This document shows, one piece after another, positions 1 to 64,000 of a stretch of DNA of 64,000 nt. The notes below the pieces were generated by a model that worked only from the letters and a program-made list of their open reading frames with translations, made no database searches and was not told the origin of the DNA. Where the stretch lies: IMG/VR virus record IMGVR_UViG_3300044608_001826, positions 1-64,000 of that record. One strand, 5' to 3'. Origin of the DNA: a virus. Position 1 is the stretch's first letter. The number at the start of each line of letters is the position of its first letter. A program made the position numbers and the translations under genes.

Positions 1-114
1 AGTGTCGCTTATAGCCCTATAGCCCCCGCACCGACTACACAGGGCGCTGGCTGGTATGACTCAACTAATCAGCATCTGCGTATTTGGGACGGCACGGCCT
101 GGGTTCAGGTCTAA
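1..114 (+). CDS. C-terminal fragment of a tail fibre-type protein
   Basis: The open frame runs in from the left edge and ends with TAA; only the last 37 residues are present. They end in a tryptophan-rich motif (GWYD...LRIWDGTAWVQV) of the kind that closes many phage tail-fibre and needle repeats. The next + strand genes also look like fibre proteins, so this is read as part of the same virion cluster. The start lies outside the window and the full domain order is unknown. Confidence 0.6.
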   Translation, partial: SVAYSPIAPAPTTQGAGWYDSTNQHLRIWDGTAWVQV

Positions 115-139
115 TATCTGAAAGCCCAACCAAATCAAC

Positions 140-262
140 ATGGCCAAGCCCAAGAACATGCAGCAGATTGAGTCCAAGCCTAAGAAGACGCGACAAGGCA
201 ATGGACTGCACAGCAAACCGTCTCACGGTCGGAAGAAGACGCGTGGGCAGGGTAAGGGCTAA
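140..262 (+). CDS. Small basic protein (40 aa)
   Basis: A 40-residue protein starting MAKPKNMQQIE and ending in a Lys/Arg/Gly tail (GRKKTRGQGKG). It is strongly basic, with about one third Lys plus Arg, and has no hydrophobic segment. Very short basic proteins of this composition occur in cyanophage structural clusters, but I can assign no function; DNA or RNA binding would fit the charge. It lies 25 bases after the fibre fragment and 24 bases before the next gene, in the same direction. Confidence 0.55.
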   Translation: MAKPKNMQQIESKPKKTRQGNGLHSKPSHGRKKTRGQGKG

Positions 263-286
263 ACTGTAGTTATCTAAAGGGTCGAG

Positions 287-670
287 ATGGCTATCCTTTC
301 TTTTCAAGCAGGTGAAGCCATCTCGGCTGGGGATGTAGTTGGAGTTACCGCTTCAGGTGTCATCCGTAAGGGGATAGCGACCTTGCAAGAACAAGCTTCC
401 GTCATCGGAATTGCTTTAGACTCTGTTTCTGTCGGCAACTTAACCCGCGTCTGTAACGATTCCGTTCACACCTATTTAAATTCTTTTGTTCCAGATACTG
501 TACAGTATCTATCTCTTACTACATCAGGCGTATTAATTGATTACGACGCATGGCAATCGCAACTAAACTCTTTACCCAGCTCGGGCGCATTTTTAACTCG
601 TGTTGGGCGCACTTTATCAAATTCAGCTATTGAGTTAGAGATAGAGCGGCCAATTTATATCACAAAGTGA
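287..670 (+). CDS. Fibre/decoration-type virion protein
   Basis: 127 residues, all-beta in appearance, starting MAILSFQAGEAISAGDVV and ending in an alternating hydrophobic strand (IELEIERPIYI). The 'F-AGE-S-GDVV' opening and the ending recur in the gene at 1313 (FTAGETLSQGTVV... LQIEIEPAVVL), so the two are paralogues. This module is common in phage head-fibre, decoration and tail-fibre proteins and probably forms a surface-exposed beta domain. The start follows an AGGGTCGAG sequence. Function is inferred from family style and position between fibre genes. Confidence 0.6.
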   Translation: MAILSFQAGEAISAGDVVGVTASGVIRKGIATLQEQASVIGIALDSVSVGNLTRVCNDSVHTYLNSFVPDTVQYLSLTTSGVLIDYDAWQSQLNSLPSSGAFLTRVGRTLSNSAIELEIERPIYITK

Positions 671-703
671 TTTATACTGGAGTCACGAGAGTGATTTTTT
701 AAG

Positions 704-1306
704 GTGTTTGTTCTTAACGGAAATCCCCTCCCTTTAGATACTCCGTTTGAGGCAAACGGTACCCTGTACCCTGCTAATTGGTTGCGTTTAGCTACTCCTG
801 AAGAACGCGAAGCCATAGGAATTAAAGAAGTTCCGGATCCGCCTTATTACGATCAACGTTTTTATTGGGGTTATACCGCTAGTGGCACTTTAATTCCTAA
901 AGATCACACTCAACTTGTTACTCAGTGGACTGATACAACTCGTCAAACCGCTAATTCGCTGCTGAGTCCGACTGATTGGGTGATTGTTCGCGAAGTTGAT
1001 AATGGAACTCCTGCTTCCAGTGGACTTAAAGATTGGCGGCAGCAAATTCGTTACGCATGTGAAGATAAAGTTACGGCCATAGTATTAACTCCAGATACTC
1101 CAACTCTTGCAAATTATATTACGTACACCAGTCCGTCTGGAGGGTCAACATCGGATTACAGCTATTGGCCTCAGTTAAATCCTCCTGTTCCTCCTTCTGG
1201 ATCCCTTACGGAAGATTCCGGTTTTATTGATTTTTCGTCTGGTGACTCTACTCTTACCGAATCTTACGTTTCGGGTGACACCGGAACTGACACCGTAATC
1301 CTGTAA
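704..1306 (+). CDS. Tail-fibre assembly/chaperone-like protein
   Basis: 200 residues with a GTG start. Residues about 85-110 carry the motif LLSPTDWVIVREVDNGTPAS followed by a DWRQQIR stretch. This resembles the 'L..TDW...R..E.G...p..W..yR..LR' signature of tail-fibre assembly (Tfa-like/DUF4376-type) proteins, which fold or cap the neighbouring fibre tip. The C-terminal third is Ser/Thr/Gly/Asp rich, with repeated TLTE..(V/S)SGD segments, and is probably extended. It sits between two paralogous fibre-type genes, which supports the assembly role. The chaperone call is moderate; it may itself be a virion component. Confidence 0.5.
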   Translation: MFVLNGNPLPLDTPFEANGTLYPANWLRLATPEEREAIGIKEVPDPPYYDQRFYWGYTASGTLIPKDHTQLVTQWTDTTRQTANSLLSPTDWVIVREVDNGTPASSGLKDWRQQIRYACEDKVTAIVLTPDTPTLANYITYTSPSGGSTSDYSYWPQLNPPVPPSGSLTEDSGFIDFSSGDSTLTESYVSGDTGTDTVIL

Positions 1307-1312
1307 TAAATC

Positions 1313-1816
1313 ATGACAACTCGCGCAATCTTCAACCGACAGTACACTGATTACACCCCAGGGGGTCAACAAGTTTGGCTCGTTAACGGAGCAGGTGTAA
1401 CAACCAGTCCTGTTACCTCTCAGTCTTTCACTGCTGGCGAAACTCTTAGTCAGGGCACTGTCGTCTATTTAAGTGGCACATACGTACTAGCGGCGAGTGC
1501 CGCAAGCGGCGTGGCAACAGCTAACTACAGTCCTATAGGTATTACGACAGAAGCCGCGATAACTTCCGCACAAGTTAACGTTACTTTTGACGATACTGCT
1601 GTCCTGACTTCCGTTAATCTGGTAGGGGAAACTCAATTAGTGCCAGGTGAATATTATTATTTATCTAAATATCCAGGTCAGTTAACAAGGTATTCGACGG
1701 CATCTGGTTTAGTTACAGCTGCTAGCGGATATGCCGCTTTAGTTAATGTTGGACAGGCGTTAAGTTCTTCTGAGTTACAAATAGAAATTGAGCCTGCCGT
1801 AGTTCTCTACGACTGA
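1313..1816 (+). CDS. Fibre/decoration-type virion protein, paralogue
   Basis: 167 residues, predicted beta-rich and Ala/Ser/Thr rich. After a 30-residue N-terminal extension it carries the same 'SFTAGETLSQGTVVYLSG' opening and 'LQIEIEPAVV' ending as the gene at 287, so the two share a module. The central part (VPGEYYYLSKYPGQLT) matches the tail-tip/collar beta domains often placed at the end of fibres. It starts seven bases after the upstream stop, indicating translation as one unit. Confidence 0.6.
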   Translation: MTTRAIFNRQYTDYTPGGQQVWLVNGAGVTTSPVTSQSFTAGETLSQGTVVYLSGTYVLAASAASGVATANYSPIGITTEAAITSAQVNVTFDDTAVLTSVNLVGETQLVPGEYYYLSKYPGQLTRYSTASGLVTAASGYAALVNVGQALSSSELQIEIEPAVVLYD

Positions 1817-1845
1817 AGCTATACTTAAGAAACGGAGGCTTAGCG

Positions 1846-2697
1846 ATGACTACACGTAAACCGCTTATTTTAATCAGCGGGGCCTATTCTGAGTTACCTC
1901 CGGGTGATTTTGTTCCTGGTGTCGATCCTACCGCTCAAGCTTCAGGTAACGCTGCTTTAGAGGCTGCTGCTAACGCCCTTGCTAGCGGTAATCTAGGTAT
2001 TGCAAATGCTGCGGTTGCTTTAGCTTCTGGCAACGCAGCTATAACGGATGCAGCTACCGCTTTAGCTTCAGGTAATGCTGCTATTGTAGTTGGAGCTAAC
2101 GCACTTGCCAGCGGTAACTTAGGTATTGCAAATGCCGCTATTGCTCAAGCTTCTGGCAATGCCGCTCTTGTAGTTGGAGCTAACGCTCTTGCTTCTGGCA
2201 ATGCCGCATTAACTAACGCTGCTACCGCTTTAGCTTCTGGTAACGCAGCTTTAGTTGTTGGGGCTACTGCACTTGCTTCCGGTAATGCAGCCCTTTCTGG
2301 TTTAGCCAACAAATACGATAAAGTCGGCGGCCCAATTTCTGGCCCCGCTTTTACTCAATCTCAAACTTTTGGTGTTCCTAGTGGGATTGTCACCAGCGGA
2401 GTGATAATTTTAAACTTCGGACAAAGAGATAACTTTGAGATTACGTTAGGCGGAAACTCAACATTAGGGCGCCCACTAAACGCCAGTGGCGGTCAGTGCG
2501 GAGCCATTATTGTCCGTCAAGACAATGGAGGGAGCCGTACCCTTAGCTATAGCGGCGGATGGGGGTTTGTCAGTAATACTGCGCCAACGTTAACAACAAC
2601 GGCGAGCGGCGTGGACATGCTCGGATATTACGTTGTTAATTCAAGCAGGATAAACGTAGTCGCTAATCTTAATTACAGCTCTGGTACTGTTTCATGA
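1846..2697 (+). CDS. Repeat-containing tail fibre (ASGN repeats)
   Basis: 283 residues. Residues about 30-155 consist of tandem repeats of roughly 14 residues built on ALASGNAA(L/I) and small hydrophobics, a likely extended or triple-stranded fibre shaft. The C-terminal 130 residues are a beta-rich head with FGQRDNFEITL and GCGA-type turns, similar to fibre tips. A GGAGG ribosome site lies 8 bases before ATG. The stop overlaps the next start (ATGA), so this and the lectin-like gene are translationally coupled and may form one fibre assembly. Confidence 0.7.
   Translation: MTTRKPLILISGAYSELPPGDFVPGVDPTAQASGNAALEAAANALASGNLGIANAAVALASGNAAITDAATALASGNAAIVVGANALASGNLGIANAAIAQASGNAALVVGANALASGNAALTNAATALASGNAALVVGATALASGNAALSGLANKYDKVGGPISGPAFTQSQTFGVPSGIVTSGVIILNFGQRDNFEITLGGNSTLGRPLNASGGQCGAIIVRQDNGGSRTLSYSGGWGFVSNTAPTLTTTASGVDMLGYYVVNSSRINVVANLNYSSGTVS
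1930..2310 (+). repeat. Tandem ~42-bp coding repeats of the fibre shaft
   Basis: DNA units encoding ALASGNAA-type motifs follow one another with drifted third positions (GCTTCTGG, GCTTCAGG, GCCAGCGG, GCTAGCGG). Two longer sub-units encoding NLGIANAA are near-identical at about 1990 and 2120. The repeat is maintained at protein level while the DNA diverges. Confidence 0.7.
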
Positions 2698-5093
2698 GTT
2701 TAACCGCAGGCAAGCAGTTACTTTTGTCGTCGGCTGCTGCAGGCGGCTACACCATCAGCCGCAGCCTGCGGTTTAACTCGGCGGATTCGGCTTACCTCAG
2801 CCGCACCCCCGCATCAGCCGGCAACCGCAAGACGTGGACCTGGGCGGGATGGGTGAAGAGGGCAGACCTGGCAAGCCAGCAAACACTTTTTGATGGATAT
2901 TCGGGAGGAAGCGATCGGACTCAAGTCATGCTTGATGAGGCCAACTTCAGGTTGCTCAATCAAGTTGGGGGCAGCGTAACTACAAACTTGATTAGCACTG
3001 CAGCATTTCGCGACGCATCAGCTTGGTGTCATCTTGTCGTTAATTGGAACACCCCCCAGGCGACATCTACCAATCGCGTCAAGGTTTACGTTAACGGCAT
3101 TGAAATTACTGCTTTCTCTACTGCAACCTATCCTGGACAAAACAACGACTCATATATCAATAGCAACGTCGCCCATGATATAGGTCGCACAGGCGCATTT
3201 GCGGAAGCATATTTTTCCGGCTACCTAGCCGACATCCACTTCATCGACGGCCAAGCGTTAGACCCCACCAGCTTCGGTGAGTTATCCGCCACGACCGGCG
3301 TGTGGATGCCTAAGGCGTACACCGGCAGCTACGGCACCAACGGCTTCAAACTCGATTTCGCGGACAACTCCGCCGCCACGGCTGCTGCACTCGGTAAAGA
3401 CACCAGCGGCAACGGCAACAACTGGACCCCGACGAATCTCAGCGTCACCGCTGGCGCAGGCAACGACAGCCTGATCGACGTACCCGTCAACGGCAGCCAG
3501 ACCGATACTGGCGTGGGGGGTGAGGTCAGGGGGAATTATGCGACGCTGAATCCGCTGAGATTGCAATCAACAGCAACTCTTAGCAATGGAAATATTGATC
3601 TAACCTGCGGCACAACGAACTTTGGCCTTGCCCTTGGGACCATCGGAATTACAAGCGGTAAACATTATTGGGAAATTACATGCAATAACATTTCCGCAAC
3701 AGGAGCTAACATGGGTATTGCAGATCAGGCAATTTCTTTAACTAGCTACCCTGGCGGAACTTCAACAAGCTACGGGTACAACGCCAATGGCTTCAAATAT
3801 ACTAACGGTGGCGGTTCAAGCTATGGCGCATCATACACAAACGGTGACGTGATAAGTGCTGCGCTTGATTTAGACGCCGGCACCCTTGTTTTTTATAAAA
3901 ACGGAGTATCTCAAGGCACCGCTTATTCATCACTGAGCGGTACGTTTTTCCCTGCCGTATCGTCTGGTGGCGGTAGTTCCACGTTTACCGTTAACTTTGG
4001 CGCTCGTAGTTTCGCCTACACCGCCCCCAGCGGCTTCAAGGCGCTCTGCACCGCTAACCTCCCCGCGCCCACCATCGTCAAGCCCAGCACGGTGATGGAT
4101 GTGGTGCTCTACACGGGCACCGGCTCCACGCTGACACCCACCAGTTCGCTCGGTTTCAGCCCCGATCTGGTCTGGATCAAGTCACGCTCTGCCGCCACCG
4201 ACAACACGCTGTATGACGCAGTGCGTGGCGCACAGGCACGGCTTGAGTCCAACAACACCGATACAGAAGTCACCAGTGACAACGGACTAACAGCGTTCAA
4301 CTCCGCAGGGTTTACGCTCGGCACACTGGCGCAGGTCAACACCAACGCCGCCACCTACGCCGCCTGGTGCTGGGACGCTGGCAGCTCCACCGTCAGCAAC
4401 ACCGCAGGCACCATCACGTCCAGTGTCAGGGCGTCGACTACCAATGGATGCTCTGTACTTACCTACACGGGCTCTGGATCTTTATCTTCAACAGTTGGCC
4501 ACGGTCTTGGCGTGGTTCCGGGCATGATTATTGTCAAACATAGGACCGGCACTGCATATGACTGGCGAGTATGGCACTCCTACTTTGGTACAGCGACTAC
4601 AAAAACATTGTTCCTTAATACCACTTCTGCAGAAGTCAGCGACGCCTCCGATGGCTATATAACAGGGATAACATCAACTGTCTTTGGCTTTGGCAGTAGG
4701 GTTAACGCTGTCAACACAAGCACTGTGGACTACGTCGCCTACTGCTTCGCCCCAGTAGCCGGGTACTCTTCTATGGGTAGTTATGTCGGGAATGGAAACG
4801 CAGATGGGCCGTTTGTGTATACCGGAATGCGTAGCCGCTGGATCATGATCAAGCGCGCCAGCGCCTCCCCCGGCAACTGGACGATTATCGACACTGCGCG
4901 AGAGGGCTACAACGTCGATAACGACCCGCTCTATCCCAACCTTGCCGATGCAGAAGGCACCACAGATCTAGCTGACATCCTCAGCAATGGCTTCAAACTG
5001 CGCAGCACCGACGCATCAATGAACGCATCAGGTGGCACCTATGTGTATGCGGCCTTCAGTGAGGCTGCCTTCCAGTATTCCCGAGCCCGCTAA
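2694..5093 (+). CDS. Large lectin-like receptor-binding protein (LamG + SPRY-like)
   Basis: 799 residues. Residues about 20-200 match a concanavalin/LamG-type jelly roll: SLRFNSADSAYLSRTP, WTWAGWVKR, WCHLVVNWN, VKVYVNGIEI and IGRTGAF are in the family order. Residues about 290-445 resemble a SPRY/B30.2 fold (SGKHYWEITC, YGYNANGFKY, LDLDAGTLVFYKNGV). The last 350 residues contain a repeated 'GLGVVPGMIIVK(H/S)R.....W.V' type unit, common in cyanophage adhesins. Such proteins bind cell-surface glycans. Base composition changes inside the gene: about 3230-3530 and 4020-4430 are clearly GC-richer than 3540-3990, so the gene looks mosaic. Confidence 0.75.
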   Translation: MSLTAGKQLLLSSAAAGGYTISRSLRFNSADSAYLSRTPASAGNRKTWTWAGWVKRADLASQQTLFDGYSGGSDRTQVMLDEANFRLLNQVGGSVTTNLISTAAFRDASAWCHLVVNWNTPQATSTNRVKVYVNGIEITAFSTATYPGQNNDSYINSNVAHDIGRTGAFAEAYFSGYLADIHFIDGQALDPTSFGELSATTGVWMPKAYTGSYGTNGFKLDFADNSAATAAALGKDTSGNGNNWTPTNLSVTAGAGNDSLIDVPVNGSQTDTGVGGEVRGNYATLNPLRLQSTATLSNGNIDLTCGTTNFGLALGTIGITSGKHYWEITCNNISATGANMGIADQAISLTSYPGGTSTSYGYNANGFKYTNGGGSSYGASYTNGDVISAALDLDAGTLVFYKNGVSQGTAYSSLSGTFFPAVSSGGGSSTFTVNFGARSFAYTAPSGFKALCTANLPAPTIVKPSTVMDVVLYTGTGSTLTPTSSLGFSPDLVWIKSRSAATDNTLYDAVRGAQARLESNNTDTEVTSDNGLTAFNSAGFTLGTLAQVNTNAATYAAWCWDAGSSTVSNTAGTITSSVRASTTNGCSVLTYTGSGSLSSTVGHGLGVVPGMIIVKHRTGTAYDWRVWHSYFGTATTKTLFLNTTSAEVSDASDGYITGITSTVFGFGSRVNAVNTSTVDYVAYCFAPVAGYSSMGSYVGNGNADGPFVYTGMRSRWIMIKRASASPGNWTIIDTAREGYNVDNDPLYPNLADAEGTTDLADILSNGFKLRSTDASMNASGGTYVYAAFSEAAFQYSRAR

Positions 5094-5135
5094 CCTTCAA
5101 CTACGGACCTGATCGCCACGTTCTCACTTAACTTT

Positions 5136-6011
5136 TTATAGTAATTTAACTAAATTAGTAAATTTATTACGCCATATTGTTTTATACATTTCCCACAGAT
5201 TTTTACATTGTTTAGTAACTATATCTACATCTTTAGTTAGATTATTTATTACTTTTTCGTGCAATTTTTCCCAATCTTGTTCGATAATAAAAGGTAGTTC
5301 TGCTCCACTAAAAACACCGTGCCAATAGGAAGGGTATAACTTAAACTGGTTTGAATTTGTAAGCGTTATAGGAATACATCCCGCTTCTAACGCCTCATAA
5401 AGTCTAAATGAGTCCATACTATCCTGACCTGAAGGGCATAAAGCAAAAACACTTTCTTGAAGCATTTCGACATATTCTTTCGTACTTAACCCATCTGCCG
5501 CCCCGAAACCGCTGCACGCATGAACTTTGTTCGGACGTTCGTCTTTAAACAGATCTACAGCTTTTTTTCTATCCCCATGGAGCGTCCCTGCGAACGACCA
5601 CAGTAAATCACGGTTTTCAGTGTCCTTTAAATTCAGATATTTATGAAAATCCCTTTTATACCCCAACCCAAAAACTGTAACTTTTGGGTTAGTTAAAAAA
5701 TTGGGATGTATATAGTTCCGCATACACCCAACACAGTTCGGATCATGCAGCCATTCGCAGGGATCTATAAGATTTTCATCACTTAGCAGAACAATGGCGT
5801 ATTTTTTACCCTTACGTCTTAATTCGTCTAAGACAGCCCGGTACGGAACCGCGTGGCTGCAAATAAGTACTGTGTTGTAGTCTGTATTTATCCTTCTGTA
5901 GTCGTACTCAATATCTATGTAGTCTTGTACGTCACTAAATAAAAACTTAAGCCAATCAAGTTCAAAGAGATTCTCATCAGAGGTCAGCCACTGGATTTTT
6001 ACGTCGTTCAT
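5136..6011 (-). CDS. Exostosin-family (GT47-like) glycosyltransferase
   Basis: 291 residues. The C-terminal half carries the exostosin signature FALCPSGQDSMDSFRLYEAL followed by EAGCIPI. In GT47/exostosin domains this forms the nucleotide-sugar pocket ('LCPrG..t.SfRlyEAl.aGciPV'). The N-terminal half has Rossmann-like beta/alpha alternation (YNTVLICSHAV; YAIVLLSDENL). The enzyme probably transfers a sugar from a nucleotide donor. It is on the strand opposite its neighbours and convergent with the lectin gene. The DNA is AT-richer than that gene, suggesting separate acquisition. A role in modifying host or virion surface glycans is inference. Confidence 0.75.
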   Translation of the reverse strand: MNDVKIQWLTSDENLFELDWLKFLFSDVQDYIDIEYDYRRINTDYNTVLICSHAVPYRAVLDELRRKGKKYAIVLLSDENLIDPCEWLHDPNCVGCMRNYIHPNFLTNPKVTVFGLGYKRDFHKYLNLKDTENRDLLWSFAGTLHGDRKKAVDLFKDERPNKVHACSGFGAADGLSTKEYVEMLQESVFALCPSGQDSMDSFRLYEALEAGCIPITLTNSNQFKLYPSYWHGVFSGAELPFIIEQDWEKLHEKVINNLTKDVDIVTKQCKNLWEMYKTIWRNKFTNLVKLL

Positions 6012-6059
6012 ACTTCAGTTAAGGCGTGTCTCACCTTAGCGTGAGTCACTTAAAATAGG

Positions 6060-6455
6060 TTGTTGTTTTGGGCGCCTTCGTTGGAATGTAAGCATTGTGT
6101 TTCCGAGCTGTATAAAGCTGATTCCGACAAGCTCAACGACGAAGCTTTTGTCAGACAAGCTCTAGTTAGCGCTGCTGAGCTTGCGGGTGCGACGCTTATC
6201 GACGTGAGGACACATGCTTTCGAACCTCAGGGGATCACCGGTTTCGCCCTTCTAGCGGAGTCTCACATCAGCATCCACACGTGGCCCGAGCACCGATTCG
6301 CCGCCGTGGACGCCTTTACGTGCGGTGAAACAACTAATCCCGAACTCGCCTGTAATTATTTAGCAGCCTCCTTCGATTCCTCAGGACATGTAGTTAATTT
6401 TATTGAGCGATCTACTCCCCCTTCCTTAACAAAATCTAACGTGTATCAAATGTAG
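6060..6455 (+). CDS. speD: S-adenosylmethionine decarboxylase
   Basis: 131 residues, the normal length for prokaryotic class 1 AdoMetDC. The enzyme makes decarboxylated SAM, the aminopropyl donor for spermidine. The self-cleavage/active site is intact: [11 protein letters not shown] with the pyruvoyl-forming serine at residue 68, the catalytic histidine at 73 and the cysteine at 88 (DAFTCGE), spaced exactly as in the Thermotoga enzyme. No ATG is in frame, so a TTG start (6060, or a TTG just downstream) is used. speD is a known auxiliary metabolic gene of cyanophages. No speE or speA is visible here, so host enzymes would supply putrescine and the synthase. Confidence 0.93.
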
Positions 6456-6489
6456 CTAAAATATAACTAACTTCCGTACGTACGCTTTT

Positions 6490-6885
6490 GTGAGCGAGTC
6501 GGATCTTATATTTGATTTACATTGTCTGCAGCGGCGGACCGCCAGAAAAAGATTTCGAAAGGATATTCTAGATGCTTGGGATAATTTGTGTGCTTATTGC
6601 GGTTCTGATCGCGCTCATACTCTTGATCATATAATAGCTAAGGCTAAAGGAGGCCCTACTAAACGAGGTAATCTATTAGCTGCGTGTCCCACATGTAACC
6701 TTGCTAAATCTGATTTTGATTGGTTTACATGGTTTCGCTCACAGTTATTCTGGACGCACGAAAGAGAATTAGCTATATGGAATTGGCTTAGTTATAATCA
6801 TGAAGTAAGCATTGCTGCTCGTGAATACGAAGAGTTGTGTCGGAAGCCCTTAAAGCTCCCGACATCGGACGCATACAACGATTAG
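6490..6885 (+). CDS. HNH endonuclease
   Basis: 131 residues from GTG. The HNH motif is complete: CAYCGS with a DHIIAKAKGG block, then a GNLLAACPTCN block. Two CxxC pairs bind structural zinc, while the aspartate-histidine pair of DHI and the asparagine of GNL belong to the betabetaalpha-Me active site. Free-standing HNH genes in phages are often homing nucleases or packaging-associated nickases; its distance from the terminase favours the former. No intron boundary is obvious nearby. Confidence 0.88.
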   Translation: MSESDLIFDLHCLQRRTARKRFRKDILDAWDNLCAYCGSDRAHTLDHIIAKAKGGPTKRGNLLAACPTCNLAKSDFDWFTWFRSQLFWTHERELAIWNWLSYNHEVSIAAREYEELCRKPLKLPTSDAYND

Positions 6886-6887
6886 TT

Positions 6888-7064
6888 TTACTTCTTGGCC
6901 AGCTTGCTAATGATGCCAGCTAAGATCTCAAGTACTCGATAGTACTTAGCCACTGCCTCGTCATCACGAGGAGTAGGCGTAAGGTTGACGATTGTCAGCG
7001 CCAGAGCGTGGACGGCAATAAGAACAGCCAAAAACTCTTCAGCACGAGAAATGAGTTCTTCCAT
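6888..7064 (-). CDS. Small membrane protein, holin candidate
   Basis: 58 residues from ATG 7064 (MEELISRAEE). One hydrophobic segment (FLAVLIAVHALALTIVNL, about residues 10-27) is followed by TPTPRDDEAVAKYYRVLEILAGI. The 'IVNLTPTP.DDE...Y...E.LAGI' pattern is found in a widespread small phage membrane protein usually encoded near lysis genes. It lies on the strand opposite the lysozyme 0.8 kb away. Holin function is plausible by size, topology and neighbourhood, but there is no diagnostic motif. Confidence 0.6.
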   Translation of the reverse strand: MEELISRAEEFLAVLIAVHALALTIVNLTPTPRDDEAVAKYYRVLEILAGIISKLAKK

Positions 7065-7090
7065 GATTAAACACCCCAACTAAATTTATT

Positions 7091-7360
7091 CTAAGCTTTT
7101 TCCCCAAGCTTACTCATTATCAACTGGTCTAGTTTGTCGTTTATATGATTTAATCGATCTTTAATTTCATTTAAGCCATAGTTTAAATCAGACTTTGAAG
7201 CATAAATTAATGGAAATTCCACTATAGTTTTCTCGACTTCATCTAATCGTTTTTTTACACCATTAAATCTGTCATTTAAGACGTTTTGTCGCTGTTGGTG
7301 CGACCATGTGAAAAAACCGGTTGCAGCAGCCAAGCCAGCTATAGTCGCTTCCAAGCTCAT
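7091..7360 (-). CDS. Small membrane-anchored coiled-coil protein
   Basis: 89 residues. A short N-terminal hydrophobic segment (ATIAGLAAATGFFTW) precedes a heptad-rich helix (residues about 25-85: VKKRLDEVEKTI, LNEIKDRLNHINDKLDQLI). This layout, one membrane span and a cytoplasmic or periplasmic coiled coil, is seen in accessory lysis proteins, antiholins and spanin-like factors. It is 26 bases upstream of the holin candidate on the same strand, so the two form a pair. Specific function unknown. Confidence 0.55.
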   Translation of the reverse strand: MSLEATIAGLAAATGFFTWSHQQRQNVLNDRFNGVKKRLDEVEKTIVEFPLIYASKSDLNYGLNEIKDRLNHINDKLDQLIMSKLGEKA

Positions 7361-7453
7361 GTTCCGTTTCTTTCTGAGTTAATTTTATTCGTTTGTAAGG
7401 GTAACCGCCTGAGTATTTTTGTTTAAAATATAGTTACTGATACCTGACCCCTC

Positions 7454-7891
7454 GTGGCTCAATATACTAAAAACCTTGAATTAGACGGCGTTTTAAATAG
7501 CGGGCTTACGGACCCGTCCCGCCGTACAGGGTCTACCCATTTTGATCAGCGCCGCACTCTTGATGCTAGCGGTGTTGTTGTAGTTACCTCCGCGAATCGT
7601 ACATACGCTGCTGACGGTATCTACGGGATTGCAGATTATTACCAGCTAACTGTTAACGCTACCGGCATTCTTCGCGTCGATATCCGCAATCAAAACTCTT
7701 GCGGCGATGTTGTTGTACTGGATTCCACTGGCACTGAGGTTTTAGTGGCATCGCCTTCGAAGTACAGCACTCGTGCAACTACGACTACTTCCACCACTAT
7801 TAACTCCTCCGGTACTTACGCCACTTATATCCAATTAAAAGGTCGCAGCGGTTCGGAGTACCGCGTGGGGATTAATGTCTCCAGTACCTGA
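7454..7891 (+). CDS. Beta-rich small protein, possible virion component
   Basis: 145 residues from GTG. Thr/Ser/Gly-rich with regular beta-strand spacing (YYQLTVNATGILRVDIRN; GDVVVLDSTGTEVLV; TYATYIQLKGRSGSEYRVGIN). This looks like an eight-stranded sandwich similar to PPC-type or fibre-tip domains. It has no signal peptide. Its stop overlaps the lysozyme start by one base (TGATG), so it is translated together with the lysin; it may be a cell-wall or capsule-binding partner. I do not recognise the family. Confidence 0.5.
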   Translation: MAQYTKNLELDGVLNSGLTDPSRRTGSTHFDQRRTLDASGVVVVTSANRTYAADGIYGIADYYQLTVNATGILRVDIRNQNSCGDVVVLDSTGTEVLVASPSKYSTRATTTTSTTINSSGTYATYIQLKGRSGSEYRVGINVSST

Positions 7892-9144
7892 TGCAAATAT
7901 CTAAAATTGGCGTTGACCTCATTAAAAATTTTGAGGGCTTCAGGGACACTTCCTATGAGTGCCAGGCTGGAGTCTGGACAATTGGGTATGGAACAACTGG
8001 CCCTGAGGTCAAGCCCAATCAGAAAATAACGAAAGAAGAAGCGGAAAGACTTCTTACGGAAGATATTAAGTACTTTGAGGGCGTCGTTAGTGAAGCCTTA
8101 AAGACTTCAATTAATCAGAATCAGTTCGACGCTTTAGTCAGCTTTACATATAACATTGGCGCTTCTGCCTTTCGGAGCTCGACTCTCTTAAAACTTTTAA
8201 ATAATCAGGCTTCTCAGAGTGTCGTAGCTGCTGAGTTTTTAAAGTGGGTCAAAGCAGATGGAAAGGTTAGTGAAGGATTAAAAAATCGGCGTGAGAAAGA
8301 AAGACAGCTATTCTTAACCAAGCCCCTCCACCCTCTCTTGAGCTCCTCCATTCTCGCTGAGCACGACACGTGGCTTAAACGCGAGCCCAAGCAGTCCTCC
8401 GAGCTGGCTGCGGAGCAAAAGCTCTTTGTCCCGAAAGGATCCGCCCATAAGTGGGACGCCATTACGATGGTCCCCGGTGAGATCGACTACAAAGTCACCC
8501 TTTCAGCTCAACCAGATCGTGCTTGGTGGTTCTATCCACCCCACTGGAAGATAATTAACGACCCGAAACCCTCTCTTTCGCAACCTATAGCTCCCGCTGC
8601 TCCCCCTAAGACGGGAGCAATAACTCTCCCTATTCCTTACTTTTCGCAACGGGATAACGCTCGTGATCCCCTGCGCACGTGCTTTTCTAGCTCTTGCGCA
8701 ATGATGCTTGCTGGTCTGCGACCAGGCGTCATTAAGAGCGACGATGAGTACATAAACACTGTATTTAAATACGGAGATACAACAGCGTATACATCGCAAA
8801 TAGAAGCGTTAGAAGATTATGGAGTTAAGGCAACTTTTAGTCAGAGTGGGTCTTTTTCCAACATCGATAGCCAACTAGAGCTGGGTATTGCTGTTCCTAT
8901 CGGCATTCTCCATAAAGGCCCTGTTACGAGCCCAACCGGAGGCGGCCATTGGATCACCGTTATCGGATGCAACGCTGAAGGGTCCGCGTATATTGTCCAC
9001 GATCCCTTCGGGGATCTTGACCTCGTGGGAGGCACCTACATTAGTACGAATGGTAAGAGCCTTTCGTACTCGAAAAAGAATTTAGCCCCTCGCTGGATGG
9101 TTGAGGGAGCATTCACTGGTTGGTACATTAAGGGCTTTAAATAA
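7891..9144 (+). CDS. Endolysin: GH24 lysozyme fused to a C39-like peptidase
   Basis: 417 residues in two domains. Residues 1-145 are a T4-type (GH24) muramidase with the E-8x-C-5x-T triad: Glu15, Cys24 and Thr30 in NFEGF....ECQAGVWTIGYGTT. It cuts the glycan strands of peptidoglycan. After a Pro-rich linker (about 225-245), residues 245-410 match C39-like cysteine peptidases: PIPYFSQRDN, Cys264 within RTCFSSSCAMM, a histidine in GGGHWITV and an aspartate in VHDPFG. There is no signal peptide, so a holin is needed. The two-enzyme lysin is longer than a standard GH24 lysozyme (about 150-180 residues). The C39-like part could cleave peptide stem or a protein target. Confidence 0.88.
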   Translation: MQISKIGVDLIKNFEGFRDTSYECQAGVWTIGYGTTGPEVKPNQKITKEEAERLLTEDIKYFEGVVSEALKTSINQNQFDALVSFTYNIGASAFRSSTLLKLLNNQASQSVVAAEFLKWVKADGKVSEGLKNRREKERQLFLTKPLHPLLSSSILAEHDTWLKREPKQSSELAAEQKLFVPKGSAHKWDAITMVPGEIDYKVTLSAQPDRAWWFYPPHWKIINDPKPSLSQPIAPAAPPKTGAITLPIPYFSQRDNARDPLRTCFSSSCAMMLAGLRPGVIKSDDEYINTVFKYGDTTAYTSQIEALEDYGVKATFSQSGSFSNIDSQLELGIAVPIGILHKGPVTSPTGGGHWITVIGCNAEGSAYIVHDPFGDLDLVGGTYISTNGKSLSYSKKNLAPRWMVEGAFTGWYIKGFK

Positions 9145-9145
9145 A

Positions 9146-9319
9146 ATGGATTGGAAGAATATCGAACGTTGTGCTCAAGCGCGAGCAGACGCAAAAACTT
9201 TTAATTGGGACGAGGAATCGAATCCTTTAGGGGATCTTGAGACTCGTGAGATGGCTCGATTCATGGGTTATCGAGACGCCTTGATCGAGGCGCTAACCGA
9301 GTCCCCTCGGCTAAAGTAG
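9146..9319 (+). CDS. Hypothetical protein (57 aa)
   Basis: Starts at ATG 9146 (MDWKNIERC), immediately after the lysin stop; a longer in-frame form would overlap the lysin. The protein is acidic with two amphipathic helices (ERCAQARADAKTF and TREMARFMGYRDALIEALTE). No family is recognised. Close spacing puts it in the lysis operon. Confidence 0.5.
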   Translation: MDWKNIERCAQARADAKTFNWDEESNPLGDLETREMARFMGYRDALIEALTESPRLK

Positions 9320-9338
9320 TTTTTCTCACAGTTTCATC

Positions 9339-9575
9339 GTGACGTTCGATCTAGAAAAGATCTTGCTTTCCTGGGATGTGACCTGGGAGCAAGCTAAGAC
9401 GGAATTTTTGGAGGAACTCTATGAGTATTATGCTCCCGAAGACCACTGTTATACAGGGTTGTTTCAACAGTATCAAAAAGACTTGGCAGAATTTGTACGG
9501 GACTTTGGTAGGCTCGATCCCGAAGATATGCGATTTGGTAAGCCATGGTTATTCCCTGTACCTAAAATTAGTTAA
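9339..9575 (+). CDS. Hypothetical acidic protein (78 aa)
   Basis: GTG start; 78 residues with many Glu/Asp and aromatic residues (WDVTWEQAKTEFLEELYEYY). It looks like a compact helical protein without a membrane segment or metal motif. It lies between the lysis genes and the small HNH-like gene, all co-directional. Function not recognised. Confidence 0.5.
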   Translation: MTFDLEKILLSWDVTWEQAKTEFLEELYEYYAPEDHCYTGLFQQYQKDLAEFVRDFGRLDPEDMRFGKPWLFPVPKIS

Positions 9576-9589
9576 AGACAAAAAGTAAA

Positions 9590-9814
9590 ATGTCTGATCG
9601 GGATTACCGCAAGGAGTACGACGACTACCACGCAACTCCCGAACAGAAAAAGCGGCGGGCGGCTCGAAATAAAGCTCGTCGCTTTTTAGAACAAAAAGGC
9701 CGTGTGCATAAAGGCGATGGAAACGACGTGGATCACAAAGATCACAATCCGATGAATAACAGTTCGAGTAATATAAGAGTACGTTCGGCCTCTGCTAATA
9801 GGAAGGATCAATAA
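9590..9814 (+). CDS. Minimal HNH-like basic protein
   Basis: 74 residues, very basic N-terminus (KKRRAARNKARRF), ending in GNDVDHKDHNPMNNSSSNI followed by RVRSASANR. The DHKDHN...N...N(I/L)R pattern is the core of the HNH_3-type fold without zinc cysteines. Proteins of this size are common in cyanophages, usually annotated HNH or hypothetical. It could be a nicking nuclease or a DNA-binding remnant. ATG overlaps the following gene by one base (TAATG). Confidence 0.65.
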   Translation: MSDRDYRKEYDDYHATPEQKKRRAARNKARRFLEQKGRVHKGDGNDVDHKDHNPMNNSSSNIRVRSASANRKDQ

Positions 9815-10314
9815 TGGCGATTTTACCTAAGTCGGTACCTGGCAAGGAACCCGAGAGTCAGCTCTCGACTTTCGTCCCTCCTGGCCTCAACGGATACAAC
9901 CGCGAGCCCTTCATGGGTCTCCGCCGGATTATGCAGCTCGATGGAGCAACCCGGATTGCTTCGCAGATCGAGCACGACCGTGGCGCCTACACCCGCGCTC
10001 CGATTGCTCCTGTTGAGTACGGCGAGGGGAATATAAAGAAGAGCACCGCCTTTACTGGCCCTGCTGGCTATAACCATCAGGCTATTCCCATTGCGGATAG
10101 CCCTGACGACATGTCTCAAACTGACTATATGATCAGCATGAGGCAGGCTACGGGTCCTGAACGGCTTCGGATGCGTCAGGCTCTTGCTTTGCCGCAACAA
10201 AATTTCTTATCTACCCAACTTGTTCGCAGCGATGAGTACCCTCTGAACTCATCTAATATGATGAACAATCTATTGGCTTTGGCGTCTGCCCGGATTAACG
10301 GAGGTCAGCAATGA
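9814..10314 (+). CDS. Hypothetical protein (166 aa)
   Basis: 166 residues, Met/Gln/Pro rich, with loop-like N-terminal half and a helical C-terminus (MMNNLLALASARINGG). No transmembrane segment or catalytic motif is visible. Start overlaps the upstream stop and the stop overlaps the next start (ATGA), so it is a coupled member of a cluster of short proteins. The style (disordered, Met-rich, overlapping) is like small virion-associated proteins in this phage, but that is inference. Confidence 0.55.
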   Translation: MAILPKSVPGKEPESQLSTFVPPGLNGYNREPFMGLRRIMQLDGATRIASQIEHDRGAYTRAPIAPVEYGEGNIKKSTAFTGPAGYNHQAIPIADSPDDMSQTDYMISMRQATGPERLRMRQALALPQQNFLSTQLVRSDEYPLNSSNMMNNLLALASARINGGQQ

Positions 10315-10445
10315 TGTCTGATAACGGATTTCCGATTCGGATGGCGGGTCAGCGCCTTAATCTGGATCCCATGCGGATGCGTGGAATAACCCCGTCTGAA
10401 CTTACACGCCGACTAAGATACCAAGAAACTTTCCCATCTACTTGA
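10311..10445 (+). CDS. Hypothetical peptide (44 aa)
   Basis: Begins MMSDNGFPIRMAGQ at an ATGA overlap with the upstream gene and ends one base before the next ATG. 44 residues, Met and Arg rich, with an MRMRGITPSELTRRLRYQ segment. The position in a gap-free, overlapping series is the main evidence that it is translated. Confidence 0.45.
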   Translation: MMSDNGFPIRMAGQRLNLDPMRMRGITPSELTRRLRYQETFPST

Positions 10446-10446
10446 T

Positions 10447-10629
10447 ATGAGGATCGCTGGAGATTCGCTGGAGTTAAATCCTGGCGATATGGGGTACACC
10501 GCCGACCGCATGGCCGGGGTGGTTCATACAGTTGCCCCTGAGGTCGTGAATCACATCGCTAATACGTGTATCCTCGGTCCTGAGTACATAACCAGCGATG
10601 TCTCTTCGACTGCACGAGGCCAGTCTTGA
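10447..10629 (+). CDS. Hypothetical protein (60 aa)
   Basis: 60 residues beginning MRIAGDSLELNPGDMGY. It starts one base after the previous stop and overlaps the thyX start by 32 bases. Two stretches are hydrophobic enough for a small folded domain, but no motif is seen. Kept because it fills the space exactly and shares direction and coupling with its neighbours. Confidence 0.4.
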   Translation: MRIAGDSLELNPGDMGYTADRMAGVVHTVAPEVVNHIANTCILGPEYITSDVSSTARGQS

Positions 10630-11302
10630 CTGGATCACCCCGGACGCCGAGCGTCTAATCGCTCGTCACGCACGGGTCTCAACAAAGGATCCTGATCGCG
10701 GGGATTATTCCAAGCTTTTAAGTTACTGCATTCGGCATGGACACTGGTCTGTGTTTGAGCAGGCTTGCGCCTCTTTTGAGATTCTCACCACTCGCTCTAT
10801 CTCGCCTCAGATACTGCGACACAGGTCTTTTTGTTTTCAGGAGACAAGTCAGCGATACTGCGATCCCTTAAACGTTCTGGGGGATCTCGGAGACGAATGC
10901 ACTGAGTTCGAGCTTAGAGGACAGGATGAAAAGAATCGCCAGAACAGTCTTGAATATGAGGACGGTTTATTCGAGTTAGTTGAGGATCAGTTCCGTCGAC
11001 GGATTACTGACATCTTTTGGGAAGCCAGGGGTCTCTACGAGGACATGCTCGAAGCAGGCGTGGCGAAGGAGTGTGCGCGAAACATTCTTCCTATGTGCAC
11101 GCCAACCAGACTTCACATGATGGGGAATATCCGCAGTTGGATTTTTTATGTAGGTCTGCGGGGTGCTTGCGGGACACAGAAAGAGCATAAGGACATTGCT
11201 CTTTCGATTAAGCACAGTCTCTGCGAGCTCGTTCCTACTGTCACCGCTGCCGTTCAGGAAGCTGCTCTCGAAGGCGTATCCGGTTTAGACGGCTGGAAAT
11301 GA
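10598..11302 (+). CDS. thyX: Flavin-dependent thymidylate synthase
   Basis: 234 residues, normal ThyX length. It methylates dUMP to dTMP using methylene-tetrahydrofolate, FAD and NADPH. The ThyX signature RHRSFCFQETSQRY (residues 74-87) matches RHRxxSxNExSxRY with Cys-Phe replacing the usual Ser-x and Gln replacing Asn. The C-terminal substrate/FAD helix (RNILPMCTPTRLHMMGNIRSW) is also typical. ThyX is common in cyanophages and supplies dTMP for replication; the dCMP deaminase at 50.8 kb feeds the same pool. It ends just before a strong bidirectional terminator. Confidence 0.95.
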   Translation: MSLRLHEASLDWITPDAERLIARHARVSTKDPDRGDYSKLLSYCIRHGHWSVFEQACASFEILTTRSISPQILRHRSFCFQETSQRYCDPLNVLGDLGDECTEFELRGQDEKNRQNSLEYEDGLFELVEDQFRRRITDIFWEARGLYEDMLEAGVAKECARNILPMCTPTRLHMMGNIRSWIFYVGLRGACGTQKEHKDIALSIKHSLCELVPTVTAAVQEAALEGVSGLDGWK

Positions 11303-11315
11303 ACCCATAAAGCGA

Positions 11316-11339
11316 AACCGGGGTTAATTAGCCCCGGTT
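11316..11339. terminator. Bidirectional intrinsic terminator
   Basis: An 8-bp perfect stem AACCGGGG/CCCCGGTT with an 8-base loop, extended outside by an AGCG/CGCT pair (11311-11314 with 11344-11347). It lies between the convergent stops of thyX and the leftward operon, so it can end transcription from both sides. Confidence 0.75.
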
Positions 11340-11395
11340 CTTACGCTTATGCGCACTTATTTATTCTAATAAAAACCTTCCTGGTAGTCAACAAC

Positions 11396-12004
11396 TCAGG
11401 CCCTAATCCTACTTGGGGTCCATGGATCGATTACATCGTTATCAGGTTCCTTTGCAGGAACTTCCCGTGACGCAGAGGGAGCTACGCTGTTCGCTGCTAC
11501 AGCAGCTCGATACATATTCAGTTGCTGCTGTAAGGCAGCGCTCTGTTGTTGGAGCGCCATGTTTTGTTGCTGGAGTTCAGCAGTGCTATCGCGCACCCAC
11601 GCCGTGGCGTTATCCGTCAACTGCTGGAGGACGTTTGAGGGATGAGGGAAGCTAAAGACACTCCCCTCTTCCACCTCTATATAGTTACCACCTTGCGCCT
11701 CAGACAGTTTATTCAGGAATTCGCGGATGCGATCAAGATCGACTGCAGTCAGCAGGCTCAGTTGTTGAGGGCTTACTAATCCCTGGTTTGCTTGGTAGAG
11801 GCTGCTAAAGACGGATGCCACCCGCGTGGACTCCTCCCGCGCGGCAGCCCGCTTGCGTGAGGCTTCCTTCACCAGGGAGGCCCCCGCTAGCAAACCGCCC
11901 GTCCCTGCGGCTGCTGATGGAAAAGCTTGCGGTGCCCCAACGGCGGTAAGGAGGCAGCTCACAGCGCCGAAAGCTGCCAAGCCACCGTAAATTTTGTCAA
12001 TCAT
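11396..12004 (-). CDS. Membrane-anchored Gln-rich coiled-coil protein
   Basis: 202 residues. The N-terminus has a hydrophobic Ala/Gly-rich stretch (IYGGLAAFGAVSCLLTAVGA, about residues 4-23, and a weaker one to about 45). The C-terminal third holds a Gln-rich coiled coil (ELQQQNMALQQQSAALQQQL). The start overlaps the end of the primase-helicase gene by 8 bases, so it is translated from the same message as the last gene of the leftward operon. No family recognised; a membrane tether or virion role is possible. Confidence 0.55.
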   Translation of the reverse strand: MIDKIYGGLAAFGAVSCLLTAVGAPQAFPSAAAGTGGLLAGASLVKEASRKRAAAREESTRVASVFSSLYQANQGLVSPQQLSLLTAVDLDRIREFLNKLSEAQGGNYIEVEEGSVFSFPHPSNVLQQLTDNATAWVRDSTAELQQQNMALQQQSAALQQQLNMYRAAVAANSVAPSASREVPAKEPDNDVIDPWTPSRIRA

Positions 12005-14768
12005 TTGAAGTCGAAACGGATTTCGGTTGATCGTGCAGACTGAATGCCTGATCCCAAATGGTTGGGTTTGCTGCGTATTCTATCGGTGAGGGCAAGCGCG
12101 TGTCACCACTGATCGAGCGATCCGTGGAAGGCTCGAACGGGCGCAGACGCAAGCCCATAACAACAGCTTTACCATTTACATACTTGGGCTCTACACCTGG
12201 AATTTTCAAAACGTTGTTGATCGTTTCTTTTAGACGGTCAACGAAGCGAGGCTTAGCACTTGCTTTATAACCATTAGATTTTGCAAAGTTAGCGTACGAT
12301 GCGTATATTTCACTGTATGCGTTCTTAACGTACATACCGCGTTCTTGTTCGTCGATACTCGGCCTAAAAGCTCCTCCCCCAAGATTTGTCTGGCTGTTCG
12401 GTGCATAAACGGTGCATTCTGCCAACCAAGCACAGATAGGGTTGTTGAACACCAGCGCTTCTAGGTTCGTGGTGTTGAGGTCAGGGCAGAACTTAACCGG
12501 GTTTGCCAGAACCTCCCGCATTTCTTCGAACGGAAGCTGGAGTGCCCACATGGCGATTCCCGACAGTTCTGGAGCTAGTTCCCCTTCGATTCGATCTGTG
12601 TAGACGCTGAGCAGATTACGACGCTGTGAAGGAGGAACAACATTGTTCATAACCAGAGTCAGTCGCCTGCGCTCTAGACCGCTACTGATGTCTGAAGAAC
12701 TGATGTGTTCGTTACTAGCAATCGAGACAAGAAGTTCAGGTTTAAAGTTTATGATCTGAGTTCCATACTTACGTTCTGCTCTCAGAGTGTCTGAAGCGGA
12801 CGTTAGTTTTTTAAGAGTATCCAGTCGCTTGCTGAAGGAAGCTTCATCAGTAAGTAGCAGCAGGCGCTTACCAATCAGGCTGTGAGCTTCAAATCTATTT
12901 GTCTCGATCGTCTCTAGGTCACTGGTGTGCGTCCCGGTGAAGCCAGCCATAGCAATTAAAACCTGCTGCAGCGTGGACTTACCTGAGCCACCAGCACCGA
13001 TCAGGTGGAGGAACTTCTCCCCAGTTGTGTATCCAGTTAGTACTGCGCGACAGAACGCCCTGACAATAACAACTTTATCTACACCAACTGCCCACTCCAG
13101 CCACTTAAGAAACTCAGGACATTTAGCTTTTTCGTCGTAGTCGTAAGCCAGTTTCGTTTGGAAATACAGGTCTTTCCTGTTTCCTTCCTCAAACTCCTGA
13201 GTCTTCGTGTTGTAGATGCCGTTTTTGAAGGCGATCAGGCCACGCCCAGCTTGCCAAATCGAGTTGCGCCCACCGTTGATCGACCGAAGGAGCTTCGCTT
13301 TCAGGATTTGAAATACCGAGCTCACTGTTGCGGAGTTGTAACGCTGAAGAACTCCAGCAGTTACAAACGTATCTAGGGTCTTTACGATCCTGCGTTTGAT
13401 GTGTTGTTCATCGTTTATGTACCACACACCTTCATCGTCATCGTAGATAAAGAATTCATCTAGATTAGAGTCGAAAAGAAACTTGTCCCCGTAATTATTT
13501 ACAATTACGTCAGCTATATCGTTTTCTGAGAACTGCCTGTTGTTACTCTGTATTTGAACTAACTGGGCCGGGGTCGAAGGAGCCTGTGTGGAAGCCATGG
13601 TTTGAGGTTTTTTTGGTGTTGAATTAATCTCAAGCTCTATTGGAGGAGCAACAGCGCTCAGGTCCAAAATGGAGTTTGTCGGTTTCGGTTTGCTTTGTTT
13701 AATTTGTTCTTTGATGGTTTCCGGGCACTCACTAATAAAAAGGTCTTTGTCCTGAGCTTTTACCTTTTTCCAGAGAGCGGCGTCTCCGTCGTCTGATGCC
13801 AGGGCTATTGCAGGTTGAAGTCCTGCTGGATCCGAGATGCTGTTTAGGATTCGGTCGAATTTGCCATCGAGCTGGGGGTTGTACTCGTAGATATTCTCGA
13901 ACACTTGGTTCGCTGTGTCAAGTGGGTGATTGCGTACTTTTAAATTGTTTTTGTTCAGCCAGTTGCACCAGCCAATGATTTCCTTCAGGGCAGCTGCCAT
14001 CGCGAAGGAACGGTCGTCTACCTCCTGACCATCCAAGATGTTCCGGACGGAAGCGTTGAGCAGCGGCTCTAGGTTTAACCCACCTGCCTCCGTGGGAACA
14101 GAAAGACTTTCCTTAGGGTCCTTGCCGCCAAGAGACTCCGCTTGCTGCTCTGCGTACTTGAGATAATTTAAATACGCCTCATCGATTTTTTCACTTGGTA
14201 TAAATTTATTGGATTTATAAATTAATTCTGTGCCCTCCTTTGCGCCGTAGAAAAGATTAGGTACTTGCGTAGCTCTTTTATCTGAACCAGGAATTTGTTT
14301 CGCTATTTCTCTCGTTAACCATTGGTAAAAGTTAGTGTCGATAATTGGTTTTTCTAAGCCGAATACAAGTCTGAAGCGAGGCCACCCCTCCGCGTGACTA
14401 GGAGAGTAGTATGCAAAACTTAGATATTTTTTACAGATCTCTAGTTCTTTAGCTTGTTCCTCGTTTAGTTCCTGTTTTTGTATTTTATTTCCTTCACTAT
14501 CTTTACCGTCAGCTTGATTATCAATGTCGATAATTATCAAGCCTGCTTTTATACAACCAGTGCCATTTCGTGTGCGTTTATTATTGACTAGATGCCACGC
14601 GCAAAGACCTTCGCTTCCCTGCACGTACTCTATAATCTTATCTACAGTATCTTCCTGTTGCTCCCAGTTCTCGTTAAATGCTGTAAAGTTCCCACCCGTG
14701 GGGATCTTGCCGGTTGCGGGGTTGAGAGCGGAGCGGACGACTTGGTTTCGGCTGAAAAAAAAGCGCAT
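11997..14768 (-). CDS. PrimPol-type primase fused to D5-like superfamily 3 helicase
   Basis: 923 residues. The N-terminal part (about 75-165) shows archaeo-eukaryotic primase motifs: GLIIIDIDNQ (the D-x-D metal pair) and, later, YYSPSHAEGWPRFRLVFG (the sxH motif). The C-terminal half (from about 420) is a phage/plasmid D5-type SF3 helicase with Walker A LIGAGGSGKST, Walker B KRLLLLTDEA and a sensor asparagine in VSIASNEH. The protein should prime and unwind DNA at the replication fork, with PolA as the partner polymerase. The region 350-420, Pro/Ser/Thr rich, is a linker. Length and domain order fit the primase-helicases of phages and mobile plasmids. Confidence 0.9.
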   Translation of the reverse strand: MRFFFSRNQVVRSALNPATGKIPTGGNFTAFNENWEQQEDTVDKIIEYVQGSEGLCAWHLVNNKRTRNGTGCIKAGLIIIDIDNQADGKDSEGNKIQKQELNEEQAKELEICKKYLSFAYYSPSHAEGWPRFRLVFGLEKPIIDTNFYQWLTREIAKQIPGSDKRATQVPNLFYGAKEGTELIYKSNKFIPSEKIDEAYLNYLKYAEQQAESLGGKDPKESLSVPTEAGGLNLEPLLNASVRNILDGQEVDDRSFAMAAALKEIIGWCNWLNKNNLKVRNHPLDTANQVFENIYEYNPQLDGKFDRILNSISDPAGLQPAIALASDDGDAALWKKVKAQDKDLFISECPETIKEQIKQSKPKPTNSILDLSAVAPPIELEINSTPKKPQTMASTQAPSTPAQLVQIQSNNRQFSENDIADVIVNNYGDKFLFDSNLDEFFIYDDDEGVWYINDEQHIKRRIVKTLDTFVTAGVLQRYNSATVSSVFQILKAKLLRSINGGRNSIWQAGRGLIAFKNGIYNTKTQEFEEGNRKDLYFQTKLAYDYDEKAKCPEFLKWLEWAVGVDKVVIVRAFCRAVLTGYTTGEKFLHLIGAGGSGKSTLQQVLIAMAGFTGTHTSDLETIETNRFEAHSLIGKRLLLLTDEASFSKRLDTLKKLTSASDTLRAERKYGTQIINFKPELLVSIASNEHISSSDISSGLERRRLTLVMNNVVPPSQRRNLLSVYTDRIEGELAPELSGIAMWALQLPFEEMREVLANPVKFCPDLNTTNLEALVFNNPICAWLAECTVYAPNSQTNLGGGAFRPSIDEQERGMYVKNAYSEIYASYANFAKSNGYKASAKPRFVDRLKETINNVLKIPGVEPKYVNGKAVVMGLRLRPFEPSTDRSISGDTRLPSPIEYAANPTIWDQAFSLHDQPKSVSTSND

Positions 14769-14880
14769 GACTCAATCCCGTCCTGGTATTTTGGCACGCT
14801 CGTCCGGACGCGGCCAGCCAGGATCATTAACTGTTATTAAAGAAATTTAGCTTAACAACGTATAAATAGAGGATACTCGA

Positions 14881-15663
14881 TTAATCTTCTTTGTTGAACT
14901 TTTCGTAGAAATCTTTCACTACTTCCAACCATTGTTCTGTATGTTTATCTAGCTGAGCTCTACTGAAAGAAAATACTTGAACGCTAAATTCAGGAAGCGG
15001 AGTGCTTACTATGATCCGCGTTTTATCAACTTTTATCCCTAAGCACGTTTCGGCTGCCAGTGTGTAAGCAGCTAGCTGCAGCGTGGTTTTCTTTGCCTTG
15101 AAGACCCCGCCGATCAACGCCTTCTTTATTTCAGGTGGAATCGAACTCTTCGCTTTCGGATAGTTAAGGGAGTAAGGAGACGTGCTTGTTTTGAAGTCTG
15201 CGAGGACTATTTCTCCGTTCGAGTCTTTATAGATTAAATCAGGGCACCCCGCATAACCGTGCTCTGTGTGCTCGTCGTAGTAATGTAGTCTACCTACACC
15301 ATCCTCTCCTACATATTTGTTCCACTGAGGGGCGTTGTAAGGGGCCTCACTCCAAAGAACTCTTGCTCCGTCCAAGAGTTCGTCGAGCTTTGCAGGCATA
15401 CCATCCCAGTAAGGACGGTACTCGTTTGGAGGACTTACTTCTAAACCCCTAATGTAATTCTCTGTAGCACTGTGTATCCAGGTCCCGCGTTCCGCTGCTT
15501 TTTCAAGCGCACCCGGATTCGATAAGTTCCAATGCGCCAGTTTCCGCCGCGTTTCCTCGTTCTGCGTGGCAGAAAGGATGCTCGTTACAGAAGGAAGAGG
15601 CTTCGGAACACCAGCGCAATTGTAGTGCCTTAATCCCTTGAGTACTAATCTTGTTTGGGACAC
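14881..15663 (-). CDS. PD-(D/E)XK exonuclease (RecB/Cas4-like)
   Basis: 260 residues. Motifs in order: RGTWIHSATENYI (helix with the first acidic residue), YAGCPDLIY (metal-binding aspartate) and EIVLADFKTS (the D/E-x-K core with lysine), followed by QLAAYTLAAE, the helix that lines the active site. The set matches RecB-family/Cas4-like and lambda-exonuclease-like phage nucleases acting in recombination or end processing. It lacks the four cysteines of Cas4 iron-sulphur proteins. It sits beside the primase-helicase, fitting a replication/recombination role. Confidence 0.85.
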   Translation of the reverse strand: MSQTRLVLKGLRHYNCAGVPKPLPSVTSILSATQNEETRRKLAHWNLSNPGALEKAAERGTWIHSATENYIRGLEVSPPNEYRPYWDGMPAKLDELLDGARVLWSEAPYNAPQWNKYVGEDGVGRLHYYDEHTEHGYAGCPDLIYKDSNGEIVLADFKTSTSPYSLNYPKAKSSIPPEIKKALIGGVFKAKKTTLQLAAYTLAAETCLGIKVDKTRIIVSTPLPEFSVQVFSFSRAQLDKHTEQWLEVVKDFYEKFNKED

Positions 15664-15702
15664 AATTTTGTGTCGAATTAAACCAAGAGTACTCTATTTA
15701 AG

Positions 15703-16068
15703 TCAAAAAGTCATAGACGGGTGATTCGAGTTAAACGGGTTTTGGTTGTCATCGTCCTCATCATCTTCCTCTTCATACTCTTCGTCTTCCTCTTCCTCTT
15801 CAATAAAGAATTCGGATTTTTGGTAATCGAATTCCCTTCCTCGGTCGCTGAGCTCTTCGCTCAAGCACATACCAGCGCAGAAGCTTTCCGTGACGATCTC
15901 TGCGCACTCTTGAGCTGTACGCGGAGTTCCTTCAGGTGATATACATTCTAATAGAAGCTGGTTGGAGACCAGTAACGCACAGATCTTCTCTAGTTTTTTG
16001 TTGTTGGTCTCCAGAGCCTCAAGAACTTGTTTTTGGAATTTCTCGAAATTTTGTGATCTGAGTCCCAT
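15703..16068 (-). CDS. Protein with long acidic C-terminal tail
   Basis: 121 residues. The N-terminal half is a coiled coil (FEKFQKQVLEALETNNKKLEKI) and the C-terminal 40 residues are almost only Glu/Asp (EEEEEDEEYEEEDDEDDD), ending NPFNSNHPSMTF. Acidic tails ending near an aromatic residue are used by single-strand binding proteins to recruit replication partners, but no OB fold is visible here. Start overlaps the upstream stop. Function unknown; a replication accessory or DNA-mimic role is possible. Confidence 0.6.
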   Translation of the reverse strand: MGLRSQNFEKFQKQVLEALETNNKKLEKICALLVSNQLLLECISPEGTPRTAQECAEIVTESFCAGMCLSEELSDRGREFDYQKSEFFIEEEEEDEEYEEEDDEDDDNQNPFNSNHPSMTF

Positions 16069-16607
16069 TAGTCTAGATCTGGTAAGGGATCAACGCGGTC
16101 CCAATCTAGTCCGAATGTAACCTGTGTGCCATCTCGCCAGTTTTCCGGACGTTGGAAAAGGAACCAACAGCTCGTTACGGAATCCCGCGTGGAGCCCACT
16201 GCTCTGTAGTTAGGACGCGGACTCAATACGATCATATTCGACAGTTTGTTCTTAAGTAAGAAGGTCTTCCTTTTAGCTACTGGTTCGATGAACGACAGTC
16301 GATCCAGCACGGCAATCCCTTGTGTTGCTATCTGCATACCATACTCCAGAATGTATTCATTTCTTTCAGAGTTTCCCATTGTACACGCAATAACCCAGTC
16401 GTATTCCTTTTTCTTTTCTCCGACCCACCAGATGGGATCGACGATATTCTCTTCGTTTTCGTTCCGCACAACTGTAAAGTTGTGTTTCCTCAGTTGATCC
16501 GTAAGGATACCAAGAGGATCATGCGGAACCAAAATTTTTCCCGTGATGTACGAGTGTTTGATCAGCGCGTGGGTAACACCCTTTGGAACCGTGTAAAAAT
16601 CTGACAT
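16068..16607 (-). CDS. Methyltransferase-like protein with degenerate catalytic motif
   Basis: 179 residues. The segment DWVIACTMGNSERNEYILEY...IAVLDRLSFIEPVAKRKTFL...RPNY...DSVTSCWFLFQ follows the architecture of a phage/cyanobacterial N6-adenine methyltransferase-like family ('vvtNPPf..a..fi..a......vlllrlsflep..R..fl...rp.f...g.tds....Wfvw'). The NPPF catalytic motif is replaced by TMGN. It therefore probably lacks adenine-methylating activity, though it may still bind SAM or DNA. The protein is short, without a full glycine-rich SAM loop. Confidence 0.55.
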   Translation of the reverse strand: MSDFYTVPKGVTHALIKHSYITGKILVPHDPLGILTDQLRKHNFTVVRNENEENIVDPIWWVGEKKKEYDWVIACTMGNSERNEYILEYGMQIATQGIAVLDRLSFIEPVAKRKTFLLKNKLSNMIVLSPRPNYRAVGSTRDSVTSCWFLFQRPENWRDGTQVTFGLDWDRVDPLPDLD

Positions 16608-16712
16608 TGATGTTGATTGGGTAGGACAGGTCAGGGTTTGCTGAGTTTAGCGATTTTATTTAGGTTTGACGTGCGTTTGTTGTCTACAGTAACTTTTAGG
16701 TACCTTAGGACC

Positions 16713-16958
16713 ATGTTAAATTCTGCATGGACTACCACGGAGCAGCAGTTCCTCCACCAGAGGATCATGCTGGACGCCAAGAAACTGAGTAAAGAGGAAC
16801 TTTTAAAGTATTTTGAAATAATGCACAATCAGTACCAAATACGTAGTAATTTGTTTTCTCGTTTACTTGTTTGGTGTGCTTCTAATAATATTATTTTACC
16901 GCCTCTGGATGAGTTATTAGAACCCAAAGAGACACATCATCCGATTGATGATAGGTAA
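16713..16958 (+). CDS. nblA: NblA-like phycobilisome degradation protein
   Basis: 81 residues from ATG 16713 (AGGA four bases upstream); a longer frame exists but has no ribosome site. The pattern TTTEQQF.....L.AKKLSKEELLKYFEIM..QY.IRSNLFSRLL matches the NblA/Ycf18 helix-turn-helix dimer, including the leading E-Q-x-F and the central L-S-x-E-E. NblA links phycobilisomes to Clp protease, and some freshwater cyanophages carry it to free amino acids during infection. Here it is alone on the + strand inside a leftward operon, and its 3' end overlaps the next gene tail to tail by 68 bases. The C-terminal 25 residues exceed the usual NblA length. Confidence 0.6.
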   Translation: MLNSAWTTTEQQFLHQRIMLDAKKLSKEELLKYFEIMHNQYQIRSNLFSRLLVWCASNNIILPPLDELLEPKETHHPIDDR

Positions 16959-17286
16959 ACCCGAATCTCTCAGCGAACTTAGCGAGACAAGTTCTGTCCA
17001 ACTGTTCTGGACAGATCACCACACCGTCCCCGTGAGGAATCACTTCGATTGCTGCTTGCACAAGACGCTTTAAGGCGTACATGTGAGCGAATGTCGAAGG
17101 GTTTAAGGAGGACATAAATTTTTTTACACGTCGTCGTTTATATCTTCCTCTGTTCCAATCGTTAGCCGCTCGTCTTGACTTGCAAATGGCTGCGCCAAGA
17201 TTCCAGGTGTATTCACCCCAGTAAGTTAAATAGACAGAAATCCAGTACGGATCCTTTTTGATTCGAAGTGTTCGATGTTTGATCAT
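16891..17286 (-). CDS. Hypothetical protein, possibly acyltransferase-like
   Basis: 131 residues from ATG 17286 (MIKHRTLRI); a TTG 12 bases upstream would add four residues. Basic centre (RRAANDWNRGRYKRRRVKKFM), then LVQAAIEVIPHGDGVVICPEQL and a C-terminal CLAKFAERFGFTYHQSDDVSLW. The last part ('FAERFGF.y....') resembles the end of GNAT acetyltransferases and cyanophage hypotheticals, but no acetyl-CoA loop is evident. Its 3' end is antisense to the NblA-like gene. Confidence 0.5.
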   Translation of the reverse strand: MIKHRTLRIKKDPYWISVYLTYWGEYTWNLGAAICKSRRAANDWNRGRYKRRRVKKFMSSLNPSTFAHMYALKRLVQAAIEVIPHGDGVVICPEQLDRTCLAKFAERFGFTYHQSDDVSLWVLITHPEAVK

Positions 17287-17296
17287 GAGTTTGCAC

Positions 17297-17321
17297 AAAA
17301 AAAGAGCGTCGAATGACGCCC
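17297..17321 (-). terminator. Intrinsic terminator (leftward)
   Basis: Read leftward, a GCGTC/GACGC stem with a 4-base loop is followed by seven T. It follows the gene ending at 17341 and would separate it from the downstream hypothetical. Confidence 0.5.
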
Positions 17322-17340
17322 CTCTGTCAGTGGCTTCGCT

Positions 17341-18156
17341 TCAGAAGTCTAACCCGAGACTCTTGGCTTGCTCCTCCGTCAGCTCCAGCGCCTTTTTTGG
17401 CTGCGGAGGTTCTGGCTTCTCCTCTGTGTTATCCAGATCAGAAGCGGACTTAAGAGCCTTAGCGACAGGAGCAGAACCCAGTGCCCGGTCATGTGAGGAT
17501 GGACGCGTGGCGGCGAATTGCGCCTTGATCTCCTGATGGTCTGCGCCAAGTGGAAGCTCAACCAGATCCGATCCAGGAATGTGAGACTTGAGCGCCGACG
17601 TGATGAGGTTCGTCCCTTTGTTTGAAAGCCAAACATTAATGTCTTCGATTAGTTTTTGTTCTTCTTCAGTCTCGGCGGGCCGATCAGAAAATTCCAGTGC
17701 GTTGAAATTAATCTTTGCTCCGTCAGCTCCCGTCATGGGATCTCGCTCATTGAAGCTGCGAGTGACGAACTTTGTTGATGTAATAATTGACGCGCAGTTT
17801 ATACGGTTGTTATAGAGAGTTTGGAAATAGCTAATGAAATTTTTCTGAGAGGACTTACCTCCAATCATCGAAGTACTTACGCAACGCGGAGGTAATAAAC
17901 GATGCTTGGGACTAACACCGATGTAAGCGATGCGAAGAAACTCTTCGCAGTTACGAAGTCCTAGATTTCCGAAGTAAGGAACAAAGCCGAGAAGAACAAA
18001 TTCGATAGGGATACCGTTATCGTTCTTATCAACGATTGCGTTCTCAGGGTCTACGTCTGATTTCCAGCGGCGAGCTTGAAGATCAATTCGTAGTGTATGC
18101 GGAGGAACGTTACAGAGAATCTCGTCTTCAGAAAATTGACCAGCGATAAAAACCAT
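17341..18156 (-). CDS. Hypothetical replication-region protein
   Basis: 271 residues. The N-terminal 160 residues look like a folded alpha/beta domain (EFVLLGFVPYFGNLGLRNCEEFLRIAYIG; YFQTLYNNRINCASIITST); the C-terminal 90 residues are disordered, with Pro/Glu/Lys rich sequence ending EEQAKSLGLDF. The tail is acidic and ends in a hydrophobic tip, a style seen in single-strand binding and clamp-interacting proteins. It lies directly after the SSB-like gene in the operon (14-base gap). A role in replication or recombination is inferred from context only. Confidence 0.5.
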   Translation of the reverse strand: MVFIAGQFSEDEILCNVPPHTLRIDLQARRWKSDVDPENAIVDKNDNGIPIEFVLLGFVPYFGNLGLRNCEEFLRIAYIGVSPKHRLLPPRCVSTSMIGGKSSQKNFISYFQTLYNNRINCASIITSTKFVTRSFNERDPMTGADGAKINFNALEFSDRPAETEEEQKLIEDINVWLSNKGTNLITSALKSHIPGSDLVELPLGADHQEIKAQFAATRPSSHDRALGSAPVAKALKSASDLDNTEEKPEPPQPKKALELTEEQAKSLGLDF

Positions 18157-18170
18157 GGGAAAGTACCAAA

Positions 18171-18818
18171 TCAGAGAGAGAAATCAATCGAACCGAGAGC
18201 AGCAGCGGCCACTTTTCCTTTTTCTGGATCAGCAGCCTTCTTAGGAGCGGTTTTAGTTGTTTTAGGCAGATAGAGAACTTTTTCTAAGTTGTAGTTCAGA
18301 TAGCACTTTTCGTCCTTCTCGCTTGTGGAGACGCGCCCCACGGCGATTGTCGGAGTACCCGGCGCTAGTTCGGAGAGCTGTTTAGAAAGCTCACCCCAAC
18401 CCGTCAATTTAAACCATGCTGTTTCGGCATTATCTGTCTGCCATGCAAGAGAACGGTTTGTGACAGTAGTGTCACTCAACTCGATTTCATCTGCCTTAGG
18501 ACCTAAGCCACCCGTGGCAACAAACAGATTGATCGCTAAAAGATCGTCGAAGTTAGTTTCTTGCGAAACAACCAGCATGGGCTGCATTTGCAGCCATCCA
18601 TCGGGAGTCGGACGCGTCGGTCCTACAGCTAAAACAGTGTCGTCTTTTTTTAAATCGTTAAGAAGTTTTCCGACGTAATGATCTTTGTTTTGAAGGAGCT
18701 GTACTTTGGTTGGTACTCGTTTGTCGTTAGATGGAAGTGATTCTGTTAGAACGTTTAAAGTTCCTTCATCTTCCTGAGCCGTTTCCGTTACTCGCAGACC
18801 GAGGATGAAAACATTCAT
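18171..18818 (-). CDS. Single-stranded DNA-binding protein-like (OB fold)
   Basis: 215 residues. Residues about 100-185 fit an SSB OB fold: SLAWQTDNAETAWFKLTGW, then ELSKQLSELAPGTPTIAVGR with VSTSEKDEKCYLNYNLEKVLYL. The order (aromatic strand, helix, 'VxGRvst..', 'l....vlyl') is the canonical one. The N-terminal part (KKDDTVLAVGPTRPTPDGWLQ) may be a second, diverged OB fold. A Lys/Ala-rich linker leads to the tip GSIDFSL, similar to hydrophobic SSB tails, though less acidic. Together with the primase-helicase, PolA and nuclease it supports a self-contained replisome. Start overlaps the upstream gene by 53 bases. Confidence 0.6.
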   Translation of the reverse strand: MNVFILGLRVTETAQEDEGTLNVLTESLPSNDKRVPTKVQLLQNKDHYVGKLLNDLKKDDTVLAVGPTRPTPDGWLQMQPMLVVSQETNFDDLLAINLFVATGGLGPKADEIELSDTTVTNRSLAWQTDNAETAWFKLTGWGELSKQLSELAPGTPTIAVGRVSTSEKDEKCYLNYNLEKVLYLPKTTKTAPKKAADPEKGKVAAAALGSIDFSL

Positions 18819-19344
18819 GCTTTAGGTTCCTGTAAATGGTTGAACGGTGAACGTTGAGTGCTGAGGCAACCTGCGAAACGCTGGCGCCTTGGCTCAGATA
18901 GGCTACCGCCAAACCGCGATCCGCGCCAGAGATTTTCGAGTTTTTCTGAGGGACATAGCAGAAATGATAAGGATTTGTGCATTTAGTATTTTTGCAGGTT
19001 AGTTTAGTTACACAGTCATCCTTAGGAATATCTAAGTACTTTAAGATTATGTTTCGTACATACAGCCTTTTTTTAAATAGGTATAGGCACGGGGTTTCGT
19101 TTGTGTGCGAGCCGGTCCACTCATCGCACTGATCGTATTTGAAGTTATTAAAAGCTAGTTTTTTAAATAAACACGACAGTAGTGTTTTACTCTCATCGCC
19201 ATAACTAACCTGAAACTTTTCTGCATCCAGAGCCCTACTTATATCCTCAGCCTGGGCGACAGCGTGGTTATTGTCGTTTGCGTAAATCGTTATTTTTTTC
19301 TCTGCTTTACCTTTCGTAATTGTGAGTATGTAAGATTCCTTCAC
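18766..19344 (-). CDS. Degenerate HNH (AP2/HNH_3-like) plus helix-turn-helix protein
   Basis: 192 residues. Residues 75-140 show the spaced-cysteine layout of HNH_3-type homing nucleases: CDEWTGSHTN, then YVRNIILKYL, then LTCKNTKCTNPYHF. The usual histidine after 'vC' is absent, so catalysis is doubtful. The last 50 residues are a resolvase-type HTH (GLAVAYLSQGASVSQVASALN, VHRSTIYRNL), a sequence-specific DNA reader. The combination suggests a homing endonuclease derivative or a regulator that kept the DNA-binding parts. Confidence 0.65.
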   Translation of the reverse strand: MKESYILTITKGKAEKKITIYANDNNHAVAQAEDISRALDAEKFQVSYGDESKTLLSCLFKKLAFNNFKYDQCDEWTGSHTNETPCLYLFKKRLYVRNIILKYLDIPKDDCVTKLTCKNTKCTNPYHFCYVPQKNSKISGADRGLAVAYLSQGASVSQVASALNVHRSTIYRNLKHECFHPRSASNGNGSGR

Positions 19345-19844
19345 TTACTTTTATTTTCTATAAAGAATCTCTTCAGTGTATGTCCACACTTAACCACACA
19401 GTTAAGAGTATTTGCCATCGTTATAGCGTCTTCATATGTCTTGAAAATTTGAGCTTTATCCCGATCAGAACCATATTTAACGACAGAGCCCTCTTTAAGC
19501 GTTTGATGTACAAAAGTCCCTGAGGGTGAAACGATCACCCAAATTTCCCTGTAATGTAGAGGCGTATGGCCAGCCACGTCGGCCTCAGTTAATAATTTTA
19601 TCGTCTCGATTATTTTAGGCTTTATTTTTGTCTTTAAAGAACTTTGTCTTTCTTTAGAGCAGGAATTTATTTTTTTCTCTTTTTTCAGTTTCCTTGCGTA
19701 GTTAGCCGCACGTAAGGGAGACTCGAAGTTCTCCTCGGTTATAAATACGTTTTCGTCAACCAGGATCACCCCGTGGTAAGACGCGTTTAATTTGATTGCC
19801 TGAATCTCCTTCTCTTTATTTAACTTCAGTTGAACGAGGTTCAT
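19341..19844 (-). CDS. Hypothetical protein (167 aa)
   Basis: 167 residues, Lys rich. It contains a stretch that looks duplicated: GVILVDENVFITEENFESPLRAANYARKL and EIWVIVSPSGTFVHQTLKEG...FKTYEDAITMANTL. Both are 'strand-turn-strand then helix with A(A/M)..A' units of about 40 residues. No catalytic residues stand out. Four-base overlap with the HNH-HTH gene couples their translation. Confidence 0.5.
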   Translation of the reverse strand: MNLVQLKLNKEKEIQAIKLNASYHGVILVDENVFITEENFESPLRAANYARKLKKEKKINSCSKERQSSLKTKIKPKIIETIKLLTEADVAGHTPLHYREIWVIVSPSGTFVHQTLKEGSVVKYGSDRDKAQIFKTYEDAITMANTLNCVVKCGHTLKRFFIENKSK

Positions 19845-19896
19845 TTACACTGCGTAACATGCGGCAATTTTATGAGGTTCTTCGCGATCTGGCAAT

Positions 19897-19925
19897 AAAA
19901 AAAAGCCCCGTTTTAAACGAGGCTT
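19897..19925 (-). terminator. Intrinsic terminator (leftward)
   Basis: On the minus strand, an 11-bp stem with one C-A mismatch (AAGCC.CGTTT / AAACG.GGCTT on the + strand) is followed by eight T. It closes the gene ending at 19945. Confidence 0.75.
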
Positions 19926-19944
19926 CCTTGTGTACTATTTACAT

Positions 19945-21198
19945 TTATTTCTTTTTCGCCGTCGTCTTTGCTGGTTCCTTTTTAGCTGCCTGAGCTTTGG
20001 CCTTCGCTTTAGCTGCGGCTTCTGCCGCTGCTTTTGCTTTTGCCTTAGCTTCCTCGACAGCCCGTTGCTCTGCTTTAGTCCGTTCGGATCGCTCTTTATC
20101 CGCTTGAAGCCTCTCCAGTTGGAGTTTAGCTTTAGATGCTTCTAGGGCTTTATTGTCTGCTTTCGTGCGGTCCTCTTTGGGAACGGACTTTGTTTCTTTT
20201 ACAGTTTCCTTAGCTTTTATGACCTGAGCTTTTGCTTTAGCATTCGTCGCTTTAGCAGGAGTTGTCTGTTTAGAGGAGGTTTGTTGTCCGCCGGAAGTTT
20301 GCAACCCTCCCCCCGTGGACATTTGACCCGCCAGTTGATTCGTAGCAGCCGTTGTCTTAGGAGTCGCACCTTTACCTGGGGCGTATGGTCCCGTCCCCGT
20401 GGGCACGTTACTGACGGAGGTCGTAGACCCGCCCATCTGGCTCTCAAGCTGAGTTGTATTTGCTCTCTGTGCAGGAGTGGACCTAACCCCAGCCGGGGTG
20501 GGAGCGGTAATACCTAATCCCAGAGTCTCCTTCGCCACCTTGCCGAAATTCACGTTGGGACCTAAGCCCTGCGCGTAGTCCTGCATTTGCTTATCCGTAA
20601 CTCCCTGCGAGCGGAGATACTCAATATCTTTCATACCAAACCCTGCACCCCCTCGTGACTTTATGTCATAAGTGCCTAAGTCGAAGCCGCTTTTTGCTGG
20701 TTTGCTCGGCGCAGGTTTTTCTCGGGTTGGCCCAGGTTCAACAAAAGTTTGTCCTCCAATTCCACCGAATTTCGGTGTTTGGGGAGCGCCCACAGTGGTC
20801 GAGACGGGAGCAGTTTGCGTTTGCGCCGCTCCAGTAACTCCTTTTACACTTGCATCTACGTTTCCGATATTGCTGAACGAGGGAGACATCGTGCTAGAAA
20901 TTGACACGTTGCCCATAGTTACCGAACCACTTACGGGTCGCATAAGTTCCGGGCCGCCGCGCCCTAGTCGACTGCCTCTTACGGTTTTACCTGCTCCAAC
21001 AGCGCCGCCACCCTGAACACTGAAGCTTATAGGCGCACTCATTTGAGGCGCAAATGAACCTGCGTAACCGACTTCAGGAGCCACGGCTTGAGTCCCACCT
21101 GCCATGGTTGGGGTGGAAACGGCTGCCGTATCAGGAGTAAAAGTAGTCTCGGAAGTTTGTGTATTGGTATTTTTAACGTTTGCGAATCTACGAGCCAC
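19945..21198 (-). CDS. Low-complexity protein, paralogue 1 (LR-G-(V/L)-(S/T)-D motif)
   Basis: 417 residues. Residues about 1-130 are Ser/Thr/Gly/Ala rich with AVSTPTMAGGTQAVAPEVGY and APISFSVQGGGAVGAG. At about 170-220 there is a compact motif FDLGTYDIKSRGGAGFGMKD followed by IEYLRSQGVTDKQMQDYAQGL. The last 90 residues are an Ala/Lys coiled coil (EEAKAKAKAAAEAAAKAKAKA) ending in KK. The same blocks occur in the next gene upstream, so the two are tandem paralogues with different tails. The disordered front resembles virion proteins more than enzymes, yet the genes sit beside DNA polymerase. Family not recognised. Confidence 0.65.
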   Translation of the reverse strand: MARRFANVKNTNTQTSETTFTPDTAAVSTPTMAGGTQAVAPEVGYAGSFAPQMSAPISFSVQGGGAVGAGKTVRGSRLGRGGPELMRPVSGSVTMGNVSISSTMSPSFSNIGNVDASVKGVTGAAQTQTAPVSTTVGAPQTPKFGGIGGQTFVEPGPTREKPAPSKPAKSGFDLGTYDIKSRGGAGFGMKDIEYLRSQGVTDKQMQDYAQGLGPNVNFGKVAKETLGLGITAPTPAGVRSTPAQRANTTQLESQMGGSTTSVSNVPTGTGPYAPGKGATPKTTAATNQLAGQMSTGGGLQTSGGQQTSSKQTTPAKATNAKAKAQVIKAKETVKETKSVPKEDRTKADNKALEASKAKLQLERLQADKERSERTKAEQRAVEEAKAKAKAAAEAAAKAKAKAQAAKKEPAKTTAKKK

Positions 21199-21262
21199 TA
21201 GATCGAAGGCGTACTTAATCTAAGTATACCTTCGATTTAGTTTTGAGATAGCTCAGTACGAC

Positions 21263-22339
21263 TTACTTCCTTTTAGCTTTAGCCTTCTCTATCAGGTTGT
21301 CTACTTCTGCGCGTATACCTCCAATGTCCGTTGTTATGCCTCCTTTTTGCTCCAACGATTCTGCGGTTACACCATCAATGCTGGCTGCGATATTCCCGAT
21401 ATCTTTATAAGTTGGCGACATCTCACTGCTAATGCGGATGTTACCAACATCCCCACCTCCCCTGATTGTCTGACTAATAGGAGCTTTCATCTCAGGAGAG
21501 AATGAGCCGCCATAAGTAACGCTAGGAGACACAATTTGCGTTCCCCCAAGCATCGTGGGAGTAGATACAGTCGACGTTTCTGGTCTGTAGGTCGAGGTTA
21601 TATTTGAAATTGTTTTATTCAGTAGTTCTGTAGCTCTTTCTGGTGTTTGTTCTCTATCGGATTTTAGTCCCTGTATTTTATCCCTGAGTTCTTGATTAGT
21701 TGCTTTTAATTCGTCAATTCGTTCCTCTTTTTTTGTAGGTGCCTGAGGGGTTTCTGGAGTTCTTACGGACCCCAAGCCTAGTGCAGACGCAGCTCTACCC
21801 CCGATTAATGCCGAATCCAGACCCTCGGCGTATTTTGTAATTTCTTTATCACTTAATCCCTTGGATCTCAGAAATTCTAAATCTCTGATACCGAATTTTT
21901 GTCCGCCCTTTGTCGCCGGATCATATGAGGCCAAATCGAATTCTTTTTTACCGCCCCCTCGCGGAGCAACCATCTCTGCCGCACGATCTTCGATAGTACG
22001 CCCAGTACCACCTTTGTAAGCTTTTCGAATTTCCTTATTCGAATAACCTGCATCCTTAAATTGTTCTACGTATTCGGGTCTTAAATTAGCGCCCGAAGAC
22101 AAGCGATCAAGACCGAATATAGCCGCAGCTTGCGAACCGAGTGGTATCTCCTGCTTTTTAATCCATTTAGCTAATTGAGAATCACTAACACCTCTGGCCC
22201 TTAAGCTTTCTATTTCAGGTAAATTTAGTTCATCGCCATAGGCCCCTTTTTTAAGGAAGGTTTTTGCGCCACCCTTTGTCATGGCTCCGCCCCCATAACC
22301 TGCGGCGGCCATTTGGGCTCGCATCGGCATATCGCCCAT
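21263..22339 (-). CDS. Low-complexity protein, paralogue 2 (three LR-G-(V/L)-(S/T)-D repeats)
   Basis: 358 residues. It has three related 40-residue units: LNLPEIESLRARGVSDSQLAKW, ANLRPEYVEQFKDAGYSNKE and ASYDPATKGGQKFGIRDLEF with LRSKGLSDKEITKYAEGL. Each is a 'hydrophobic helix, G(V/L)SD, second helix' hairpin, like a small HTH or SHOCT-type unit. A coiled coil (about 205-245) and the STPTMLGGTQIVSPSVTYGG block shared with paralogue 1 follow. It starts just below polA with a 38-base gap. Not recognised; DNA-end or virion binding are both possible. Confidence 0.65.
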   Translation of the reverse strand: MGDMPMRAQMAAAGYGGGAMTKGGAKTFLKKGAYGDELNLPEIESLRARGVSDSQLAKWIKKQEIPLGSQAAAIFGLDRLSSGANLRPEYVEQFKDAGYSNKEIRKAYKGGTGRTIEDRAAEMVAPRGGGKKEFDLASYDPATKGGQKFGIRDLEFLRSKGLSDKEITKYAEGLDSALIGGRAASALGLGSVRTPETPQAPTKKEERIDELKATNQELRDKIQGLKSDREQTPERATELLNKTISNITSTYRPETSTVSTPTMLGGTQIVSPSVTYGGSFSPEMKAPISQTIRGGGDVGNIRISSEMSPTYKDIGNIAASIDGVTAESLEQKGGITTDIGGIRAEVDNLIEKAKAKRK

Positions 22340-22377
22340 TTTGGTTAGAAATACTCTTTACTCACTATAGCTTAACG

Positions 22378-24273
22378 TTATTTGTCCGCCCAGGATAAAC
22401 CTATGCCTGCATCTGCTTCAGCAGGTACTGTCTTAAGGACAACTTCTGCCGCAGAGATCATCGCCTCTTCTAATATTCGTTTATAATCTTCTGCTAACTC
22501 CTCTTTAACTTCCAATACGATTTCGTCGTGTACACACGCAACCATACGGGCATCGTCATTTAAATGTTGGTTTAGTTTAGATATAGCTATTTTTAAGATG
22601 TCCGCACCTGAGCCTTGTATAAGTGTGTTAGCACTACACATCATAGTAGCGTCATCGTAGCTTAAAAGTCTGCGGCGCCCACAGGCAGTTCGTACGTAAG
22701 CCCATCCATCTGCTACAAGAGCCGCTCTCTCTTTATGCCATTCACGCAAGCGTGGATACGCAGCATGGAACGCTGTATGAGCGACCTTAGCTTCCGACAG
22801 GCTGATTAATTTTCCGCTTTGAGCTGCGTATGTTTTATATTTTCTATAACCCATGCCATACAGTAACGCAAAGTTAAGAGTTTTACCATCCTGCCTCTCA
22901 TCTTTACTGACTTCATTCACATCTTTCTTATATATCAAACTCGCAGTCATCGTGTGAAGGTCAATTTTTTCTTTAAAAGCCTGCTTCATTTGAGGGATAT
23001 TTACGAGTTCTGCACCTAGTCGCAGTTCGATCTGAGCCCAGTCACAAATAATTAATTTGAAGCCTGGAGTAGTTATGAAAGCACTTCGGAAGTCTTTCGA
23101 GCGAGGTACCTGCTGGATGTTTACACCAAAAACTGATTTGATTTTACTCGCAGCGACCTTGGGAGCTCCACTACTTGTAAATCTCCCAGAGTTTGCCCCA
23201 TATTGATTGTAACCTGAGTGCATCCTGTGAGATATAGGGTTCACGTTTGCGAGTAATTTCTCTACGTGTTCCAGACGAGTTTCTGATTTGGCTCTGTCTC
23301 TATAAAGGTTTAGAGTCGTATCGTCGCTATCAAATTCAGCTAAGTCCACCTGATTGAGCGTGGGTTTTTCGGTTGTTTTCGAGAGTGGAACCGCTATCCC
23401 GCAGAGTTGGAAGGCCCGTATTACTTGTTGAGTTGATCCAGGATTAAATTCTTTCTTTGCATCTTTCCCAACAGCTATTTCTCCCGTTACTCGTTTAGGT
23501 AGTTTTTCGCCATCCGGCAGGCGAGCGTTTAGTTCCAGTACGAATTTATGAGTTTTTTCTTCAACTTCTTTTTCTACTTTAATTTTTAAGTCCTTTAATT
23601 TTTGAATGTCAACATTAAATCCTGTGCGACACATCATGGCCACAGGACGTATGCACTGACTTTCTAAAGAGTAAATCGATAGCAGGTTCTCTTCTTTTAG
23701 TTCTTCGAGCTGCTGTCGGGCGATAAGAGGTAGGACTAAAACGTCCTTAGCGGAGTACTTAATCTGTTCTTCGTTAAGTTCGTCTGCGCTCCAGTCAGAC
23801 ACTTGCTGCTCTTTATCTAGTTCGAGGCCCAGCCTTCTTTCAGCCACGGCTTTCAAACTGCAGGAAATATCTGCGAAGTAAGGCTTTTTCGTCTTTGGGG
23901 CTATCTTTCTTTCTTTGAAACCTGCTCTCAGTACCTTCTCGGCAATAAACGTACAGAAAACACGGTTTTTATAATCGCAGTTTATGGAGTAAAGAAACTG
24001 CAGATCGAAGTTTGCGTTGTGGATTACTAATGTTTCTCTCGATTCTATGTAGGTTTTAATTGGTTTCGATGAGATTTTAAACATATCGAACACATAAACG
24101 ATTTTATCTTCTTCACTTTCTTGCTCAGCAGAGCACATTTGGACTAAGCGAAGCTTGGCCACCCAACTGTCTAAACCAGTTGTTTCTGTGTCCAACGCTA
24201 TTTTTTTAGAGTCCTCCAGGTCAAGTAAAGCTTGTTTTGCTTCAACGTCTGATGTGATGTACTTAACTTTCAT
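22378..24273 (-). CDS. DNA polymerase, family A, with 3'-5' exonuclease
   Basis: 631 residues, without the 5'-nuclease domain, as in phage PolA proteins. The exonuclease domain (1-200) has IALDTETTGLD (Asp28, Glu30) and EEQIKYSAKDVL, with metal-binding acidic residues present. The polymerase domain has motif A LIICDWAQIELRLGAEL (about 410), motif B DGKTLNFALLYGMG (about 465) and motif C MVACVHDEIVLEV (about 580). The residue aligning with E. coli Phe762 is Phe. It is the replicative polymerase of the phage, working with the primase-helicase at 12-15 kb. All catalytic residues are intact. Confidence 0.96.
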   Translation of the reverse strand: MKVKYITSDVEAKQALLDLEDSKKIALDTETTGLDSWVAKLRLVQMCSAEQESEEDKIVYVFDMFKISSKPIKTYIESRETLVIHNANFDLQFLYSINCDYKNRVFCTFIAEKVLRAGFKERKIAPKTKKPYFADISCSLKAVAERRLGLELDKEQQVSDWSADELNEEQIKYSAKDVLVLPLIARQQLEELKEENLLSIYSLESQCIRPVAMMCRTGFNVDIQKLKDLKIKVEKEVEEKTHKFVLELNARLPDGEKLPKRVTGEIAVGKDAKKEFNPGSTQQVIRAFQLCGIAVPLSKTTEKPTLNQVDLAEFDSDDTTLNLYRDRAKSETRLEHVEKLLANVNPISHRMHSGYNQYGANSGRFTSSGAPKVAASKIKSVFGVNIQQVPRSKDFRSAFITTPGFKLIICDWAQIELRLGAELVNIPQMKQAFKEKIDLHTMTASLIYKKDVNEVSKDERQDGKTLNFALLYGMGYRKYKTYAAQSGKLISLSEAKVAHTAFHAAYPRLREWHKERAALVADGWAYVRTACGRRRLLSYDDATMMCSANTLIQGSGADILKIAISKLNQHLNDDARMVACVHDEIVLEVKEELAEDYKRILEEAMISAAEVVLKTVPAEADAGIGLSWADK

Positions 24274-24287
24274 GAGGTTTTTTGGGA

Positions 24288-24315
24288 ATAAAAGAGCCGC
24301 CTTTTCAGACGGCTC
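24288..24315 (-). terminator. Intrinsic terminator (leftward)
   Basis: A GAGCCG/CGGCTC stem with a 10-base loop is followed on the minus strand by a T-rich run (TTTTATTCC). It lies between the stop at 24344 and the polA start, so polA probably has its own promoter or is read through. Confidence 0.65.
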
Positions 24316-24343
24316 GGGAGGGCGTGTCTTTTCAGGAGCTAGT

Positions 24344-25135
24344 CTACGATGCTTGGCGCTGCCCGTGGAAGTTCATACGAATATAGTTATCGATATCCGC
24401 CCACGTCTCGTAGAGATCTTTACCTTTTTCTGTCGCTTTGAAGGAGTAGTACACACGCTGCATCTGCTCGGCATTCGGAGAGGTCTCGCGGTACGGAGAA
24501 CCAGTAGAAAGCCTCCGCCGTGAGCGGACGAGACCCTCCTCAACGCAGTAAGCAAGCCCCTCCCGTAAACCTAAGTAGATCGGAGCCACGTGGAAGGTAT
24601 GCCTGCGCTCAACCCCGTCACGGAGGAGGAGCGGCACCAAGGCACCTTCTTTAAACTCGAATCCTTTGAAGAACTTAGAGTTCTTTGCAACCGTAGGGTC
24701 GTTCCACATAAGGTTCGCAAAGAAGATCGCAGTTTCTCTCAGAGTCGACTCCTCCTTTGTTGACAACATCCTCATAATCATCGCAGCTCCTATCATCGGG
24801 TAGGAGGAGGACATGTTTATATCACTAATAATATCTTCTACGCTTTTTGTTTCATCTTTATATGGAATGATGTTTACTATTGTGTTTTTATTTTCTTTCT
24901 TCTTTGGAGCTTTATCCTTTGAAACGGATATCTTAAAAGCGAGAGAAGCAAGCTCTTGATTCTGGGTTTTTACAGCGAGATCAAAGAGTTTGCTACTGTT
25001 GAGTTCATCGACATTTACATAATCAGTAATGTCGATGTTGAGGGGTTTTTTGATCTTTGAGCTGGTCTGGATCAAAGCTTCCGCCTCTGCGTACAAGAGG
25101 GGTGAACCATGCAAAGAGAATTGAATGTCCATGTC
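24344..25135 (-). CDS. Hypothetical protein with possible DNA-binding C-terminus
   Basis: 263 residues from ATG 25135 (MDIQFSLHG); the longer frame would run over the upstream gene. Helical throughout: HGSPLLYAEAEALIQTSS, then DLAVKTQNQELASLAFKIS. The C-terminal 90 residues (YLGLREGLAYCVEEGLVRSRR, ending YSFKATEKGKDLYETW) read like a winged-helix domain, with a 'transcriptional regulator/archaeal PadR'-type helix pattern. Upstream of polA in the replication operon. Specific role unknown. Confidence 0.5.
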   Translation of the reverse strand, partial: DMDIQFSLHGSPLLYAEAEALIQTSSKIKKPLNIDITDYVNVDELNSSKLFDLAVKTQNQELASLAFKISVSKDKAPKKKENKNTIVNIIPYKDETKSVEDIISDINMSSSYPMIGAAMIMRMLSTKEESTLRETAIFFANLMWNDPTVAKNSKFFKGFEFKEGALVPLLLRDGVERRHTFHVAPIYLGLREGLAYCVEEGLVRSRRRLSTGSPYRETSPNAEQMQRVYYSFKATEKGKDLYETWADIDNYIRMNFHGQRQAS

Positions 25136-25200
25136 AAAGGAAGGTCGGACTATGCAATGGTATCGAATAGACCCTGAAGAGCAGCCCCAATAATATTTAT

Positions 25201-25665
25201 TTAATATTTGGGTTCGAGCGAGGCTTCCCTGAATACGGCTTCGATGTTCTCGCTCCACTGCTTGATCTCGCAGGCTATGTCCAAGCTGAGGTCGCAAAAA
25301 TCTTGTGCGTCCAATCGAATGTCCTTAGACAACATTCTTAAATCCTCTACGCCAAAATTTAAGTCTGTGTAAGTAGATATCGGTAAGGTTACGTCGTAAA
25401 CAGCCCCCGTGGGGGAAGGAACCCCTTCAGTGTTTATATCTAATTGGGGCTTTAGCAGATTGAATGTCCCTAAGTTCTTTCTGTACTCAATTAGGCATCC
25501 ATTGAAACGTTTGCAGCAAACAAACTCTTTCGGTTCATCTATATAATCTATCGCTATCTTTATGCAGGAGTGAACCCAATTATATAAAATCTCCAAAGAG
25601 TTTTCAGTTAACTCATACTTTTGTAGGACATCCAGAATCGTCGCACTGCAGTCATCTTTTGACAT
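25201..25665 (-). CDS. Hypothetical protein (154 aa)
   Basis: Starts at ATG 25665 (MSKDDCSATILDVL), which overlaps the upstream stop as TGATG. Helical N-terminus (LQKYELTENSLEILYNWVHS), then a cysteine pair (FVCCKRFNGC). The C-terminal half is acidic (LRMLSKDIRLDAQDFCDLSLDIA). Five cysteines are scattered without a clear zinc pattern. Co-transcribed with the MoxR-VWA genes upstream. Confidence 0.5.
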   Translation of the reverse strand: MSKDDCSATILDVLQKYELTENSLEILYNWVHSCIKIAIDYIDEPKEFVCCKRFNGCLIEYRKNLGTFNLLKPQLDINTEGVPSPTGAVYDVTLPISTYTDLNFGVEDLRMLSKDIRLDAQDFCDLSLDIACEIKQWSENIEAVFREASLEPKY

Positions 25666-25868
25666 CAGAATTCTTGCAGCGCTTTCCAAACCATCTTCCC
25701 ATCTATCCTTCCTACACAGATGAATAATTTATCCTCTGTTGTATTCCACCACAGTGCCCCGAGTCGAGCTTTATGAGGGAGATCAGGACCATCGTCAACC
25801 TTCTGATCATTACCTACGTAACGATCATGTACGGAGCGGATAACGTCTGCTGGGGAGTCAGGAGCCAT
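25665..25868 (-). CDS. Small protein with fibre-like WW/I-V motif
   Basis: 67 residues. N-terminal part is charged; the C-terminal half reads ARLGALWWNTTEDKLFICV, then MVWKAL. 'GALWWNT..DKLFI.....MVW' copies the tail-fibre trimerisation/peptide repeat 'G.lWwnt...lYv......W', and is odd next to the VWA gene. It begins 16 bases after the VWA stop. It may be a small adaptor or a transplanted fibre fragment. Confidence 0.5.
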   Translation of the reverse strand: MAPDSPADVIRSVHDRYVGNDQKVDDGPDLPHKARLGALWWNTTEDKLFICVGRIDGKMVWKALQEF

Positions 25869-25884
25869 CGTAGGATCACCAATT

Positions 25885-27435
25885 TCAGTTTAAACATTTC
25901 TGAATAACATCAATGGTTTTATCTGCGTCGTTAATGTCTACACTGTAAACATCATCGCTGAAGGATCTGCACACGGGAGGTACTGTTGTATTTATACACA
26001 CAGTGCTCCATTGAACTCCTTTGTTCTTTTTAAGATCATTGAGTTCTTTTATTCTACTCGTGTTGACTTCGCTTTCGCCGTCCGTAATCAAGAGGATGTC
26101 GGATTTTTCTAACAGGGTAGGCGACCTCAGAGCGTGGATAAGAACAGCGTTGAAGGATGTGCCGCCCCCAAGAGTCCACGTCCCAACAAAGTTTAAAAGC
26201 TCTGTATTCTTCTTGTCGTCTCCTTTTAGTTGAACTGATCCGTTTATCTGGGTGTCGAAGAGATGAATCTCAACGTCTCTCTTGTTTTTAGCTGCTTCCT
26301 CCGCAACCATGAACGCGATTGCTTTGCTCCACAGTTCCGGTTGACCGGACATAGAGCCTGATGTATCGATGTAAACGATTATCGGACCTTTGCCGATATC
26401 CTTTCTATGTGCTGTGTAGTCTTTAGTAAGCAAGCTCTTCTGAGTGTACCTGAGAGCGAACAAAGCTTTACCTTCCGGACTTGAAGCCAGTGCCATCTCT
26501 GCTGGGAATGCTCGAACAATATCGTCACTAAAAGAGACTCCCTTAATCTCTTCGTAAGTTGAAGCTATTTTCTTAGCTCGCTTACGCTCCTGCCAGATCC
26601 TGCGAAGAGCTCCAAGCTTTTCGACTAGCTTGCGAAGCTCGCGATTCGAGCGCAGTTTTTTAGCCAGCTCCAGCTTCTCCTGAAGGTTTGTCGTGTGCTT
26701 CCCTTTTCCCGGAGTGTCACCGTGGAGAGCACTGAGAGCCTCCGAAATATCGTCATTAGCCTGCAGAGCTCGGTCAACAACCTTCTGCGTTTTACTCTGC
26801 ATAGTTGGCTGTAGCTCTTGTAAAGCTTCTAAGATTTTCTGTCCCAACTTCTTACCTTGTTGCCTCGCCTTCTCAGCTTCTTCTTTATCGCCAGCTGCAT
26901 TAGCTTCTGCGAATTTCTCTCTCAGTTTTTCGAGCTCGTCGCCAGATCCGGTGAGAAGCTTTACGTCAAACTTCGACTGCTCTATTGCTTCTTCGATTAC
27001 TTTCGATAACTCGTTCAGGATGTTGATGGCATTATTACCTGCATTAAATTGATTCCCAACACTGCGCTCAAGCAAAGCTGGCCATGCTGCTGCCTGAGAG
27101 AGGTGAGCCATTATGGAGTACCACAAGGAATTCTCCGGCTTGTACCCTTGCGGGACAGCGCTGGTGTCACCATCACAGAAAGCCCTGAAGTAGTCTTCGA
27201 ATGCACTTTCTGTGACTAACCACGCAACATCATCTGCGTTATAAAGACGTTCAAATAACTCTTTGCCGAAGCGTGAGAGTTGTTTGATGTTGTATTGCTC
27301 TACAAGGTAGGTGATCGAAGGACGCGAATCCCTGATGAAGTCGTCCCATAAGAAGTCCGCAAGGGCGGAGCAAGCGAGTGTGAGAGGCTGTTCGTTTACA
27401 AGGCGGACAAATTCAGTCTGTTTGTCTTGTGTCAT
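25885..27435 (-). CDS. VWA-domain protein (ViaA/CoxE-like)
   Basis: 516 residues. N-terminal 300 residues are helical, with a charged linker (FAEANAAGDKEEAEKARQQG) and ELREHL-like helices. The C-terminal part is a von Willebrand A domain with an intact MIDAS: IVYIDTSGSMSG (Asp357, Ser359, Ser361), a WTLGGGTSF turn and ILLITDGESE. This helical-plus-VWA arrangement is that of ViaA/CoxE-type partners of MoxR AAA+ ATPases, and the MoxR gene lies one small gene upstream. In cellular pairs (RavA-ViaA, CbbQ-CbbO) the couple remodels or activates protein complexes. The phage target is unknown. Confidence 0.9.
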   Translation of the reverse strand: MTQDKQTEFVRLVNEQPLTLACSALADFLWDDFIRDSRPSITYLVEQYNIKQLSRFGKELFERLYNADDVAWLVTESAFEDYFRAFCDGDTSAVPQGYKPENSLWYSIMAHLSQAAAWPALLERSVGNQFNAGNNAINILNELSKVIEEAIEQSKFDVKLLTGSGDELEKLREKFAEANAAGDKEEAEKARQQGKKLGQKILEALQELQPTMQSKTQKVVDRALQANDDISEALSALHGDTPGKGKHTTNLQEKLELAKKLRSNRELRKLVEKLGALRRIWQERKRAKKIASTYEEIKGVSFSDDIVRAFPAEMALASSPEGKALFALRYTQKSLLTKDYTAHRKDIGKGPIIVYIDTSGSMSGQPELWSKAIAFMVAEEAAKNKRDVEIHLFDTQINGSVQLKGDDKKNTELLNFVGTWTLGGGTSFNAVLIHALRSPTLLEKSDILLITDGESEVNTSRIKELNDLKKNKGVQWSTVCINTTVPPVCRSFSDDVYSVDINDADKTIDVIQKCLN

Positions 27436-27595
27436 TTTGTTGCAGGAGTTTAAGTAATTGAACTTTTTTCTCCTCTACCAAGTGAGCAGAGGATACTGTA
27501 GCAGTTAACCCAGATACGTGCTGCACCTTGTAGCAATCGTTGCCGCACGTATCTACGTAGAAGTTTACATCAAACTCTGTATCGTCTATGATCAC
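27413..27595 (-). CDS. Small linker gene in the MoxR-VWA operon (60 aa)
   Basis: 60 residues from a GTG that overlaps the MoxR stop (GTGA) and overlapping the VWA start by 23 bases. It has FDVNFYVDTCGNDCYKVQHV followed by a helix (EEKKVQLLKLLQQ). The two cysteines four apart could be structural. The overlaps at both ends argue it is a real member translated in a 1:1:1 series with MoxR and VWA. Confidence 0.6.
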   Translation of the reverse strand: MIIDDTEFDVNFYVDTCGNDCYKVQHVSGLTATVSSAHLVEEKKVQLLKLLQQNDTRQTD

Positions 27596-28779
27596 CCGCT
27601 GAGCTCACTAATCTCTTTCGCTAGTGTATCGCAGTTATTCTCTAAAGCTTGAATAAGCTTCATCCCATTGGATCGTGAGGTTATCGACATCCTGTAACGG
27701 CTGCTATCGATAATTTCATTGACTTTCTCTTTAACTGTCACCATATCCTTGTAGTACTTTTTCAAGAGCCCGACAAACTCATTGAGGTCACCTAAGCCCT
27801 TTCCCTGATACCTGTGGGAGTACGTAGTGAACTCCGACATGATCCCTGCAGCAGCTCGCTTAGCGTCGCTGAAAATCTTATCTGCTGTCGGGATTTCTTG
27901 ATCTAAGACTTCCTTAATAACACCTTGATCCTCTTCGTTTTGATAAACAATATGGACAAGGCTGTCGTGCATGTGCTCTGCATACAGTTCATCGTCGCCT
28001 TGAACTACTGCCCACGCTTTGAGGAACTTGAGAATCTGCACTCGCCGCCTGTCAGAAACAGTGATGTTTCTGCTGGCAAGAAGGTCCCATACTGAGCTGT
28101 ACTTAGTGAGGAACTCTTCCCCAACCTGAACAGAGGCTACATGTTCTTGAAGTTCCTTTAACTCTGACAGAGTTAGGCAATCCGTAACGGTAGGGCGCTG
28201 CGTGATACCCAAAGCCCATTCGTCTAGCTTTCGCTTTGATACGGGCTTCCTAAGCAGATTCACCGTGGGGCGGAACAGGAAACGATCCGCGAAAGCCTGC
28301 AAGGATTCCTCCTCCGGCCAGCTATTCGTCGCGGCGATTATTGACTCAATCGGCGTGGTGATTACGTCCTTGCCGTTATTGAAAGTTCGCTCATTAAGGA
28401 GAGTCAAGAGAGAGTTCAGGATTGCCGAGCTACCACGGAACAGCTCGTCTAGAAAAGCAATATGTGCGCTAGGCAAATAGCCATCCACATCACGAGTGTA
28501 CTCATCGTTAAGCAGTTTCGTTACTGCTACTGGACCGAAAACCTCTGAGGGATCTGTTGTTGGTGTTAGAAGATAGCCGAAGTAGTTAGCGTCTACGATA
28601 CCGTTACACACGCTTCGTACTAAGTCAGACTTACCTGTACCAGGAACCCCCAGAAGAAATGCGTTCTGTTTGCTAAGGATGCACGCAAGCAGCCCATCGA
28701 TAACATGTTCCCGTTCTAGGGTCGCTGCGTTTAGATCGCTCCGAAAGTTTTGAAGTTTGGCGAAGAGAGTGTCGTTCAT
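27592..28779 (-). CDS. MoxR-family AAA+ ATPase (RavA-like)
   Basis: 395 residues from ATG 28779 (MNDTLFAKLQ); a TTG eight codons upstream is also possible. AAA+ motifs: Walker A FLLGVPGTGKSDLV (44-51), Walker B IAFLDELFRG (Asp111-Glu112), the MoxR insert (LNSLLTLLNERTFNNG), sensor 1 ATNSWPEE and a lid domain to about 290. The rest is a helical extension (VKEKVNEIIDSSRYRM). MoxR ATPases act as chaperones with VWA partners and form hexamers. The VWA partner is directly downstream, so this is a complete MoxR-VWA pair in a phage. Confidence 0.92.
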   Translation of the reverse strand: MNDTLFAKLQNFRSDLNAATLEREHVIDGLLACILSKQNAFLLGVPGTGKSDLVRSVCNGIVDANYFGYLLTPTTDPSEVFGPVAVTKLLNDEYTRDVDGYLPSAHIAFLDELFRGSSAILNSLLTLLNERTFNNGKDVITTPIESIIAATNSWPEEESLQAFADRFLFRPTVNLLRKPVSKRKLDEWALGITQRPTVTDCLTLSELKELQEHVASVQVGEEFLTKYSSVWDLLASRNITVSDRRRVQILKFLKAWAVVQGDDELYAEHMHDSLVHIVYQNEEDQGVIKEVLDQEIPTADKIFSDAKRAAAGIMSEFTTYSHRYQGKGLGDLNEFVGLLKKYYKDMVTVKEKVNEIIDSSRYRMSITSRSNGMKLIQALENNCDTLAKEISELSG

Positions 28780-28786
28780 TGGAAGG

Positions 28787-29005
28787 TCAGAAGGAGGATT
28801 CAAGAAGGGAATTTTTTCGTGGGAAAGGGACTGTTTCCTCAGTGATCCAGCACTGAGTGTTTAAGTAGCCGCTCACAGTTTTAAGTCTGTTAGTTGCGGT
28901 ATCAAAACTCGCAAACTGAACGGCTTTATCTACGGCGTACGTATACTTTTCTACGTCTTGTAGAAAACCTTTCTCGGATTTGATGACGAAAACAGTGCGG
29001 TCCAT
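28787..29005 (-). CDS. Small MoxR-VWA operon protein (72 aa)
   Basis: 72 residues, start overlaps the upstream stop (TAATG). Looks like a small alpha/beta fold: VFVIKSEKGFL, YAVDKAVQFASFDTATNRL, CWITEE. No motif is diagnostic. It ends 8 bases before the MoxR ATG. Always-overlapping spacing suggests stoichiometric production with MoxR. Confidence 0.55.
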   Translation of the reverse strand: MDRTVFVIKSEKGFLQDVEKYTYAVDKAVQFASFDTATNRLKTVSGYLNTQCWITEETVPFPRKNSLLESSF

Positions 29006-30213
29006 TAGAAGTCAGGTTCGTTAATGGGTTTGGTTTCGGTCTCGTCTTTTGTGACGCTTTCGATTAAGCCATCGAGATTCTCACTCATGGCACCGATTAG
29101 TTCCTTGCGTTGATTCATGAGCTTCTTAAGTTGTTTTGATCGTTGTGCGTAAATGTCTAGTTCAAGGTTTACGTCTTTTGTAAGGAGGTTTAAAGCATTA
29201 GCATTCTCAGCTGTCTTAATCCGTTCACACAGAGTCTTGTATGTCGAAGACAGTGCTAAGGATTGTTTAAGAGCTTCTAGTCCTTTTGTCGAGTCTCTGT
29301 TTTCACAGATCTCCTCAAGCTCCTTCCGAATCTCGTCTTGGACTTCGAAGAATCTCTCTGTAGCTTTCTGGCGAACGCCTCTGTCGCTTGCTTGGATGTC
29401 CACTCCAGTTTGTAGAAGTGAATCCGCGAGTTCTGTCAGCTTCTCAAAGCCAGCAACACTGTTACTGATTAGCTTCAGTTTCTGCGCAGTGATCTGCCAA
29501 CTACCTCTTTTCTTATCTCCTCCCGTTTGTTGCTTACCGATCTTTGTGATGTGACGAGAGTCGAGATCATCTAGAAGTTCTGAACTAAGCATCAAAGCTT
29601 TGTCAGCCGCATTATTCTGAGCAGCTTCGAGAACTTGCTGAGTATTGATCTGATTCTCATAAATGAGGAGGCTATCCAAGTCCCCTTCAACCGGTTTTTC
29701 TACCCGCTCCATCGATACAGGGAGTGGACCGAGAACAGAAACTCGAATCGGAGCTTTGTACTCTTCCTTCGTGGGGAAGAACTTCATGTAAGCATCGAAA
29801 GCGAGTTTGAACTCTTGGTCGTCGCTAAACAAAGGGCGCAGGATACCTTCTGCTGTTTGCTCCCATGCTTGGTACTCGTTTTCCCAGAGGTCTTTCAGTT
29901 TGTCGTTTGATTCCTTGGCTTTAGCTCGAATGTCTTTGATCAGCGCGTTAGCAGAATAAAAGTAGGTAGCAGTGACAAAGTGAGCGTCACCACTATGAAT
30001 GCAATAGCCGTCATAAAGTTCACGCTGCATAACGCGAAGGTTATCAAGCTCCGCTTTAAGTGCATTTGAGAGATTTGGGCGAAGGCTGACGGTGTTGTTC
30101 TTCTGAAGGGTTTCGATAACCGATTTAGGGAGTTTTAAGTCATCGAACTTAATCTGTACTGACTGACGTACGTCAGCGGAGATGGAGCAGGAAAGCAAAT
30201 AATGTGAGGTCAT
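29005..30213 (-). CDS. Helical/coiled-coil protein heading the MoxR-VWA operon
   Basis: 402 residues, mainly alpha-helical with long heptad stretches (TERFFEVQDEIRKELEEI; ENANALNLLTKDVNLELDI). No Walker motif or metal site. It is the first gene of a tight four- to five-gene series (30213 to 25885) linked by overlapping stop/start codons. It may be the substrate adaptor or a target scaffold of the MoxR-VWA pair, but nothing in the sequence proves it. Not recognised as a known family. Confidence 0.6.
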   Translation of the reverse strand: MTSHYLLSCSISADVRQSVQIKFDDLKLPKSVIETLQKNNTVSLRPNLSNALKAELDNLRVMQRELYDGYCIHSGDAHFVTATYFYSANALIKDIRAKAKESNDKLKDLWENEYQAWEQTAEGILRPLFSDDQEFKLAFDAYMKFFPTKEEYKAPIRVSVLGPLPVSMERVEKPVEGDLDSLLIYENQINTQQVLEAAQNNAADKALMLSSELLDDLDSRHITKIGKQQTGGDKKRGSWQITAQKLKLISNSVAGFEKLTELADSLLQTGVDIQASDRGVRQKATERFFEVQDEIRKELEEICENRDSTKGLEALKQSLALSSTYKTLCERIKTAENANALNLLTKDVNLELDIYAQRSKQLKKLMNQRKELIGAMSENLDGLIESVTKDETETKPINEPDF

Positions 30214-30246
30214 TTGGGTTAGTTAAATGGCGAATGTGTTTGCGTG

Positions 30247-30278
30247 AAGAAAATCGCCTCTTCTTATTCAGAAGAGGC
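30247..30278 (-). terminator. Intrinsic terminator (leftward)
   Basis: A perfect 8-bp stem GCCTCTTC/GAAGAGGC with a 7-base loop, followed on the minus strand by GATTTTCTTC. It follows the small membrane gene ending at 30312 and precedes the MoxR-VWA operon, whose promoter should lie just downstream. Confidence 0.7.
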
Positions 30279-30311
30279 CCTCCATCACACCGGGTCATCC
30301 CCGTGGGAAGC

Positions 30312-30473
30312 TTAGCGCCCTTTACAAGAAATCGGAAGAGCTTCCGTTTCTTTACAGAGTGGTTTAGTATCGTACGATACGGTTGGATCAATCCCTAGTG
30401 CTCCGCAGATGGCTACAGTGCACACAAATGAACCAAGAGCAAAACAGATTACTTTCTGTGTGAGTTCGTTCAT
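30312..30473 (-). CDS. Small membrane/secreted protein (53 aa)
   Basis: Starts at ATG 30473 (MNELTQKVICF), preceded by an AAGGAGGA ribosome site nine bases away. One hydrophobic stretch (VICFALGSFVCTVAICGALGI, about residues 8-28) could be a signal anchor. The C-terminus has two cysteines (KPLCKETEALPISC). Possibly an inner-membrane or periplasmic effector. It ends in front of a strong terminator. Confidence 0.6.
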   Translation of the reverse strand: MNELTQKVICFALGSFVCTVAICGALGIDPTVSYDTKPLCKETEALPISCKGR

Positions 30474-30487
30474 TTGCTCGATCCTCC

Positions 30488-30910
30488 TTACTTGATACGA
30501 GAGAAAGCGAGAACGATCTTGTCGGTGACTCGATCGCATTCACCTTTAGCTACCAGCTCTTCAACTTCGTGCTTAAGTTGCATCTTCGCGAGCTTAAGCT
30601 CACTCTCTAGTTTATTCACTTTGTCAGCTAGTTTCTCCAGCTTATTGTGTTGGGCAGGTTTCTTATGAATACGAACAACGATGTTTGTATTAAATTGCGG
30701 AAATTTGAAACGGCTATCTGCTCCGGCGAACACGCTCAGGTCGAGCCCTTCAGTATCTGCGAGGGTAATGTCTCTCAGCAAATTATCTTTTGTCGCTTGG
30801 TAGGGAACGCCAAACGAACTATTGAGTTGTTGGCTTGCTTCGTCAAACTCATCGAAAGCTTCTGCCGCTTTCGTAGCTAGCGTGACAAGCTGCGTGGTTT
30901 TAATGGTCAT
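30488..30910 (-). CDS. Hypothetical coiled-coil protein (140 aa)
   Basis: 140 residues. Residues 1-60 are helical (LATKAAEAFDEFDEASQQL), the middle has RFKFPQFNTNIVVRIHKKP, and residues 90-130 form a coiled coil (LEKLADKVNKLESELKLAKMQL). The ATG is preceded by a CAGGAG site. No recognised family. It follows the atypical inverted-repeat leader at 30986-31057. Confidence 0.55.
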   Translation of the reverse strand: MTIKTTQLVTLATKAAEAFDEFDEASQQLNSSFGVPYQATKDNLLRDITLADTEGLDLSVFAGADSRFKFPQFNTNIVVRIHKKPAQHNKLEKLADKVNKLESELKLAKMQLKHEVEELVAKGECDRVTDKIVLAFSRIK

Positions 30911-30985
30911 CAGGAGTTTATGTGATGTGTTTGTGCGCCACGTTTGGTCGGGCCGGTGCCGCCCGTATGCTCAGTATAGCACGCT

Positions 30986-31057
30986 GGGAGTTTTAAAGTG
31001 CTGTGTGACAGTCGGGACCGGAGGAATCAAACCCCGCTCGTACTGGTGAAAACTCCC
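30986..31057. repeat. tRNA-sized 9-bp inverted repeat
   Basis: GGGAGTTTT (30986-30994) and AAAACTCCC (31049-31057) can pair as a 9-bp closing stem around 54 bases, which include GGGACCGGAGG and AACCCCGCTC and can form further stems. The 72-base span and a long closing stem resemble an acceptor stem, but no proper D- or T-arm can be drawn on either strand. It lies in the leader of the gene starting at 30910, so an attenuator or small structured RNA are both possible. Confidence 0.4.
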
Positions 31058-31107
31058 ATAAACACGCAGCAGCCATCAGGCGTCCCGATGTATTCGTTTT
31101 AGCTAAG

Positions 31108-31269
31108 TTACCTTTTCGGGTACAGAGCTACTTGATTGCTGGTTAGTTCAGGATGCTCCTTTAAAAGCATCGTTTTCGCTTCTGTCGTCGATTTTGCTTC
31201 GATTGAACCACTGTATGCCCAGTCTCCCCTCCGAATTTTCAGGAAAACGTCAAACTGTTGCTTGATCAT
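31108..31269 (-). CDS. Hypothetical protein (53 aa)
   Basis: Starts at ATG 31269 (MIKQQFDVFLKIRRGDW). Short beta-alpha-beta pattern: FDVFLKIRRGDWAYSGSIEAKSTTEAKTMLL. The layout 'modified by .. AKS..EAK..L.' recurs in the small proteins at 31717 and 33879 and looks like a shared mini-fold. No function is known. Confidence 0.5.
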   Translation of the reverse strand: MIKQQFDVFLKIRRGDWAYSGSIEAKSTTEAKTMLLKEHPELTSNQVALYPKR

Positions 31270-31577
31270 CCGACTTTGAGTGAGCTCTTTGAGGGTAGAC
31301 GAGTCTGCGTTCAACACAATAGCGAATAACCGCCCCGCGTGGAACAACCCCAACTTAACTTGAGTTTTAGTAACACAATCTTCATGTAGTTACATTTTGA
31401 AATAGCTTGGCGAACCCTGTTATTTAAAAAACTTTTTATAGTTAGTCTTTACTTAACGCGAATTTCTCCGTTTGTGTAACTATAAATAGTGTAGAACTAA
31501 AACATGAAGGGAAGTAAAAGAGGTGTTTGTGTAACAGGGTGAACTCCGTAGTCGTCTGTTCGTCCATTATTGTATAA
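31270..31577. other. 308-base gap with divergent promoter-like elements
   Basis: No gene of credible length lies here on either strand. The sequence is AT-rich, with TTTATAGTTAG (about 31435) and GTGTAACTATAAATAG (about 31477), i.e. TATAAT-like boxes in both directions. The TAGTTAC/GTAACTA element also occurs in the large divergent region at 37.1-37.6 kb. It probably drives the leftward gene at 31269 and the rightward gene at 31578. Confidence 0.4.
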
Positions 31578-31727
31578 ATGGCTACCGGAGTTCCTATGTC
31601 CCCTGTTTACTTGATTTACTTAGCCAATGTGCGTAAGGCTCTCTCGCGCAAGGTGGCGGAAGGCAACTACAGCTTCAAACAAGACATCCAATCAGATCGG
31701 AAAGTGAAGGCTCCTATCATCGCTTAA
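31578..31727 (+). CDS. Short rightward gene in the leftward cluster (49 aa)
   Basis: 49 residues beginning MATGVPMSPVYLIYLANV, then a Lys/Arg-rich half (RKALSRKVAEGNYSFKQD). It is opposite to its neighbours, with its stop overlapping the stop of the next gene by 11 bases. A TATAAA box lies just before the ATG. The start region could form a single amphipathic helix. Plausible but not certain. Confidence 0.4.
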   Translation: MATGVPMSPVYLIYLANVRKALSRKVAEGNYSFKQDIQSDRKVKAPIIA

Positions 31728-31902
31728 TCTTCGTAATTTCCTTCATCTCGGGGATCGCGTTGCAGGCTTGAGCTAAGCCTGCTTCGAATCCGCTTGCGAA
31801 GATGAACGCTTCCTTGTCACTCTTAAAGTTTCGATCTGTCTCGAACTTTAAGTCCTTACCGTCTGAGTCTCTGACAGTTACTTTAACTGTGTAGTAGTTC
31901 AT
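31717..31902 (-). CDS. Hypothetical protein (61 aa)
   Basis: 61 residues: YYTVKVTVRDSDGKDLKFET, then NFKSDKEAFIFASGFEAGLAQ. Strand-strand-helix layout with 'SDKEA...A.' as in other mini-proteins of this cluster. A CGCGAAGCG hairpin lies 20 bases upstream. Function unknown. Confidence 0.55.
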   Translation of the reverse strand: MNYYTVKVTVRDSDGKDLKFETDRNFKSDKEAFIFASGFEAGLAQACNAIPEMKEITKIKR

Positions 31903-31943
31903 GAGGTGTGAATGGTGTGTGATTTGCGCCTCGCGAAGCGAGC

Positions 31944-32159
31944 CTAGTTCGAATCCTTTTCGATGATCGCGACCAGATCGCGCCCGCGTGGGCTCAATCT
32001 AATGGTTTGGCCACAGTCCTTACGGTTACATCTGAGACCATTCCACCCAATCTCCTTCTTTGCTCTTCTCACAACTGTATCTTCTTGGGCTTCGATGCAG
32101 AACTTCTCTGTCCATGTTTTCGCGGTGTCTGACACTTCGATGAAGTAATAGTTAGTCAT
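31944..32159 (-). CDS. Hypothetical protein (71 aa)
   Basis: 71 residues. Begins MTNYYFIEVSDTAKTWTEKF, then a basic central segment (RRAKKEIGWNGLRCNRKDC) with two cysteines and a Lys/Arg-rich end. The tight beta start followed by a helix is shared by its neighbours. The start overlaps the upstream stop by four bases (ATGA). Confidence 0.55.
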   Translation of the reverse strand: MTNYYFIEVSDTAKTWTEKFCIEAQEDTVVRRAKKEIGWNGLRCNRKDCGQTIRLSPRGRDLVAIIEKDSN

Positions 32160-32461
32160 ACGTTGTCGAGATAAAAAGTGTTTGCTTCACAAAGAACGAA
32201 AGAAAGCGAAAAATACGGAGGATCTGAGTCAATCGGTGGGTAATACCTCGCATGAAACCCCCCACTTCCCACAGATACTTCCTTTACAGATTCTCTTAAT
32301 AACACTCTTGCCATACTCTTTAGCTTGGCGATTGATGGGACTTCATAACCATTTCCTGTTGTTGTTTGCCATTGCCAATCGAGTGCAGTCATAGCAACAT
32401 GCACACGGGTGAAGTCAAACTCCTCAATGATGTCATCAATTTGGGCCTCAAGATTGTCCAT
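32156..32461 (-). CDS. Conserved phage hypothetical (101 aa)
   Basis: Starts at ATG 32461 (MDNLEAQIDDIIEEFDF), chosen because the ATG is preceded by the CAAACACC leader seen before other genes here; a form 16 residues longer exists. The pattern VHVAMTALDWQWQ...YEVPSIAKLKSMARVLLRES...SGGFHARYYP...YFSLSFVL is a conserved, compact single domain seen in many tailed phages as a hypothetical protein. No catalytic motif is known to me. Confidence 0.7.
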   Translation of the reverse strand: MDNLEAQIDDIIEEFDFTRVHVAMTALDWQWQTTTGNGYEVPSIAKLKSMARVLLRESVKEVSVGSGGFHARYYPPIDSDPPYFSLSFVLCEANTFYLDNV

Positions 32462-32614
32462 GGTGTTTGCCGGTGGTAGATTGTTTGTGTTCCCGCTCTG
32501 TTTCGGCATCGGGCTGGGTTAGCTGCCTGCGCCGGGGACCCATTTGGCAAGCGCAAAAAGCTACAGCGCCTAAGCCTCTGTACGTTCTTGAGACGTTTTA
32601 CGCTTAGGCCATCT

Positions 32615-32684
32615 GGGGCGGTAGTCTATTGGTAAGGACAAGCGGACAACGCTTCGAAAGTCGGTTCGATTCCGACACGCCTCC
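32615..32684 (+). tRNA. tRNA-like element with aberrant anticodon arm
   Basis: 70 bases with an acceptor stem (GGGGCGG with ACGCCTC, one mismatch), a D-arm (GTCT/GGAC around ATTGGTAA) and a perfect T-arm (GTCGG TTCGATT CCGAC). The anticodon arm does not fit: the only good stem (AAGCG/CGCTT) leaves a five-base loop GACAA. Using four pairs gives a seven-base loop with anticodon ACA but no U33. It may be a decayed tRNA or a tRNA-mimicking RNA. An 8-bp inverted repeat (GCCTAAGC 32568, GCTTAGGC 32602) lies directly upstream. Confidence 0.4.
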
Positions 32685-33007
32685 TAACTTTGAAACGCAG
32701 GTAGCTCAGGCTGCGTGGAGATCTTTGTAACTTCGCCGGGCTCGAATGAGAGCCACCGAGTGTATTCAGATACAGTTACATTCACACGGACGCAGTGACG
32801 GTTTGTCCAACTAGCGAAGTCTTTGTGCAGTTGGTATAGTCCGCCCCAGTCGCAGCCTTCATCGAAGATTGCAACGATGTGCCCATAGTTTCCTAGGCAA
32901 ACAATAGCCCGCCGTGGGTTACCGTTTGCATCGTTTGATGAGCAAATGTGCAGAACATTGTTAACCCTACGCACGTTTGTGTCGTTGTAGTGAACAAAGT
33001 AAGTCAT
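32684..33007 (-). CDS. Hypothetical protein (107 aa)
   Basis: 107 residues, with MTYFVHYNDTNVRRVNNVLHI, GNYGHIVAIFDEGCDWGGLY and RHCVRVNVTVSEYTRW. It looks like a compact mixed alpha/beta protein with three cysteines. Not recognised. The gene ends at the tRNA-like element and lies next to the RlpA-like gene (6-base gap). Confidence 0.55.
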   Translation of the reverse strand: MTYFVHYNDTNVRRVNNVLHICSSNDANGNPRRAIVCLGNYGHIVAIFDEGCDWGGLYQLHKDFASWTNRHCVRVNVTVSEYTRWLSFEPGEVTKISTQPELPAFQS

Positions 33008-33012
33008 GGGTT

Positions 33013-33330
33013 TCAGTAAGAGATTGAGACGGTTCTGATGTCGTTTAGTGGGATGCCTAATTTGTAGGCAGCACCCGCAGACAGATCAATTGAGTTGCAT
33101 TCGCATCTATCTGTGATTGGTACGGTAACTGCGCGGCCTTTGTAACTTACGCGAACACGTGTGCCGCAAGGTAACCACGGATGAGCTGCACTTATGCCCC
33201 AGTGTTCGTAAGTCTGGCCGCAATAGGTGATTCGGTTGTGATACCACTCGTGGTAAACAGTAGCAGTCACAGGACGACTAGCTACGGGCAGAGTAATCAA
33301 CAAAGGAAACAGAAACAACAGTCTTTTCAT
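33013..33330 (-). CDS. Secreted RlpA-like double-psi beta-barrel protein
   Basis: 105 residues. Signal peptide: MKRLLFLFPLLITLPVASRP. The rest matches the RlpA/expansin-type barrel: GISAAHPWLPCGTRVRVSYKG, VTVPITDR, IDLSAGAAYKLG, with the conserved His50 and Asp74. In RlpA lytic transglycosylases these act on denuded glycan strands. Four cysteines (37, 55, 76, 78) could form disulphides in the periplasm. This is the catalytic core alone, with no SPOR domain. The phage could use it for wall cutting during lysis or superinfection exclusion. Confidence 0.8.
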   Translation of the reverse strand: MKRLLFLFPLLITLPVASRPVTATVYHEWYHNRITYCGQTYEHWGISAAHPWLPCGTRVRVSYKGRAVTVPITDRCECNSIDLSAGAAYKLGIPLNDIRTVSISY

Positions 33331-33376
33331 GTGATGTTTGTGTTAGATGGTGATTTGGCCCCGCGAAGCGGAGAGG

Positions 33377-33541
33377 TCAGTCTTCTTCCTCCTTTAGGTG
33401 CTCAAGAACACGCGCACACAATGTGTCGTCAGCGTGCAGCAAGAAGGCTTTAGTTATGTACGTACATTGTCCGTACATCTCCGACAATTCCTTGATTTTG
33501 TCGTGCGCTGATTGCCCGTGGACAAGATCATAAATGCTCAT
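33377..33541 (-). CDS. Hypothetical protein (54 aa)
   Basis: Starts at ATG 33541 (MSIYDLVHGQSAHDKIKEL), overlapping the upstream stop (ATGA). Helical, acidic C-terminus (ARVLEHLKEEED). The CGCGAAGCG hairpin (33354-33375) lies just downstream. No function recognised. Confidence 0.55.
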   Translation of the reverse strand: MSIYDLVHGQSAHDKIKELSEMYGQCTYITKAFLLHADDTLCARVLEHLKEEED

Positions 33542-33900
33542 CGGTTGTACTCCTTGAGGATGTAATCGAATGATGTTGGGTCTTGAATTTCTTCGTCCAT
33601 CAGCACCTGTGCGCACCAAGTTTTAACTCTTGGCCATGCTTTTGTGTCCGGTTTAGATCCTTTAAGTTCTTCAAAGAAGACCGGATCCCATGTCTTAACT
33701 AACCTCAGCGCTTCTTTATAAGGTCCCTTATAGATTTCTGCGATCAAACCAGAATCTAAATGTGTTATCGTCCAGCCTTTACGCTTACCGTTTGTATCTT
33801 CCGGTATGGGTTTATGTAACGCGAGGGCGTTACCTACCCACCTTGCTTCAACCTCCCGCGTGGCGGAATCTTTGATCGTTACTGTGATCTTTCGTACCAT
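33538..33900 (-). CDS. Hypothetical protein (120 aa)
   Basis: Starts at ATG 33900 (MVRKITVTIKDSATREVEAR); nine bases upstream is an alternative ATG. Strand-rich N-terminus, then a helix with WTITHLDSGLIAEIYKGPYKEALRLVKTW. The second half is helical, with VKTWCAQVLMDEE. No diagnostic motif. Coupled to the genes on both sides. Confidence 0.55.
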   Translation of the reverse strand: MVRKITVTIKDSATREVEARWVGNALALHKPIPEDTNGKRKGWTITHLDSGLIAEIYKGPYKEALRLVKTWDPVFFEELKGSKPDTKAWPRVKTWCAQVLMDEEIQDPTSFDYILKEYNR

Positions 33901-34058
33901 GCTTTGCACCCCCGACGAGTTACATAATGTATACCTGTTGGGTCTCTTGTGTTGTACTCTCTCGCTGCTGCGTACGCTTCCTTGGAGTCTGTATATTCGT
34001 CGATCGTTACTACTGTTCGTGTTTCTGTCTTCTCCCTGCGTTGTATGTAGAAAGGCAT
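33879..34058 (-). CDS. Small protein of a paralogous pair (59 aa)
   Basis: 59 residues beginning MPFYIQRREKTETRTVVTID, ending HYVTRRGCKAWYERSQ. The layout 'YI.RR...ETVDE(Y/F).....EA...L.EY......YY(V/I)(T/S).R.CKAW' is shared with the gene at 35454, so they are paralogues. Similar 55-60-residue proteins are frequent in cyanophages. The conserved CKAW end suggests a small domain with a structural tryptophan. Function unknown. Confidence 0.6.
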   Translation of the reverse strand: MPFYIQRREKTETRTVVTIDEYTDSKEAYAAAREYNTRDPTGIHYVTRRGCKAWYERSQ

Positions 34059-34063
34059 TGTTG

Positions 34064-34411
34064 TTAGATTCGGGTGAATGTGTACTTGGTATTAGGTTCT
34101 AGTTCTTGCTCTGGTTGTTCGAACGAGACGCCATACCAACGGCGTTTCTTCTGGTAAATACCAGCTTTGCAGAACTCGTGCAAGATAACATTGAGACGTG
34201 ATTTAGTTGTTGGTGTGTTCCAGCCACAGTCACAAACTTCCACTGTGTTGTTGTCGATTTGTGCGATTGGGTTGCCGTACAGATAGACGTTAATTCGTTC
34301 GATTGGTTTGGCAGCGTGGGCAAAGTAAGTAACTTTGACCTCAGTGTTATCAAGCCGCCAATCTTTCTTGGCATGGATGGCTTGCAGCATTTGGCGTTCG
34401 ATTGCTCGCAT
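34064..34411 (-). CDS. Hypothetical protein (115 aa)
   Basis: 115 residues starting MRAIERQMLQAIHAKKDW. Middle section is strand-rich: EVKVTYFAHAAKPIERINVYLYGNPIAQIDNNTVEV, then a Cys-containing CDCGWNT turn and RLNVILHEFC. 'NVYL(Y/H)GN(P/L)IA' style sequences occur in many phage hypotheticals of 100-130 residues, where this family accompanies replication genes. The ATG carries the AACACAAACACC leader. Confidence 0.6.
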   Translation of the reverse strand: MRAIERQMLQAIHAKKDWRLDNTEVKVTYFAHAAKPIERINVYLYGNPIAQIDNNTVEVCDCGWNTPTTKSRLNVILHEFCKAGIYQKKRRWYGVSFEQPEQELEPNTKYTFTRI

Positions 34412-34421
34412 GGTGTTTGTG

Positions 34422-34619
34422 TTAGTTAAGTTCTTCGTTGTTGATTTGTTCGCGCAGGTCCGCGATTATGTCCTGCAATTTATAAGATTGTGAGGCAGTT
34501 GTTGCTACATCAAGTGCACACTCAAGGTTGTAAAGTGCGTCTTTAGCATCTTCGATTGTCAGGAAAGTGTCGGTGCAGTAAGTTACACCGTATTCATCAC
34601 ATTGTGTGAGCGTAATCAT
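34422..34619 (-). CDS. Hypothetical protein (65 aa)
   Basis: 65 residues, acidic; TLTQCDEYGVTYCTDTFLT, then a helix (IEDAKDALYNLECALDVA) and QDIIADLREQIN. Small beta-hairpin plus helical hairpin. The start overlaps the upstream stop by one base. Not recognised. Confidence 0.5.
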   Translation of the reverse strand: MITLTQCDEYGVTYCTDTFLTIEDAKDALYNLECALDVATTASQSYKLQDIIADLREQINNEELN

Positions 34620-34840
34620 CAGAAAACACCTCGTGATTCGATGTGAGCTTGAATGTCAGAGTCCGAAGGTTCCCACCCTTCGATGTATTCGAGTGCGGGG
34701 ATGATGTTCTCTTCTATTTGATCAGCAATGTCGGAGGGAATCATCATGTCTCGCTGCAACAGTTGTTTGAACCGTGCGAGCGCGTGGTAAGACAAACTAT
34801 GACAATCAAGGGAGTAGAGATCGTAAGGAAAGCGATTCAT
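34619..34840 (-). CDS. Hypothetical protein (73 aa)
   Basis: 73 residues. MNRFPYDLYSLDCHSLSYHALARFKQLLQRD is followed by a helix-turn-helix-like segment (IPSDIADQIEENIIPALEYIEG). Tyr/Leu-rich helix start. A GTTTGTG leader precedes the ATG. Function not known. Confidence 0.5.
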   Translation of the reverse strand: MNRFPYDLYSLDCHSLSYHALARFKQLLQRDMMIPSDIADQIEENIIPALEYIEGWEPSDSDIQAHIESRGVF

Positions 34841-34879
34841 TTGATGTAAGTTTGTGAGTGTTTGTGTGTAGCCTGTAGG

Positions 34880-35161
34880 CTACTCTTCCGGCCATTCGAA
34901 TCCTTCAGGAACCTCCCAAAGGTCTCCGTCTTGGTGCAAGTACCAAGTTGTACCAGCTGCATCTGTGAATCTAGCATTATCTAGAATGTTAGTCCATGCC
35001 TCCCAGTACCATTCGTGATCTGGCCCGGATTGGCAGATTTGCACATCCTCCATAGATACATTTGCCAGTTTGGCCCAGTCTTCATCCACATCTACGCAGA
35101 ACATCTGAGGGATGTAGATACCGTTTGTGTCGGACAGAATCAGGTTGGGTCCTATCATCAT
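34880..35161 (-). CDS. Hypothetical protein (93 aa)
   Basis: Starts at ATG 35161 (MMIGPNLILSDTNGIYI), chosen because the frame upstream runs into the CGCGAAGCG hairpin. The protein is Trp/Glu rich (WYWEAWTNIL; WYLHQDGDLWEVPEGFEW) and probably beta-rich. No signal or motif for a known family. Confidence 0.5.
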   Translation of the reverse strand: MMIGPNLILSDTNGIYIPQMFCVDVDEDWAKLANVSMEDVQICQSGPDHEWYWEAWTNILDNARFTDAAGTTWYLHQDGDLWEVPEGFEWPEE

Positions 35162-35218
35162 TCTGAAGGGATTGTAGGTGTTGTGTGAGGCGGCCCCGCG
35201 AAGCGGAGAGGGTATCAA

Positions 35219-35440
35219 TCAGCAGTCAGATTGTTTGTGCATGAATGATTCATGTGTACGTTGGATCTGTTTGTACATAAGCGGATACGTATACGCTACG
35301 TATTCACACAGTTTGCACATAGCATCGATGTGCCTGCGCTCCCAACAATCAGAACTCTGCACAGAACTCTGATACTTAATCGCTTCGATGATTGTGTGCG
35401 GTTGGAACAGATCGAGCGTGGACTCAGTTAAGCATTCCAT
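35219..35440 (-). CDS. Hypothetical protein (73 aa)
   Basis: Starts at ATG 35440 (MECLTESTLDLFQ), which has the AACACC leader. Helical, with five cysteines and repeated aromatic residues (MCKLCEYVAYTYPLMYKQI). The C-terminus (HESFMHKQSDC) ends in cysteine. Not recognised. Confidence 0.5.
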   Translation of the reverse strand: MECLTESTLDLFQPHTIIEAIKYQSSVQSSDCWERRHIDAMCKLCEYVAYTYPLMYKQIQRTHESFMHKQSDC

Positions 35441-35453
35441 GGTGTTCATTTGA

Positions 35454-35621
35454 TTAAGGTTGGCGCCATGCTTTGCAGCATCGTGAGCTTATGTAGTACT
35501 CTGCCGAATAGTCTGCGATCTGGTATTCGTGCAGCGTAGTGTTAGCCTCCTTGCGAGACTCGAATTCATCCACAGTCTCTCGGTAGTTGTGGTTGATTGA
35601 TCGGCGGTTTATGTAGTACAT
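35454..35621 (-). CDS. Small protein of a paralogous pair (55 aa)
   Basis: 55 residues: MYYINRRSINHNYRETVDEF, then ESRKEANTTLHEYQIADY and AEYYISSRCCKAWRQP. It shares the 'ETVDEF.S.KEA...L.EY......YY.S.R.CKAW' framework with the protein at 33879. The two genes lie 1.4 kb apart, separated by five other small genes, so they are diverged copies. Confidence 0.6.
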   Translation of the reverse strand: MYYINRRSINHNYRETVDEFESRKEANTTLHEYQIADYSAEYYISSRCCKAWRQP

Positions 35622-35623
35622 GA

Positions 35624-35839
35624 TCAGTCGAAGTCAGTTAGTGAAACATTCGTAGGTCGTTCGATAACCTTGCTGCCTGTATCTTCAACCTGTGAAGTAA
35701 CAACAATGCGACGACATAGTGAGTTGTATGCAGCAGGACATTCACGCATAAGATGTCTGCGCATTTCTGAAGTCATGTAGTGATTAACTACCATGAGCAA
35801 TTGATCTTTGTGATGCTCGCTAAAGTGTGCGTCGTACAT
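35624..35839 (-). CDS. Hypothetical protein (71 aa)
   Basis: 71 residues, helical N-terminus (FSEHHKDQLLMVVNHYMTSEMRRHLMRECP) with several His and Met, then a beta end (RIVVTSQVEDTGSKV). One helix-turn-helix is conceivable. No known relative. Starts two bases after the upstream stop codon. Confidence 0.5.
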   Translation of the reverse strand: MYDAHFSEHHKDQLLMVVNHYMTSEMRRHLMRECPAAYNSLCRRIVVTSQVEDTGSKVIERPTNVSLTDFD

Positions 35840-35841
35840 GA

Positions 35842-36039
35842 TTAACGATTGGGGTTGCAGGTTGCAGGTGTTATGTTGACCGATGTTATGTTCCCTTCGA
35901 TAGATAACAGCACATCGTCGATTGCTTTAATCACAGGGTGAGAGTCTTTGTACACCTGCGGATACTTATTAGCTAAGCGCATAACTTCTGCGCGGTAATC
36001 GACAAGCGCAGTGCGTACAATCGTTGATGAGATCTGCAT
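35842..36039 (-). CDS. Hypothetical protein (65 aa)
   Basis: 65 residues beginning MQISSTIVRTALVDYRAEVM. Helical first half, extended second half with NITSVNITPATCNPNR. Similar in size and order to its neighbours, as one of a run of uncharacterised early-gene products. Confidence 0.5.
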   Translation of the reverse strand: MQISSTIVRTALVDYRAEVMRLANKYPQVYKDSHPVIKAIDDVLLSIEGNITSVNITPATCNPNR

Positions 36040-36054
36040 TGTTATTGTGTGTTG

Positions 36055-36264
36055 TTAGTTTGTGTTGGTGCCGAACATTTGTTCGAACAATGAAGGCTCA
36101 CACTCATACTTAATCTGTTCGCGAACACGGTTAAGTTCAGCGACCAAAGCATCATGCTTGCGCTTCATCTTGTCTAATTCATTCCAGCTGTGGAGAATGT
36201 CACGCTGTAGGGTGAACTTCTTGTTAATGAGATCATCCAAGAAGTCGAATGTTTCAGGGTTCAT
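36055..36264 (-). CDS. Coiled-coil protein (69 aa)
   Basis: 69 residues, almost one long helix: DDLINKKFTLQRDILHSWNE with LDKMKRKHDALVAELNRVREQI. The end EPSLFEQMFGTNTN is acidic/aromatic. A small dimerising or inhibitory helix protein would fit, but nothing proves it. Confidence 0.5.
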   Translation of the reverse strand: MNPETFDFLDDLINKKFTLQRDILHSWNELDKMKRKHDALVAELNRVREQIKYECEPSLFEQMFGTNTN

Positions 36265-36271
36265 GATGTAG

Positions 36272-36571
36272 TTAAATGGTGTTAGTTTCGTGAAGATAAA
36301 CGTAAACAGCGTGCCAAATCTCCATGGGAGAGTATTGACCTGGAGTAAAATCTATTCCGTCATTATTAATAGTTAAGCGCCCATAGTTACCGGGGACTAA
36401 CTGTTCATTGTCTGTCTTCCATCGTGCAGAGAACTTACGATAAACACGACGACGTTGAGATTGTATCTTGTTGCCATCTTCTCTCCACAATCTATGGGAA
36501 CCGTAATCAATGAAGTTACGGCGAGACTGTGAGCGAACGTAAGACTTAAGGTCGGAGATTGTGAGATTCAT
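36272..36571 (-). CDS. Hypothetical basic protein (99 aa)
   Basis: 99 residues with an Arg-rich start (DLKSYVRSQSRRNFIDYGSH, then SQRRRVYRKF). The C-terminal half is beta-rich: YGRLTINNDGIDFTPGQYSPMEIWHAVYVYL. Nucleic-acid binding is possible from charge. No family recognised. Confidence 0.5.
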   Translation of the reverse strand: MNLTISDLKSYVRSQSRRNFIDYGSHRLWREDGNKIQSQRRRVYRKFSARWKTDNEQLVPGNYGRLTINNDGIDFTPGQYSPMEIWHAVYVYLHETNTI

Positions 36572-36603
36572 GATCAGATTGCGAGTGGATTGTGTATCTA
36601 ATG

Positions 36604-37092
36604 TCAGGAGGAATAGCGGCCCACAACTACACGGTCGCAGTCACCTTCCACCAAACGGACAACTGTTCCGCTGAAGTATGAGTCAGAATTGTATCCTTCC
36701 CAGTGCTGAAGTTCGCTGGTGGATTCTACAGGTGTGCTAATGAAGTCGCACAGATGGTAGAACTCACCGCGATACTTAAAGAACCCATAGTTATACTCAA
36801 TGCTATCTGGGTGCATCCAATCGAATTGTTTGCGGATCTTATCTTGATCTGATTGGCTGAAGTCGCACAAGTGCATCAGATCACGAGGCTGATTGTTTGT
36901 GATGATGTTCATAACATTCACCAGCAATAGAGCTGGCAGCTGACAACAAATGAGGGTGAATCCCTCAGTCTGAGTGATACTCAGAGGGAGAGAATCTACG
37001 ATCAAACTAAACTGTAGACCATCCGGATCATGAATGATCTCATTTGGTCCCTTGTTAAACCTGTCGGAAGACAAGCTATAACTAATCTGCAA
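36604..37092 (-). CDS. Hypothetical protein (162 aa), first gene of the leftward operon
   Basis: 162 residues. MQISYSLSSDRFNKGPNEII, then a hydrophobic central segment (EGFTLICCQLPALLLVNVMNII). The last part is charged with WEGYNSDSYFSGTVVRLVEGD. It is the gene closest to the divergent region at 37.1 kb, so probably one of the first expressed. Not recognised. Confidence 0.55.
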   Translation of the reverse strand: MQISYSLSSDRFNKGPNEIIHDPDGLQFSLIVDSLPLSITQTEGFTLICCQLPALLLVNVMNIITNNQPRDLMHLCDFSQSDQDKIRKQFDWMHPDSIEYNYGFFKYRGEFYHLCDFISTPVESTSELQHWEGYNSDSYFSGTVVRLVEGDCDRVVVGRYSS

Positions 37093-38241
37093 CCACCCAG
37101 AGAAGAACTCTCCGGAAAAAGTTAAAACAAATTGTAGGGCATGTAGTTAGTTACAGTGCACAGAATGATCATCGGCTGATAACAAGTCCCGCCATCGTAC
37201 GGATCGGCGCCGACGTGGGGGGCAAGTGTCCAATGGCCAGAGTACCTGCATCAAACACAGGTACGCTGGACAGTATCTGTACGCTGTAACTAACTACAAC
37301 CCGACAAGTTGGATTGTATTAAGGTGCAACCTGACAAGGGTTGCTGACATTTAGTGTCACTAAATTGCCTTAGTTACAGACAAGATACCTACTGACAAGT
37401 CGCAGTATAGTTGCAGGGTGTGAGCGGACAAGGGTTGCTTGTCTGACCTATGGCCCACAGTTACAACTTGTGGGGGAACTTCCGCGCCCACTTCATTGCT
37501 TAAGTATTAAACAGCTGAACATAACTAAGGCGAGGCAATCGCCACACCAGGGAGTAAGAACTACTTTGCCCTTAGTTACACACAACTATTCTATTGTCAA
37601 GGTTCGTCAACCTTGAGACTTCTACAGTTCCGGCGCTCACGTTCGGTCACACCATGCCTGCCATTGCCTACACTTCAGGGGCTCCCTGGTGGGAGCTCCC
37701 TACCATCAGCGGCAGAGCGTGGGAGCCGTTCGGCCATCCCGGATCCGTATTCAGTTCTCAAGGTTCAACCGAAGCGCTTTGCTTCAGTGACCTAAAGGTA
37801 TCCGGTAACCGGTTCGCCAGTCAACCTCTTCTGACCGGTTCACGGATTGGCACACAGCACACGATGCTCACCACGTCCGCAGAACCTAGAAGGAAACGCG
37901 AGCGCACGCGAATACTATAGGCAGCGCCCAGCCGTCAACTGGTTTCGCAAATTGAAATAATGTTACCTAGCCCGCACACTTTGCAGACTTGATGATAGGA
38001 TCTCCCTCTAATCCTAAAGGTAACTATACAAACTCACTGTGTATTATAAATACATAGGCTTGTTTGATATCTTTATACAAACTAGGGGCACCCCACAACC
38101 CGGAACTTCCTGCCCGCAATCGCCTTTTTTTTATATATACACATGGGGCGGCGGGGGCCGCTAGAAGGTTAATATTATTTTGCTGGGAAATTGAGGTAAA
38201 AATTTTTCGGCTGTTATTATGGTGCCAGAATTTTCGGCGCC
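37093..38241. promoter_or_regulatory. Structured divergent intergenic region, origin candidate
   Basis: 1.15 kb with no convincing gene, between leftward (37092) and rightward (38242) transcription. The left half holds a perfect 15-bp inverted repeat (37142-37156 with 37284-37298; TGTAGTTAGTTACAG), a GTACCTG/CAGGTAC hairpin (37242-37264) and a GTACGCTG direct repeat (37261, 37279). A series of small hairpins around the word GACAAG lies at 37300-37475 (such as GCAACC/GGTTGC and GACAAG/CTTGTC). The TAGTTAC element recurs several times. The right half (37620-37920) is GC-richer, then AT-rich with TATAAA boxes near 38045. Layout suits an origin, promoters or a non-coding RNA. Confidence 0.45.
38191..38220 (+). 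promoter_or_regulatory. Sigma70-like promoter for the gene at 38242
   Basis: TTGAGG (38191-38196) and TATTAT (38215-38220) are 18 bases apart, and the ATG at 38242 lies 22 bases downstream. The spacer is AT-rich. This is the nearest promoter to the first rightward gene. Confidence 0.45.
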
Positions 38242-38919
38242 ATGGCGACCTTAGTTGCAAATATCCCTCCCGTAAAAGTCTGGGTTCGGCGGGAATATCT
38301 TCGAGATTTACGTGACGGGCACGGTGAGTACACCCCAGGTTACTGGGTTACTTGCAAATCACTTACCGGACGGGCTCTTTACTTCGAGACGTACTTAACT
38401 GAGTACGGCGCTTTGTACGACAAGCTGCCGATCAGCGCGTTTCTAGCGTGGGAATCTGATTATCCCGATGCGCCTAGACCTCCCGAACCTGATTTAGAGC
38501 TGACAGACCTGCAGTTTTGGAACGGGTTTGATACGGGGCTTACCGTCATCGAGAAGAACTTGATCTACAACATGCGTTTTGAAGTCATGACACGCACTGC
38601 TGGTGTATTGGGGGGCACATACTTGTTCACAATCGACAATTACCATCCGCATAGGAACGAACCTGACCTTTATTTCGCTGAGGTTCCGGATGAGCACAAG
38701 TCGCACAATCTTGTTGTTTTGGACAACGGCCAAATTGGGGCTTATCCTAATAATCGCTGTCGAATGGTTGACCCATCTTTAACCAATAACGACCTCAAAA
38801 CACCCGATTTCAAGGTCTCTACGCGCTATTTCGACGTAGAAAACGCCCCGAAATGGGGTCGTTTGGGTGAATGTGATGATTATTTTTGGAAAACACCCCA
38901 AGAGCAAAACCCCACCTAG
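38242..38919 (+). CDS. Hypothetical protein (225 aa), first rightward gene
   Basis: 225 residues. It has the cyanophage-style alternating strand and turn pattern: PPVKVWVRREYLRD, HGEYTPGYWVTCKSL, YLFTIDNYHP and NLVVLDNGQIGAYPNNRCRMVDP. Aromatic-rich, no transmembrane helix, no catalytic motif. Such sequences are typical of cyanophage structural or early unknowns. It is the first gene after the divergent region, so probably strongly expressed. Confidence 0.6.
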   Translation: MATLVANIPPVKVWVRREYLRDLRDGHGEYTPGYWVTCKSLTGRALYFETYLTEYGALYDKLPISAFLAWESDYPDAPRPPEPDLELTDLQFWNGFDTGLTVIEKNLIYNMRFEVMTRTAGVLGGTYLFTIDNYHPHRNEPDLYFAEVPDEHKSHNLVVLDNGQIGAYPNNRCRMVDPSLTNNDLKTPDFKVSTRYFDVENAPKWGRLGECDDYFWKTPQEQNPT

Positions 38920-38943
38920 GCTATACCTATCGGCTCAGGGCTT

Positions 38944-39261
38944 ATGTTGTCCGCAGATGTACGCCTTCGGGTCGAATTTATCTGTCAACGTATCTCTAAA
39001 GGGCAAGAAGTTCAGCTAAACGACATGCAATGGGTCCAAAAATGGGCCAACTGCAATCACTCCGTGGACGCCATGCTGCGTAAAGCGCGTCGTACGGCGA
39101 TCAACGGCGACCAGCCTGCAGACAGTTTGGACGGTTTTATGCAAAGTATGGATTTAGGGGAGCCAAATCCTTCTGATCAGCTTCACGGAGCCCAAGATCC
39201 AACCACGTTGGCTGAATGGTTTAGTCAAAAACGTAAATGGTTTCGAGGATCTGTTGATTAA
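38944..39261 (+). CDS. Hypothetical protein (105 aa)
   Basis: 105 residues. Helical N-terminal half (VRLRVEFICQRISKGQEVQL; MQWVQKWANCNHSVDAML) then a loop-rich acidic end. No motif recognised. It follows the previous gene by 24 bases in the same direction. Confidence 0.5.
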   Translation: MLSADVRLRVEFICQRISKGQEVQLNDMQWVQKWANCNHSVDAMLRKARRTAINGDQPADSLDGFMQSMDLGEPNPSDQLHGAQDPTTLAEWFSQKRKWFRGSVD

Positions 39262-39269
39262 TTTATTTT

Positions 39270-39608
39270 TTACTCAAATCGGACAAATAATTCGTTTGGG
39301 TGTTCTTCAAAAAATTCTAGTGTTGCTGGACATAGCCATCCTTTCATGGAATTTTCATAGGAATACCACGCTCCGCCGTGCTCCATCTCTATTTTTATAA
39401 GTTTTCCGTGTGAAAGAGGGAAGTCACGCGATGAAAAAATAATTCTATGCGACTCTTTTGAAGGGTCACTGAAGTTTTCAATAAAAAAATCAATGATTTC
39501 GGGGATTCCGCAAACAAAAGGTTCGTCCTCAAGTCCTCTGGAGAGATCTGTAAAGGCCCAGGTGTCGCAGTGACGGTAAATTTTGATTGACATCATGGCG
39601 TTTGGCAT
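39270..39608 (-). CDS. Hypothetical protein (112 aa), leftward
   Basis: 112 residues. KIYRHCDTWAFTDLSRGLED, IPEIIDFFIENFSDPSKES and PLSHGKLIKIEMEHGGAWYS give a mixed alpha/beta, Trp-rich protein ending ELFVRFE. It runs opposite to its neighbours and faces the 105-residue gene tail to tail. Not recognised. Confidence 0.55.
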   Translation of the reverse strand: MPNAMMSIKIYRHCDTWAFTDLSRGLEDEPFVCGIPEIIDFFIENFSDPSKESHRIIFSSRDFPLSHGKLIKIEMEHGGAWYSYENSMKGWLCPATLEFFEEHPNELFVRFE

Positions 39609-39716
39609 GTGATAAGACGTTTTTGTGATGACATACAGAGTATACAGTATCGCGGGTGCCCTTTACCCGGTCTTTCTTGTTTTTTGTTTTAAGATGTAGA
39701 GAGGGTTTCTAGCTGC

Positions 39717-42002
39717 ATGTACTCGTACGGATATAAAGTACCTGAATTACAAAATCGTGTTGCTCGTCAAAGACAGCCTATAGAGCCCGACGCCACCGTG
39801 GCAGACGCTGTTCCTACAGGAGCTGAGTCTGCTGTTTCTAATACTTCCTCAGAGAGTACCCCTTCTCCAGCTCCGCAGAGGTCATTAAGTCCTAGAGAGT
39901 TTTTTGAGTCTCAGATTCTTCCTCAAGTTAGAGCTGTTATAGGTGATTACGGTGTTCAGGATGCGTATACACAAAATATAAGGGAGAATACGCGAATACG
40001 CGACTTACGGGATTCAGAAGAAACAGAAAGAAGAAACTTTGAGCGGCTTCGAGGAACTCCAGTCTCGGCACCTGTTCAACTTCCTCAGCTTATTTCCTTA
40101 CAAGGGCTTGGTTCTGCACATACTCAACCCGGAATTCCTGGTCTCTTTGCTCAGGTTGAAGCCACTAATAAAGGAATAGAAGGTTTACGCAAACAAAGAG
40201 TTGCTGATGCCTTTGGTGATTTGCTTACAAAATATCCCGAACTTAACCGAGTTCTGTATGCGGAACCTGCAGGACAAGCTAAAGCTTTGCGTGTACGCAA
40301 GTCGGGTTTTGAGCCTTATTTAGATTATGTAGATAAAACACAGGTATTTTCTTCTCCTGAATCTCGTGCTGGTGTTTATAACGAAATTATCAATGATTAC
40401 GCTTCTTTTGAAGATGATCCAGATAAACGTTCTTTACTCGGGGAAGCGCTTAGGGGCGCTGAACAAGATTATACGAGCGGTGACCCAGAACGCCAAGACA
40501 AAGCTCGACAATTCTTAAAGAGTATATTGAATGACCCTGCAACGCTTGAGCGCATAGAAACACCTTCATTTCGTGAAAACCGACCTGTTATTGGCGGCGG
40601 TGGCTATGAACCTGTAAAAGATAACCCTTTAGTAAAAAGAATAAATCAAAGAGCAAAAGATTTTAACCAGCTTTACAGTCAATTAGATCTTCAAGATAGG
40701 CTTGATATAGCTAAGGTTTATCCTGGTCTTCAAGCTTCAAGGTATAAGGAAGGAGATCAAGCAGGTTTTTATCTGGACCCGGATACTAAAGAAGTTTCCA
40801 TTGTCGATTTTGATGATCCCAATGCTTACGGGGTCGATGTAAGTATGTATGTTCCTGGGAGTGTATCGCTAGAAGAATTTGATAAAGACAGTATAGGTTC
40901 TGAAATATCTAAGAATGCTTTGCGTTTCTTAGCTGACTATCCCGTCGTCGCTCAGACAAACGTCAGCTTCTCCACAAGGGAGCCTGGTTACGGTGATGTT
41001 GGTTATAGCGCTAAGTTATTACCTCCTGAGCTTGTTAATCCTGTAACGTCATTTGTTTCAGACACAGCCTTCCGTGGGCTTCGACCAGGAACACTTGTTA
41101 CGAATAATCCGCTTAGCTCTAGCGATTTATATGATAAAAGGATTGAGGAAGGTAAATCAGAGGCTGAGAGCAACACCCTACGCCGCTTACAACCTTTTAT
41201 TGACTCAAGAAGCCCTCTCCCTAATCTGCGTGGATTAGCTTACACTTCAGCGGGTTTTGGCCCTGTAACCAAGAATAATACACAAGTTTCTTATATAGAC
41301 GATAAAGGTCAAGCTATACCAATTCAACTGGAACGTACTGAAGTTCCATTAAGAGGTATTGTTGCTGTTCCTGATGCCGGAAGTGCGTCTGTATATTCCC
41401 CCGCGCTTCCTGCTTCTGTTACTCCTCGTTATTACGGGTTTGATCCTATTTCAGGCGCAGCTTTAGGTGGGGCTGAGGTATTGCGCAATCTTCGTCGCAC
41501 CCCTTCCGCTCTTCTCCCCGGCGCTGCTGATTTAATCCCAAGTCCTGAAGCCATCCAAACAGGATACCAGCGTGGGCCAGCTGCTATGGGCAAACAAATG
41601 GCGCAGGAATTTGTACAGGGTTTACCCACTGCGGCAGGTGCTGCAATGTTGTTATCCACGCCAGCCGCTGCACCTTTTGCCCCTGGCATCGGTGCTGGTA
41701 TGGTCGGAACGGCAGGAGCAAGAGCTCTAAATGAAGTTGTGCGTCAAGAAACCGGTGAAGGGGTCGTACCTAAGGTTCGTCAGTTCCTAGGTACAGCGCC
41801 TCGTACAGGTTTATCTGCAACTCGGCAGACTGCACCTAAACCGTTAGTGGCGCAAGTTAAACCTCTCAGCAACGCTCAGCGTGCAGAAATTCAGAGGCAA
41901 CAAAATCGTAACGAGTTACAGCGTCGCATAGATTTATTCAAAGAACGAGTTAATCCTCGTCGCGGTGAATTTGGTTTAAGCGAGCTCTTATTCGGGCGTT
42001 AG
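39717..42002 (+). CDS. Large hypothetical virion-type protein (761 aa)
   Basis: 761 residues starting MYSYGYKVPELQNRVARQRQ. N-terminal 90 residues are disordered (Ser/Thr/Pro); the middle contains mixed helices (REFFESQILPQVRAVIG; LTKYPELNRVL). Residues 600-690 are Ala/Gly/Pro rich with membrane-like segments (GLPTAAGAAMLLSTPAAAPF, APGIGAGMVGTAGARAL). The end is a basic coiled coil (RAEIQRQQNRNELQRR). Large, low-complexity, partly amphipathic proteins at this position are often internal virion or ejection proteins. No diagnostic domain. Confidence 0.55.
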   Translation: MYSYGYKVPELQNRVARQRQPIEPDATVADAVPTGAESAVSNTSSESTPSPAPQRSLSPREFFESQILPQVRAVIGDYGVQDAYTQNIRENTRIRDLRDSEETERRNFERLRGTPVSAPVQLPQLISLQGLGSAHTQPGIPGLFAQVEATNKGIEGLRKQRVADAFGDLLTKYPELNRVLYAEPAGQAKALRVRKSGFEPYLDYVDKTQVFSSPESRAGVYNEIINDYASFEDDPDKRSLLGEALRGAEQDYTSGDPERQDKARQFLKSILNDPATLERIETPSFRENRPVIGGGGYEPVKDNPLVKRINQRAKDFNQLYSQLDLQDRLDIAKVYPGLQASRYKEGDQAGFYLDPDTKEVSIVDFDDPNAYGVDVSMYVPGSVSLEEFDKDSIGSEISKNALRFLADYPVVAQTNVSFSTREPGYGDVGYSAKLLPPELVNPVTSFVSDTAFRGLRPGTLVTNNPLSSSDLYDKRIEEGKSEAESNTLRRLQPFIDSRSPLPNLRGLAYTSAGFGPVTKNNTQVSYIDDKGQAIPIQLERTEVPLRGIVAVPDAGSASVYSPALPASVTPRYYGFDPISGAALGGAEVLRNLRRTPSALLPGAADLIPSPEAIQTGYQRGPAAMGKQMAQEFVQGLPTAAGAAMLLSTPAAAPFAPGIGAGMVGTAGARALNEVVRQETGEGVVPKVRQFLGTAPRTGLSATRQTAPKPLVAQVKPLSNAQRAEIQRQQNRNELQRRIDLFKERVNPRRGEFGLSELLFGR

Positions 42003-42023
42003 ACTTGTAAAAAAGCATAAACC

Positions 42024-42515
42024 GTGGCGACTTCTACCACTTTTATACCAACCGATTCAAGTTTGGTACGTCAGAAGGCTTTAGATCTTTTAGACAATTT
42101 CATACGTCGAGGGACGCTTCGGGGTTATGGTTTAGGAGATTCGGATCAACAACAGCGATTTGAGGAGTGGGTCGAGTCGCCTGACACTGAGCCTCGAATT
42201 TATGTAGATCCTAATAAGCTTGACCTAAGGGAATTTCGTAATCCCTACGCACCCGTAAGTCCCGATGAGTTTTTGGAGCGTGATCGCTTTTTACTTACAA
42301 ATCCCCGTAGTCCTCTGACGCAATCTCGGGGCTCTGACCTTGCGCAAGGAATCCCCGTGGGAGAGGACCCTAACCTTCCAATGGATCAAGACCAATTTCG
42401 CGATTGGGTTAACAGGCAACGAGATCTTAGAGATCGGCCCATGAGAGATGCTCTTGCGCCTTACGGGGGAAGCATACTCGAATTGATACGTCGTAATAAC
42501 TTACGCGGTGTGTAA
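42024..42515 (+). CDS. Hypothetical protein (163 aa), partner of the 761-aa gene
   Basis: 163 residues from GTG, 21 bases after the large gene. Pro/Arg/Asp rich and probably largely disordered: NPYAPVSPDEFLERDRFLLT, LPMDQDQFRDWVNRQRDLRD. The sequence style is that of short virion proteins in this phage. Close spacing suggests co-production. Confidence 0.5.
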   Translation: MATSTTFIPTDSSLVRQKALDLLDNFIRRGTLRGYGLGDSDQQQRFEEWVESPDTEPRIYVDPNKLDLREFRNPYAPVSPDEFLERDRFLLTNPRSPLTQSRGSDLAQGIPVGEDPNLPMDQDQFRDWVNRQRDLRDRPMRDALAPYGGSILELIRRNNLRGV

Positions 42516-42598
42516 TAGAAATATTCTCAATAAATTAAAATTAAAAAGATTCTTAATCTTCGCTGTTACACAGTAAACAGTATAAATAAATACATTTT

Positions 42599-42622
42599 CT
42601 TAGCGTAAGAGTAATCGCTAAG
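42599..42622 (+). promoter_or_regulatory. Leader hairpin overlapping the ribosome site
   Basis: CTTAGCG (42599-42605) pairs perfectly with CGCTAAG (42616-42622). The 3' arm includes the AG of the AGGA ribosome site of the gene starting at 42628, so opening the stem would be needed for full translation. Confidence 0.35.
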
Positions 42623-42627
42623 GAACA

Positions 42628-42792
42628 ATGACTGCGATTACTTATCGCGGGGTAACTTACAACCGCGAAGAGCATCACGAGAACTTCAAAGCGTGGTGGA
42701 CCTTAGTCCATCGAGCTACGCTTTGGCTTCGTTACAGAGGGGTGGCGTACCGTCCCGCTGCAAATTGCTCGGACTACCCCTCTGTGTTCTGA
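42628..42792 (+). CDS. YRG-repeat protein (DUF4278-like, 54 aa)
   Basis: 54 residues: MTAITYRGVTYNREEHHENF, then WLRYRGVAYRPAANCSDYPS. Two copies of the YRGV(T/A)Y motif, which defines a small cyanobacterial family (DUF4278-like), are separated by a linker with a Trp pair. Such proteins are common in cyanobacteria and cyanophages but uncharacterised. The short size and host-restricted motif support a cyanobacterial host. Confidence 0.7.
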   Translation: MTAITYRGVTYNREEHHENFKAWWTLVHRATLWLRYRGVAYRPAANCSDYPSVF

Positions 42793-42819
42793 TTGAAAGG
42801 GCTCATTTAGTGCTATAGT
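42793..42819 (+). promoter_or_regulatory. Sigma70-like promoter
   Basis: TTGAAA (42793-42798) and TATAGT (42814-42819) are spaced 15 bases apart and lie 22 bases before the next ATG, inside a 49-base intergenic gap. Confidence 0.5.
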
Positions 42820-42841
42820 AAGCACAGACTGAACTGAGCAC

Positions 42842-43153
42842 ATGAGCTCTTACTCCAGAACGAACCTCAACTCTGTCCACTTGATCCCTACCGTCGCCGT
42901 TTGGCAGGGTTGGAAGCTGATTTTGGCGTCCTGCGCTGCGGGTGTCGTCGGTATCGGCACGGTTTTGTTCCTGAACGGGTTAAATATTGCGTTAGATAAC
43001 AGTGCTTTGCGGAGTGAGAAGGTTCAGCGCCGGGTTCTCTTCTTTGAAACCTGCCTCGCCACGTGGGAATTGAAGGGAAAGCCCCGTAACCAGGGTCGTA
43101 CGCACTGCAACGCTGCTGCTGTTCAGTACGTAAACAGCCTTCCCTTGAACTGA
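42842..43153 (+). CDS. Single-pass membrane protein (103 aa)
   Basis: 103 residues. One clear hydrophobic segment (GWKLILASCAAGVVGIGTVLFL, about residues 23-44). A basic region follows, with two cysteines (ETCLATWELKG; GRTHCNAAAV). The short N-terminus precedes the span, so topology is probably N-in. A small membrane effector is a guess. Preceded by a credible promoter. Confidence 0.6.
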   Translation: MSSYSRTNLNSVHLIPTVAVWQGWKLILASCAAGVVGIGTVLFLNGLNIALDNSALRSEKVQRRVLFFETCLATWELKGKPRNQGRTHCNAAAVQYVNSLPLN

Positions 43154-43207
43154 GACTCAGATAAAACGCAAAAAACGGCTCAGGCCCCTTGTCTCCACTG
43201 CGTTTAT

Positions 43208-43435
43208 GTGCTTTATTGGGTCTGGCGTTCACGATTTCCTTTGGCCCGCCAGGTTCTACAGGCCGTTTGTCCGGTCTGTCACGCTCACTTCACATTAAAA
43301 GGCGCTCGCTTGCGAGTTTTTATGCAAACCAAAGCCAAAAAACCCGAACTTAAGGGTCCTTACTGCGGTTACCGCTGCTCCGCTAAAGCTAATATTTCGA
43401 TTGCTAACGATCGGAGGCGCCTTCAGGTTGTCTGA
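43208..43435 (+). CDS. Zinc-ribbon-like protein (75 aa)
   Basis: 75 residues from GTG. Cys pair CPVCH and a second pair in YCGYRCS lie about 33 residues apart, suggesting one zinc-binding site. The last 15 residues are basic (NDRRRLQ). DNA or RNA binding is possible. The start codon is uncertain since the first 15 residues overlap a Trp/Arg-rich frame. Confidence 0.45.
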   Translation: MLYWVWRSRFPLARQVLQAVCPVCHAHFTLKGARLRVFMQTKAKKPELKGPYCGYRCSAKANISIANDRRRLQVV

Positions 43436-43480
43436 TCGCCCCGTTTCGAGTAATCTCTAGCTGTCACCGACAGTTTTACT

Positions 43481-43556
43481 GCGCATCTAGCAATCTGGTG
43501 AATGCAGTCGACTCATAATCGACCTTAGGTGAGTTCAATTCTCACGATGCGCACCA
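43481..43556 (+). tRNA. tRNA with CAU anticodon (Met/Ile2 type)
   Basis: 76 bases ending in an encoded CCA. Acceptor GCGCATC/GATGCGC, D-stem GCA/TGC, anticodon stem GTCGA/TCGAC with loop CTCATAA (anticodon CAT) and T-arm GTGAG TTCAATT CTCAC all pair. The acceptor G1-C72 pair excludes an initiator tRNA. It is an elongator Met or the lysidine-modified Ile(AUA) tRNA. Confidence 0.92.
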
Positions 43557-43557
43557 A

Positions 43558-43630
43558 GGCCGTGTAGCCCAACGGCAGAGGCAAGCGACTTAAAATCGCT
43601 CAAGTGTGAGTTCGAATCTCACCACGGCTA
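43558..43630 (+). tRNA. tRNA-Leu(UAA), short variable arm
   Basis: 73 bases: acceptor GGCCGTG/CACGGCT (G-U at the end), D-stem GCC/GGC, anticodon stem AGCGA/TCGCT with loop CTTAAAA (anticodon TAA), variable region of only five bases (CAAGT) and T-arm GTGAG TTCGAAT CTCAC. It reads UUA. Normal leucine tRNAs have a long extra stem here, so this one is structurally class I. No CCA is encoded. It starts one base after the CAU tRNA. Confidence 0.85.
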
Positions 43631-43646
43631 CTCACATCTATTTGTG

Positions 43647-43940
43647 ATGACAAAACCAAAAGCAAAACCTTTCGTTGTAGGGGATCGTGTAGCTGAGCGC
43701 CCCAAACAACGCACCCTTTTTTACAAAACGCCTGAGGGTCGCGAAAAAGTCGAGCGTGTACTTACGCAACGCGTGGGTACTGTTATTGGCCTAACGAACC
43801 AGAAAAATCGCAACGGAGCTGTCGTTCCCTACGTGACCGTTAAGTGGGACGACACTGAGTCGGTATCCACACATGCGAAGGCTCGGATTTGCTTTTTGGC
43901 GGATCTCGATAGACTGATTGAAGAGTTTAATCCTGTATGA
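43647..43940 (+). CDS. Hypothetical SH3-like protein (97 aa)
   Basis: 97 residues. KPFVVGDRVAERPKQRTLFY, then RVGTVIGLTNQKNRNGAVVPYVTVKWDDTES. The 'F..GDrV....g.VG.Vig.......v.VkWD....' pattern resembles a small SH3/KOW-type barrel that binds nucleic acid or ribosomes. The last part (ICFLADLDRLIEEF) is a helix. An ATG one codon after a GTG is used. Precise role unknown. Confidence 0.55.
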   Translation: MTKPKAKPFVVGDRVAERPKQRTLFYKTPEGREKVERVLTQRVGTVIGLTNQKNRNGAVVPYVTVKWDDTESVSTHAKARICFLADLDRLIEEFNPV

Positions 43941-44113
43941 GCTCTGACAGTCATGTAATCCTTATATGCACTGAGGACGAGCTTAAGGCTCTGTTTGATT
44001 CGGGGGAGATCACGGATGAGACCGTGCCCTTGCCGCTCTCCTGTTTGTTTGATATACTTCTAGAGCATTACGGGTACGACCCTCACTGGCCTGCCCCTAA
44101 TGATGTATATTAA
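43937..44113 (+). CDS. Hypothetical acidic protein (58 aa)
   Basis: 58 residues beginning MSSDSHVILICTEDELKALF. Acidic, with one conserved-looking helix and the tail EHYGYDPHWPAPNDVY. The ATG overlaps the upstream stop (ATGA). No motif recognised. Confidence 0.5.
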   Translation: MSSDSHVILICTEDELKALFDSGEITDETVPLPLSCLFDILLEHYGYDPHWPAPNDVY

Positions 44114-44124
44114 TTTAACTTCTC

Positions 44125-44514
44125 ATGAGACAGAAACCCCTTGAGCCCCCACTTGAGCTCGTTCAGCAGTGGGGAAACTCCAGCCAAGCTTGGTTTGAGG
44201 AATCAAATGATCACTGGGACTACGAGCAGCACATCGCAAATCTCGCGGCTAAATGGGGCGCTGATCAAGAACTGACAGCGTGTTGCGACTTTGCTCTAAC
44301 AGCGAAAGTATGTGGGACTCAGTTTCAACGCCAGATGCTGGTTCGTCAGTTAAAGGAGAGGCGTAGGCCAGTTGAGGAGAGTATTAAGGAGAAAGCTTTT
44401 GACGCGCTGTACACCATAGCCGTGGGGGATAAAGAAGCTCGATGGAACTTTAAAGAAATTGAGACTATTCGGCAGGCGCTAGAGTTACTTCCTAACGATT
44501 CGCGGAGAGTGTGA
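44125..44514 (+). CDS. Paralogue family A member 1 (PPxELVQQW protein)
   Basis: 129 residues. PLEPPLELVQQW at the N-terminus, then ANLAAKWGADQELTACCDFAL and a charged helix (LKERRRPVEESIKEKAFDAL). The block 'PP.ELV.QW....(A/T)A(A/K)WGA.QEL..C' defines a family of about 70-135 residues that recurs at 44514, 44743, 47122 and 48796. The family is characteristic of Synechococcus and its phages and has no known function. The end overlaps the next start. Confidence 0.65.
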   Translation: MRQKPLEPPLELVQQWGNSSQAWFEESNDHWDYEQHIANLAAKWGADQELTACCDFALTAKVCGTQFQRQMLVRQLKERRRPVEESIKEKAFDALYTIAVGDKEARWNFKEIETIRQALELLPNDSRRV

Positions 44515-44723
44515 TGACACAGCAGCACCCCACCAGCATTCCGCCGGAGCTGGTGCGCCAGTGGCTGTTGGAGTATTACGGTGGCGATCTTGGTGAAGTG
44601 AGCCTTGAGGAGATGTACCTTGCTAGGTGTGCCGCTCAATGGGGTTACGAGCAGCACGAAAGGGAGCTGCTCGACGCTATGCACGCCGTAGTCCCGCAGC
44701 CTTACGAACCAAAAGCTGAGTAA
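44514..44723 (+). CDS. Paralogue family A member 2, short
   Basis: 69 residues. MTQQHPTSIPPELVRQWLLE, then YLARCAAQWGYEQHERELLD. It holds the family head (I-PPELV-QW) and the AAQWG block but lacks the C-terminal half present in the other members, so it may be truncated or minimal. The start TGATG overlaps the upstream stop. Confidence 0.6.
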   Translation: MTQQHPTSIPPELVRQWLLEYYGGDLGEVSLEEMYLARCAAQWGYEQHERELLDAMHAVVPQPYEPKAE

Positions 44724-44746
44724 CCATTACCACTAATCACCCATGA
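44724..44746 (+). repeat. Shared leader block, copy 1
   Basis: CCACTAATCACCCATGACA, ending with the start codon of the family A gene at 44743. Near-identical copies sit at 45318-45344 and 47101-47126. Confidence 0.7.
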
Positions 44747-45147
44747 CACAAGAACACCCCATCAACCCACCGCCGGAGCTGGTGAAGCAGTGGCGAGAGC
44801 AGGCCCCGCGTTGCCGCGACGGTGGCATTGCCCGCGAAGACTGGCTGATGACCAGCGCCGCCCGATGGGGCGCCGAGCAAGAGCTGGAGGCGTGCTGTGA
44901 GTTTCTTGGTACAAACAAGGAGTGGAACACAGTCGGACTTCTACGTGAACTCCGCGCCGCCCGTCGCCCCAAGCCGTCGAGCTTGAAAGGACGGATAGCT
45001 GCAGAGATCGAAAACGGGACTGCCTGCGACAGGGAGTCAGAGCGAATTACTCATGACGTTATCCGTGAGGTGGCAGCGTGGATTGATTATTTGGGATACC
45101 CCTCGTGCGCTGCTGAACTCAGAAAAGAACTCCCTCAGTCTCGTTGA
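44743..45147 (+). CDS. Paralogue family A member 3, fused to a family C tail
   Basis: 134 residues. Front: HPINPPPELVKQWREQAPRC and SAARWGAEQELEACCEFLG. The tail (SLKGRIAAEIENGT, THDVIREVAAWIDYLGYPSC) matches the end of the gene at 47474 (SLVKRVALAIS, AAIREVAMWMREN, GYTAAC). The gene therefore looks like a family A front joined to a family C back. The upstream 19 bases are the shared leader block. Confidence 0.65.
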   Translation: MTQEHPINPPPELVKQWREQAPRCRDGGIAREDWLMTSAARWGAEQELEACCEFLGTNKEWNTVGLLRELRAARRPKPSSLKGRIAAEIENGTACDRESERITHDVIREVAAWIDYLGYPSCAAELRKELPQSR

Positions 45148-45173
45148 GAGCCCTCGTAGCGGAACCCACTTCC

Positions 45174-45317
45174 ATGTCTGATAAGGAAAAACTAATTTAC
45201 TTCATCGAGCAGCTACGTGCAGACCCCGATGACCACAAAGATTATGAAAACACTTACGAAGATGGATGGATTGACGCCTGCAACGCCATTTTGAACCAGC
45301 TTCACCAGCCCTCATAG
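45174..45317 (+). CDS. Hypothetical acidic protein (47 aa)
   Basis: 47 residues starting MSDKEKLIYFIEQLRADPDD. One amphipathic helix then ENTYEDGWIDACNAILNQL, a second helix. Short and acidic, in the middle of the paralogue array. The stop is 19 bases before the next member of the array. Confidence 0.5.
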   Translation: MSDKEKLIYFIEQLRADPDDHKDYENTYEDGWIDACNAILNQLHQPS

Positions 45318-45340
45318 TCGCTTCCACTAATCACCCATGA
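45318..45340 (+). repeat. Shared leader block, copy 2
   Basis: CCACTAATCACCCATGACA, this time before a gene of a different family (45337), showing that the block is linked to position rather than to the family A coding sequence. Confidence 0.7.
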
Positions 45341-45651
45341 CATCAACACCAGATCTGACGACTGAAAACGACATCGCCTATGCCTTGTTTGATTCTGACG
45401 GGCAACTCCGGCCTGCTGCACGTCAGGTTTTGACCTCCTGCGGTTTCGTACCACCCGCCCCTGTTCCTATGAGCGAGCGTTTGCCGGGACCGGAGGATTG
45501 CGATGCAGAAGGCCGATGCTTTGTCTGGGACTGGCTAGCTACAGAGTGGAAGTTCCTGGAAAGGAGCGTATTTCAACAGGGTTGGGAAAGTGCTTACTGG
45601 CTCCCCCACCACGCGTTGCCGGTGCCGCAGCAGGAGGCCGACCGTGGCTGA
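45337..45651 (+). CDS. DUF551-like small protein (104 aa)
   Basis: 104 residues. N-terminal MTSTPDLTTENDIAYALFDS; the core PVPMSERLPGPEDCDAEGRC, FVWDWLATEWKFLE and AYWLPHHALPVP. The 'MSERLPGPEDCD.EGRC..W......W....W..PHHALPVP' string is common in picocyanobacterial and cyanophage proteins of the DUF551-like group, with no known activity. Trp- and Cys-rich, probably a compact beta fold. Ends 8 bases into the next gene. Confidence 0.65.
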   Translation: MTSTPDLTTENDIAYALFDSDGQLRPAARQVLTSCGFVPPAPVPMSERLPGPEDCDAEGRCFVWDWLATEWKFLERSVFQQGWESAYWLPHHALPVPQQEADRG

Positions 45652-45886
45652 CCTCTCCTCCGCCGCGCAGGCAGTGGTCTGGGAATTCAACCAAGCAGCC
45701 AGCGGCAAGCCTGATGACTGGCACTACCTGCCTGCTATCGCCGCCGCCCTGCGAGCTGCTGCAGATCAAGTGGTGCCGGATGAGCCGCTTTACGGGGGTG
45801 ATCAGCGCTGGATGTTTGAGCGCGATGCCCGTCAGGCTTGTCGCAAGAAACTCCTCGCAATCGCTGATGAGCTTGAAGCCCAGTAG
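45644..45886 (+). CDS. Paralogue family B member 1 (80 aa)
   Basis: 80 residues from GTG, preceded by a strong CAGGAGG site. DLSSAAQAVVWEFNQAASG, AAALRAAADQVVPDEPLYGG, CRKKLLAIADELEAQ. The 'LS.AAQAV......AAALRAAADQVV....LLAIADELE' scheme recurs at 48363 and 49115. All-helical, no cysteine or metal motif. Its start overlaps the upstream gene. Confidence 0.65.
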   Translation: MADLSSAAQAVVWEFNQAASGKPDDWHYLPAIAAALRAAADQVVPDEPLYGGDQRWMFERDARQACRKKLLAIADELEAQ

Positions 45887-45962
45887 TCACCTTCGCTAAA
45901 ATGCTTAGCGATAGAACCTGGACCTCTGTTACATCCCCGAGGCGTATTACGTTCAGGTCATC

Positions 45963-46040
45963 CACCCGGTCCGAGCTAATTGGATAGGACGGTCACCTGC
46001 CGCTGCAGGGACGGTGCGGGTTCGAATCCCGTCCGGGTGC
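45963..46040 (+). tRNA. tRNA-like element with atypical D and anticodon arms
   Basis: A seven-bp acceptor (CACCCGG with CCGGGTG) and a T-arm (GCGGG TTCGAAT CCCGT) are canonical. The central region instead forms a long hairpin (GTC.CCTGC/GCAGG.GAC) with only a four- to six-base loop, and the D-arm cannot be drawn normally. No anticodon can be assigned safely. It could be a pseudo-tRNA or a tRNA-like RNA. Confidence 0.4.
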
Positions 46041-46127
46041 TCAAATTGTGAAGAAGGTACCACACGGTAGTTTTTCTGGTACCATGGTGCGGCGGAACAA
46101 GCCGCTAAGGCCAATTCACTTAGTTAC

Positions 46128-46289
46128 ATGTCCAAATCTACTGAAACCAAAAAGCAAGCCGCCAAAGCTCTGATCGAGCTCGTGGTAGCTGCATCAAGCA
46201 CCACCACTTTTGAAGATTGCTTCGATTTTATGGACCGTCGCATCGAGCAAGCCGCTGCCGAAGTGATGGAGGCGATTTTCGATGACTGA
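46128..46289 (+). CDS. Hypothetical helical protein (53 aa)
   Basis: 53 residues: MSKSTETKKQAAKALIELVV, then FEDCFDFMDRRIEQAAAEV. Two helices; a TTAGTTAC element lies just before the ATG. A 19-residue open frame (46282-46341) overlaps its end and is not annotated separately. No family recognised. Confidence 0.5.
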   Translation: MSKSTETKKQAAKALIELVVAASSTTTFEDCFDFMDRRIEQAAAEVMEAIFDD

Positions 46290-46327
46290 TCTAGAGATCA
46301 TCGAACTTAACACTAAGGAAACAACTC

Positions 46328-46543
46328 ATGAGGCTCCTTAGTCAAAACGTCGACTGGAAGGATTACCCCGAGTCTTTCTGGGACCACGGTGCTCAGTATG
46401 TAATCAGCCAAGGGTACGATGTTGATCTTGACGTCGACTCCTTAATGATCTTGCTGTGGCGCATGGATCAGCGAATAACCCAGTTGGAGACAGCGATTAG
46501 CGCGTGTAATTGCGACAAAACCTCTACATCTGCAGACAAATGA
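46328..46543 (+). CDS. Hypothetical protein (71 aa)
   Basis: 71 residues: MRLLSQNVDWKDYPESFWDH, then a helix (VDSLMILLWRMDQRITQLET) and AISACNCDKTSTSADK. Acidic-aromatic N-terminus. The stop overlaps the next start (ATGA). Unknown. Confidence 0.5.
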   Translation: MRLLSQNVDWKDYPESFWDHGAQYVISQGYDVDLDVDSLMILLWRMDQRITQLETAISACNCDKTSTSADK

Positions 46544-46827
46544 CGTGTAATTGTGACACCGCCCGCAGCCTGATAAACCGCCTGGCGGATTCCCTTCAGG
46601 AGTTCATCGACTACGAACCCGTGGGGTACGTCGAGTTCGAACAGGATTTGATCGACGAAGCCCGTGAGTTTGTTAAAGGTACAGAACCTCCTGAGCAAAT
46701 AAGCGAGGAGGAAAATGAGAGACGATTTAAAGCGTGTATGGAGCAGATACGCAGTCTCACCCGCGAAAATTTTGTAGAACTGATGGGTGAGGAATTTCTT
46801 GAGGAGTTTCGGCGTGTTTCCCATTAA
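46540..46827 (+). CDS. Hypothetical acidic protein (95 aa)
   Basis: 95 residues from ATG 46540 (MTCNCDTARSLINRLADSL). Helical and strongly acidic (YVEFEQDLIDEAREFVKG; PPEQISEEENERRFKACMEQI). Two neighbouring cysteines at the start (CNC). Possibly a small metal-binding or dimerising protein. Not recognised. Confidence 0.5.
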   Translation: MTCNCDTARSLINRLADSLQEFIDYEPVGYVEFEQDLIDEAREFVKGTEPPEQISEEENERRFKACMEQIRSLTRENFVELMGEEFLEEFRRVSH

Positions 46828-46865
46828 TTTATAGATACTCAGTAAGCCTGATTACTCTTTTTCTC

Positions 46866-47099
46866 ATGGAACCCAGCAAAAAAGTTTTTCTGGTCACTCT
46901 CCAATATCGTGCTTATGTTTTGGCCGAGGATGACTACGACGCTGAGGATCTGGCTCACTCTATTGCCAAGGAAGAGCGCCCCGTGGTTGAAGTCGAAGAA
47001 GTTCGATCAAACGTTCTGTCGTGGCCGCTGCACGCTTGCGTCTACCACGCGGAACAACTGGATCGCGACATTACAGTTCACGATATTTTTCCCGCGTAG
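46866..47099 (+). CDS. Hypothetical protein (77 aa)
   Basis: 77 residues: KVFLVTLQYRAYVLAEDDYD, then AEDLAHSIAKEERPVVEVEE. A beta-strand then helix with an 'EVEEVR..VLSWPLH' second strand is the layout of small ferredoxin-like domains seen in other phage proteins of this size. Function unknown. Confidence 0.5.
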   Translation: MEPSKKVFLVTLQYRAYVLAEDDYDAEDLAHSIAKEERPVVEVEEVRSNVLSWPLHACVYHAEQLDRDITVHDIFPA

Positions 47100-47100
47100 T

Positions 47101-47126
47101 AGTCACGACCACTAATCACCCATGAC
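47101..47126 (+). repeat. Shared leader block, copy 3
   Basis: CGACCACTAATCACCCATGACACA, ending in the start of the family A gene at 47122. It matches copies 1 and 2 almost base for base across the region just upstream of ATG. Confidence 0.7.
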
Positions 47127-47481
47127 ACAACAACATTCCATCACCCCACCGCCGGAGCTAGTGCAGCAGTGGCTGGAAGAGCTGTACGGCGGCCCAGTTT
47201 CTGTGATTAGCCCATTTGATCAGCGCGTCCTTATAGCTGCCGCCCAATGGGGTGCAGACCGCCAACTTGAAGCAGACGCGCAGTGGTTAGACCAAAATTC
47301 CTTGGATGCGCCACATTTGACAATCACTCCGACTGGTAAGGGTTTGGTAGAAGCAATGCGCTCCAAGGCGCCGAGCTTGAAGGAGCAGGCGCTAGATCTT
47401 CTGGATAAAGCAGAGGATCCTTCTTGGGACATCAATGATTTTTCCATCATCCGCCGCGCATTGGAGCAACTCGATGACTGA
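47122..47481 (+). CDS. Paralogue family A member 4 (119 aa)
   Basis: 119 residues. HSITPPPELVQQWLEELYGG, AAQWGADRQLEADAQWLDQN, then KAPSLKEQALDLLDKAEDP and IIRRALEQLDD. It has the full four-block family A plan, including the helical 'SLKEQAL..L....RRALEQLDD' end. The stop overlaps the next start by 8 bases (ATGACTGA). Confidence 0.65.
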   Translation: MTQQHSITPPPELVQQWLEELYGGPVSVISPFDQRVLIAAAQWGADRQLEADAQWLDQNSLDAPHLTITPTGKGLVEAMRSKAPSLKEQALDLLDKAEDPSWDINDFSIIRRALEQLDD

Positions 47482-47989
47482 CTACAAAGCAACCCCCGAG
47501 CAGTGGGCACAGTGTGAAGACTGGGTTAGAAGTTCTGTTGTGGGTGCCAGTGATGCTTGTATCCTTGAACTCCGCGCCAGGGTCGAGACACTGGAAGCTG
47601 CAGCTCACAAGCACATCGTCGAAACCAGCGACAACATCTTGAAATTGGCCAGTCGGATCGAATCACTGGAAGCCGCCGAACGTGAAACATCAAAGGTTTA
47701 CCAAATTAGTAAACCGTTAAAACTCACTTCAAAACAACAAGATCAGTTAAACGCATTGCTGCGGCCCAACTCCAGCTCCACCCCTAATTCTTCCCAAATT
47801 GGTAGGTCACTGGTGAAGCGTGTGGCACTCGCCATTAGCGGGATTGAGTATGGCTTGGAAACAAATGAAGAAGCTGTCAACTGGTCACCTGAAGCTCGCG
47901 CCGCGATTCGTGAGGTGGCAATGTGGATGCGTGAAAACGAAGTCGGCTATACAGCCGCTTGCTGGCTGGAACAAGAGGTAAACCTATGA
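47474..47989 (+). CDS. Family C protein with coiled coil (171 aa)
   Basis: 171 residues from ATG 47474 (MTDYKATPEQWAQCEDWV). A coiled coil (CILELRARVETLEAAAHKHI; ASRIESLEAAERE) is followed by SLVKRVALAISGIEYGL and AAIREVAMWMRENEVGYTAAC. Similar sequences are common in Synechococcus genomes and phages as unknowns. The C-terminal block is shared with the family A member at 44743. Confidence 0.6.
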   Translation: MTDYKATPEQWAQCEDWVRSSVVGASDACILELRARVETLEAAAHKHIVETSDNILKLASRIESLEAAERETSKVYQISKPLKLTSKQQDQLNALLRPNSSSTPNSSQIGRSLVKRVALAISGIEYGLETNEEAVNWSPEARAAIREVAMWMRENEVGYTAACWLEQEVNL

Positions 47990-48168
47990 CTGACTACAAG
48001 TTTGTGCCACTGGACACGCTGGAGAATCGCCTTGGCGATGCTTTGGGCTTGGCAATCAGCATAATCCGCAAGCCTGAGACTATCGACAACAAAACCATGG
48101 CTCAGATCGAAGCACCGTTCAAGGAGTGGTGCGACGGTCTTGTTGATGGAGGACTGCTTGATGACTGA
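47986..48168 (+). CDS. Hypothetical protein (60 aa)
   Basis: 60 residues from ATG 47986 (MTDYKFVPLDTLENRLGDAL), overlapping the previous stop as ATGA. It shares the MTDYK start with the 47474 product. Helical with AQIEAPFKEWCDGLVDGG at the end. Unknown. Confidence 0.5.
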   Translation: MTDYKFVPLDTLENRLGDALGLAISIIRKPETIDNKTMAQIEAPFKEWCDGLVDGGLLDD

Positions 48169-48289
48169 CTTCTGACTCATTGGTAAAAGCATTAAAAAGC
48201 GGCAGGATGTCACCCCCACCGCCCTTGCAACTGGATCTCACCCCAGTCGCTTTGCTGCTTTCTGATCAGCTCCAGCACTGTAGCACACG

Positions 48290-48338
48290 GCAGGTATTAG
48301 CATGTATTACCTGAAAACAGGAATCAGCTAATACTTGC
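48290..48338 (+). promoter_or_regulatory. Nested inverted repeats, possible operator
   Basis: CAGGTATTAGCATGTATTACCTG (48291-48313) is a near-palindrome, and GCAGGTATTAGC (48290-48301) pairs with GCTAATACTTGC (48327-48338) with one mismatch. The element lies in a 194-base gap, the largest break in the array, and precedes the gene at 48363. Confidence 0.35.
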
Positions 48339-48362
48339 CCCTCACGACCCGCCTCAACTTTT

Positions 48363-48611
48363 ATGTCTGAACTCTCCCCCGTCGCGCAGGCGGTGTTGGA
48401 TGCTCTCTACATGGAAGAGCTGAATGGACCGCAGCAACTTATGGCACGCGCCCATGCCGCCGCCGCCCTGCGAGCTGCTGCGGATCAGGTGGTGCCGCCC
48501 GCCCTTGAAGAAGAATGGCGCGACAGGAATCAAGCATTACCGCTGACAAAGATGGTTGAGATCCGTCTAAAACTCCTCGCCATCGCCGCCGAGCTGGAAG
48601 GTGGGCAATGA
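48363..48611 (+). CDS. Paralogue family B member 2 (82 aa)
   Basis: 82 residues. MSELSPVAQAVLDALYMEEL, AAAALRAAADQVVPPALEEE, VEIRLKLLAIAAELEGGQ. Same plan as members at 45644 and 49115, with the middle linker varying in length. The last codons overlap the next ATG (ATGA). Confidence 0.65.
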   Translation: MSELSPVAQAVLDALYMEELNGPQQLMARAHAAAALRAAADQVVPPALEEEWRDRNQALPLTKMVEIRLKLLAIAAELEGGQ

Positions 48612-48799
48612 AACTCGAACACAAGCGAGCCCTCCGCTGCTTCATCCTTGAGAAACTCGAAGAGGTGACCTGTGTGGACCTTGCATACGTAGCCTCAGAT
48701 GCTAACTGCACCCCGTTTGAAATGGCTGAGCAGTTCGACATTGAGTTCGAACGAATCGCGAAACTATTCAACTACCCAAACTACTCCGACGACGAATGA
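48608..48799 (+). CDS. Hypothetical protein (63 aa)
   Basis: 63 residues: MKLEHKRALRCFILEKLEEV, then DLAYVASDANCTPFEMAEQF. A helix-turn-helix-like arrangement (LAYVASDANCTPFEMAEQFDIEF) is possible, of the type seen in small regulators. Not strong enough to name. Confidence 0.5.
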   Translation: MKLEHKRALRCFILEKLEEVTCVDLAYVASDANCTPFEMAEQFDIEFERIAKLFNYPNYSDDE

Positions 48800-49122
48800 C
48801 TGAGAACCACCCGATCACACCGCCGCCAGACAAAATCCACAACTGGCTCCAGTCAGAAAAGATTGGCTGCACCATCGAGCAAATTATTACTGCGGCTGCC
48901 CAATGGGGTGCCGACCAGGAGCTTTTGGCTTGTGGCAACTACCTCAAACAGTGCGCTGCATGGGAAGAAGAGGATGTAACCGAGTTCTATAACTATCGCC
49001 GCCCCAAGCCGCCGAGCTTGAAGGAGCAGGCGTTAAAGGCGTTACAAGCACTGCAACAGCGGACAACAGACCCCAACATCGTCGAACCACTTCGCCGCGC
49101 ACTGGAGCAGCTCGATGACTGA
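48796..49122 (+). CDS. Paralogue family A member 5 (108 aa)
   Basis: 108 residues. NHPITPPPDKIHNWLQSEKI, TAAAQWGADQELLACGNYLK, SLKEQALKALQALQQR, RRALEQLDD. The PPPELV block is altered to PPPDKIHNW; the other three blocks fit well. Preceded by an ATGA overlap rather than the leader block. Its stop overlaps the family B gene by 8 bases. Confidence 0.65.
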   Translation: MTENHPITPPPDKIHNWLQSEKIGCTIEQIITAAAQWGADQELLACGNYLKQCAAWEEEDVTEFYNYRRPKPPSLKEQALKALQALQQRTTDPNIVEPLRRALEQLDD

Positions 49123-49312
49123 ACTCTCTCCCGCCGCGCAGGCTGTACTGACCGCTTTTAGCAAGTACCCCTTGCACGGCGATCACATAGCCAACACCCT
49201 GATGCACGGGGCTCTTCCCGCTGCTTTGCGAGCTGCTGCAGATCAACTTGATCACCCCACTTCAGCTCACACGCTCTACGCTTTTGCTGACGAGCTCGAA
49301 GCCCAACAGTGA
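49115..49312 (+). CDS. Paralogue family B member 3, short (65 aa)
   Basis: 65 residues: MTELSPAAQAVLTAFSKYPL, then PAALRAAADQLDHPT and ADELEAQQ. Shorter than members 1 and 2 because the linker and part of the last helix are missing. Translational overlap with both neighbours. Confidence 0.6.
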   Translation: MTELSPAAQAVLTAFSKYPLHGDHIANTLMHGALPAALRAAADQLDHPTSAHTLYAFADELEAQQ

Positions 49313-49470
49313 ATCCCATAAAAGTCCTTAGTCATCCCACCGATGACGAGTTGCGTCAATTTGCCTCAGAGTATTTCCACGTTTCACCGTGGATGCGGAT
49401 CCACCCTGGTATTATTCCTTTTGCCCGCGCTGTCCTTGAGCGCTGGTATCCCACATCAACATCAGACTAA
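49309..49470 (+). CDS. Hypothetical protein (53 aa)
   Basis: 53 residues from a GTG overlapping the previous stop. VNPIKVLSHPTDDELRQFAS, FHVSPWMRIHPGIIPFARAV. Contains a conserved-looking 'PTDDEL..FA' then a basic-aromatic helix. Similar short proteins occur in picocyanobacterial phages; function unknown. Confidence 0.5.
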   Translation: MNPIKVLSHPTDDELRQFASEYFHVSPWMRIHPGIIPFARAVLERWYPTSTSD

Positions 49471-49473
49471 TTA

Positions 49474-49650
49474 ATGGCGGACATTTCAAAATGCGCTAAT
49501 TACGCTAACTGTTCTCTACATGAGTCCTGTTACCGCTTTACAGCGGCTGAATCTCGATGGCAAAGTTATATGTGGCCCCTAGAGACAGGTCCAAAGTGCG
49601 ATTATTATTGGCCTACTGAGGAGAAAGTGTCAGAAAGTGACAAAAAATAA
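49474..49650 (+). CDS. Cys-rich protein (58 aa)
   Basis: 58 residues: MADISKCANYANCSLHESCY, then MWPLETGPKCDYYWP. Four cysteines (residues 7, 13, 19 and 42) are spaced for one zinc or disulphide site. The end is acidic and overlaps the next start. No known family. Confidence 0.5.
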   Translation: MADISKCANYANCSLHESCYRFTAAESRWQSYMWPLETGPKCDYYWPTEEKVSESDKK

Positions 49651-49840
49651 TGATCAACGTATTAAACCGTATCTTTTTGTATCTTTTCAACGTAAAGACA
49701 CAAAGCAGTACGGATCGCAGGTTTTTAGCCAGTGGGCTAAAGGATTGGAATTTGCCCGTTGGGTAGCAGACTCACCTGAACACGACCTTCTTTCTTTAAG
49801 ACAGACCTCAAACTCAACCAATGTTTCACAAAAATCCTAG
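49637..49840 (+). CDS. Hypothetical protein (67 aa)
   Basis: 67 residues from GTG (MTKNNDQRIKPYLFVSFQRK). One beta/alpha unit with YGSQVFSQWAKGLEFARWVAD and a Ser/Thr/Asn-rich tail. Overlaps both neighbours. Not recognised. Confidence 0.45.
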   Translation: MTKNNDQRIKPYLFVSFQRKDTKQYGSQVFSQWAKGLEFARWVADSPEHDLLSLRQTSNSTNVSQKS

Positions 49841-50174
49841 ATATTTAAGCGAGTGCCCTAAATGCAAAACAAAAACTTGTGAGACAATCGAATCGAGAAA
49901 AGAGTCGTTAGGTCAACGACGACGTAAAGAGTGCACAACCTGTGGACACAGACTGACTACTTACGAAGTTAGCGAGGAGTTTTTTAAAGAATCTCAAAAA
50001 CTAAAGTCAAATTTGGGGAAAATTAGAAGTTTATTAGAGGTTGATTCAACCCCAATAACTGGTGACACTTGTGAACAATGTGAGCATATGGATGATGGTA
50101 TTTGTTCCTTTAGTTTTCCTGACGCAGGAGGATACTTTGCCTCAGAATGCAACCTCTTTTCTAAAGTGAAGTAA
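49821..50174 (+). CDS. NrdR-like zinc-finger protein without ATP-cone
   Basis: 117 residues. ECPKCKTKTCETIESRKESL, RRRKECTTCGHRLTTYEV: the CxxC...CxxC ribbon with 'RRRKEC..CG.R.TTYE' is that of the NrdR repressor of ribonucleotide reductase genes. The ATP-cone that normally follows is missing. The C-terminal half instead has a second Cys cluster (DTCEQCEHMDDGIC; ASECNLF). It might bind host nrd promoters or have another target. No RNR gene is visible here. Confidence 0.7.
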   Translation: MFHKNPRYLSECPKCKTKTCETIESRKESLGQRRRKECTTCGHRLTTYEVSEEFFKESQKLKSNLGKIRSLLEVDSTPITGDTCEQCEHMDDGICSFSFPDAGGYFASECNLFSKVK

Positions 50175-50195
50175 GAGCTATTGGGGTTGCCCCTT

Positions 50196-50333
50196 ATGCC
50201 CTTGTTAGGTGCGATCCCGATTTCGGAAGATCCCTTAGGCTATTTTGTATTATTTATAATCTTAAGCTCGCCCTTAATCGGGTTGCTTGTCGTCGTCGCA
50301 CAAGACTACGAGGAAAACCACCGTGGCAAGTGA
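50196..50333 (+). CDS. Short membrane protein (45 aa)
   Basis: 45 residues: MPLLGAIPISEDPLGYFVLF, then IILSSPLIGLLVVV, AQDYEENHRGK. One 24-residue hydrophobic span with a charged tail. Its stop overlaps the next start. Size and topology resemble small photosystem or respiratory subunits and also phage membrane effectors; no signature decides between them. Confidence 0.5.
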   Translation: MPLLGAIPISEDPLGYFVLFIILSSPLIGLLVVVAQDYEENHRGK

Positions 50334-50580
50334 ACTTCTGCAAAGGTGTGTTCTACACTACGGCACAACCAAGGGCACCGCGTATCATAAGATGTCTTCG
50401 GTTCTCCTCTATCTAGCGGAACAGCTTGAGGAGGATGCCATCTCTTTTAACCGCAATGGCCAGCCTCATAAGATTTTGGATGGAACGAGTTTTAGGAATC
50501 GACTTCTAGAAGCAGCTACGTACGCCCACGTCGCACCAGTGACGAATCACGCCAGCGACGATAAACAAGTTTGTGACTAA
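50323..50580 (+). CDS. Hypothetical protein (85 aa)
   Basis: 85 residues from GTG 50323 (VASELLQRCVLHYGTT); a TTG further upstream is less likely because AGGAAAA lies before the GTG. Helical core (MSSVLLYLAEQLEEDAISF) and a C-terminus that overlaps, tail to tail, the membrane gene on the other strand by 75 bases. Not recognised. Confidence 0.5.
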   Translation: MASELLQRCVLHYGTTKGTAYHKMSSVLLYLAEQLEEDAISFNRNGQPHKILDGTSFRNRLLEAATYAHVAPVTNHASDDKQVCD

Positions 50581-50703
50581 GTAGCTAGCCAAGATTAAAG
50601 TTCGAATGTAAGCCACTTTGTCAGCCTCCTTGTCGTGGGGAGAAGCCTTCTCTCCGAGTGCTTTAGCCCACAAGCGGAAAGCCCTTTGCCTATTTCTGTA
50701 CAT
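50506..50703 (-). CDS. Conserved cyanophage membrane protein (65 aa)
   Basis: 65 residues: MYRNRQRAFRLWAKALGEKA, then SPHDKEADKVAYIRTLILAS and YLVTNLFIVAGVIRHWCDVG. A charged 30-residue head is followed by one membrane span ending IRHW. The string 'AFRLWAKALG.KASP.DKE.D..A.IRT......LVTN.FIVAGVIRHW' recurs in cyanobacterial genomes and phages, so this is a real gene although opposite to its neighbours. Its size and topology allow a holin-like or regulator role. Confidence 0.65.
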   Translation of the reverse strand: MYRNRQRAFRLWAKALGEKASPHDKEADKVAYIRTLILASYLVTNLFIVAGVIRHWCDVGVRSCF

Positions 50704-50760
50704 TTAACTTTCTAGAAATCCTTGCAGGTTTCTTTGTGTCACTATAGTATAAGTTTTTCG

Positions 50761-51210
50761 ATGAACATGGTCTGGGATCACCGCTTTTTAGATCTCGCAA
50801 AACACATCTCAAGCTGGAGTAAGGACCCCTCTACGCAAGTAGGTGCTGTCTGTGTGCGGGATCGGCGCATCCTGGCGACGGGTTACAACGGGTTCCCACG
50901 CGGCGTGGCAGATCTACCAGGGCGCCTAACGAACCGCGACGAAAAGCTCCTGCGCACAGTCCATGCTGAGATGAATATCGTTGCGCAGGCTGCTCGAAAC
51001 GGGATCAGCTTGGATAAATCGACTGTTTACGTTTGGCCTTTTATGCCTTGCAGCTCTTGCTGCACGTCGTTAATCCAAGCGGGCGTCAAGCGCGTCGTGG
51101 CTCCAGATTTTCCAATCCCTGACCGATGGCAGGCGAGTTTCACCACGGCTCAGACCATGTTCGTTGAGGCGGGCGTTGAGCTCACTCTTTTAGATACTTC
51201 TCATTCGTAG
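50761..51210 (+). CDS. dCMP deaminase
   Basis: 149 residues from ATG 50761. Zinc-binding and catalytic motifs are intact: TVHAEMNIVAQAA (His and Glu) and FMPCSSCCTSLIQAG (two Cys). The front KHISSWSKDPSTQVGAVCVRD is that of dCMP/CMP deaminases. It converts dCMP to dUMP, feeding the ThyX enzyme at 10.6 kb. Length is normal for the family. The stop is 29 bases inside the convergent FkbM gene. Confidence 0.93.
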   Translation: MNMVWDHRFLDLAKHISSWSKDPSTQVGAVCVRDRRILATGYNGFPRGVADLPGRLTNRDEKLLRTVHAEMNIVAQAARNGISLDKSTVYVWPFMPCSSCCTSLIQAGVKRVVAPDFPIPDRWQASFTTAQTMFVEAGVELTLLDTSHS

Positions 51211-51907
51211 CTACGAACATGTTTGCGAACGGACGGAGCTCCGCGATCTGGTAATTTAAGTTAGTTAAATGTTTGAAAAGGCGATTCTTTTCTTCTCTGA
51301 ACCACTCATCTTCGTTTGCTTCGAAAATAATGGGCGGGAAGTTGCTTCGTTCGAGTGTGTTGTGGGCGCCGTGAAGTGCTTTTAGTTCGTTACCTTCGAT
51401 ATCCATTTTTATGAGTCCTACATTGTTTAAGTGGTAGCGGTCAATCGTTGTTGTTTTGACTTTTTCGTGAGCTAAAACTTGTTGATCTCTTTGAGGAACT
51501 CGTAAAGTCGATCCTCCACCGTCTTCCGAGACCACGTGGAGGGTCATTGTTTGGTTCGCTTCGACCATATTCGTCACCGCTTTGTTGTGCGGCACGATAT
51601 TTTTGATTTCGTTTATAAAAATATTTCCACAAAGCTGGTAAAACGTACGACGCTGGGCTTCAAAAGCATGAATTTCTTCAAAATAAGGCGCTAACAGCGT
51701 GGAGTACGCCCCCATGTGAGCGCCGCAATCGATCATTTTTTTGGTTTTATCGCCAAATCGCTCGATTGCCCATTTAATAATGGGCTCTTCGGGGATGCCA
51801 ACCTGGAACATTTGGCACCTTCCGGACGCGTCATCGTGCATCAGGAAGGATTCGGACGGAACAGGAACGATTGTGCGTGACTGAGGTCCCCAGAGAAACG
51901 TTCCCAT
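51182..51907 (-). CDS. FkbM-family SAM methyltransferase
   Basis: 241 residues from ATG 51907 (MGTFLWGPQ); a TTG two codons upstream is also possible. The Rossmann start MIDCGAHMGAYSTLLAPYF (SAM-binding loop), then EIHAFEAQRRTFYQL and NVGLIKMDIEGNELKALHGA are the FkbM motifs in order. Family members O-methylate sugars, polyketides or lipids. Next to glycosyltransferases it may modify LPS O-antigen or phage glycan. Convergent with the dCMP deaminase gene. Confidence 0.85.
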   Translation of the reverse strand: MGTFLWGPQSRTIVPVPSESFLMHDDASGRCQMFQVGIPEEPIIKWAIERFGDKTKKMIDCGAHMGAYSTLLAPYFEEIHAFEAQRRTFYQLCGNIFINEIKNIVPHNKAVTNMVEANQTMTLHVVSEDGGGSTLRVPQRDQQVLAHEKVKTTTIDRYHLNNVGLIKMDIEGNELKALHGAHNTLERSNFPPIIFEANEDEWFREEKNRLFKHLTNLNYQIAELRPFANMFVATNEKYLKE

Positions 51908-51950
51908 GTCCAAATTTTGAGTGCTACTATGCTACCAGCTTTTGTCGGTT

Positions 51951-52718
51951 ATGAGTATTCCCGTTATTGGTACTGCATGTGTTAACGCTCCTTATTGGGT
52001 TTATCGTCTTCTATATAGTATTGACTACCCTGTTGACAACTTTGTAGTTTTTAACAATAACGGTAGGGGTCAAATCACAGAAGAACTGGATCTTTTAACT
52101 AAGCTTCCGCACAAGCACGTCAAGAAAGTTACGGTTTGTCACCTCCCGGCGAACTTGGGGTGCTCAGGAGCGTGGAATTTAATCATTAAAAGCTATATGA
52201 ATTCCCCCTCGTGGTTGATTGTTAATCACGACATCATGTTTACTCCAGGCTTTTTAAGTCAAATGGTTAAGCACGCCGAGGATGCGGAAACAGGTATTGT
52301 CCATGGCGAGAACGGAAGTTGGGATGTTTTTCTGATCAAAGATTGGGTCGTACAACAATTCGGCTTGTTCGATGAGAATCTCTATCCGGCGTATTGCGAG
52401 GACATGGACTACGGGATGCGGTTTAAGCATCGGGAGCTTAAAAGGCATATGTCGGTAGGCGTTCCCTACTACCACGGAGAGAAGAGTGGTAATTACGACG
52501 ACGGAAGCCAGACTTGGCGAAGTGAACCGGAGCTTGCTCATTCGATTCATATTGCTCACGAACTAAACAAACAATACCTGCACGCTAAGTGGAATCCCGC
52601 TTGGCAGTCCCACGTGGAGGGAGAAGTTTACAAACATCCGTTTAACAATTCTAATATCCCCCTTAACTACACAACGTACGATCTTCACTTTGTGAGGATG
52701 AAGAACCTCGGATTTTAA
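51951..52718 (+). CDS. GT-A-like glycosyltransferase (GT2 type)
   Basis: 255 residues from ATG 51951 (MSIPVIGTACVNAPYWVYRL). The front (IDYPVDNFVVFNNNGRGQI, ANLGCSGAWNLIIK) is like GT2 cores; SWLIVNHDIMFTPG is the acidic motif region after the third strand. YPAYCEDMDYGMRF is the 'ED' acceptor motif of processive and oligosaccharide GT2 enzymes. It is probably the transferase for a surface glycan. Divergent from the FkbM gene (43 bases between starts), so a shared promoter serves both. Confidence 0.8.
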   Translation: MSIPVIGTACVNAPYWVYRLLYSIDYPVDNFVVFNNNGRGQITEELDLLTKLPHKHVKKVTVCHLPANLGCSGAWNLIIKSYMNSPSWLIVNHDIMFTPGFLSQMVKHAEDAETGIVHGENGSWDVFLIKDWVVQQFGLFDENLYPAYCEDMDYGMRFKHRELKRHMSVGVPYYHGEKSGNYDDGSQTWRSEPELAHSIHIAHELNKQYLHAKWNPAWQSHVEGEVYKHPFNNSNIPLNYTTYDLHFVRMKNLGF

Positions 52719-52801
52719 ATATTTAAATATCTGAGAGTCTATAAGTGTTTCATTTAGCTAAGGCTAAACTGTAAAAATTACCGGTGTGCTCAGACAGGTC
52801 T

Positions 52802-53086
52802 ATGCCCTTCTACTCTTCTTACACTTCCTGTCGTCGGCTTGTTAATAAGCTGAAGCACATTCTGGACGCACGTGGGATGTCCTCTTTCATGCTTAGTCGT
52901 GTGACTGAGTTGTCCCCCACGACAACACGGAAGATTTACTACGACTCAGAATATATACCTTCTCCTGATGTTCTTGAGCGTATCTGTATTTCGCTAGATA
53001 TCCAACCGGGCGATATTCTGCAAATTACGCCTAAACTAGAGACATCAGTAGCGGTGTGTTCCGGTGTTTTCTCCCCAGGATTATGA
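52802..53086 (+). CDS. XRE-type helix-turn-helix protein (94 aa)
   Basis: 94 residues from ATG 52802 (MPFYSSYTSCRRLVNKLKHI). Helix-turn-helix: ARGMSSFMLSRVTELSPTTT, then RKIYYDSEYIPSPDVLERIC and ISLDIQPGDIL. This is the compact Cro/C1-type DNA-binding fold with the standard 'P..dvLerIc..L.i.pGDil' finish. A plausible local regulator for the following structural genes. A GTG six codons upstream would extend it. Confidence 0.75.
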   Translation: MPFYSSYTSCRRLVNKLKHILDARGMSSFMLSRVTELSPTTTRKIYYDSEYIPSPDVLERICISLDIQPGDILQITPKLETSVAVCSGVFSPGL

Positions 53087-53567
53087 ATTTGCAGCCCGCG
53101 TTCTGGGGTTACCTGTTCCTGTAACTTCTGCAGAGAAAGCTGTTGCTGCTCCTATGGTTGCTTCCGTTCTGCGGAACTTCCACCGGGCTGCTCCTCCCAT
53201 GCCGGGGCATGAAGCTGATGGCATGTATACAAATGCTACACGTTCGCTTAACGCTCAACCTAAGGTTAGCCAACCGGAAGCACGCAATCAGTTAGAGCAT
53301 CGTTTACGCGCTGGCGTGGTATCCGCTGATGATGGTGCTGAGCTTGAGGATCTGCTCGCACTTGTTATTGGTGACGACTATTTAATGAGTGCTTTTATTC
53401 AGTTCTTACAGAATATGGGTATTCAGAGCTTGGAATCCGGTGAGTTCCTTAGTCAACAGCGTCCTCTTGAGTACGATCTTCCTAACTACGGCGGTCAGTA
53501 TTCTGTTCTGAACGCTCCTTCGAACTCTCAAGTTCCTGCCTCTGTTCAGTATCAGGAGCTCGGTTGA
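53064..53567 (+). CDS. Hypothetical virion-type protein (167 aa)
   Basis: 167 residues from GTG, overlapping the regulator stop by 23 bases. Ala/Pro-rich front (RAAPPMPGHEADGM), helical middle (LEDLLALVIGDDYLMSAFIQFL) and a loop-rich end. It lies at the head of a run of Ala/Gln-rich proteins that ends at the terminase. The style is that of small virion proteins, but no family is visible. Confidence 0.5.
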   Translation: MFSPQDYEFAARVLGLPVPVTSAEKAVAAPMVASVLRNFHRAAPPMPGHEADGMYTNATRSLNAQPKVSQPEARNQLEHRLRAGVVSADDGAELEDLLALVIGDDYLMSAFIQFLQNMGIQSLESGEFLSQQRPLEYDLPNYGGQYSVLNAPSNSQVPASVQYQELG

Positions 53568-53570
53568 TCC

Positions 53571-53804
53571 ATGATGGAGCGCGAACGCCAACTCCGCGAA
53601 CGTGATGTTCGTAAGGACGCACCGGAGATAGATCCGACGACATTCTTGTCGATGTATCTGGAATCTAATTTTCCTCAGACCGCTACGCATCCTTCCAAGG
53701 ATCAAGCCGAGCGTGGGATAATTCCTAAGGATGAATTAGATGATGTAAGATACAACAAGAAGCCGTTATCCGGCACTTCTTTTGACAACCCGGCTAGAAG
53801 CTAA
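53571..53804 (+). CDS. Hypothetical protein (77 aa)
   Basis: 77 residues: MMERERQLRERDVRKDAPEI, then FLSMYLESNFPQTATHPSKD. Charged, probably mostly disordered with a short helix. Stop overlaps the next start (TAATG). A virion scaffold fragment is possible, unproven. Confidence 0.5.
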   Translation: MMERERQLRERDVRKDAPEIDPTTFLSMYLESNFPQTATHPSKDQAERGIIPKDELDDVRYNKKPLSGTSFDNPARS

Positions 53805-54631
53805 TGGCGATTAGAGGTGTTGCTGGGGTTAGTAATTTAAGTAAGGTCTACTCTGACCTGTTAAATGCCTTTGGCGGAGACACCGCAAAGGTTAGTGCCG
53901 TTTTAAATAATCCTCAGGTTTTTCAGGGTTTAGTTGACGCGGGCGTTATTACTACGACGGGGCTCGGTGCTGCTGCTACTGCCGCTACCGTTGCTGCTCC
54001 TGTCGCTGCTGCCGCCGCTGCTCCTGCCGTTGCTGCAACTGCTGCTGGTGGAGGGGGGTTACTCGGATCTGCCCTCGGCGGTGGAGCTAAGTTAGCTGGT
54101 GCACTTGGACTTGAGGTTGCTGCAGAGAAGATCGCGGGTGGCCTGCTCGGCGGTACTCAGCCCACCCAGTATCCTACGGGTGTTCCTTCCGGAGCTAGTA
54201 AGTACTTCTTTAGCCCCGAGTTAGGTCTGTCCTACCAGCAGTACTACGAGAGTGTTATTCCACGGGTTCGGGCGTTAAACGCAATCTCTGAACGGTTCGG
54301 TCTTGGACCTATTGCTGAGGAGCCGGTTGACCCCCAATCCTTTGCAACGTTCCAAGCACAACTGAGCGAGAAGCAAGCTGAAAGTCTCTCCAATCGTCGG
54401 ATTCGGGAGATCATGGCTGAGAAGCAATTCGATTATCTGTCGAATGCTCTTCAGGCTCAATCCGCTGTTCGTCAACAGCAGGTTAAATCCCTTGGTGATA
54501 TTCAGCGCCAACGTGTTGAGTCTGGCTACACTGCAGCTCAGGGGATTATGGAATCTGCTCTCCAGAACGTTCTTGCCCGAGAACGTTTTGAGAACAACTC
54601 AGCCATTTCTGAGTTAGCTAAACCAGTCTGA
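53804..54631 (+). CDS. Ala-rich membrane-active virion protein candidate (275 aa)
   Basis: 275 residues. Residues about 50-110 are a very hydrophobic Ala/Gly/Val series (TAATVAAPVAAAAAAPAVAA, GGGGLLGSALGGGAKLAGAL). The last 120 residues are helical with many Gln (QAQSAVRQQQVKSLGDIQRQ). A hydrophobic front plus Gln-rich helices is typical of phage internal ejection proteins that insert into the host envelope. Supported by position and by the two related genes that follow. No diagnostic motif. Confidence 0.55.
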   Translation: MAIRGVAGVSNLSKVYSDLLNAFGGDTAKVSAVLNNPQVFQGLVDAGVITTTGLGAAATAATVAAPVAAAAAAPAVAATAAGGGGLLGSALGGGAKLAGALGLEVAAEKIAGGLLGGTQPTQYPTGVPSGASKYFFSPELGLSYQQYYESVIPRVRALNAISERFGLGPIAEEPVDPQSFATFQAQLSEKQAESLSNRRIREIMAEKQFDYLSNALQAQSAVRQQQVKSLGDIQRQRVESGYTAAQGIMESALQNVLARERFENNSAISELAKPV

Positions 54632-54643
54632 GGAGAAACAAAC

Positions 54644-55417
54644 ATGGCTAACCCTTTATACGAAGCTGGTCGAGCTCTTTATTCCGTTCCGGTTCTTGGG
54701 CAGGTAGCTGCGGCGATTAATCCGCTCGGTGCTATCGCTCACACTGCTGCCACTAACCTTATTCCCGGTTATGCCCCCATCGTGGGCGAAGAGGAAGAGG
54801 TCGGCGGACAGAAAAAATACTACGCTGGAGAGCGTTATGGATATCAAAGCCCTGAGTCTTACAGGAAAATCTTTGGTGCGTTCCCTAAGTCCGTCCGGAC
54901 GCAGCTCGAAGATCAGCAACGCGCTCGGGCTGCTGCAGGCGGGGAGTCAAGGAGCAGCCGTGGTGACACAGATTGGGAGCAAACTCCAACTTCTCCTCAA
55001 GACTCTACGCCGCCTCCTCCCCCTGTCTTGCCTGAACCAGCAGGCACCGAAAAAATCCCGCAGAAAGAAGATCAGACGCCGCAGGATATCCTGAGTCGTT
55101 TAGATAAGTACCTGAGCCCTGAGTTTCAGCAACAGCTTCGGGAGCAGGAAACTGAGCAGTTTATTCGGCGGTCTCTGCTGACAAGCGCTCTTGCTTATCG
55201 GCAGACTCTTGCAAACACTCGTCGGCAAGAGGCTTTGGAGAAAATGCGTGTCTGGCGGGATGTCCAAGCCGCTCAGATTGAAGCTAACTCTCGCGCTATG
55301 GGTGCTCTCGCTTCCACAGCGTGGGCAGCTGTAACTCCTAATGCAAATACAATGACCGCATTAGGTCAGCAGTACCAAGCCACTATGGCTCCTTTTCAGA
55401 CTTTTAACCCGAAATAA
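54644..55417 (+). CDS. Gln-rich virion-type protein (257 aa)
   Basis: 257 residues with an AGGAG site. Hydrophobic front (LYSVPVLGQVAAAINPLGAI), a Pro-rich middle (DSTPPPPPVLPEPAGTEKI) and a helical end (SLLTSALAYRQTLANTRRQE). Same overall plan (hydrophobic start, disordered middle, Gln helix) as the genes on each side, so the three look like paralogues in architecture only. Internal virion protein is the best guess. Confidence 0.5.
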   Translation: MANPLYEAGRALYSVPVLGQVAAAINPLGAIAHTAATNLIPGYAPIVGEEEEVGGQKKYYAGERYGYQSPESYRKIFGAFPKSVRTQLEDQQRARAAAGGESRSSRGDTDWEQTPTSPQDSTPPPPPVLPEPAGTEKIPQKEDQTPQDILSRLDKYLSPEFQQQLREQETEQFIRRSLLTSALAYRQTLANTRRQEALEKMRVWRDVQAAQIEANSRAMGALASTAWAAVTPNANTMTALGQQYQATMAPFQTFNPK

Positions 55418-55420
55418 GTC

Positions 55421-56323
55421 ATGGCATTCCCCATTTTAGGAGCTATTGGTGCTGCGGGAACTCTTGCTGGCGGAGTTGGCTCTTTAATCGGCGCAACCCG
55501 TGATCCCAGTGCGCCGCAACAGATGGGGTTGGATCCTGGCATGGCCGCCCTATACACTGCCCAACTCGCTCCTGGTAATACTCGACTCACTGCCGCTGCT
55601 CAGGAGCTTGCTGCCGCAACAGGTTTATACGGTGGCACTGAAACGATTCTCAGTAAAATCCTCGGTCAGTCCGCTTACGATCGATTCAAAATAGCTGCCC
55701 AAAAAGATCAGCTTTCTGCGAATCTTGCTGCTGCAATTCCTGCTCAGTATGCTTCGGAGACCATTGCAAATTTAGGACTTCAACAGAAGTCAAACCTCGC
55801 GATGCAGCTCTTAGGAGCGCAGACCGCAGCTGATCTTACGAAGGCTTACGCGGCCACGCAGAGTCAGATCCAAGATCGCGTTCTACAGGGTGAGACATCT
55901 CTGTTGACTCCCGCTGTAGAGATGTCCGCAAAGATGAACCAAGATGCTGCAGCCAACCGTAACCTATTGGCTCAGAGTATCGCAAGTTCAAACTTAGATA
56001 TTCGTAAAGCGCAACAAAATACGTTTAACGAGTTGGCGTTGCAACGCAGCAAAATCGGCGGAGAAAGTAAGCTTCAGCGAGAGCAATTCGGCGGACAACT
56101 TGCCGCTGATGAACAGCTTACTCGCGGTAAACTTGCATTGACTCAGCAAGAAACAGAAGGCAGACGAGTTCTCCAGCGTGAAAAAGTTGGCGGGGAACTT
56201 GCTCTGTCACAACAAAGCTACGAAAGTCAGTCTGCTCTGGCTCGTCAGCGTTTTGCCCAGGAGATGGCAGCACGTCAGTATGGTGCTGGAATGGCTATGG
56301 CCGGGGTTGGAGCTTTTGCGTGA
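55421..56323 (+). CDS. Gln/Ala-rich virion-type protein (300 aa)
   Basis: 300 residues. Gly/Ala-rich hydrophobic front (FPILGAIGAAGTLAGGVGSL), then long Gln-rich helices (NEEL-type: RNLLAQSIASSNLDIRKAQQ; LQREQFGGQLAADEQL). GG-Q-L(A)-(A/D) turns recur at about 15-residue spacing from residue 210 onward, a short internal repeat. Such proteins are frequent among phage ejection or tail-associated proteins. The stop overlaps the next ATG region by four bases. Confidence 0.5.
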   Translation: MAFPILGAIGAAGTLAGGVGSLIGATRDPSAPQQMGLDPGMAALYTAQLAPGNTRLTAAAQELAAATGLYGGTETILSKILGQSAYDRFKIAAQKDQLSANLAAAIPAQYASETIANLGLQQKSNLAMQLLGAQTAADLTKAYAATQSQIQDRVLQGETSLLTPAVEMSAKMNQDAAANRNLLAQSIASSNLDIRKAQQNTFNELALQRSKIGGESKLQREQFGGQLAADEQLTRGKLALTQQETEGRRVLQREKVGGELALSQQSYESQSALARQRFAQEMAARQYGAGMAMAGVGAFA

Positions 56324-56850
56324 TCAAGTCTCAAATTGGGGATTCAACTACAGTCGCTAGTTGGCTGGGTTCTTTAGATAAGTCACAAAAGGACGCTTTT
56401 GTCCATTACGCAAAGAACTCCACGAGTGATATCGAAGCTTACTTGTATGCTCGGTTTTTAACTCCGGGTTACCAAGGAAGCATCTCTGATCTCACCGCGT
56501 GGATCCAAGAGAAGTATCCCAAGAACGATCTTCGTCGTCTTCTTTTAATTGAGATCGACGGGCTTCATGACGATATTAAAAACGTTAGGGATATGACCCA
56601 GACGGGTATGCTAGATCATGCCACGGCGGCGACAAAAATTTCCGCCTTGCAGAAAGAGTTACGCTCTCACATCCAGGCAGTTCGATCCATTACCGATGGT
56701 CTAGATCGGCGCGGGTTGCTCTTGGCGGGGGCTGACCGTTGTATCCGTGAGTTAATTCAAACTCTGGACGGTCAGCCTACGCTTCAAAACTTCATTGAAG
56801 AAGCTTCGATTCTGGTGTGGAGCACCATCGAGCGCGAAGAGAAAGCCTGA
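56320..56850 (+). CDS. Hypothetical helical protein (176 aa), possible packaging/head protein
   Basis: 176 residues, helical throughout (QKDAFVHYAKNSTSDIEAYL; DLTAWIQEKYPKNDLRRLLL; DGLHDDIKNVRDMTQTGML). It has no metal or ATP motif. Size, helical content and proximity to the large terminase gene allow a small-terminase-like role, but the helix-turn-helix is not evident. The stop TGA abuts the stop of the next gene on the other strand in a shared GCCTGATCAGGC palindrome. Confidence 0.5.
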   Translation: MIKSQIGDSTTVASWLGSLDKSQKDAFVHYAKNSTSDIEAYLYARFLTPGYQGSISDLTAWIQEKYPKNDLRRLLLIEIDGLHDDIKNVRDMTQTGMLDHATAATKISALQKELRSHIQAVRSITDGLDRRGLLLAGADRCIRELIQTLDGQPTLQNFIEEASILVWSTIEREEKA

Positions 56851-57933
56851 TCAGGCGCTCATCGGTTCAAGCAAGCGCATGATCGATTCGAGCGGGCAGC
56901 GGAAGATACCCATAAACGCATCGTTAACACCCAAACTCATAACCAACTCAGTGTTTTCTATGTAAGCCCCGAAGGGGAGAAGCACTGCAGGCTGGTTAGA
57001 TACGGGATTACCGGCGTAATCTGTCCAGTGAATAAGGCGATCGTTCAGGGACCCTGAGAACAAGGGCCTCTTGATCACGTGGGTTACCTTCGTAAACTTC
57101 TTATCAATCATGTAAGCACTAAGGTGATACTGCAGGTACGTAAAGCCCTGCGGTGTAGACACCATATGCTTCCAATGGTAGAAGATTAGGTAGGCATACC
57201 CCAGATCAATAGGTGCTAGTGAGTTAAACGTTGGGGTGCCAAATGTTACTTCATCTAAAGCACTCGTATCGATTGTGATCTTTTCGCTCTTCTCGCATTC
57301 AAAGACCAGGGGCCTTGTCGAATACAGACAGCGAAGTTCGTCTTTGTGCGTAAAGAAGCACCAGTTTTTCTCAGCTTCTTTCTTCTCTAGGTTTTTGCCG
57401 ATGGGCGGGATAGCAGCGCTTACTGCATCACCCTTCTCATCGACGTGGCAAACAACAATCTTAGGAACGTCGAAGAGTTTTGCGCCCCCTTTGTTGTACT
57501 GACTTGCGTACGTAGAGCCAACAAACTGAACGTAGAGTTCGCTGTCCGGACCTACGAATAAGCGAGGATCTTCGTAGCTCAATCGATGTTTGTTTGGCCT
57601 AAGTGGCTTAGTCCCCAAGATCGTTTTGTCGTCATGAAGAAGACCGATCTGGATATTTGTCGGTGTGTTATTTAGATAAAAGTAATTGTTGTCGTATCGA
57701 AAGCCGAATGGCTCTGGCTGTGATCGCCACGCGATGTAGGTTTTGTCTTTGTGCTTGACGATAGAAGGACTGAAGTTAGCTACAGATCCTGTAGGAAGTC
57801 CATGCAAAATCCGAGTGAATTTGCCGCCAAGTTTTTCAGCTTGTGTATATACGTCTGGTATATCCTCCTGAGGAGTTTTTACAGGGAACACCACGTCAGA
57901 GTACGCGTGGTAAAAGCGGTTAGTTACTTGCAT
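56851..57933 (-). CDS. GH130-like beta-propeller carbohydrate-active protein
   Basis: 360 residues. FSPSIVKHKDKTYIAWRSQP, SYEDPRLFVGPDSELYVQFV, EKNWCFFTHKDELRCLYS and VSNQPAVLLPFGAYIENTEL followed by VMSLGVNDAF. These are five propeller blades with the 'SPSIv', 'EDPR' and 'H....G' landmarks of GH130-type phosphorylases and related GH43 enzymes. The EDPR acid is present. Substrate unknown, probably mannosides or surface glycans. Leftward, coupled to the next gene by 4 bases of gap. Confidence 0.7.
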   Translation of the reverse strand: MQVTNRFYHAYSDVVFPVKTPQEDIPDVYTQAEKLGGKFTRILHGLPTGSVANFSPSIVKHKDKTYIAWRSQPEPFGFRYDNNYFYLNNTPTNIQIGLLHDDKTILGTKPLRPNKHRLSYEDPRLFVGPDSELYVQFVGSTYASQYNKGGAKLFDVPKIVVCHVDEKGDAVSAAIPPIGKNLEKKEAEKNWCFFTHKDELRCLYSTRPLVFECEKSEKITIDTSALDEVTFGTPTFNSLAPIDLGYAYLIFYHWKHMVSTPQGFTYLQYHLSAYMIDKKFTKVTHVIKRPLFSGSLNDRLIHWTDYAGNPVSNQPAVLLPFGAYIENTELVMSLGVNDAFMGIFRCPLESIMRLLEPMSA

Positions 57934-57937
57934 CGGA

Positions 57938-59110
57938 TCACTTCAGGAGGTCTTTGACAGCTTGACTAAAACCGGCGGACACATTTTCCCAGCGGTACTC
58001 GGGTCGTTGGGTCACGGCATAGCAGCACCCTGCAATCTCTTCGTAGAGATCCTTGTCGTTGTACAAGTCGTTGAGGTTTTTGACTGTGTTATCGATGTCA
58101 ACCAAACCGCGTACGACGCCCAGGTCTTTGTCGGTCACCCAGGCAGCGATATCAGTTAGAAGTGCGGCTTCGTTCCAAATGTCTGCGCACGCCGTGTGGT
58201 CAGGAACAACCTGCGGTTTACGGCAGCTCGCGTGTTCAAAAGAAACGAGACCCCAGCCTTCACCATCTGCCGTGTTAATACCCACGTCGCAAGCGTTGTA
58301 GACCAGATTTAGTAGTTCGTCTGGAGGGGCATCTGTGTAGTTAATGTTATTAGATGTCAGTGCTAAACGTTGAGTGTCGTCGAGACCATGCCGTTGCATC
58401 TCGCGTTTGAAGAGCGGCAGGACATCCCAGCCCATATCTTTAACCCCCATGTGGAGGTACAACATGGTGTCGGGTTTATCGACAGCAAATTTCGCAAAAG
58501 CTTGGATCGTCAAATCGATCCGTTTGCGAGGTTGATTACGGTTGGCGTTTAGAACGATGAACTTATCTTTAGGAAGTCCGAGTTTTTCGCGAGCTTCATC
58601 ACGAGGCATCGGCGCAAACTTAGACGTATCCACGCCGTGCGGAAGGACGCCCAACCGTGTGGCTTGAATCCCGTGCTCAAGGATTCGGTTTGCGCAGTTG
58701 ACGGTGAAAGTGATTGCCATATCCCAGTGAGGGATATTCCGAAGCATGTCGGGGTAGTACCCTTCGCTGTCGATTGGGAAGTACGCAATAAATTTAAATT
58801 TGTGCGTTGCCTTTAGGAACTGGCAGCGCTCCCAGACTTGGTTGCAGATCCAAATGTCCTGCAGACAGATAAAAACGTCGGGTTTTACTTTCTCGATAAT
58901 CTCGGGGATTCGGGGGATACCGAACCGATCTCCGCAGTGGATCGTGGAGGCAGGGTAGACCTTAAATGGGTAATCGTGCGGATCTCCTGTAGCGTTGATA
59001 CCAATAACGGTAACTTCGTGCTCTTTGGAGAGATGGTCTAAGATACTATGTGTAACTCTAGCGAATCCTGTGTTACAGCAGGCATCTCCATACCAGAGAA
59101 TTTTTGCCAT
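57938..59110 (-). CDS. GT-B glycosyltransferase (family 4-like)
   Basis: 390 residues. N-terminal domain ILWYGDACCNTGFARVTHSI with LSKEHEVTVIGIN; C-terminal domain FIVLNANRNQPRKRIDLTIQ, ALTSNNINYTDAPPDELLNL, CDVGINTADGEGWGLVSFEH. The last motif (GEGWGL...E) binds the nucleotide in GT4 enzymes; the E of 'FEHA' is present. It probably extends a surface polysaccharide. It pairs with the GH130-like gene on the same strand and diverges from the terminase gene. Confidence 0.85.
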   Translation of the reverse strand: MAKILWYGDACCNTGFARVTHSILDHLSKEHEVTVIGINATGDPHDYPFKVYPASTIHCGDRFGIPRIPEIIEKVKPDVFICLQDIWICNQVWERCQFLKATHKFKFIAYFPIDSEGYYPDMLRNIPHWDMAITFTVNCANRILEHGIQATRLGVLPHGVDTSKFAPMPRDEAREKLGLPKDKFIVLNANRNQPRKRIDLTIQAFAKFAVDKPDTMLYLHMGVKDMGWDVLPLFKREMQRHGLDDTQRLALTSNNINYTDAPPDELLNLVYNACDVGINTADGEGWGLVSFEHASCRKPQVVPDHTACADIWNEAALLTDIAAWVTDKDLGVVRGLVDIDNTVKNLNDLYNDKDLYEEIAGCCYAVTQRPEYRWENVSAGFSQAVKDLLK

Positions 59111-59164
59111 CCGTGCGATTAGAGTTGATTGCTAGTAATATAACTGCACTGTCAACTTACTGAC

Positions 59165-60685
59165 ATGCCGAGTCGGGAAACATTTGCGTATAGGCGTGCT
59201 GCTCAATTGCGTGCACTTAAGGCGTCTGAGGAGAACGATACCAACGTTAATACTATATACAGCAAGGCAGCGGACGATTTCCACACGTTTTGTACACTGC
59301 TAGATAAGCCTCCAGCGAAGCACATGCTGGAGTGGCATCGGCACTTGATCACAGGGGAGTCAAATAAATACCTATTAGATATCGCTGGGCCAAACCTTGA
59401 TATTCTGGCTCCTCGGGGTAGCGCTAAGTCCACGGCGCTCAACATGTTTACCGCGTGGATTATTGGGCGCCACACGACGGCTAGGTTACCCCTACAAATT
59501 ATTTACGTTTCGTACAACATCGCGACCGCTATACCTAAGAGTCGCATTATCCGTCAGATCATCGATTCGTCGGAATTCCGCAAGGTGTTCCCACGGGTGC
59601 GGTTGCGGGCGGGTATGCAGTCTGATATTGGTTGGTCTATCGACTTCGATTTTGCGGGCATTCCCCGCGTGGGCGATGAGGAATTCACCCTACGTGCTGC
59701 AGGTCTGCGAGGTTCGATTACGTCGAAACGTGCGCACCTCGTGATTGTGGATGACCCTATTAAGTCGAGTGCGGATATTCGAAATCCCGCTATTAGGGAT
59801 GAGATGAACAATAACTGGTCCTCGGTTATCGCGCCGATTATCTTCGAAGGTGGTCGATCCATCTGTCTGGGTACTCGATTCCACCCGCTGGACATTCATA
59901 AGACGATGTTCGTGCCGGAAAAGGGGTGGAAGCAAGTAACGCAAGAAGCTATTACGTACGACTCTCACGGCAATCCGGTCAGCTATTGGCCAGAGCAGTG
60001 GTCGACAGAGTATTTGCTTCAACAGAAAGAGCTGGATCCGGTTGCGTTCGCGTTCCAGTACCAGCAGCAACCTGTTATGACATCTGATCTGGTTGTGTCG
60101 CCAGATCTCCTTATTAAGGGTGAAGTCGTTACTGAGTTCGATACGCTCGCCGTGGGCATCGACTTATCGGCTAGTAAGAACGAAACGAGCGACTACACCG
60201 CGTTCGTTTTGGGTGGGCGCTTAAAGGACAAGTACTACATCATCGATTCACATCAGTGCCGCTCGATTGGCAACTTGGAGAAGATCGATATGTTGTGCGA
60301 TATGTTGCTGGAATGGGGGATTCTGACGCAGCACGATAATCAGTTCCTGCCGACGTATTCGACTGTGACCCTCGTGGTGGAATCTGTTGCGTACCAAGCA
60401 TCGCTAGCGGCAGATCTTCGACGGGTCTTGGTGAATGAGCGTGAACTCGGGAACCTCCATATCCACGAGGTCAAGGGTTTCAGGGGGGATAAGGTTGCTC
60501 GTTTTAGGGGGACGTTGGGTTTGTTGGAAAACAAGAAGATTATCTTTAATAAGTACCGGAAGTTTGACGCATTATTTGAGCAGCTGATCAACGTTGGCTC
60601 TACAGCGCACGATGATTTGTTAGACGCATATACTTGGCTTATTCAGTTCCTACAGCGACGCGGGGAGTTTACTATCGAATATTGA
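59165..60685 (+). CDS. Large terminase subunit
   Basis: 506 residues. ATPase: Walker A ILAPRGSAKST (about 80-90), Walker B RAHLVIVDDPIKSS (about 193-206). Nuclease: LAVGIDLSASKNETSDYTAF (first aspartate) and TAHDDLLDAYTWLI (last aspartates). The layout is that of large terminases (TerL), which package DNA and cut concatemers. It is the strongest evidence that the whole window is a tailed phage. No small terminase is clearly visible, though a helical protein at 56320 is close by. Confidence 0.93.
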   Translation: MPSRETFAYRRAAQLRALKASEENDTNVNTIYSKAADDFHTFCTLLDKPPAKHMLEWHRHLITGESNKYLLDIAGPNLDILAPRGSAKSTALNMFTAWIIGRHTTARLPLQIIYVSYNIATAIPKSRIIRQIIDSSEFRKVFPRVRLRAGMQSDIGWSIDFDFAGIPRVGDEEFTLRAAGLRGSITSKRAHLVIVDDPIKSSADIRNPAIRDEMNNNWSSVIAPIIFEGGRSICLGTRFHPLDIHKTMFVPEKGWKQVTQEAITYDSHGNPVSYWPEQWSTEYLLQQKELDPVAFAFQYQQQPVMTSDLVVSPDLLIKGEVVTEFDTLAVGIDLSASKNETSDYTAFVLGGRLKDKYYIIDSHQCRSIGNLEKIDMLCDMLLEWGILTQHDNQFLPTYSTVTLVVESVAYQASLAADLRRVLVNERELGNLHIHEVKGFRGDKVARFRGTLGLLENKKIIFNKYRKFDALFEQLINVGSTAHDDLLDAYTWLIQFLQRRGEFTIEY

Positions 60686-60753
60686 GAAGAGTATTTCTGC
60701 CACTGTGGCGGCACTAGAGTGCAAAAAGTCTCTCGGCTCGTCCGAGCTTTATC

Positions 60754-61626
60754 ATGTCTAAAAAGATTTGGGTTGCCATAACCGCGCATGATCCGCTGCG
60801 ACGGATTGATCCTCTTATTAATGTCTTAACCGAATATTCTCGATTTTTTCACGAAGTCTCTGTTAATATTTATGTTAACTACGAAGCTCAAGAGGACGTT
60901 TCCACGCTGGAATCGCTCTTCGAGCAGTTCGATACGTTAGAAATAAACGTAAAAGTCGCGTCTCCGGAGTACAAAAATTGGTATCTAACTTGGGCACATA
61001 AGCACGATTTGATGGCGGCGGTTCTTAACCGCGCCGCAGATTTTTATATTTACCAGGAAAATGATATCTATATAACTAGCGAAAACTTTAATTATTATCG
61101 TAAGTGGAAACCAGTTTTAAGTAAGTATGGATTAGAGCCAGGTTTTGGGCTTTATGAAGAGTATGACAATAAGCGTGTTTTAATCGGTAATTACAATCAA
61201 TGGTCTCTAACGAAGGAAACCCCGAACGTTTGGCATCACTATGGATTTAAAGTCCCCAAAATCCTCGTGGTGGATCATGAGATTGACTTCTTCGTCCAAC
61301 TCGGAAGTCCTTATTACTGCGGGATGATTCTGGATCAAGTGGATGCTGAGATCTATATTCGATCAGACAGCTGCCATCCAGAACGGAGCTATCCGAAAAC
61401 GGGAATTCGTAACTGGCCTATTGCAGATAGAAGCTCAATGGGACTCGCTTTTGAGCGACTCCCTAGTGGTTATGAACATCGTCGTTGTGTTCCTGTCCAT
61501 AGGAAAAACGGAGTTTATGAGATTCTTCCTTATGGTTTGATTAAACATGATGACAATAAATACTCCAAGAATTTAAAGAAACAACATGGAAATCTTTTAG
61601 ACTTAAAGGAGATGCTCATCCTTTAA
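60754..61626 (+). CDS. Putative glycosyltransferase (GT-A-like)
   Basis: 290 residues. KKIWVAITAHDPLRRIDPLI, then DTLEINVKVASPEYKNWYLT, FYIYQENDIYITSENF. The order fits a GT-A Rossmann domain with an acidic pair (END) after strand four. The second half is aromatic-rich (GYEHRRCVPVHRKNGVYE). There is no strong family signature, so the sugar donor is open. It follows the terminase by 68 bases, in a phage surface-glycan context. Confidence 0.55.
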   Translation: MSKKIWVAITAHDPLRRIDPLINVLTEYSRFFHEVSVNIYVNYEAQEDVSTLESLFEQFDTLEINVKVASPEYKNWYLTWAHKHDLMAAVLNRAADFYIYQENDIYITSENFNYYRKWKPVLSKYGLEPGFGLYEEYDNKRVLIGNYNQWSLTKETPNVWHHYGFKVPKILVVDHEIDFFVQLGSPYYCGMILDQVDAEIYIRSDSCHPERSYPKTGIRNWPIADRSSMGLAFERLPSGYEHRRCVPVHRKNGVYEILPYGLIKHDDNKYSKNLKKQHGNLLDLKEMLIL

Positions 61627-61632
61627 TCCGTC

Positions 61633-61782
61633 ATGGCCGCACGTGGTGCTGAATATGTGCACGTGTGCTATATTCTGTCCGGAAAAAATTATTGTCAGAC
61701 TCTTCACCGATCTGACGCGTATCGACTGAGGAATTTCTTAGTACAGCATGGCGGAACAATCTACTGGTTTAACCCTGGGTGA
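61633..61782 (+). CDS. Small hypothetical protein (49 aa)
   Basis: 49 residues: MAARGAEYVHVCYILSGKNY, then CQTLHRSDAYRLRNFLVQHG and TIYWFNPG. Strand, helix, strand layout in a small space; overlaps the next gene by 35 bases. It is a typical cyanophage mini-protein. Function not recognised. Confidence 0.45.
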   Translation: MAARGAEYVHVCYILSGKNYCQTLHRSDAYRLRNFLVQHGGTIYWFNPG

Positions 61783-61990
61783 GCCTGATCCCATTCGACC
61801 TAATTATTACGAAAAGAATGGTTTACAGTGCTATGATGCGCAGTTAGCTTCCGTAGGCAAATCAAAATTTCAAGGTTATCTTGAGTGTTGCATCTATAAG
61901 TATTTGTGGCGGTGGGAAGACAAAAACGGAAAGCAAGATCTCGAAAAAGCTGCCGAATATCTGAGTAAACTAATAGAAACCCTCGATTGA
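61748..61990 (+). CDS. DUF3310-like protein (80 aa)
   Basis: 80 residues. YYEKNGLQCYDAQLASVGKS, then FQGYLECCIYKYLWRWEDKN and KQDLEKAAEYLSKLI. This is the DUF3310 plan: 'hY...g.e.id.......f..GN..KYl.R..kKg...DL.KA..YL..Li', with C replacing N in the GN step. DUF3310 proteins resemble nucleotide kinases and are frequent in phages; activity unproven. Confidence 0.7.
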   Translation: MAEQSTGLTLGEPDPIRPNYYEKNGLQCYDAQLASVGKSKFQGYLECCIYKYLWRWEDKNGKQDLEKAAEYLSKLIETLD

Positions 61991-61991
61991 T

Positions 61992-62279
61992 ATGGACGTT
62001 AGAGCGTTTGGTTCCGTTTACGCGCAAACTGGCGCACTTCCCTACACCAGTGGGTATTTTATTAACCCCGCAAGTGGTACTAAAAACTTCCCCGCTTGCC
62101 GGGCAATTTATATTCCAGCTAAACCAAACAAAGATCCTGGGATCGTTGTAGGGGAGTTAGCAGATATGAGGGGGCAGGTAATCGTTGTCGAAAACATAGC
62201 AGGAGATCAGATTTATCCGGTCTCTATGACAATGGTTAGCGGGTCATCCACCGTCGCAGGCATTATTGCTCTCTACTGA
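61992..62279 (+). CDS. Small beta-rich virion protein candidate (95 aa)
   Basis: 95 residues: MDVRAFGSVYAQTGALPYTS, then NFPACRAIYIPAKPNKDPGI, RGQVIVVENIAGDQIYPVSM. Seven or eight predicted beta strands, no catalytic site. The 'Y.NPASGT.NFPACRAIYIP....D.G......D..GQ.....V..G..YPVS...V..(S/G)' pattern occurs in small head or neck proteins of cyanophages. Overlap of the next start with the stop (TGATG). Confidence 0.6.
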   Translation: MDVRAFGSVYAQTGALPYTSGYFINPASGTKNFPACRAIYIPAKPNKDPGIVVGELADMRGQVIVVENIAGDQIYPVSMTMVSGSSTVAGIIALY

Positions 62280-62506
62280 TGTCTGAAATCGCTAAAAAAA
62301 GAGACCCCGAGAAGTGGGCACGGGCAAAAGCTAAAGCCCGCGCAAAACTCGGTGGTCACAGTGCCCGAGCGATGCAGCTCGCGACTAAGTACTATAAAGA
62401 TATGGGAGGAACTTACGCGGGTAAGAAATCTTCCTCTAACCGTCTCTCACGTTGGGGCAAGGAAGACTGGCAAACGCGTGAAGAGTACGAAAAAAACAAG
62501 GACTAA
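62279..62506 (+). CDS. DUF5872-type small protein (75 aa)
   Basis: 75 residues: KKRDPEKWARAKAKARAKLG, GHSARAMQLATKYYKDMGG, SSNRLSRWGKEDWQTREEY. The 'KDP..W..AKA.A..KLG.HSARAMQLA..YYK..GG.Y.G.KS..N.L..W..EDW.T' form is a small basic family of large DNA viruses and cyanophages. It is probably nucleoprotein- or virion-associated; no enzyme motif. Confidence 0.65.
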   Translation: MSEIAKKRDPEKWARAKAKARAKLGGHSARAMQLATKYYKDMGGTYAGKKSSSNRLSRWGKEDWQTREEYEKNKD

Positions 62507-62511
62507 AACCC

Positions 62512-62730
62512 ATGAACGCTGAAGATCTTATCTCCGGGTTAACGGGGTACCTTTCATCCAAGTCTGGCTTCGGGTCTAATCTGCCTGAATACAAAGATAT
62601 TTATAGTGAGTTAGGTAAGTCCCGTCAGTATGACATCCTGACGGCTCTCGCTGACCCTATGAAGAGCAACCTTCTGCGTCAGGCCGCAATCTTACGCGGT
62701 ATTACTCCCGAAGATATCACCATTGGCTGA
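62512..62730 (+). CDS. Hypothetical protein (72 aa)
   Basis: 72 residues: MNAEDLISGLTGYLSSKSGF, then KSRQYDILTALADPMKSNLL. Helical with a short loop. Stop overlaps the next start by 8 bases. It stays within the virion-protein series; no identity is recognised. Confidence 0.5.
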   Translation: MNAEDLISGLTGYLSSKSGFGSNLPEYKDIYSELGKSRQYDILTALADPMKSNLLRQAAILRGITPEDITIG

Positions 62731-62944
62731 CCTCGCTCGCGAAAAAGGACGTACCGAAAGGTATTTACCACGTCGAGCGTGGGCGTCCTTATCCCCTGAA
62801 GAACGGAAAGCGACTGATGATGCTAAGAAAGAGGCAACTAAAGGGGACAAACCTGTAAATACTCGCGTTCCCAATACGGAAAAAGCTCAACGTGCTCGCC
62901 GTAAGGCTTCTGAATACCTAAAAAGGAGCAAAAATAATGGCTAG
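62723..62944 (+). CDS. Small basic protein, RYLPxxAW motif (73 aa)
   Basis: 73 residues from TTG. EKGRTERYLPRRAWASLSPE, then ERKATDDAKKEATKGDKPVN and RRKASEYLKR. The 'RYLP..AW..LS..ER.AT..KK....G' string recurs in short basic proteins of large viruses and phages, beside the 62279-type family. Chromatin- or virion-associated is the likely role. Confidence 0.6.
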   Translation: MADLAREKGRTERYLPRRAWASLSPEERKATDDAKKEATKGDKPVNTRVPNTEKAQRARRKASEYLKRSKNNG

Positions 62945-63260
62945 TTTCGATCCTTCATCTAGTCTTGCTCGCTCTTTAGCTCGTCGTTTTAACACGGAAG
63001 AGGGTGAAGCGCTCTCGGAAACGGAAAAGGATCAATCTGGGATTGGAAAAATCTCGGATTTCTCCCGGATGGATGAAAGCACATTCCGTGGAGTGGTCCC
63101 ACCTACGCTCAACACTGCTTCTGAGCCCTCATTTACTCCTTATGATGTAGAGAGCACAAAAGAAGATTTACTGGAGGAAGCTCGTGCTCGCAAAACAGCT
63201 ACGGAAACCCCTCTGATTATTCGTGCGGGAGGGGGTAGAAACCCTGCAGTAAAGGCTTAG
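62937..63260 (+). CDS. Hypothetical protein (107 aa)
   Basis: 107 residues, Ser/Glu/Arg rich and probably disordered: FDPSSSLARSLARRFNTEEG, DESTFRGVVPPTLNTASEPS. Start overlaps the upstream stop. No motif seen. A short terminator-like stem follows. Confidence 0.5.
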   Translation: MASFDPSSSLARSLARRFNTEEGEALSETEKDQSGIGKISDFSRMDESTFRGVVPPTLNTASEPSFTPYDVESTKEDLLEEARARKTATETPLIIRAGGGRNPAVKA

Positions 63261-63278
63261 TATGCTGACAGCCTTTTT
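63251..63278 (+). terminator. Intrinsic terminator candidate
   Basis: AAAGGCT (63251-63257) pairs with AGCCTTT (63270-63276), followed by TTTAT. It closes the short-gene series before the GT17-like gene, although the 12-base loop is long. Confidence 0.45.
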
Positions 63279-63286
63279 ATCACCAC

Positions 63287-64000
63287 ATGCTTTTTGACTG
63301 CTTTTTATACTTTGATGAAAAAGAGCTTCTAGAGCTTCGAATCAACATTTTAAAAGATATTGTAGATGGTTTTATTATTACAGATGGTAACAGAACGTTT
63401 AAAGGTGATCCTAAACCCTTTACGTGCGTTGAAACGCTGAAGGAATTAGGGATTTCCGACGAGAATATCCAGGTTCTCCACGTAGAACTTCCTTCTAAGG
63501 AGGAGATCGCGAATCCTTGGGCTCGTGAATATGCTCAGCGAGATGCTCTAGGCGTCGGGATGCGCATGTGTCCCCCAGATTCCGTCTTTTTCTTTAGTGA
63601 TGTAGACGAAATCCCTCGTCCGGAGTCTCTTCTGCAGGCCGTGGACCTCGCAAAAGCGGATTCCAAGCGTTGCGTTCGTTTGTCGATGCCCATGTTCTAT
63701 GGGCGAGGTGATCTACGTGTTCGTGATCCGAAAGGAGATGGTACAAAAGCCCCAGATAACTGGACTTGTGGCACCATCGTGCTTCATGAGCATCTAGAAA
63801 TGACTCCTTCCCAGATTCGAATGAACCCCAACGATCTTGTCGTTGGTGATTGCGACGCTGGTTGGCATTTTTCTTGGATGGGCGACTCTGAGCGCATGAA
63901 GCGTAAGGTAACTTCCTTCTCCCATTGCTTTGACGATGTTCCTAATGCCGTAGCACCTTGCGATAGTGCAGATATGCTTCAGCATTTAGATAACTACAAG
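63287..64000 (+). CDS. GT17-like glycosyltransferase, 5' part
   Basis: 238 residues to the window edge. MLFDCFLYFDEKELLELRIN, VDGFIITDGNRTFKGDPKP, VFFFSDVDEIPRPESLL: the front 'DcFLYFDE..LLElR...L...VD.fii.......G..KP' and the 'SDVDEIP' acidic motif match glycosyltransferase family 17 (beta-1,4-mannosyl-glycoprotein GlcNAc transferase-like). The gene is cut at the right end. Donor is probably a UDP-sugar. The pair of acidic residues (DVDE) is intact. Confidence 0.8.
   Translation, partial: MLFDCFLYFDEKELLELRINILKDIVDGFIITDGNRTFKGDPKPFTCVETLKELGISDENIQVLHVELPSKEEIANPWAREYAQRDALGVGMRMCPPDSVFFFSDVDEIPRPESLLQAVDLAKADSKRCVRLSMPMFYGRGDLRVRDPKGDGTKAPDNWTCGTIVLHEHLEMTPSQIRMNPNDLVVGDCDAGWHFSWMGDSERMKRKVTSFSHCFDDVPNAVAPCDSADMLQHLDNYK

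Follow-up and report, generated by a model that had tools for sequence, protein, structure and literature searches.

The window analysed here, a stretch of 64,000 nucleotides from the IMG/VR virus record IMGVR_UViG_3300044608_001826, encodes a MoxR-type AAA+ ATPase together with a VWA protein, and raises the question of which need of a virus is served by a chaperone pair best known from cells. Phage MoxR-VWA pairs have until now been interpreted as virion-assembly or stress genes. The first-pass annotation had described a five-gene cyanophage operon whose products would be made in fixed ratio, and had considered remodelling of a host complex, blocking of host defence and virion assembly as possible roles. 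The proposed cyanophage origin is borne out: the TerL protein is 52.6% identical to that of Synechococcus phage S-EIV1, some 30 ORFs are common to both, and the shared TerL and virion genes place the virus among S-EIV1-related cyanophages. S-EIV1 itself does not carry the module.

Organization of the unit

The features of the region, all on the minus strand, are as follows.

22378-24273, minus strand: family A DNA polymerase (PolA; phrog_17, E 1.6e-101), outside the unit
24294-24315, minus strand: terminator-like hairpin at the boundary between the unit and PolA (equivalent in 49/53 contigs)
24344-25135, minus strand: 263-aa protein, final gene of the unit (69/70 contigs, constancy equal to that of HEL)
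25201-25689, minus strand: 162-aa ORF, poorly conserved, part of the series
25665-25868, minus strand: 67-aa ORF, poorly conserved, part of the series
25885-27435, minus strand: 516-aa VWA co-chaperone; N-terminal part helical, VWA domain C-terminal
27413-27595, minus strand: 60-aa protein, lineage-restricted (related sequence in 5/70 contigs)
27592-28779, minus strand: MoxR AAA+ ATPase, 395 aa, bpMoxR-type (PF20030, E 1.8e-55)
28787-29005, minus strand: 72-aa protein between HEL and MoxR (49/70 contigs, ~30-54% identity)
29005-30213, minus strand: HEL, 402 aa, mostly helical, candidate adaptor or client (69/70 contigs with MoxR)
30256-30278, minus strand: terminator-like hairpin 5ʹ of HEL (equivalent in 25/48 contigs)
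30488-30910, minus strand: 140-aa protein, constant neighbour upstream of HEL (69/70 contigs)

The five ORFs from HEL to VWA lie where the first-pass annotation had put them, in a single leftward series, and their close packing was confirmed: HEL and the 72-aa gene share one base (29005), MoxR overlaps the 60-aa gene by 4 bases and the latter overlaps VWA by 23. Seven bases separate the stop of the 72-aa gene from the MoxR ATG at 28779, a start that agrees with the aligned relatives, whereas a TTG at 28803 does not. The unit is, however, longer than five genes, as it continues through the 67-aa and 162-aa ORFs to the 263-aa gene, for which Pfam and PDB searches returned no match and which belongs to no known family. 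Production of the five proteins in fixed ratio is not supported, because in relatives the gaps vary from 3 to 975 nt between HEL and MoxR and from -3 to 915 nt between MoxR and VWA.

Equivalents of the hairpin at the PolA boundary occur in 49 of 53 contigs, in comparison to 3 of 265 in a coding control. Together with the hairpin 5ʹ of HEL, it apparently delimits a transcription unit of its own around HEL, MoxR and VWA. This unit sits in the replication arm and on the strand of the replication genes, opposite the virion genes (TerL, tail genes), and includes no metabolic gene.

Conservation of the trio in the lineage

The constancy of the series was followed in the 70 IMG/VR contigs that carry MoxR. 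The order HEL-MoxR-VWA was constant in 69 of them, and the helical gene is thus the constant partner that had been proposed, while conservation of all five genes in the same order did not hold throughout: the 72-aa gene was present in 49 contigs and the 60-aa gene in merely five. Within the lineage HEL and the Walker and MIDAS residues were kept, and it was the 60-aa gene that failed. The trio is a near-universal module of a widespread cyanophage lineage. Judged by their conservation as proteins, HEL and the 72-aa protein are encoded by real genes; the 60-aa gene is also real but restricted.

Mean column identity of HEL, MoxR and VWA in the lineage alignments was 67-76%, and mirror-tree correlations were high among the three (r = 0.94 for HEL-MoxR, 0.94 for MoxR-VWA and 0.88 for HEL-VWA) and lower for PolA against each of them (0.61-0.78; the overall PolA range was 0.57-0.82). 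PolA is the constant downstream neighbour in 68 contigs, but it was swapped in a clade of nine contigs in which the trio was retained. This exchange, and the hairpin that lies between them, make PolA an unlikely client, and coupling of the unit to PolA was rejected as the main idea.

Properties of the three proteins

The ATPase exceeded the Pfam cut-offs for PF20030 (187.6 against 27 bits), PF07728 (73.9 against 22) and the PF17868 lid (28.2 against 22.8). Its Walker A (GxPGTGKS) and Walker B (D111-E112) residues were intact, as annotated, and invariant in 30 relatives, which places it among MoxR AAA+ proteins. It is not RavA: the curated model NF010054 gave 131 of the 681 bits needed, and the match to RavA structures was confined to residues 8-268, with no LARA domain found beyond.

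The VWA protein exceeded the cut-offs for PF13519 and PF05762, and the VWA fold was seen. The MIDAS was likewise intact, with D357-x-S359-x-S361, T426 and D452 invariant in 30 relatives and retained in nearly all plasmid relatives; a C-terminal VWA domain with this D-x-S-x-S...T...D pattern is that of a MoxR co-chaperone. The ViaA model aligned with residues 199-497, but the score for curated model NF008230 (71 of 500 bits) does not identify the protein as ViaA. The structure model was of moderate confidence (pLDDT 71), the segment 288-347 preceding the VWA domain being of low confidence, and the N-terminal part was modelled as helical. No beta-propeller domain was found by Pfam in VWA or HEL, and neither carries an effector domain. 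The results support the earlier view of MoxR and VWA as a chaperone pair.

HEL gave no match in sequence searches of Pfam, PHROG, NCBIfam and PDB. Its AF2 model (pLDDT 84.5) had no significant match in a fold search of the PDB; it resembled a phage DUF3150-type protein, A0A6J7WV52 (Foldseek E 1e-5, probability 1.00, TM 0.40/0.50, the latter by target length). The DUF3150 family (PF11348) was absent from the hits listed for 30 HEL members, and from two phage records in which the controls were equally blank. No VMAP model was among the Pfam matches listed for the same 30 members, and the idea that HEL could be a component of the VMAP or beta-propeller type was rejected for want of a match to either. 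No sequence relationship was detected between HEL and DUF7192 or gp148 of CL131.

Related trios on plasmids and in other phages

A restriction of HEL to phages was rejected, since profile comparison revealed plasmid homologues. One is located just upstream of MoxR-VWA on Chroococcidiopsis plasmids (hhalign E 2.8e-15, hmmsearch 4e-24) and another in the matching slot of Acaryochloris plasmids (6.5e-13 and 1e-17, respectively); shuffled and reversed control sequences stayed at E >= 0.08. On pCHRO.01 and pA of Chroococcidiopsis and pREC1 of Acaryochloris, homologous HEL, MoxR and VWA genes follow in identical order. The plasmid HEL differs from the phage form in having ~20% identity to it and an N-terminal extension of ~45 aa, and the plasmid series is interrupted, either by toxin-antitoxin genes or by a 1.3-kb stretch in which no gene is evident. 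The MoxR proteins of HEL-type phages and plasmids formed a single clade (support 100/96). At the level of sequence, then, HEL and MoxR of the phages share descent with the versions on cyanobacterial plasmids. A pattern scan of 85k genomes gave no HEL hits; it missed the plasmid homologues detected by profile and is therefore no evidence of absence.

A second, parallel trio was revealed on plasmids of other phyla. DUF6744-MoxR-VWA was found on 8 of 8 DUF6744 plasmids examined, and in the Moorella phage MTATph1, the hosts of the plasmids including Bacillota and Actinomycetota. The layout is similar, the third gene mostly comes first, and the MoxR and VWA families are the same, but DUF6744 is unrelated to HEL by profile comparison (hhalign E 0.19 across 17 columns). 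No relatives of DUF6744 were found in the viral contigs searched, and among the papers searched there was none on DUF6744 or DUF3150. Beside phage MoxR-VWA pairs outside the lineage (MTATph1, CL131, faecal phage contigs) HEL was not found. In mycobacteriophage Snenia a DUF7192 gene lies near a CobS-like AAA+ gene. The pair of Campylobacter phages A11a/A18a was discarded as a phage example, as it is near-identical to enterobacterial RavA-ViaA and probably a contamination.

In two Alicyclobacillus plasmids the gene immediately before the trio is dnaN; in Brevibacillus marinus dnaN lies ~5 kb ahead of the trio, and in CL131 it immediately follows MoxR-VWA; an SSB gene is near the Pseudanabaena trio. 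Toxin-antitoxin genes are close to some plasmid copies, and some trio-bearing plasmids were typed as conjugative.

Proposed function and alternatives

The presence of a trio near-universal in a cyanophage lineage and also carried by plasmids shifts the question to a need common to both kinds of element, which the trio probably serves rather than the building of virus particles or photosynthesis. Our best explanation, put forward tentatively, is that MoxR and VWA form a chaperone for which HEL is an adaptor or client, and that this chaperone acts on a complex in the DNA-metabolism phase of the element. By analogy with NorQD and related systems, MoxR would assemble as a hexamer, and the VWA domain would plug the ring with a finger inserted in its pore, the mechanism described for MoxR-VWA pairs (PMC13036017, PMC9976466). 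ATP turnover could then twist the VWA protein, so that a MIDAS-held client is pulled apart or remodelled. HEL may link the client to the chaperone as an adaptor, or may itself be the client. Least certain is the source of the client, which might be a replication or maintenance complex of the element, e.g. clamp, SSB or polymerase assemblies; this is suggested by the position of the unit in the phage replication arm and by its repeated proximity, on plasmids, to dnaN or to genes for SSB, primase or helicase. That proximity was noticed on a few plasmids, and genes of this sort are in any case common on large plasmids. Counting against the explanation, S-EIV1 is viable without the module, and HEL and DUF6744 are unrelated by sequence.

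A close rival, possible but on balance unlikely, is that the trio is directed against host defence, taking apart or blocking a complex of it, or against competing elements. Phages and plasmids of many hosts carry the trio and both are targets of host defence, toxin-antitoxin genes adjoin some plasmid copies, and MoxR belongs to PF20030, a family named after a predicted conflict ternary system; MoxR-vWA ternary conflict systems with other third components have been predicted (Kaur et al. 2020). However, a PADLOC search gave no match, by which membership in a known defence system was rejected, VWA and HEL are without an effector domain, and the three proteins are well conserved and near-universal in the lineage, whereas conflict genes are usually patchy and fast-changing. 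A chaperone for virion assembly, as suggested for ATV p618/p892 and group 2.2 jumbo phages, appears improbable. The ATV proteins, a virion-associated precedent (PMC4124505, PMC7824862), are distantly homologous to the module, but trios also reside on conjugative-typed plasmids, which have no virions, and the phage unit is distant from TerL and the tail genes on the replication-gene strand. Least probable is remodelling of Rubisco/carboxysome or respiratory enzymes in the manner of CbbQ-CbbO or RavA-ViaA. This is the known job of cellular MoxR-VWA pairs (PMC4660213, PMC3893208) and the host is a cyanobacterium; against it stand the curated RavA and ViaA scores far under cut-off, the lack of a metabolic gene in the unit, and the occurrence of trios of the HEL or DUF6744 type on plasmids not only of cyanobacteria but also of Bacillota and Actinomycetota, hosts that share no Rubisco.

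The chaperone of the element's own DNA metabolism could be one case of something wider. Large mobile elements in general, both phages and plasmids, might possess a class of chaperone made of MoxR, VWA and a helical third protein that services the machinery of their own replication or maintenance. HEL, DUF6744 and the DUF3150/DUF7192-type proteins would then be client adaptors that can replace one another or that derive from a remote common ancestor. We regard this generalization as doubtful. HEL, an abundant orphan protein, gains its first family context, and offers a handle for finding the client.

Comparison with known systems

RavA-ViaA of E. coli, NorQ-NorD and CbbQ-CbbO likewise consist of an adjacent MoxR AAA+ protein and a VWA co-chaperone with MIDAS. 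In comparison to these pairs, the phage module is without LARA, stays under the curated cut-offs, has HEL as an extra constant component and is located on phages and plasmids. Kaur et al. 2020 described four MoxR-vWA ternary conflict systems (VMAP, iSTAND, FtsH, beta-propeller), which the module resembles in combining MoxR and VWA with a constant third protein and in its match to PF20030 (bpMoxR). It differs from them in having HEL as the third protein, no effector domains and no N-terminal MoxR extension; the extension of VMAP-system MoxR carries WxhapG and PsWRxa motifs (PMC7159879), and here the bpMoxR domain begins at residue 8 (Pfam). The p618/p892 pair of Acidianus two-tailed virus is a viral MoxR-VWA with distant sequence homology to the module, but it is a virion component, its genes are ~7 kb apart and it has no HEL. 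Phage DUF3150-type proteins may have a fold like that of the HEL model; no PF11348 match was among the Pfam hits listed for HEL members.

Gene content and conserved residues

The window covers the first 64 kb of a virus record of 87,475 bases. The five open reading frames from HEL to VWA, which the first-pass annotation had described as one leftward series, were all found on the minus strand, with neighbouring frames that overlap or almost touch, within the following region:

30488-30910 (-), g140, 140-aa protein upstream of HEL
30278-30256, strong terminator-like hairpin upstream of HEL
29005-30213 (-), HEL, 402-aa mostly helical protein
28787-29005 (-), 72-aa protein
27592-28779 (-), MoxR, AAA+ ATPase
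27413-27595 (-), 60-aa protein
25885-27435 (-), VWA, protein with a VWA domain and MIDAS
24344-25135 (-), 263-aa protein
24315-24294, strong terminator-like hairpin between the 263-aa gene and PolA
22378-24273 (-), PolA, family A DNA polymerase

MoxR scored 187.6 bits against PF20030 (bpMoxR; cut-off 27), and VWA was above the cut-off for PF13519 and PF05762. The Walker A and Walker B residues of MoxR and the MIDAS residues of VWA, the latter reported earlier as intact, were invariant in alignments of 30 relatives. Pfam, PHROGs and NCBIfam gave no family for HEL; for the 72-aa and 60-aa frames, Pfam and PHROGs gave none. The C-terminal end of the 263-aa protein looks winged-helix-like by eye (YYxxxLTExG); no profile confirms this.

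Conservation of the module

We scanned IMG/VR with VWA, MoxR, HEL and PolA and combined the scans; the gene-order table comprises 90 contigs from the first three, and counts rest on the 70 with enough flank around MoxR. The order HEL-MoxR-VWA was kept in 69/70, as were g140 (69/70), the 263-aa gene (69/70) and PolA (68/70). As for the small partners, the 72-aa gene was often kept (49/70), whereas the 60-aa gene was mostly absent (5/70). Intergenic distances varied widely across contigs, so that the suggested production of all five proteins in a fixed ratio was not borne out as a property of the module. VWA was also seen at 41 of the 44 PolA loci having more than 4 kb of upstream sequence. The other three are contigs without a detected MoxR, and may be too short, since the gap between VWA and the 263-aa gene reaches ~4-7 kb in some relatives.

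Only one contig (L031) had MoxR-VWA without HEL. Its DNA upstream of MoxR looks unrelated (L031:1-6148), with small unrelated genes that include several copies of an MTQEHPITPPPEL gene family; recombination or a mis-assembly (chimera) may account for it.

The natural unit appears to run from HEL through the 263-aa gene, because terminator-like hairpins bound both ends. An equivalent of the 24315-24294 hairpin was present in 49/53 contigs despite differing sequences (control, 3/265 stretches of coding DNA), and one of the 30278-30256 hairpin in 25/48. PolA is thus probably transcribed separately, or after read-through. Distance-matrix (mirror-tree) correlations, which still contain shared ancestry and for which PolA and g140 served as neighbours for comparison, were 0.94 for HEL-MoxR, 0.94 for MoxR-VWA and 0.88 for HEL-VWA, against 0.61-0.78 for PolA with the three. 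Nine contigs that form one clade have another PolA, and both observations agree with a unit ending before this gene. Promoter-like matches in the region showed no excess over chance expectation.

Phage lineage

The TerL proteins of the window and of Synechococcus phage S-EIV1 were 52.6% identical, and the two phages have ~30 ORFs in common (one at 82%). Among 16 large module-bearing contigs, 11 had a TerL 74-91% identical to that of the window, including all tested ones of at least 75 kb. Together this places the phage in a cyanophage lineage related to S-EIV1. HEL, MoxR and VWA were all absent from S-EIV1 by tblastn and profile search.

The S-EIV1 TerL (846 aa) contains an intein-like, in-frame interruption of ~330 aa after about residue 199; two IMG/VR contigs have the same interruption, and the window TerL (59165-60685, +) is without it. 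The window protein at 38242-38919 (+) shares 82% identity with a protein of S-EIV1 whose annotation is PurM; PHROG 3704 calls its family ferredoxin, and Pfam and NCBIfam recognise neither.

Related trios on plasmids

Plasmid matches to the VWA query came from Pseudanabaena, Acaryochloris, Chroococcidiopsis, Bacillota and Actinomycetota. Three of these plasmids, all typed as conjugative, encode a hypothetical protein of 442-469 aa upstream of MoxR-VWA: pCHRO.01 and pA of Chroococcidiopsis and pREC1 of Acaryochloris. The HEL profile covered ~350 columns of the Chroococcidiopsis and Acaryochloris protein (hhalign E 2.8e-15 and 6.5e-13; hmmsearch 4e-24 and 1e-17), with shuffled and reversed controls at E 0.08 or worse. 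Judged by these profile matches, HEL is not an orphan and has homologues on cyanobacterial plasmids. In the MoxR tree, HEL-type phages and plasmids formed one clade (support 100/96); the VWA tree did not settle this grouping.

In Moorella phage MTATph1 the third gene was DUF6744, as it was on plasmids from Pseudanabaena, Streptomyces, Nocardia and Rubrobacter and on two each from Alicyclobacillus and Brevibacillus. Profile comparison showed no relationship between HEL and DUF6744. Eight BFVD phage proteins, of which one is named DUF3150, matched the AF2 model of HEL (pLDDT 84.5) with E <= 0.001. A protein of Mycobacterium phage Dylan was a weaker match (E 0.012, probability 0.98), and no solved structure matched. 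The third proteins (HEL, DUF6744, DUF3150/DUF7192-type) may share a fold, of which TM-scores of 0.4-0.57 are no more than suggestive. Mycobacteriophage Snenia has a DUF7192 gene close to one for a CobS-like AAA+ protein. Genes for ubiquitin-like conjugation (ThiF, Mov34/MPN, E2 family D) occur close to the trios on plasmids from Pseudanabaena, Brevibacillus and Chroococcidiopsis (L222, L225, L229).

Possible mechanism and client

In NorQD cryo-EM structures, a VWA finger lies inside the MoxR hexamer pore and the VWA C-terminus sits on the post-sensor-1 loop; the authors proposed that the VWA protein is twisted and stretched as ATP turns over, which remodels the client, and presumed the finger-in-pore mode to be general (PMC13036017; PMC9976466). 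Since the catalytic and MIDAS residues are kept, we may fairly infer that the window pair works as the same kind of machine: a MoxR hexamer would hold the VWA finger in its pore, and ATP turnover would twist VWA and remodel a client. HEL, being constant and co-inherited with MoxR-VWA, could be the adaptor or the client.

Rubisco/carboxysome and virion assembly, both suggested as targets by the first-pass annotation, are poor general answers given trios on plasmids of several phyla, because a plasmid forms no virion and the carboxysome is not something that Bacillota and Actinomycetota hosts share with cyanobacteria; the DUF6744 trio may, however, serve another function than the HEL trio. In the phage, the unit belongs to the leftward arm, which also holds primase, exonuclease and PolA and is opposite to TerL and the tail genes. 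The gene dnaN directly precedes the trio in two Alicyclobacillus plasmids and is found on the same side at ~5 kb in Brevibacillus marinus; in Aphanizomenon phage CL131 it directly follows MoxR-VWA. SSB is near the trio in Pseudanabaena. The replication-arm position and these neighbours, noted in a few elements, tentatively favour a client in DNA metabolism. The main rival is a counter-defence role, for which PADLOC gave no convincing match.

Comparison with known systems

Phage MoxR-VWA pairs have been reported in ATV, group 2.2 jumbo phages and Bacillus phage 0305phi8-36, and the CL131 pair is present in its annotation. The CL131 VWA (L110:3054-4379) has lost the MIDAS motif, with EESAA replacing DxSGS; its MoxR is intact and dnaN is directly next. 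In Campylobacter phage A11a (L111, MG065691.1, unverified), MoxR-VWA is near-identical to enterobacterial RavA-ViaA and probably represents contamination. Neither the HEL trio nor DUF6744 was described in the open-licence literature searched. The MoxR and VWA of the HEL trio miss the curated cut-offs for RavA/ViaA, and the trio lies outside the definitions of the ternary MoxR-vWA systems of Kaur et al. 2020, which have other third components.

Follow-up and report, generated by a model that had tools for sequence, protein, structure and literature searches.

An array of small genes in a relative of freshwater Synechococcus phages, with variable segments probably reassorted between phages at constant blocks

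The window analyzed here is a 64,000-nt stretch (positions 1 to 64,000) of the 87.5 kb virus record IMGVR_UViG_3300044608_001826; among isolates, Synechococcus phage S-EIV1 is the closest to it, and the phage is related to freshwater Synechococcus phages. At positions 44,125–49,470 it possesses an array of small genes (Table 1), in which five family A open reading frames (44125, 44511 with its ATG at 44514, 44743, 47122 and 48796) are interleaved with three of family B (45644, 48363 and 49115). The initial annotation had described such a small-gene array of two interleaved families, and all five A and three B ORFs were recovered. It had also proposed that the array runs in one direction with an overlap at every junction. 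All ORFs do lie on the plus strand, but a shared leader of 22–24 nt, AGTCATTACCACTAATCACCC, precedes each of three genes (44743, 45337 and 47122), and positions 48168–48365 contain a non-coding element of 198 bp. The gene 45337, previously called DUF551-like, lacks Pfam support even at E 0.1, a result that still allows for weak similarity.

Table 1. Genes, leaders, constant blocks and non-coding parts of the array (window coordinates)
Feature	Position	Strand
Family A gene (129 aa) whose N block has diverged; also present in sibling L143	44125..44514	+
Short family A gene (69 aa counted from ATG), limited to blocks N and M	44514..44723	+
Leader AGTAACCATTACCACTAATCACCC 5′ of gene 44743; left edge of L143 array replacement	44719..44742	+
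Family A gene, 134 aa; C-terminus like gene 47474 (repeat D11)	44743..45147	+
Leader 5′ of gene 45337 (other family)	45313..45336	+
Small gene, 104 aa; close relative behind same leader in L213	45337..45651	+
Family B gene, 80 aa; overlaps the upstream gene by 8 nt	45644..45886	+
Leader 5′ of gene 47122; recurrent 5′ breakpoint (L007, L015, L144)	47098..47121	+
Family A gene, 119 aa; full N-V1-M-V2-L-V3-C architecture	47122..47481	+
Constant block A_N (MTQQHxITPPPELVQQW)	47122..47173	+
Constant block A_M (AAQWGADxxLEA)	47236..47275	+
Constant block A_L (consensus RPKPPSLKEQAL)	47355..47394	+
Constant block A_C (IIRRALEQLDD, then stop), ends in ATGACTGA junction	47447..47481	+
Coiled-coil gene, 171 aa (MTDYKATPEQW...); overlaps gene 47122 by 8 nt	47474..47989	+
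Small gene, 60 aa; exchanged as unit (90–97% nt in L017, L125, L267)	47986..48168	+
Mobile non-coding element, part alpha	48190..48290	+
Hairpin beta of the element (GGCAGGTATTAGC...GCTAATACTTGCC); other phages have a different hairpin (gamma) instead	48288..48340	+
Family B gene, 82 aa; V1 at 85% nt to isolate KBS-S-2A	48363..48611	+
Constant block B_N (LSPxAQAV)	48363..48396	+
Constant block B_M (AAALRAAADQVVP)	48455..48499	+
Constant block B_C (LLAIAAELE)	48569..48611	+
Small gene, 63 aa; 4-nt overlaps at both ends	48608..48799	+
Family A gene, 108 aa; V2 at 89–99% nt in L044, L186, L031, L268, L270	48796..49122	+
Family B gene, 65 aa; retained in L143; right edge of replaced stretch (A_C/ATGACTGA)	49115..49312	+

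Repeats between the array copies are present at the DNA level. The framework of family A consists of DNA-conserved blocks N, M, L and C alternating with hypervariable slots V1–V3, and that of family B of constant blocks N, M and C alternating with slots V1–V2. All five family A ORFs belong to PHROG_32006 (function unknown), with a profile match spanning the constant blocks; the E values are 8e-7 for the short ORF 44511 and 3e-16 to 1e-23 for the other four. Synonymous codon sharing (kappa) reaches 0.42–0.63 in the A blocks and 0.55 in B_M, compared with 0.03–0.27 at conserved columns of most ordinary gene clusters on the same contigs. Blocks have indeed been lost and shortened, as noted earlier: the linker and C blocks are missing from 44511, and the C-terminus of 44743 resembles that of the coiled-coil gene 47474.

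The families were compared across 327 loci, nearly all of them metagenomic contigs of IMG/VR. Variable segments recur there at 90–100% nucleotide identity in differing combinations, and the 168 complete A genes (145 contigs) display 163 distinct V1-V2-V3 combinations. Among 165 between-contig pairs sharing V1 at ≥90%, V2 is likewise shared at ≥90% in 24 and falls below 70% in 129; the residual linkage of 14.5% is to be set against a base rate of 0.5%. Most repeated V1 types (33/38) are paired with several V2 types, and every V2 type (30/30) with several V3 types; in family B, V2 is common to 4 of the 46 pairs that share V1. None of 1,464 matches is cross-slot. The reading frame is kept across 204/204, 232/234 and 184/184 family A spacers (620/622 in all) and across 160/161 and 148/148 family B spacers. 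Within segment types pN/pS is 0.17–0.23, and the segments are under purifying, not diversifying, selection within types. Chao1 estimates for the three slots of family A are 286, 310 and 218 segment types.

In the sibling phage L143 the flanks are syntenic and 93–98% identical, while the array between them is replaced. This contradicts the expectation of single-copy orthologues in the same place with no shared blocks, by which the initial annotation would have been refuted. Contigs carrying 89–99% identical segments match the other window proteins mostly at 30–75% amino acid identity or not at all, and these sharp similarity transitions between otherwise different genomes are the pattern by which mosaicism through phage homologous recombination is recognized. 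Judged from such comparisons, even distantly related phages exchange segments, each going into its own slot with the frame kept, and similarity breaks at the blocks. The proposed shuffling is strongly supported and extends further than first claimed, to intragenic segments of about 20 residues, whole genes and the non-coding element. The proposed duplication is weakly supported, because the phage population, more than copying within the genome, is the source of most segments: only 2 of 93 within-contig family A pairs, both in L143, have a common segment at ≥90%, and recent duplication within one genome is rare. In a scan of 84,980 genomes for a host origin, family A turned up at two loci, each on a short contig from an actinobacterial MAG; at one of them (L223) it is accompanied by S-PM2-like phage ORFs, and this locus is probably mis-binned phage.

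Family blocks and leaders make up 19% of the array and contain 83% of the similarity breakpoints (80% of unique ones). Whole genes and the non-coding element also move, with breaks at the short leaders, at ATGACTGA stop/start overlaps and at the element ends. The element has a strong predicted RNA fold (z −4.25), which is without covariation support since no pair changed on both sides among 12 copies. Promoter and terminator scans gave no excess over shuffles, and no promoter-like match lies inside the alpha/beta element. In T4-type phages, mobile regulatory cassettes known as PeSL are stem-loop intergenic elements tied to gene shuffling; the alpha/beta element resembles them in both respects and differs in having no promoter-like match.

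We conclude that the array is very probably the set that this phage currently carries out of a pool of small accessory proteins common to the phage population, with homologous recombination at the constant blocks reassorting the pool. During co-infection, recombination or annealing would take place at blocks of 20–76 bp, driven by a host recombinase or an unrecognized phage one, and a crossover at a block would leave an intact reading frame and the same helical scaffold. Searches of the 87.5 kb record, which may be a fragment, found no RecT, ERF, RecA, integrase, resolvase or reverse transcriptase; the record does encode an exonuclease of family phrog_298 and a weakly SSB-like protein. Exact runs common to the parents in the M block are 11–22 bp long (fewer than 21 bp in 12 of 13 testable recombinants). 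These runs are shorter than the 23–27 bp that De Paepe et al. (2014, PMC3945230) cite for Red-beta, which would mean unsampled true parents or a laxer process.

Several known diversification systems were considered and rejected. A diversity-generating retroelement finds no RVT_1 match in the record (possibly a fragment), and variation proceeds via block exchange. An integron gene-cassette array finds no Phage_integrase match in the same, possibly incomplete, record, and the breakpoints fall inside coding blocks. For an invertible shufflon, the record contains no integrase or resolvase, and the segments retain slot and orientation.

The blocks could instead be DNA or RNA sites in themselves, such as binding sites or sites of an unrecognized site-specific recombinase or homing element, with the proteins merely riding along. 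Their high synonymous conservation, the leaders and the structured mobile element would fit such sites. However, near-perfect frame retention and a pN/pS of about 0.2 imply selection on the protein, none of the integrase, resolvase and reverse transcriptase searches of the record was positive, and the block sequences differ between A and B, with parents varying even inside blocks, unlike a fixed recombinase site; we consider this explanation unlikely. Ordinary diversification, in which the blocks are a structural core, the segments drift or are freely selected, and mosaicism is the usual phage background, accounts for the finding that protein conservation is highest at the blocks, which fall in or close to predicted helices. 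Drift, however, does not return 90–100% identical segments in new combinations. The synonymous-site conservation of the blocks well above most ordinary genes, the purifying selection within types and the replacement of the L143 array between syntenic flanks also speak against it, making it quite improbable. Most improbable of all is an assembly artefact, in which repeated constant blocks misjoin unrelated metagenome fragments into chimeric combinations: although nearly all loci are metagenomic contigs, repeats are a classic cause of misjoins, joins at homologous blocks would likewise keep frame, and the parents of 11 of 27 L-block recombinants share at least 31 bp exactly, the M-block parents share at most 22 bp in 13/13 testable recombinants, 24 contig pairs have a V1-V2 join in common, long syntenic flanks of the window and L143 enclose differing array content, and mosaics in isolate genomes speak against chimeras (the S-CBS2 A gene has V2 at 92% with V1 and V3 unrelated, and the KBS-S-2A B gene has V1 at 85% with V2 unrelated).

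Pfam, NCBIfam and PADLOC gave no informative match for the A and B genes of the array, PADLOC covering defence proteins, and a sequence search of solved structures returned nothing significant. AlphaFold models are all helical for family A (pLDDT 84, pTM 0.59) and contain four helices for family B (pLDDT 84, pTM 0.74). With an E cutoff of ≤0.001, Foldseek matched neither family A (PDB and BFVD) nor family B (PDB). The best VIA-align matches were histone-fold chains for A (Z 4.7, rmsd 6.1, 66 aligned) and PadR for B (Z 6.1, rmsd 4.3, 75 aligned); both Z values are within the usual range of helical models, and therefore no function is read from them. The initial annotation's suggestion of anti-defence or host-specific effectors thus finds support in neither homology nor fold. 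With reassortment at constant blocks as the preferred reading, we tentatively speculate that the products may act early in host take-over or in anti-defence. Their constant parts would hold the fold and their variable parts would set target specificity, so that reassortment could yield new specificities faster than point mutation. A stronger version seems rather doubtful to us, namely that the blocks are maintained because they promote exchange, and that the array is dedicated to diversification at the population level. It would then draw on a shared segment library to supply new small binding proteins per infection, much as a combinatorial receptor repertoire does.

HsdS proteins possess variable specificity regions between conserved regions and exchange them by recombination, but they are large cellular proteins with large domains, whereas the phage proteins described here have 65–134 aa and two or three short slots. 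A phage precedent is the S-PM2 ‘ORFanage’ (Puxty et al. 2015, PMC4503421), a cyanophage region of many small one-direction ORFans described as a gene-exchange hotspot; gene order is rarely conserved there among metagenomes, and the region carries a fitness cost under laboratory conditions. A relative of family B lies in it (E 5.5e-6), and at least 10 of its ORFs have relatives among the loci compared here. As far as the available part of that paper goes, it describes whole-gene gain and loss, whereas the present array has constant blocks, segment slots and intragenic reassortment. Smug et al. (2023, PMC10684548) describe phage domain mosaicism with ongoing shuffling of fragments common to otherwise different phage proteins; the shared fragments considered there are ≥50 aa in otherwise unrelated proteins, in contrast to about 20 aa in fixed slots of one scaffold here. 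Relaxed homologous recombination by phage recombinases, for which short diverged homology is enough and 100-bp intragenic exchanges are reported, comes without an alternating constant/variable architecture in the available part of its description (PMC3945230), and no such recombinase was found in the present record. Pope et al. (2011, PMC3203893) describe, for cluster K mycobacteriophages, a short conserved start-associated sequence that lies directly 5′ of start codons; the genes concerned are unrelated, and in some cases inverted repeats lie farther upstream. The leader described here has another sequence, and is also a recurrent breakpoint common to distantly related phages. The process is known phage mosaicism, and the slot-wise architecture appears undescribed, no prior description having been found in the open-access literature searched.

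Phage ‘ORFan’ regions are usually taken as unexplained clutter, but a large class of them obeys a grammar here, with a fixed framework and interchangeable segments in fixed slots. Exchange at the 20-residue scale can be hidden by similarity-based clustering. If the segments set specificity, such arrays would be a natural combinatorial library, and how phages keep pace with polymorphic hosts would become testable.

Segments of the small proteins encoded by the array are exchanged slot by slot, in frame and with breaks at constant blocks, across distant phages. All eight family A and B ORFs proposed in the initial annotation are present in the window. Each of the five family A ORFs matches PHROG_32006, a family without known function, and family B gave no match in Pfam or PHROG profile searches. 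Family A proteins (median 116 aa, median pI 4.8) alternate constant blocks A_N, A_M, A_L and A_C with variable slots V1, V2 and V3; family B has blocks B_N, B_M and B_C with slots V1 and V2 between them.

Coordinates of the array and of other features (window positions unless another genome is named)
Feature	Position	Remarks
Array	about 44125–49470	plus strand
Family A ORFs	starts 44125, 44511/44514, 44743, 47122, 48796	
Family B ORFs	starts 45644, 48363, 49115	
Non-coding mobile element	48190–48340	
tRNA-like sequence	45964–46042	acceptor ends match; T arm GGGTTCGAATCCC; anticodon arm irregular
Protein adjoining SSB-like gene	17341–18156	271 aa; no PHROG or Pfam match
Short phage protein adjoining array	49821–50174	NrdR-like N-terminal zinc ribbon; TIGR00244, E 5.5e-8, under curated cut-off
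Glycosyltransferase-like ORFs	5136–6011, 51921–52718, 57938–59110, 60754–61626	by eye only; scattered among other genes
A–B fusion ORF in L143	1425–2069, reverse complement	214 aa
Window-gene relatives in S-EIV1 (KJ410740)	34615–34842, 35427–35582	relatives of window genes 43644 and 44125; together near thyX

The 327 collected loci (2.6 Mb once long identical stretches were masked) were gathered through their similarity to genes of the window and through pattern scans for the leader, the alpha part of the non-coding element and the L block, so natural frequencies cannot be read from them. An unbiased 16-mer census of the first 219 loci returned the blocks named above: leader plus A_N (76 nt), A_M (57 nt), A_L (53 nt) and B_M (43 nt), along with A_C, B_N, B_C and the non-coding element. 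Hypervariable segments separate these constant blocks. Inter-block distances are divisible by three for 204/204, 232/234 and 184/184 family A spacers and for 160/161 and 148/148 family B spacers; this preserved frame, together with a pN/pS of 0.17–0.23 inside a segment type, indicates that the array products are selected proteins, not noise. Synonymous codon sharing (kappa) at the constant blocks is 0.42–0.63 in family A and 0.28–0.55 in family B, compared with mostly 0.03–0.27 at conserved columns of ordinary long-gene clusters. Four ordinary clusters exceed that range (0.39–0.50), three of which look like antisense shadows of array genes and the fourth like close relatives. The L-block scan cannot have inflated kappa, which was computed before it; the leader scan fixed the leader and ATG only.

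Among 168 complete family A genes (145 contigs), 163 distinct V1–V2–V3 combinations occur. The numbers of segment types, which hinge on the 80% identity cut-off (single linkage), are 138, 127 and 108 for V1, V2 and V3, with Chao1 estimates of 286, 310 and 218. V1 is common at ≥90% to 165 between-contig pairs, of which 24 also have V2 in common and 129 have unrelated V2 (<70%); V2–V3 and V1–V3 pairings follow the same pattern. Some linkage between slots remains, as the base rate of sharing is only 0.5–0.7%. Contig pairs are not independent, and type-level counts are therefore the safer statement: more than one partner was found for 33/38 repeated types of V1 with V2, 30/30 of V2 with V3 and 30/31 of V1 with V3. 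In locus L015, V1 matches the L104 V1 at 99% (the latter being 100% identical to V1 of window gene 47122), V2 equals that of L138 (100%) and V3 that of L011 (100%). Segments keep their slot, with no cross-slot matches found. In family B, V1 is common to 46 pairs, 4 of them sharing V2 too.

Locus L143 is a sibling phage of the window, syntenic at ~93% over the genes at 43647–44713, 98% over 49103–51952 and 93% over 51957–54669. From the leader/A_N of gene 44743 to the A_C/ATGACTGA junction at 49103, the 4.4 kb of the window gives way in L143 to 2.4 kb of different genes belonging to the same families, among them an ORF in which N-terminal blocks of family A are fused to the body of family B. 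In L109 and L175 there are further fusions and deletions, located at blocks. Two A genes of L143 have identical V1 (100%) and two have identical V2 (100%), differing elsewhere; because such sharing is confined to this contig among 93 within-contig pairs, exchange is mostly between phages. Segment donors can be distant phages: L104 matches gene 47122 over 251 bp at 97% nucleotide identity, and the DNA polymerase of L104 is only 32% identical in protein.

Breakpoints were located from 57 matches at ≥88% identity (48 contigs), yielding 110 endpoints, 86% of them inside blocks. Since some intervals had been drawn after the BLAST ends were seen, the test was repeated with family blocks and leaders only (19% of the sequence), which contained 83% of 77 endpoints and 80% of 49 unique endpoints; rotated controls gave a mean of 19% and a maximum of 57%. 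Such mosaics are unlikely to be assembly artefacts. Both parental types were sampled for 13 M-block recombinants, and in none of these do the parents have more than 22 identical bases in common, fewer than would mislead typical assemblers. The isolate genomes S-CBS2 and KBS-S-2A contain mosaics built from segments found in metagenomes. The L block is less clear, with 31 or more identical bases between parents in 11/27.

Gene overlaps, initially annotated at every junction, hold for many genes and fail for 44743, 45337 and 47122, each directly preceded by one 22–24 nt leader. These are the only window matches to the leader at ≤3 mismatches, all exact (0.41 expected by chance); GATGACTGA occurs four times, always in the array and on its strand (0.40 expected). 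A following gene could be recognised for 186 family A genes; the overlap with it is 8 nt (ATGACTGA) in 86 cases and 4 nt in 32. The leader stands before unrelated gene families in different phages. The non-coding element combines a 100-nt part, alpha, with one of at least two hairpins; where alpha is joined to hairpin beta, a family B start lies ~173 nt downstream in most copies, and the upstream neighbour is one of at least three different sequences. Its predicted fold is strong (z −4.25), with no covariation detected in it. We infer a role in expression. The tRNA-like sequence may be a decayed tRNA; ARAGORN reported no tRNA there, and Rfam tRNA-Sec scored 16.4 bits, far under the gathering score.

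The virus record (87,475 bases in IMG/VR, of which the window covers 1–64000) encodes a terminase with 52.6% identity to its counterpart in S-EIV1, a Synechococcus phage from a high arctic lake; the next match is far lower. Deposited phages with family A or B genes are S-CBS2, S-H1, KBS-S-2A and, weakly, S-PM2, all infecting Synechococcus. The array looks phage-borne, as scanning 84,980 genomes of bacteria and archaea with a single family A pattern returned two contigs only. The S-EIV1 relatives of genes 43644 (44% aa identity) and 44125 (weak, E 3e-4) might be the array in minimal form.

Exchange would proceed by homologous recombination or annealing inside co-infected cells. De Paepe et al. 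(PMC3945230) give minimal pairing segments of 23–27 bp for Red-beta and 31–34 bp for RecA, and describe ~100-bp exchanges inside genes as frequent; the array blocks are comparable in size, yet diverged. The record encodes a PD-(D/E)XK exonuclease and a weakly SSB-like protein, and a search of its full length for RecT, ERF and RecA recognised no recombinase. The 271-aa protein is a candidate unrecognised annealing protein.

Phage mosaicism, domain shuffling, start-associated sequences and gene-exchange hotspots are already known; in the literature searched we found no small-protein families whose 20-residue segments are reassorted over several slots on constant, DNA-conserved blocks. Because the array proteins are numerous and variable, besides being small, acidic and helical, and because they have a parallel in the S-PM2 region, we tentatively favour a putative function in early host take-over or anti-defence, a reading that we hold with considerable doubt. 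That related region is described in PMC4503421 as costly for fitness under laboratory conditions and nonetheless persistent in nature.
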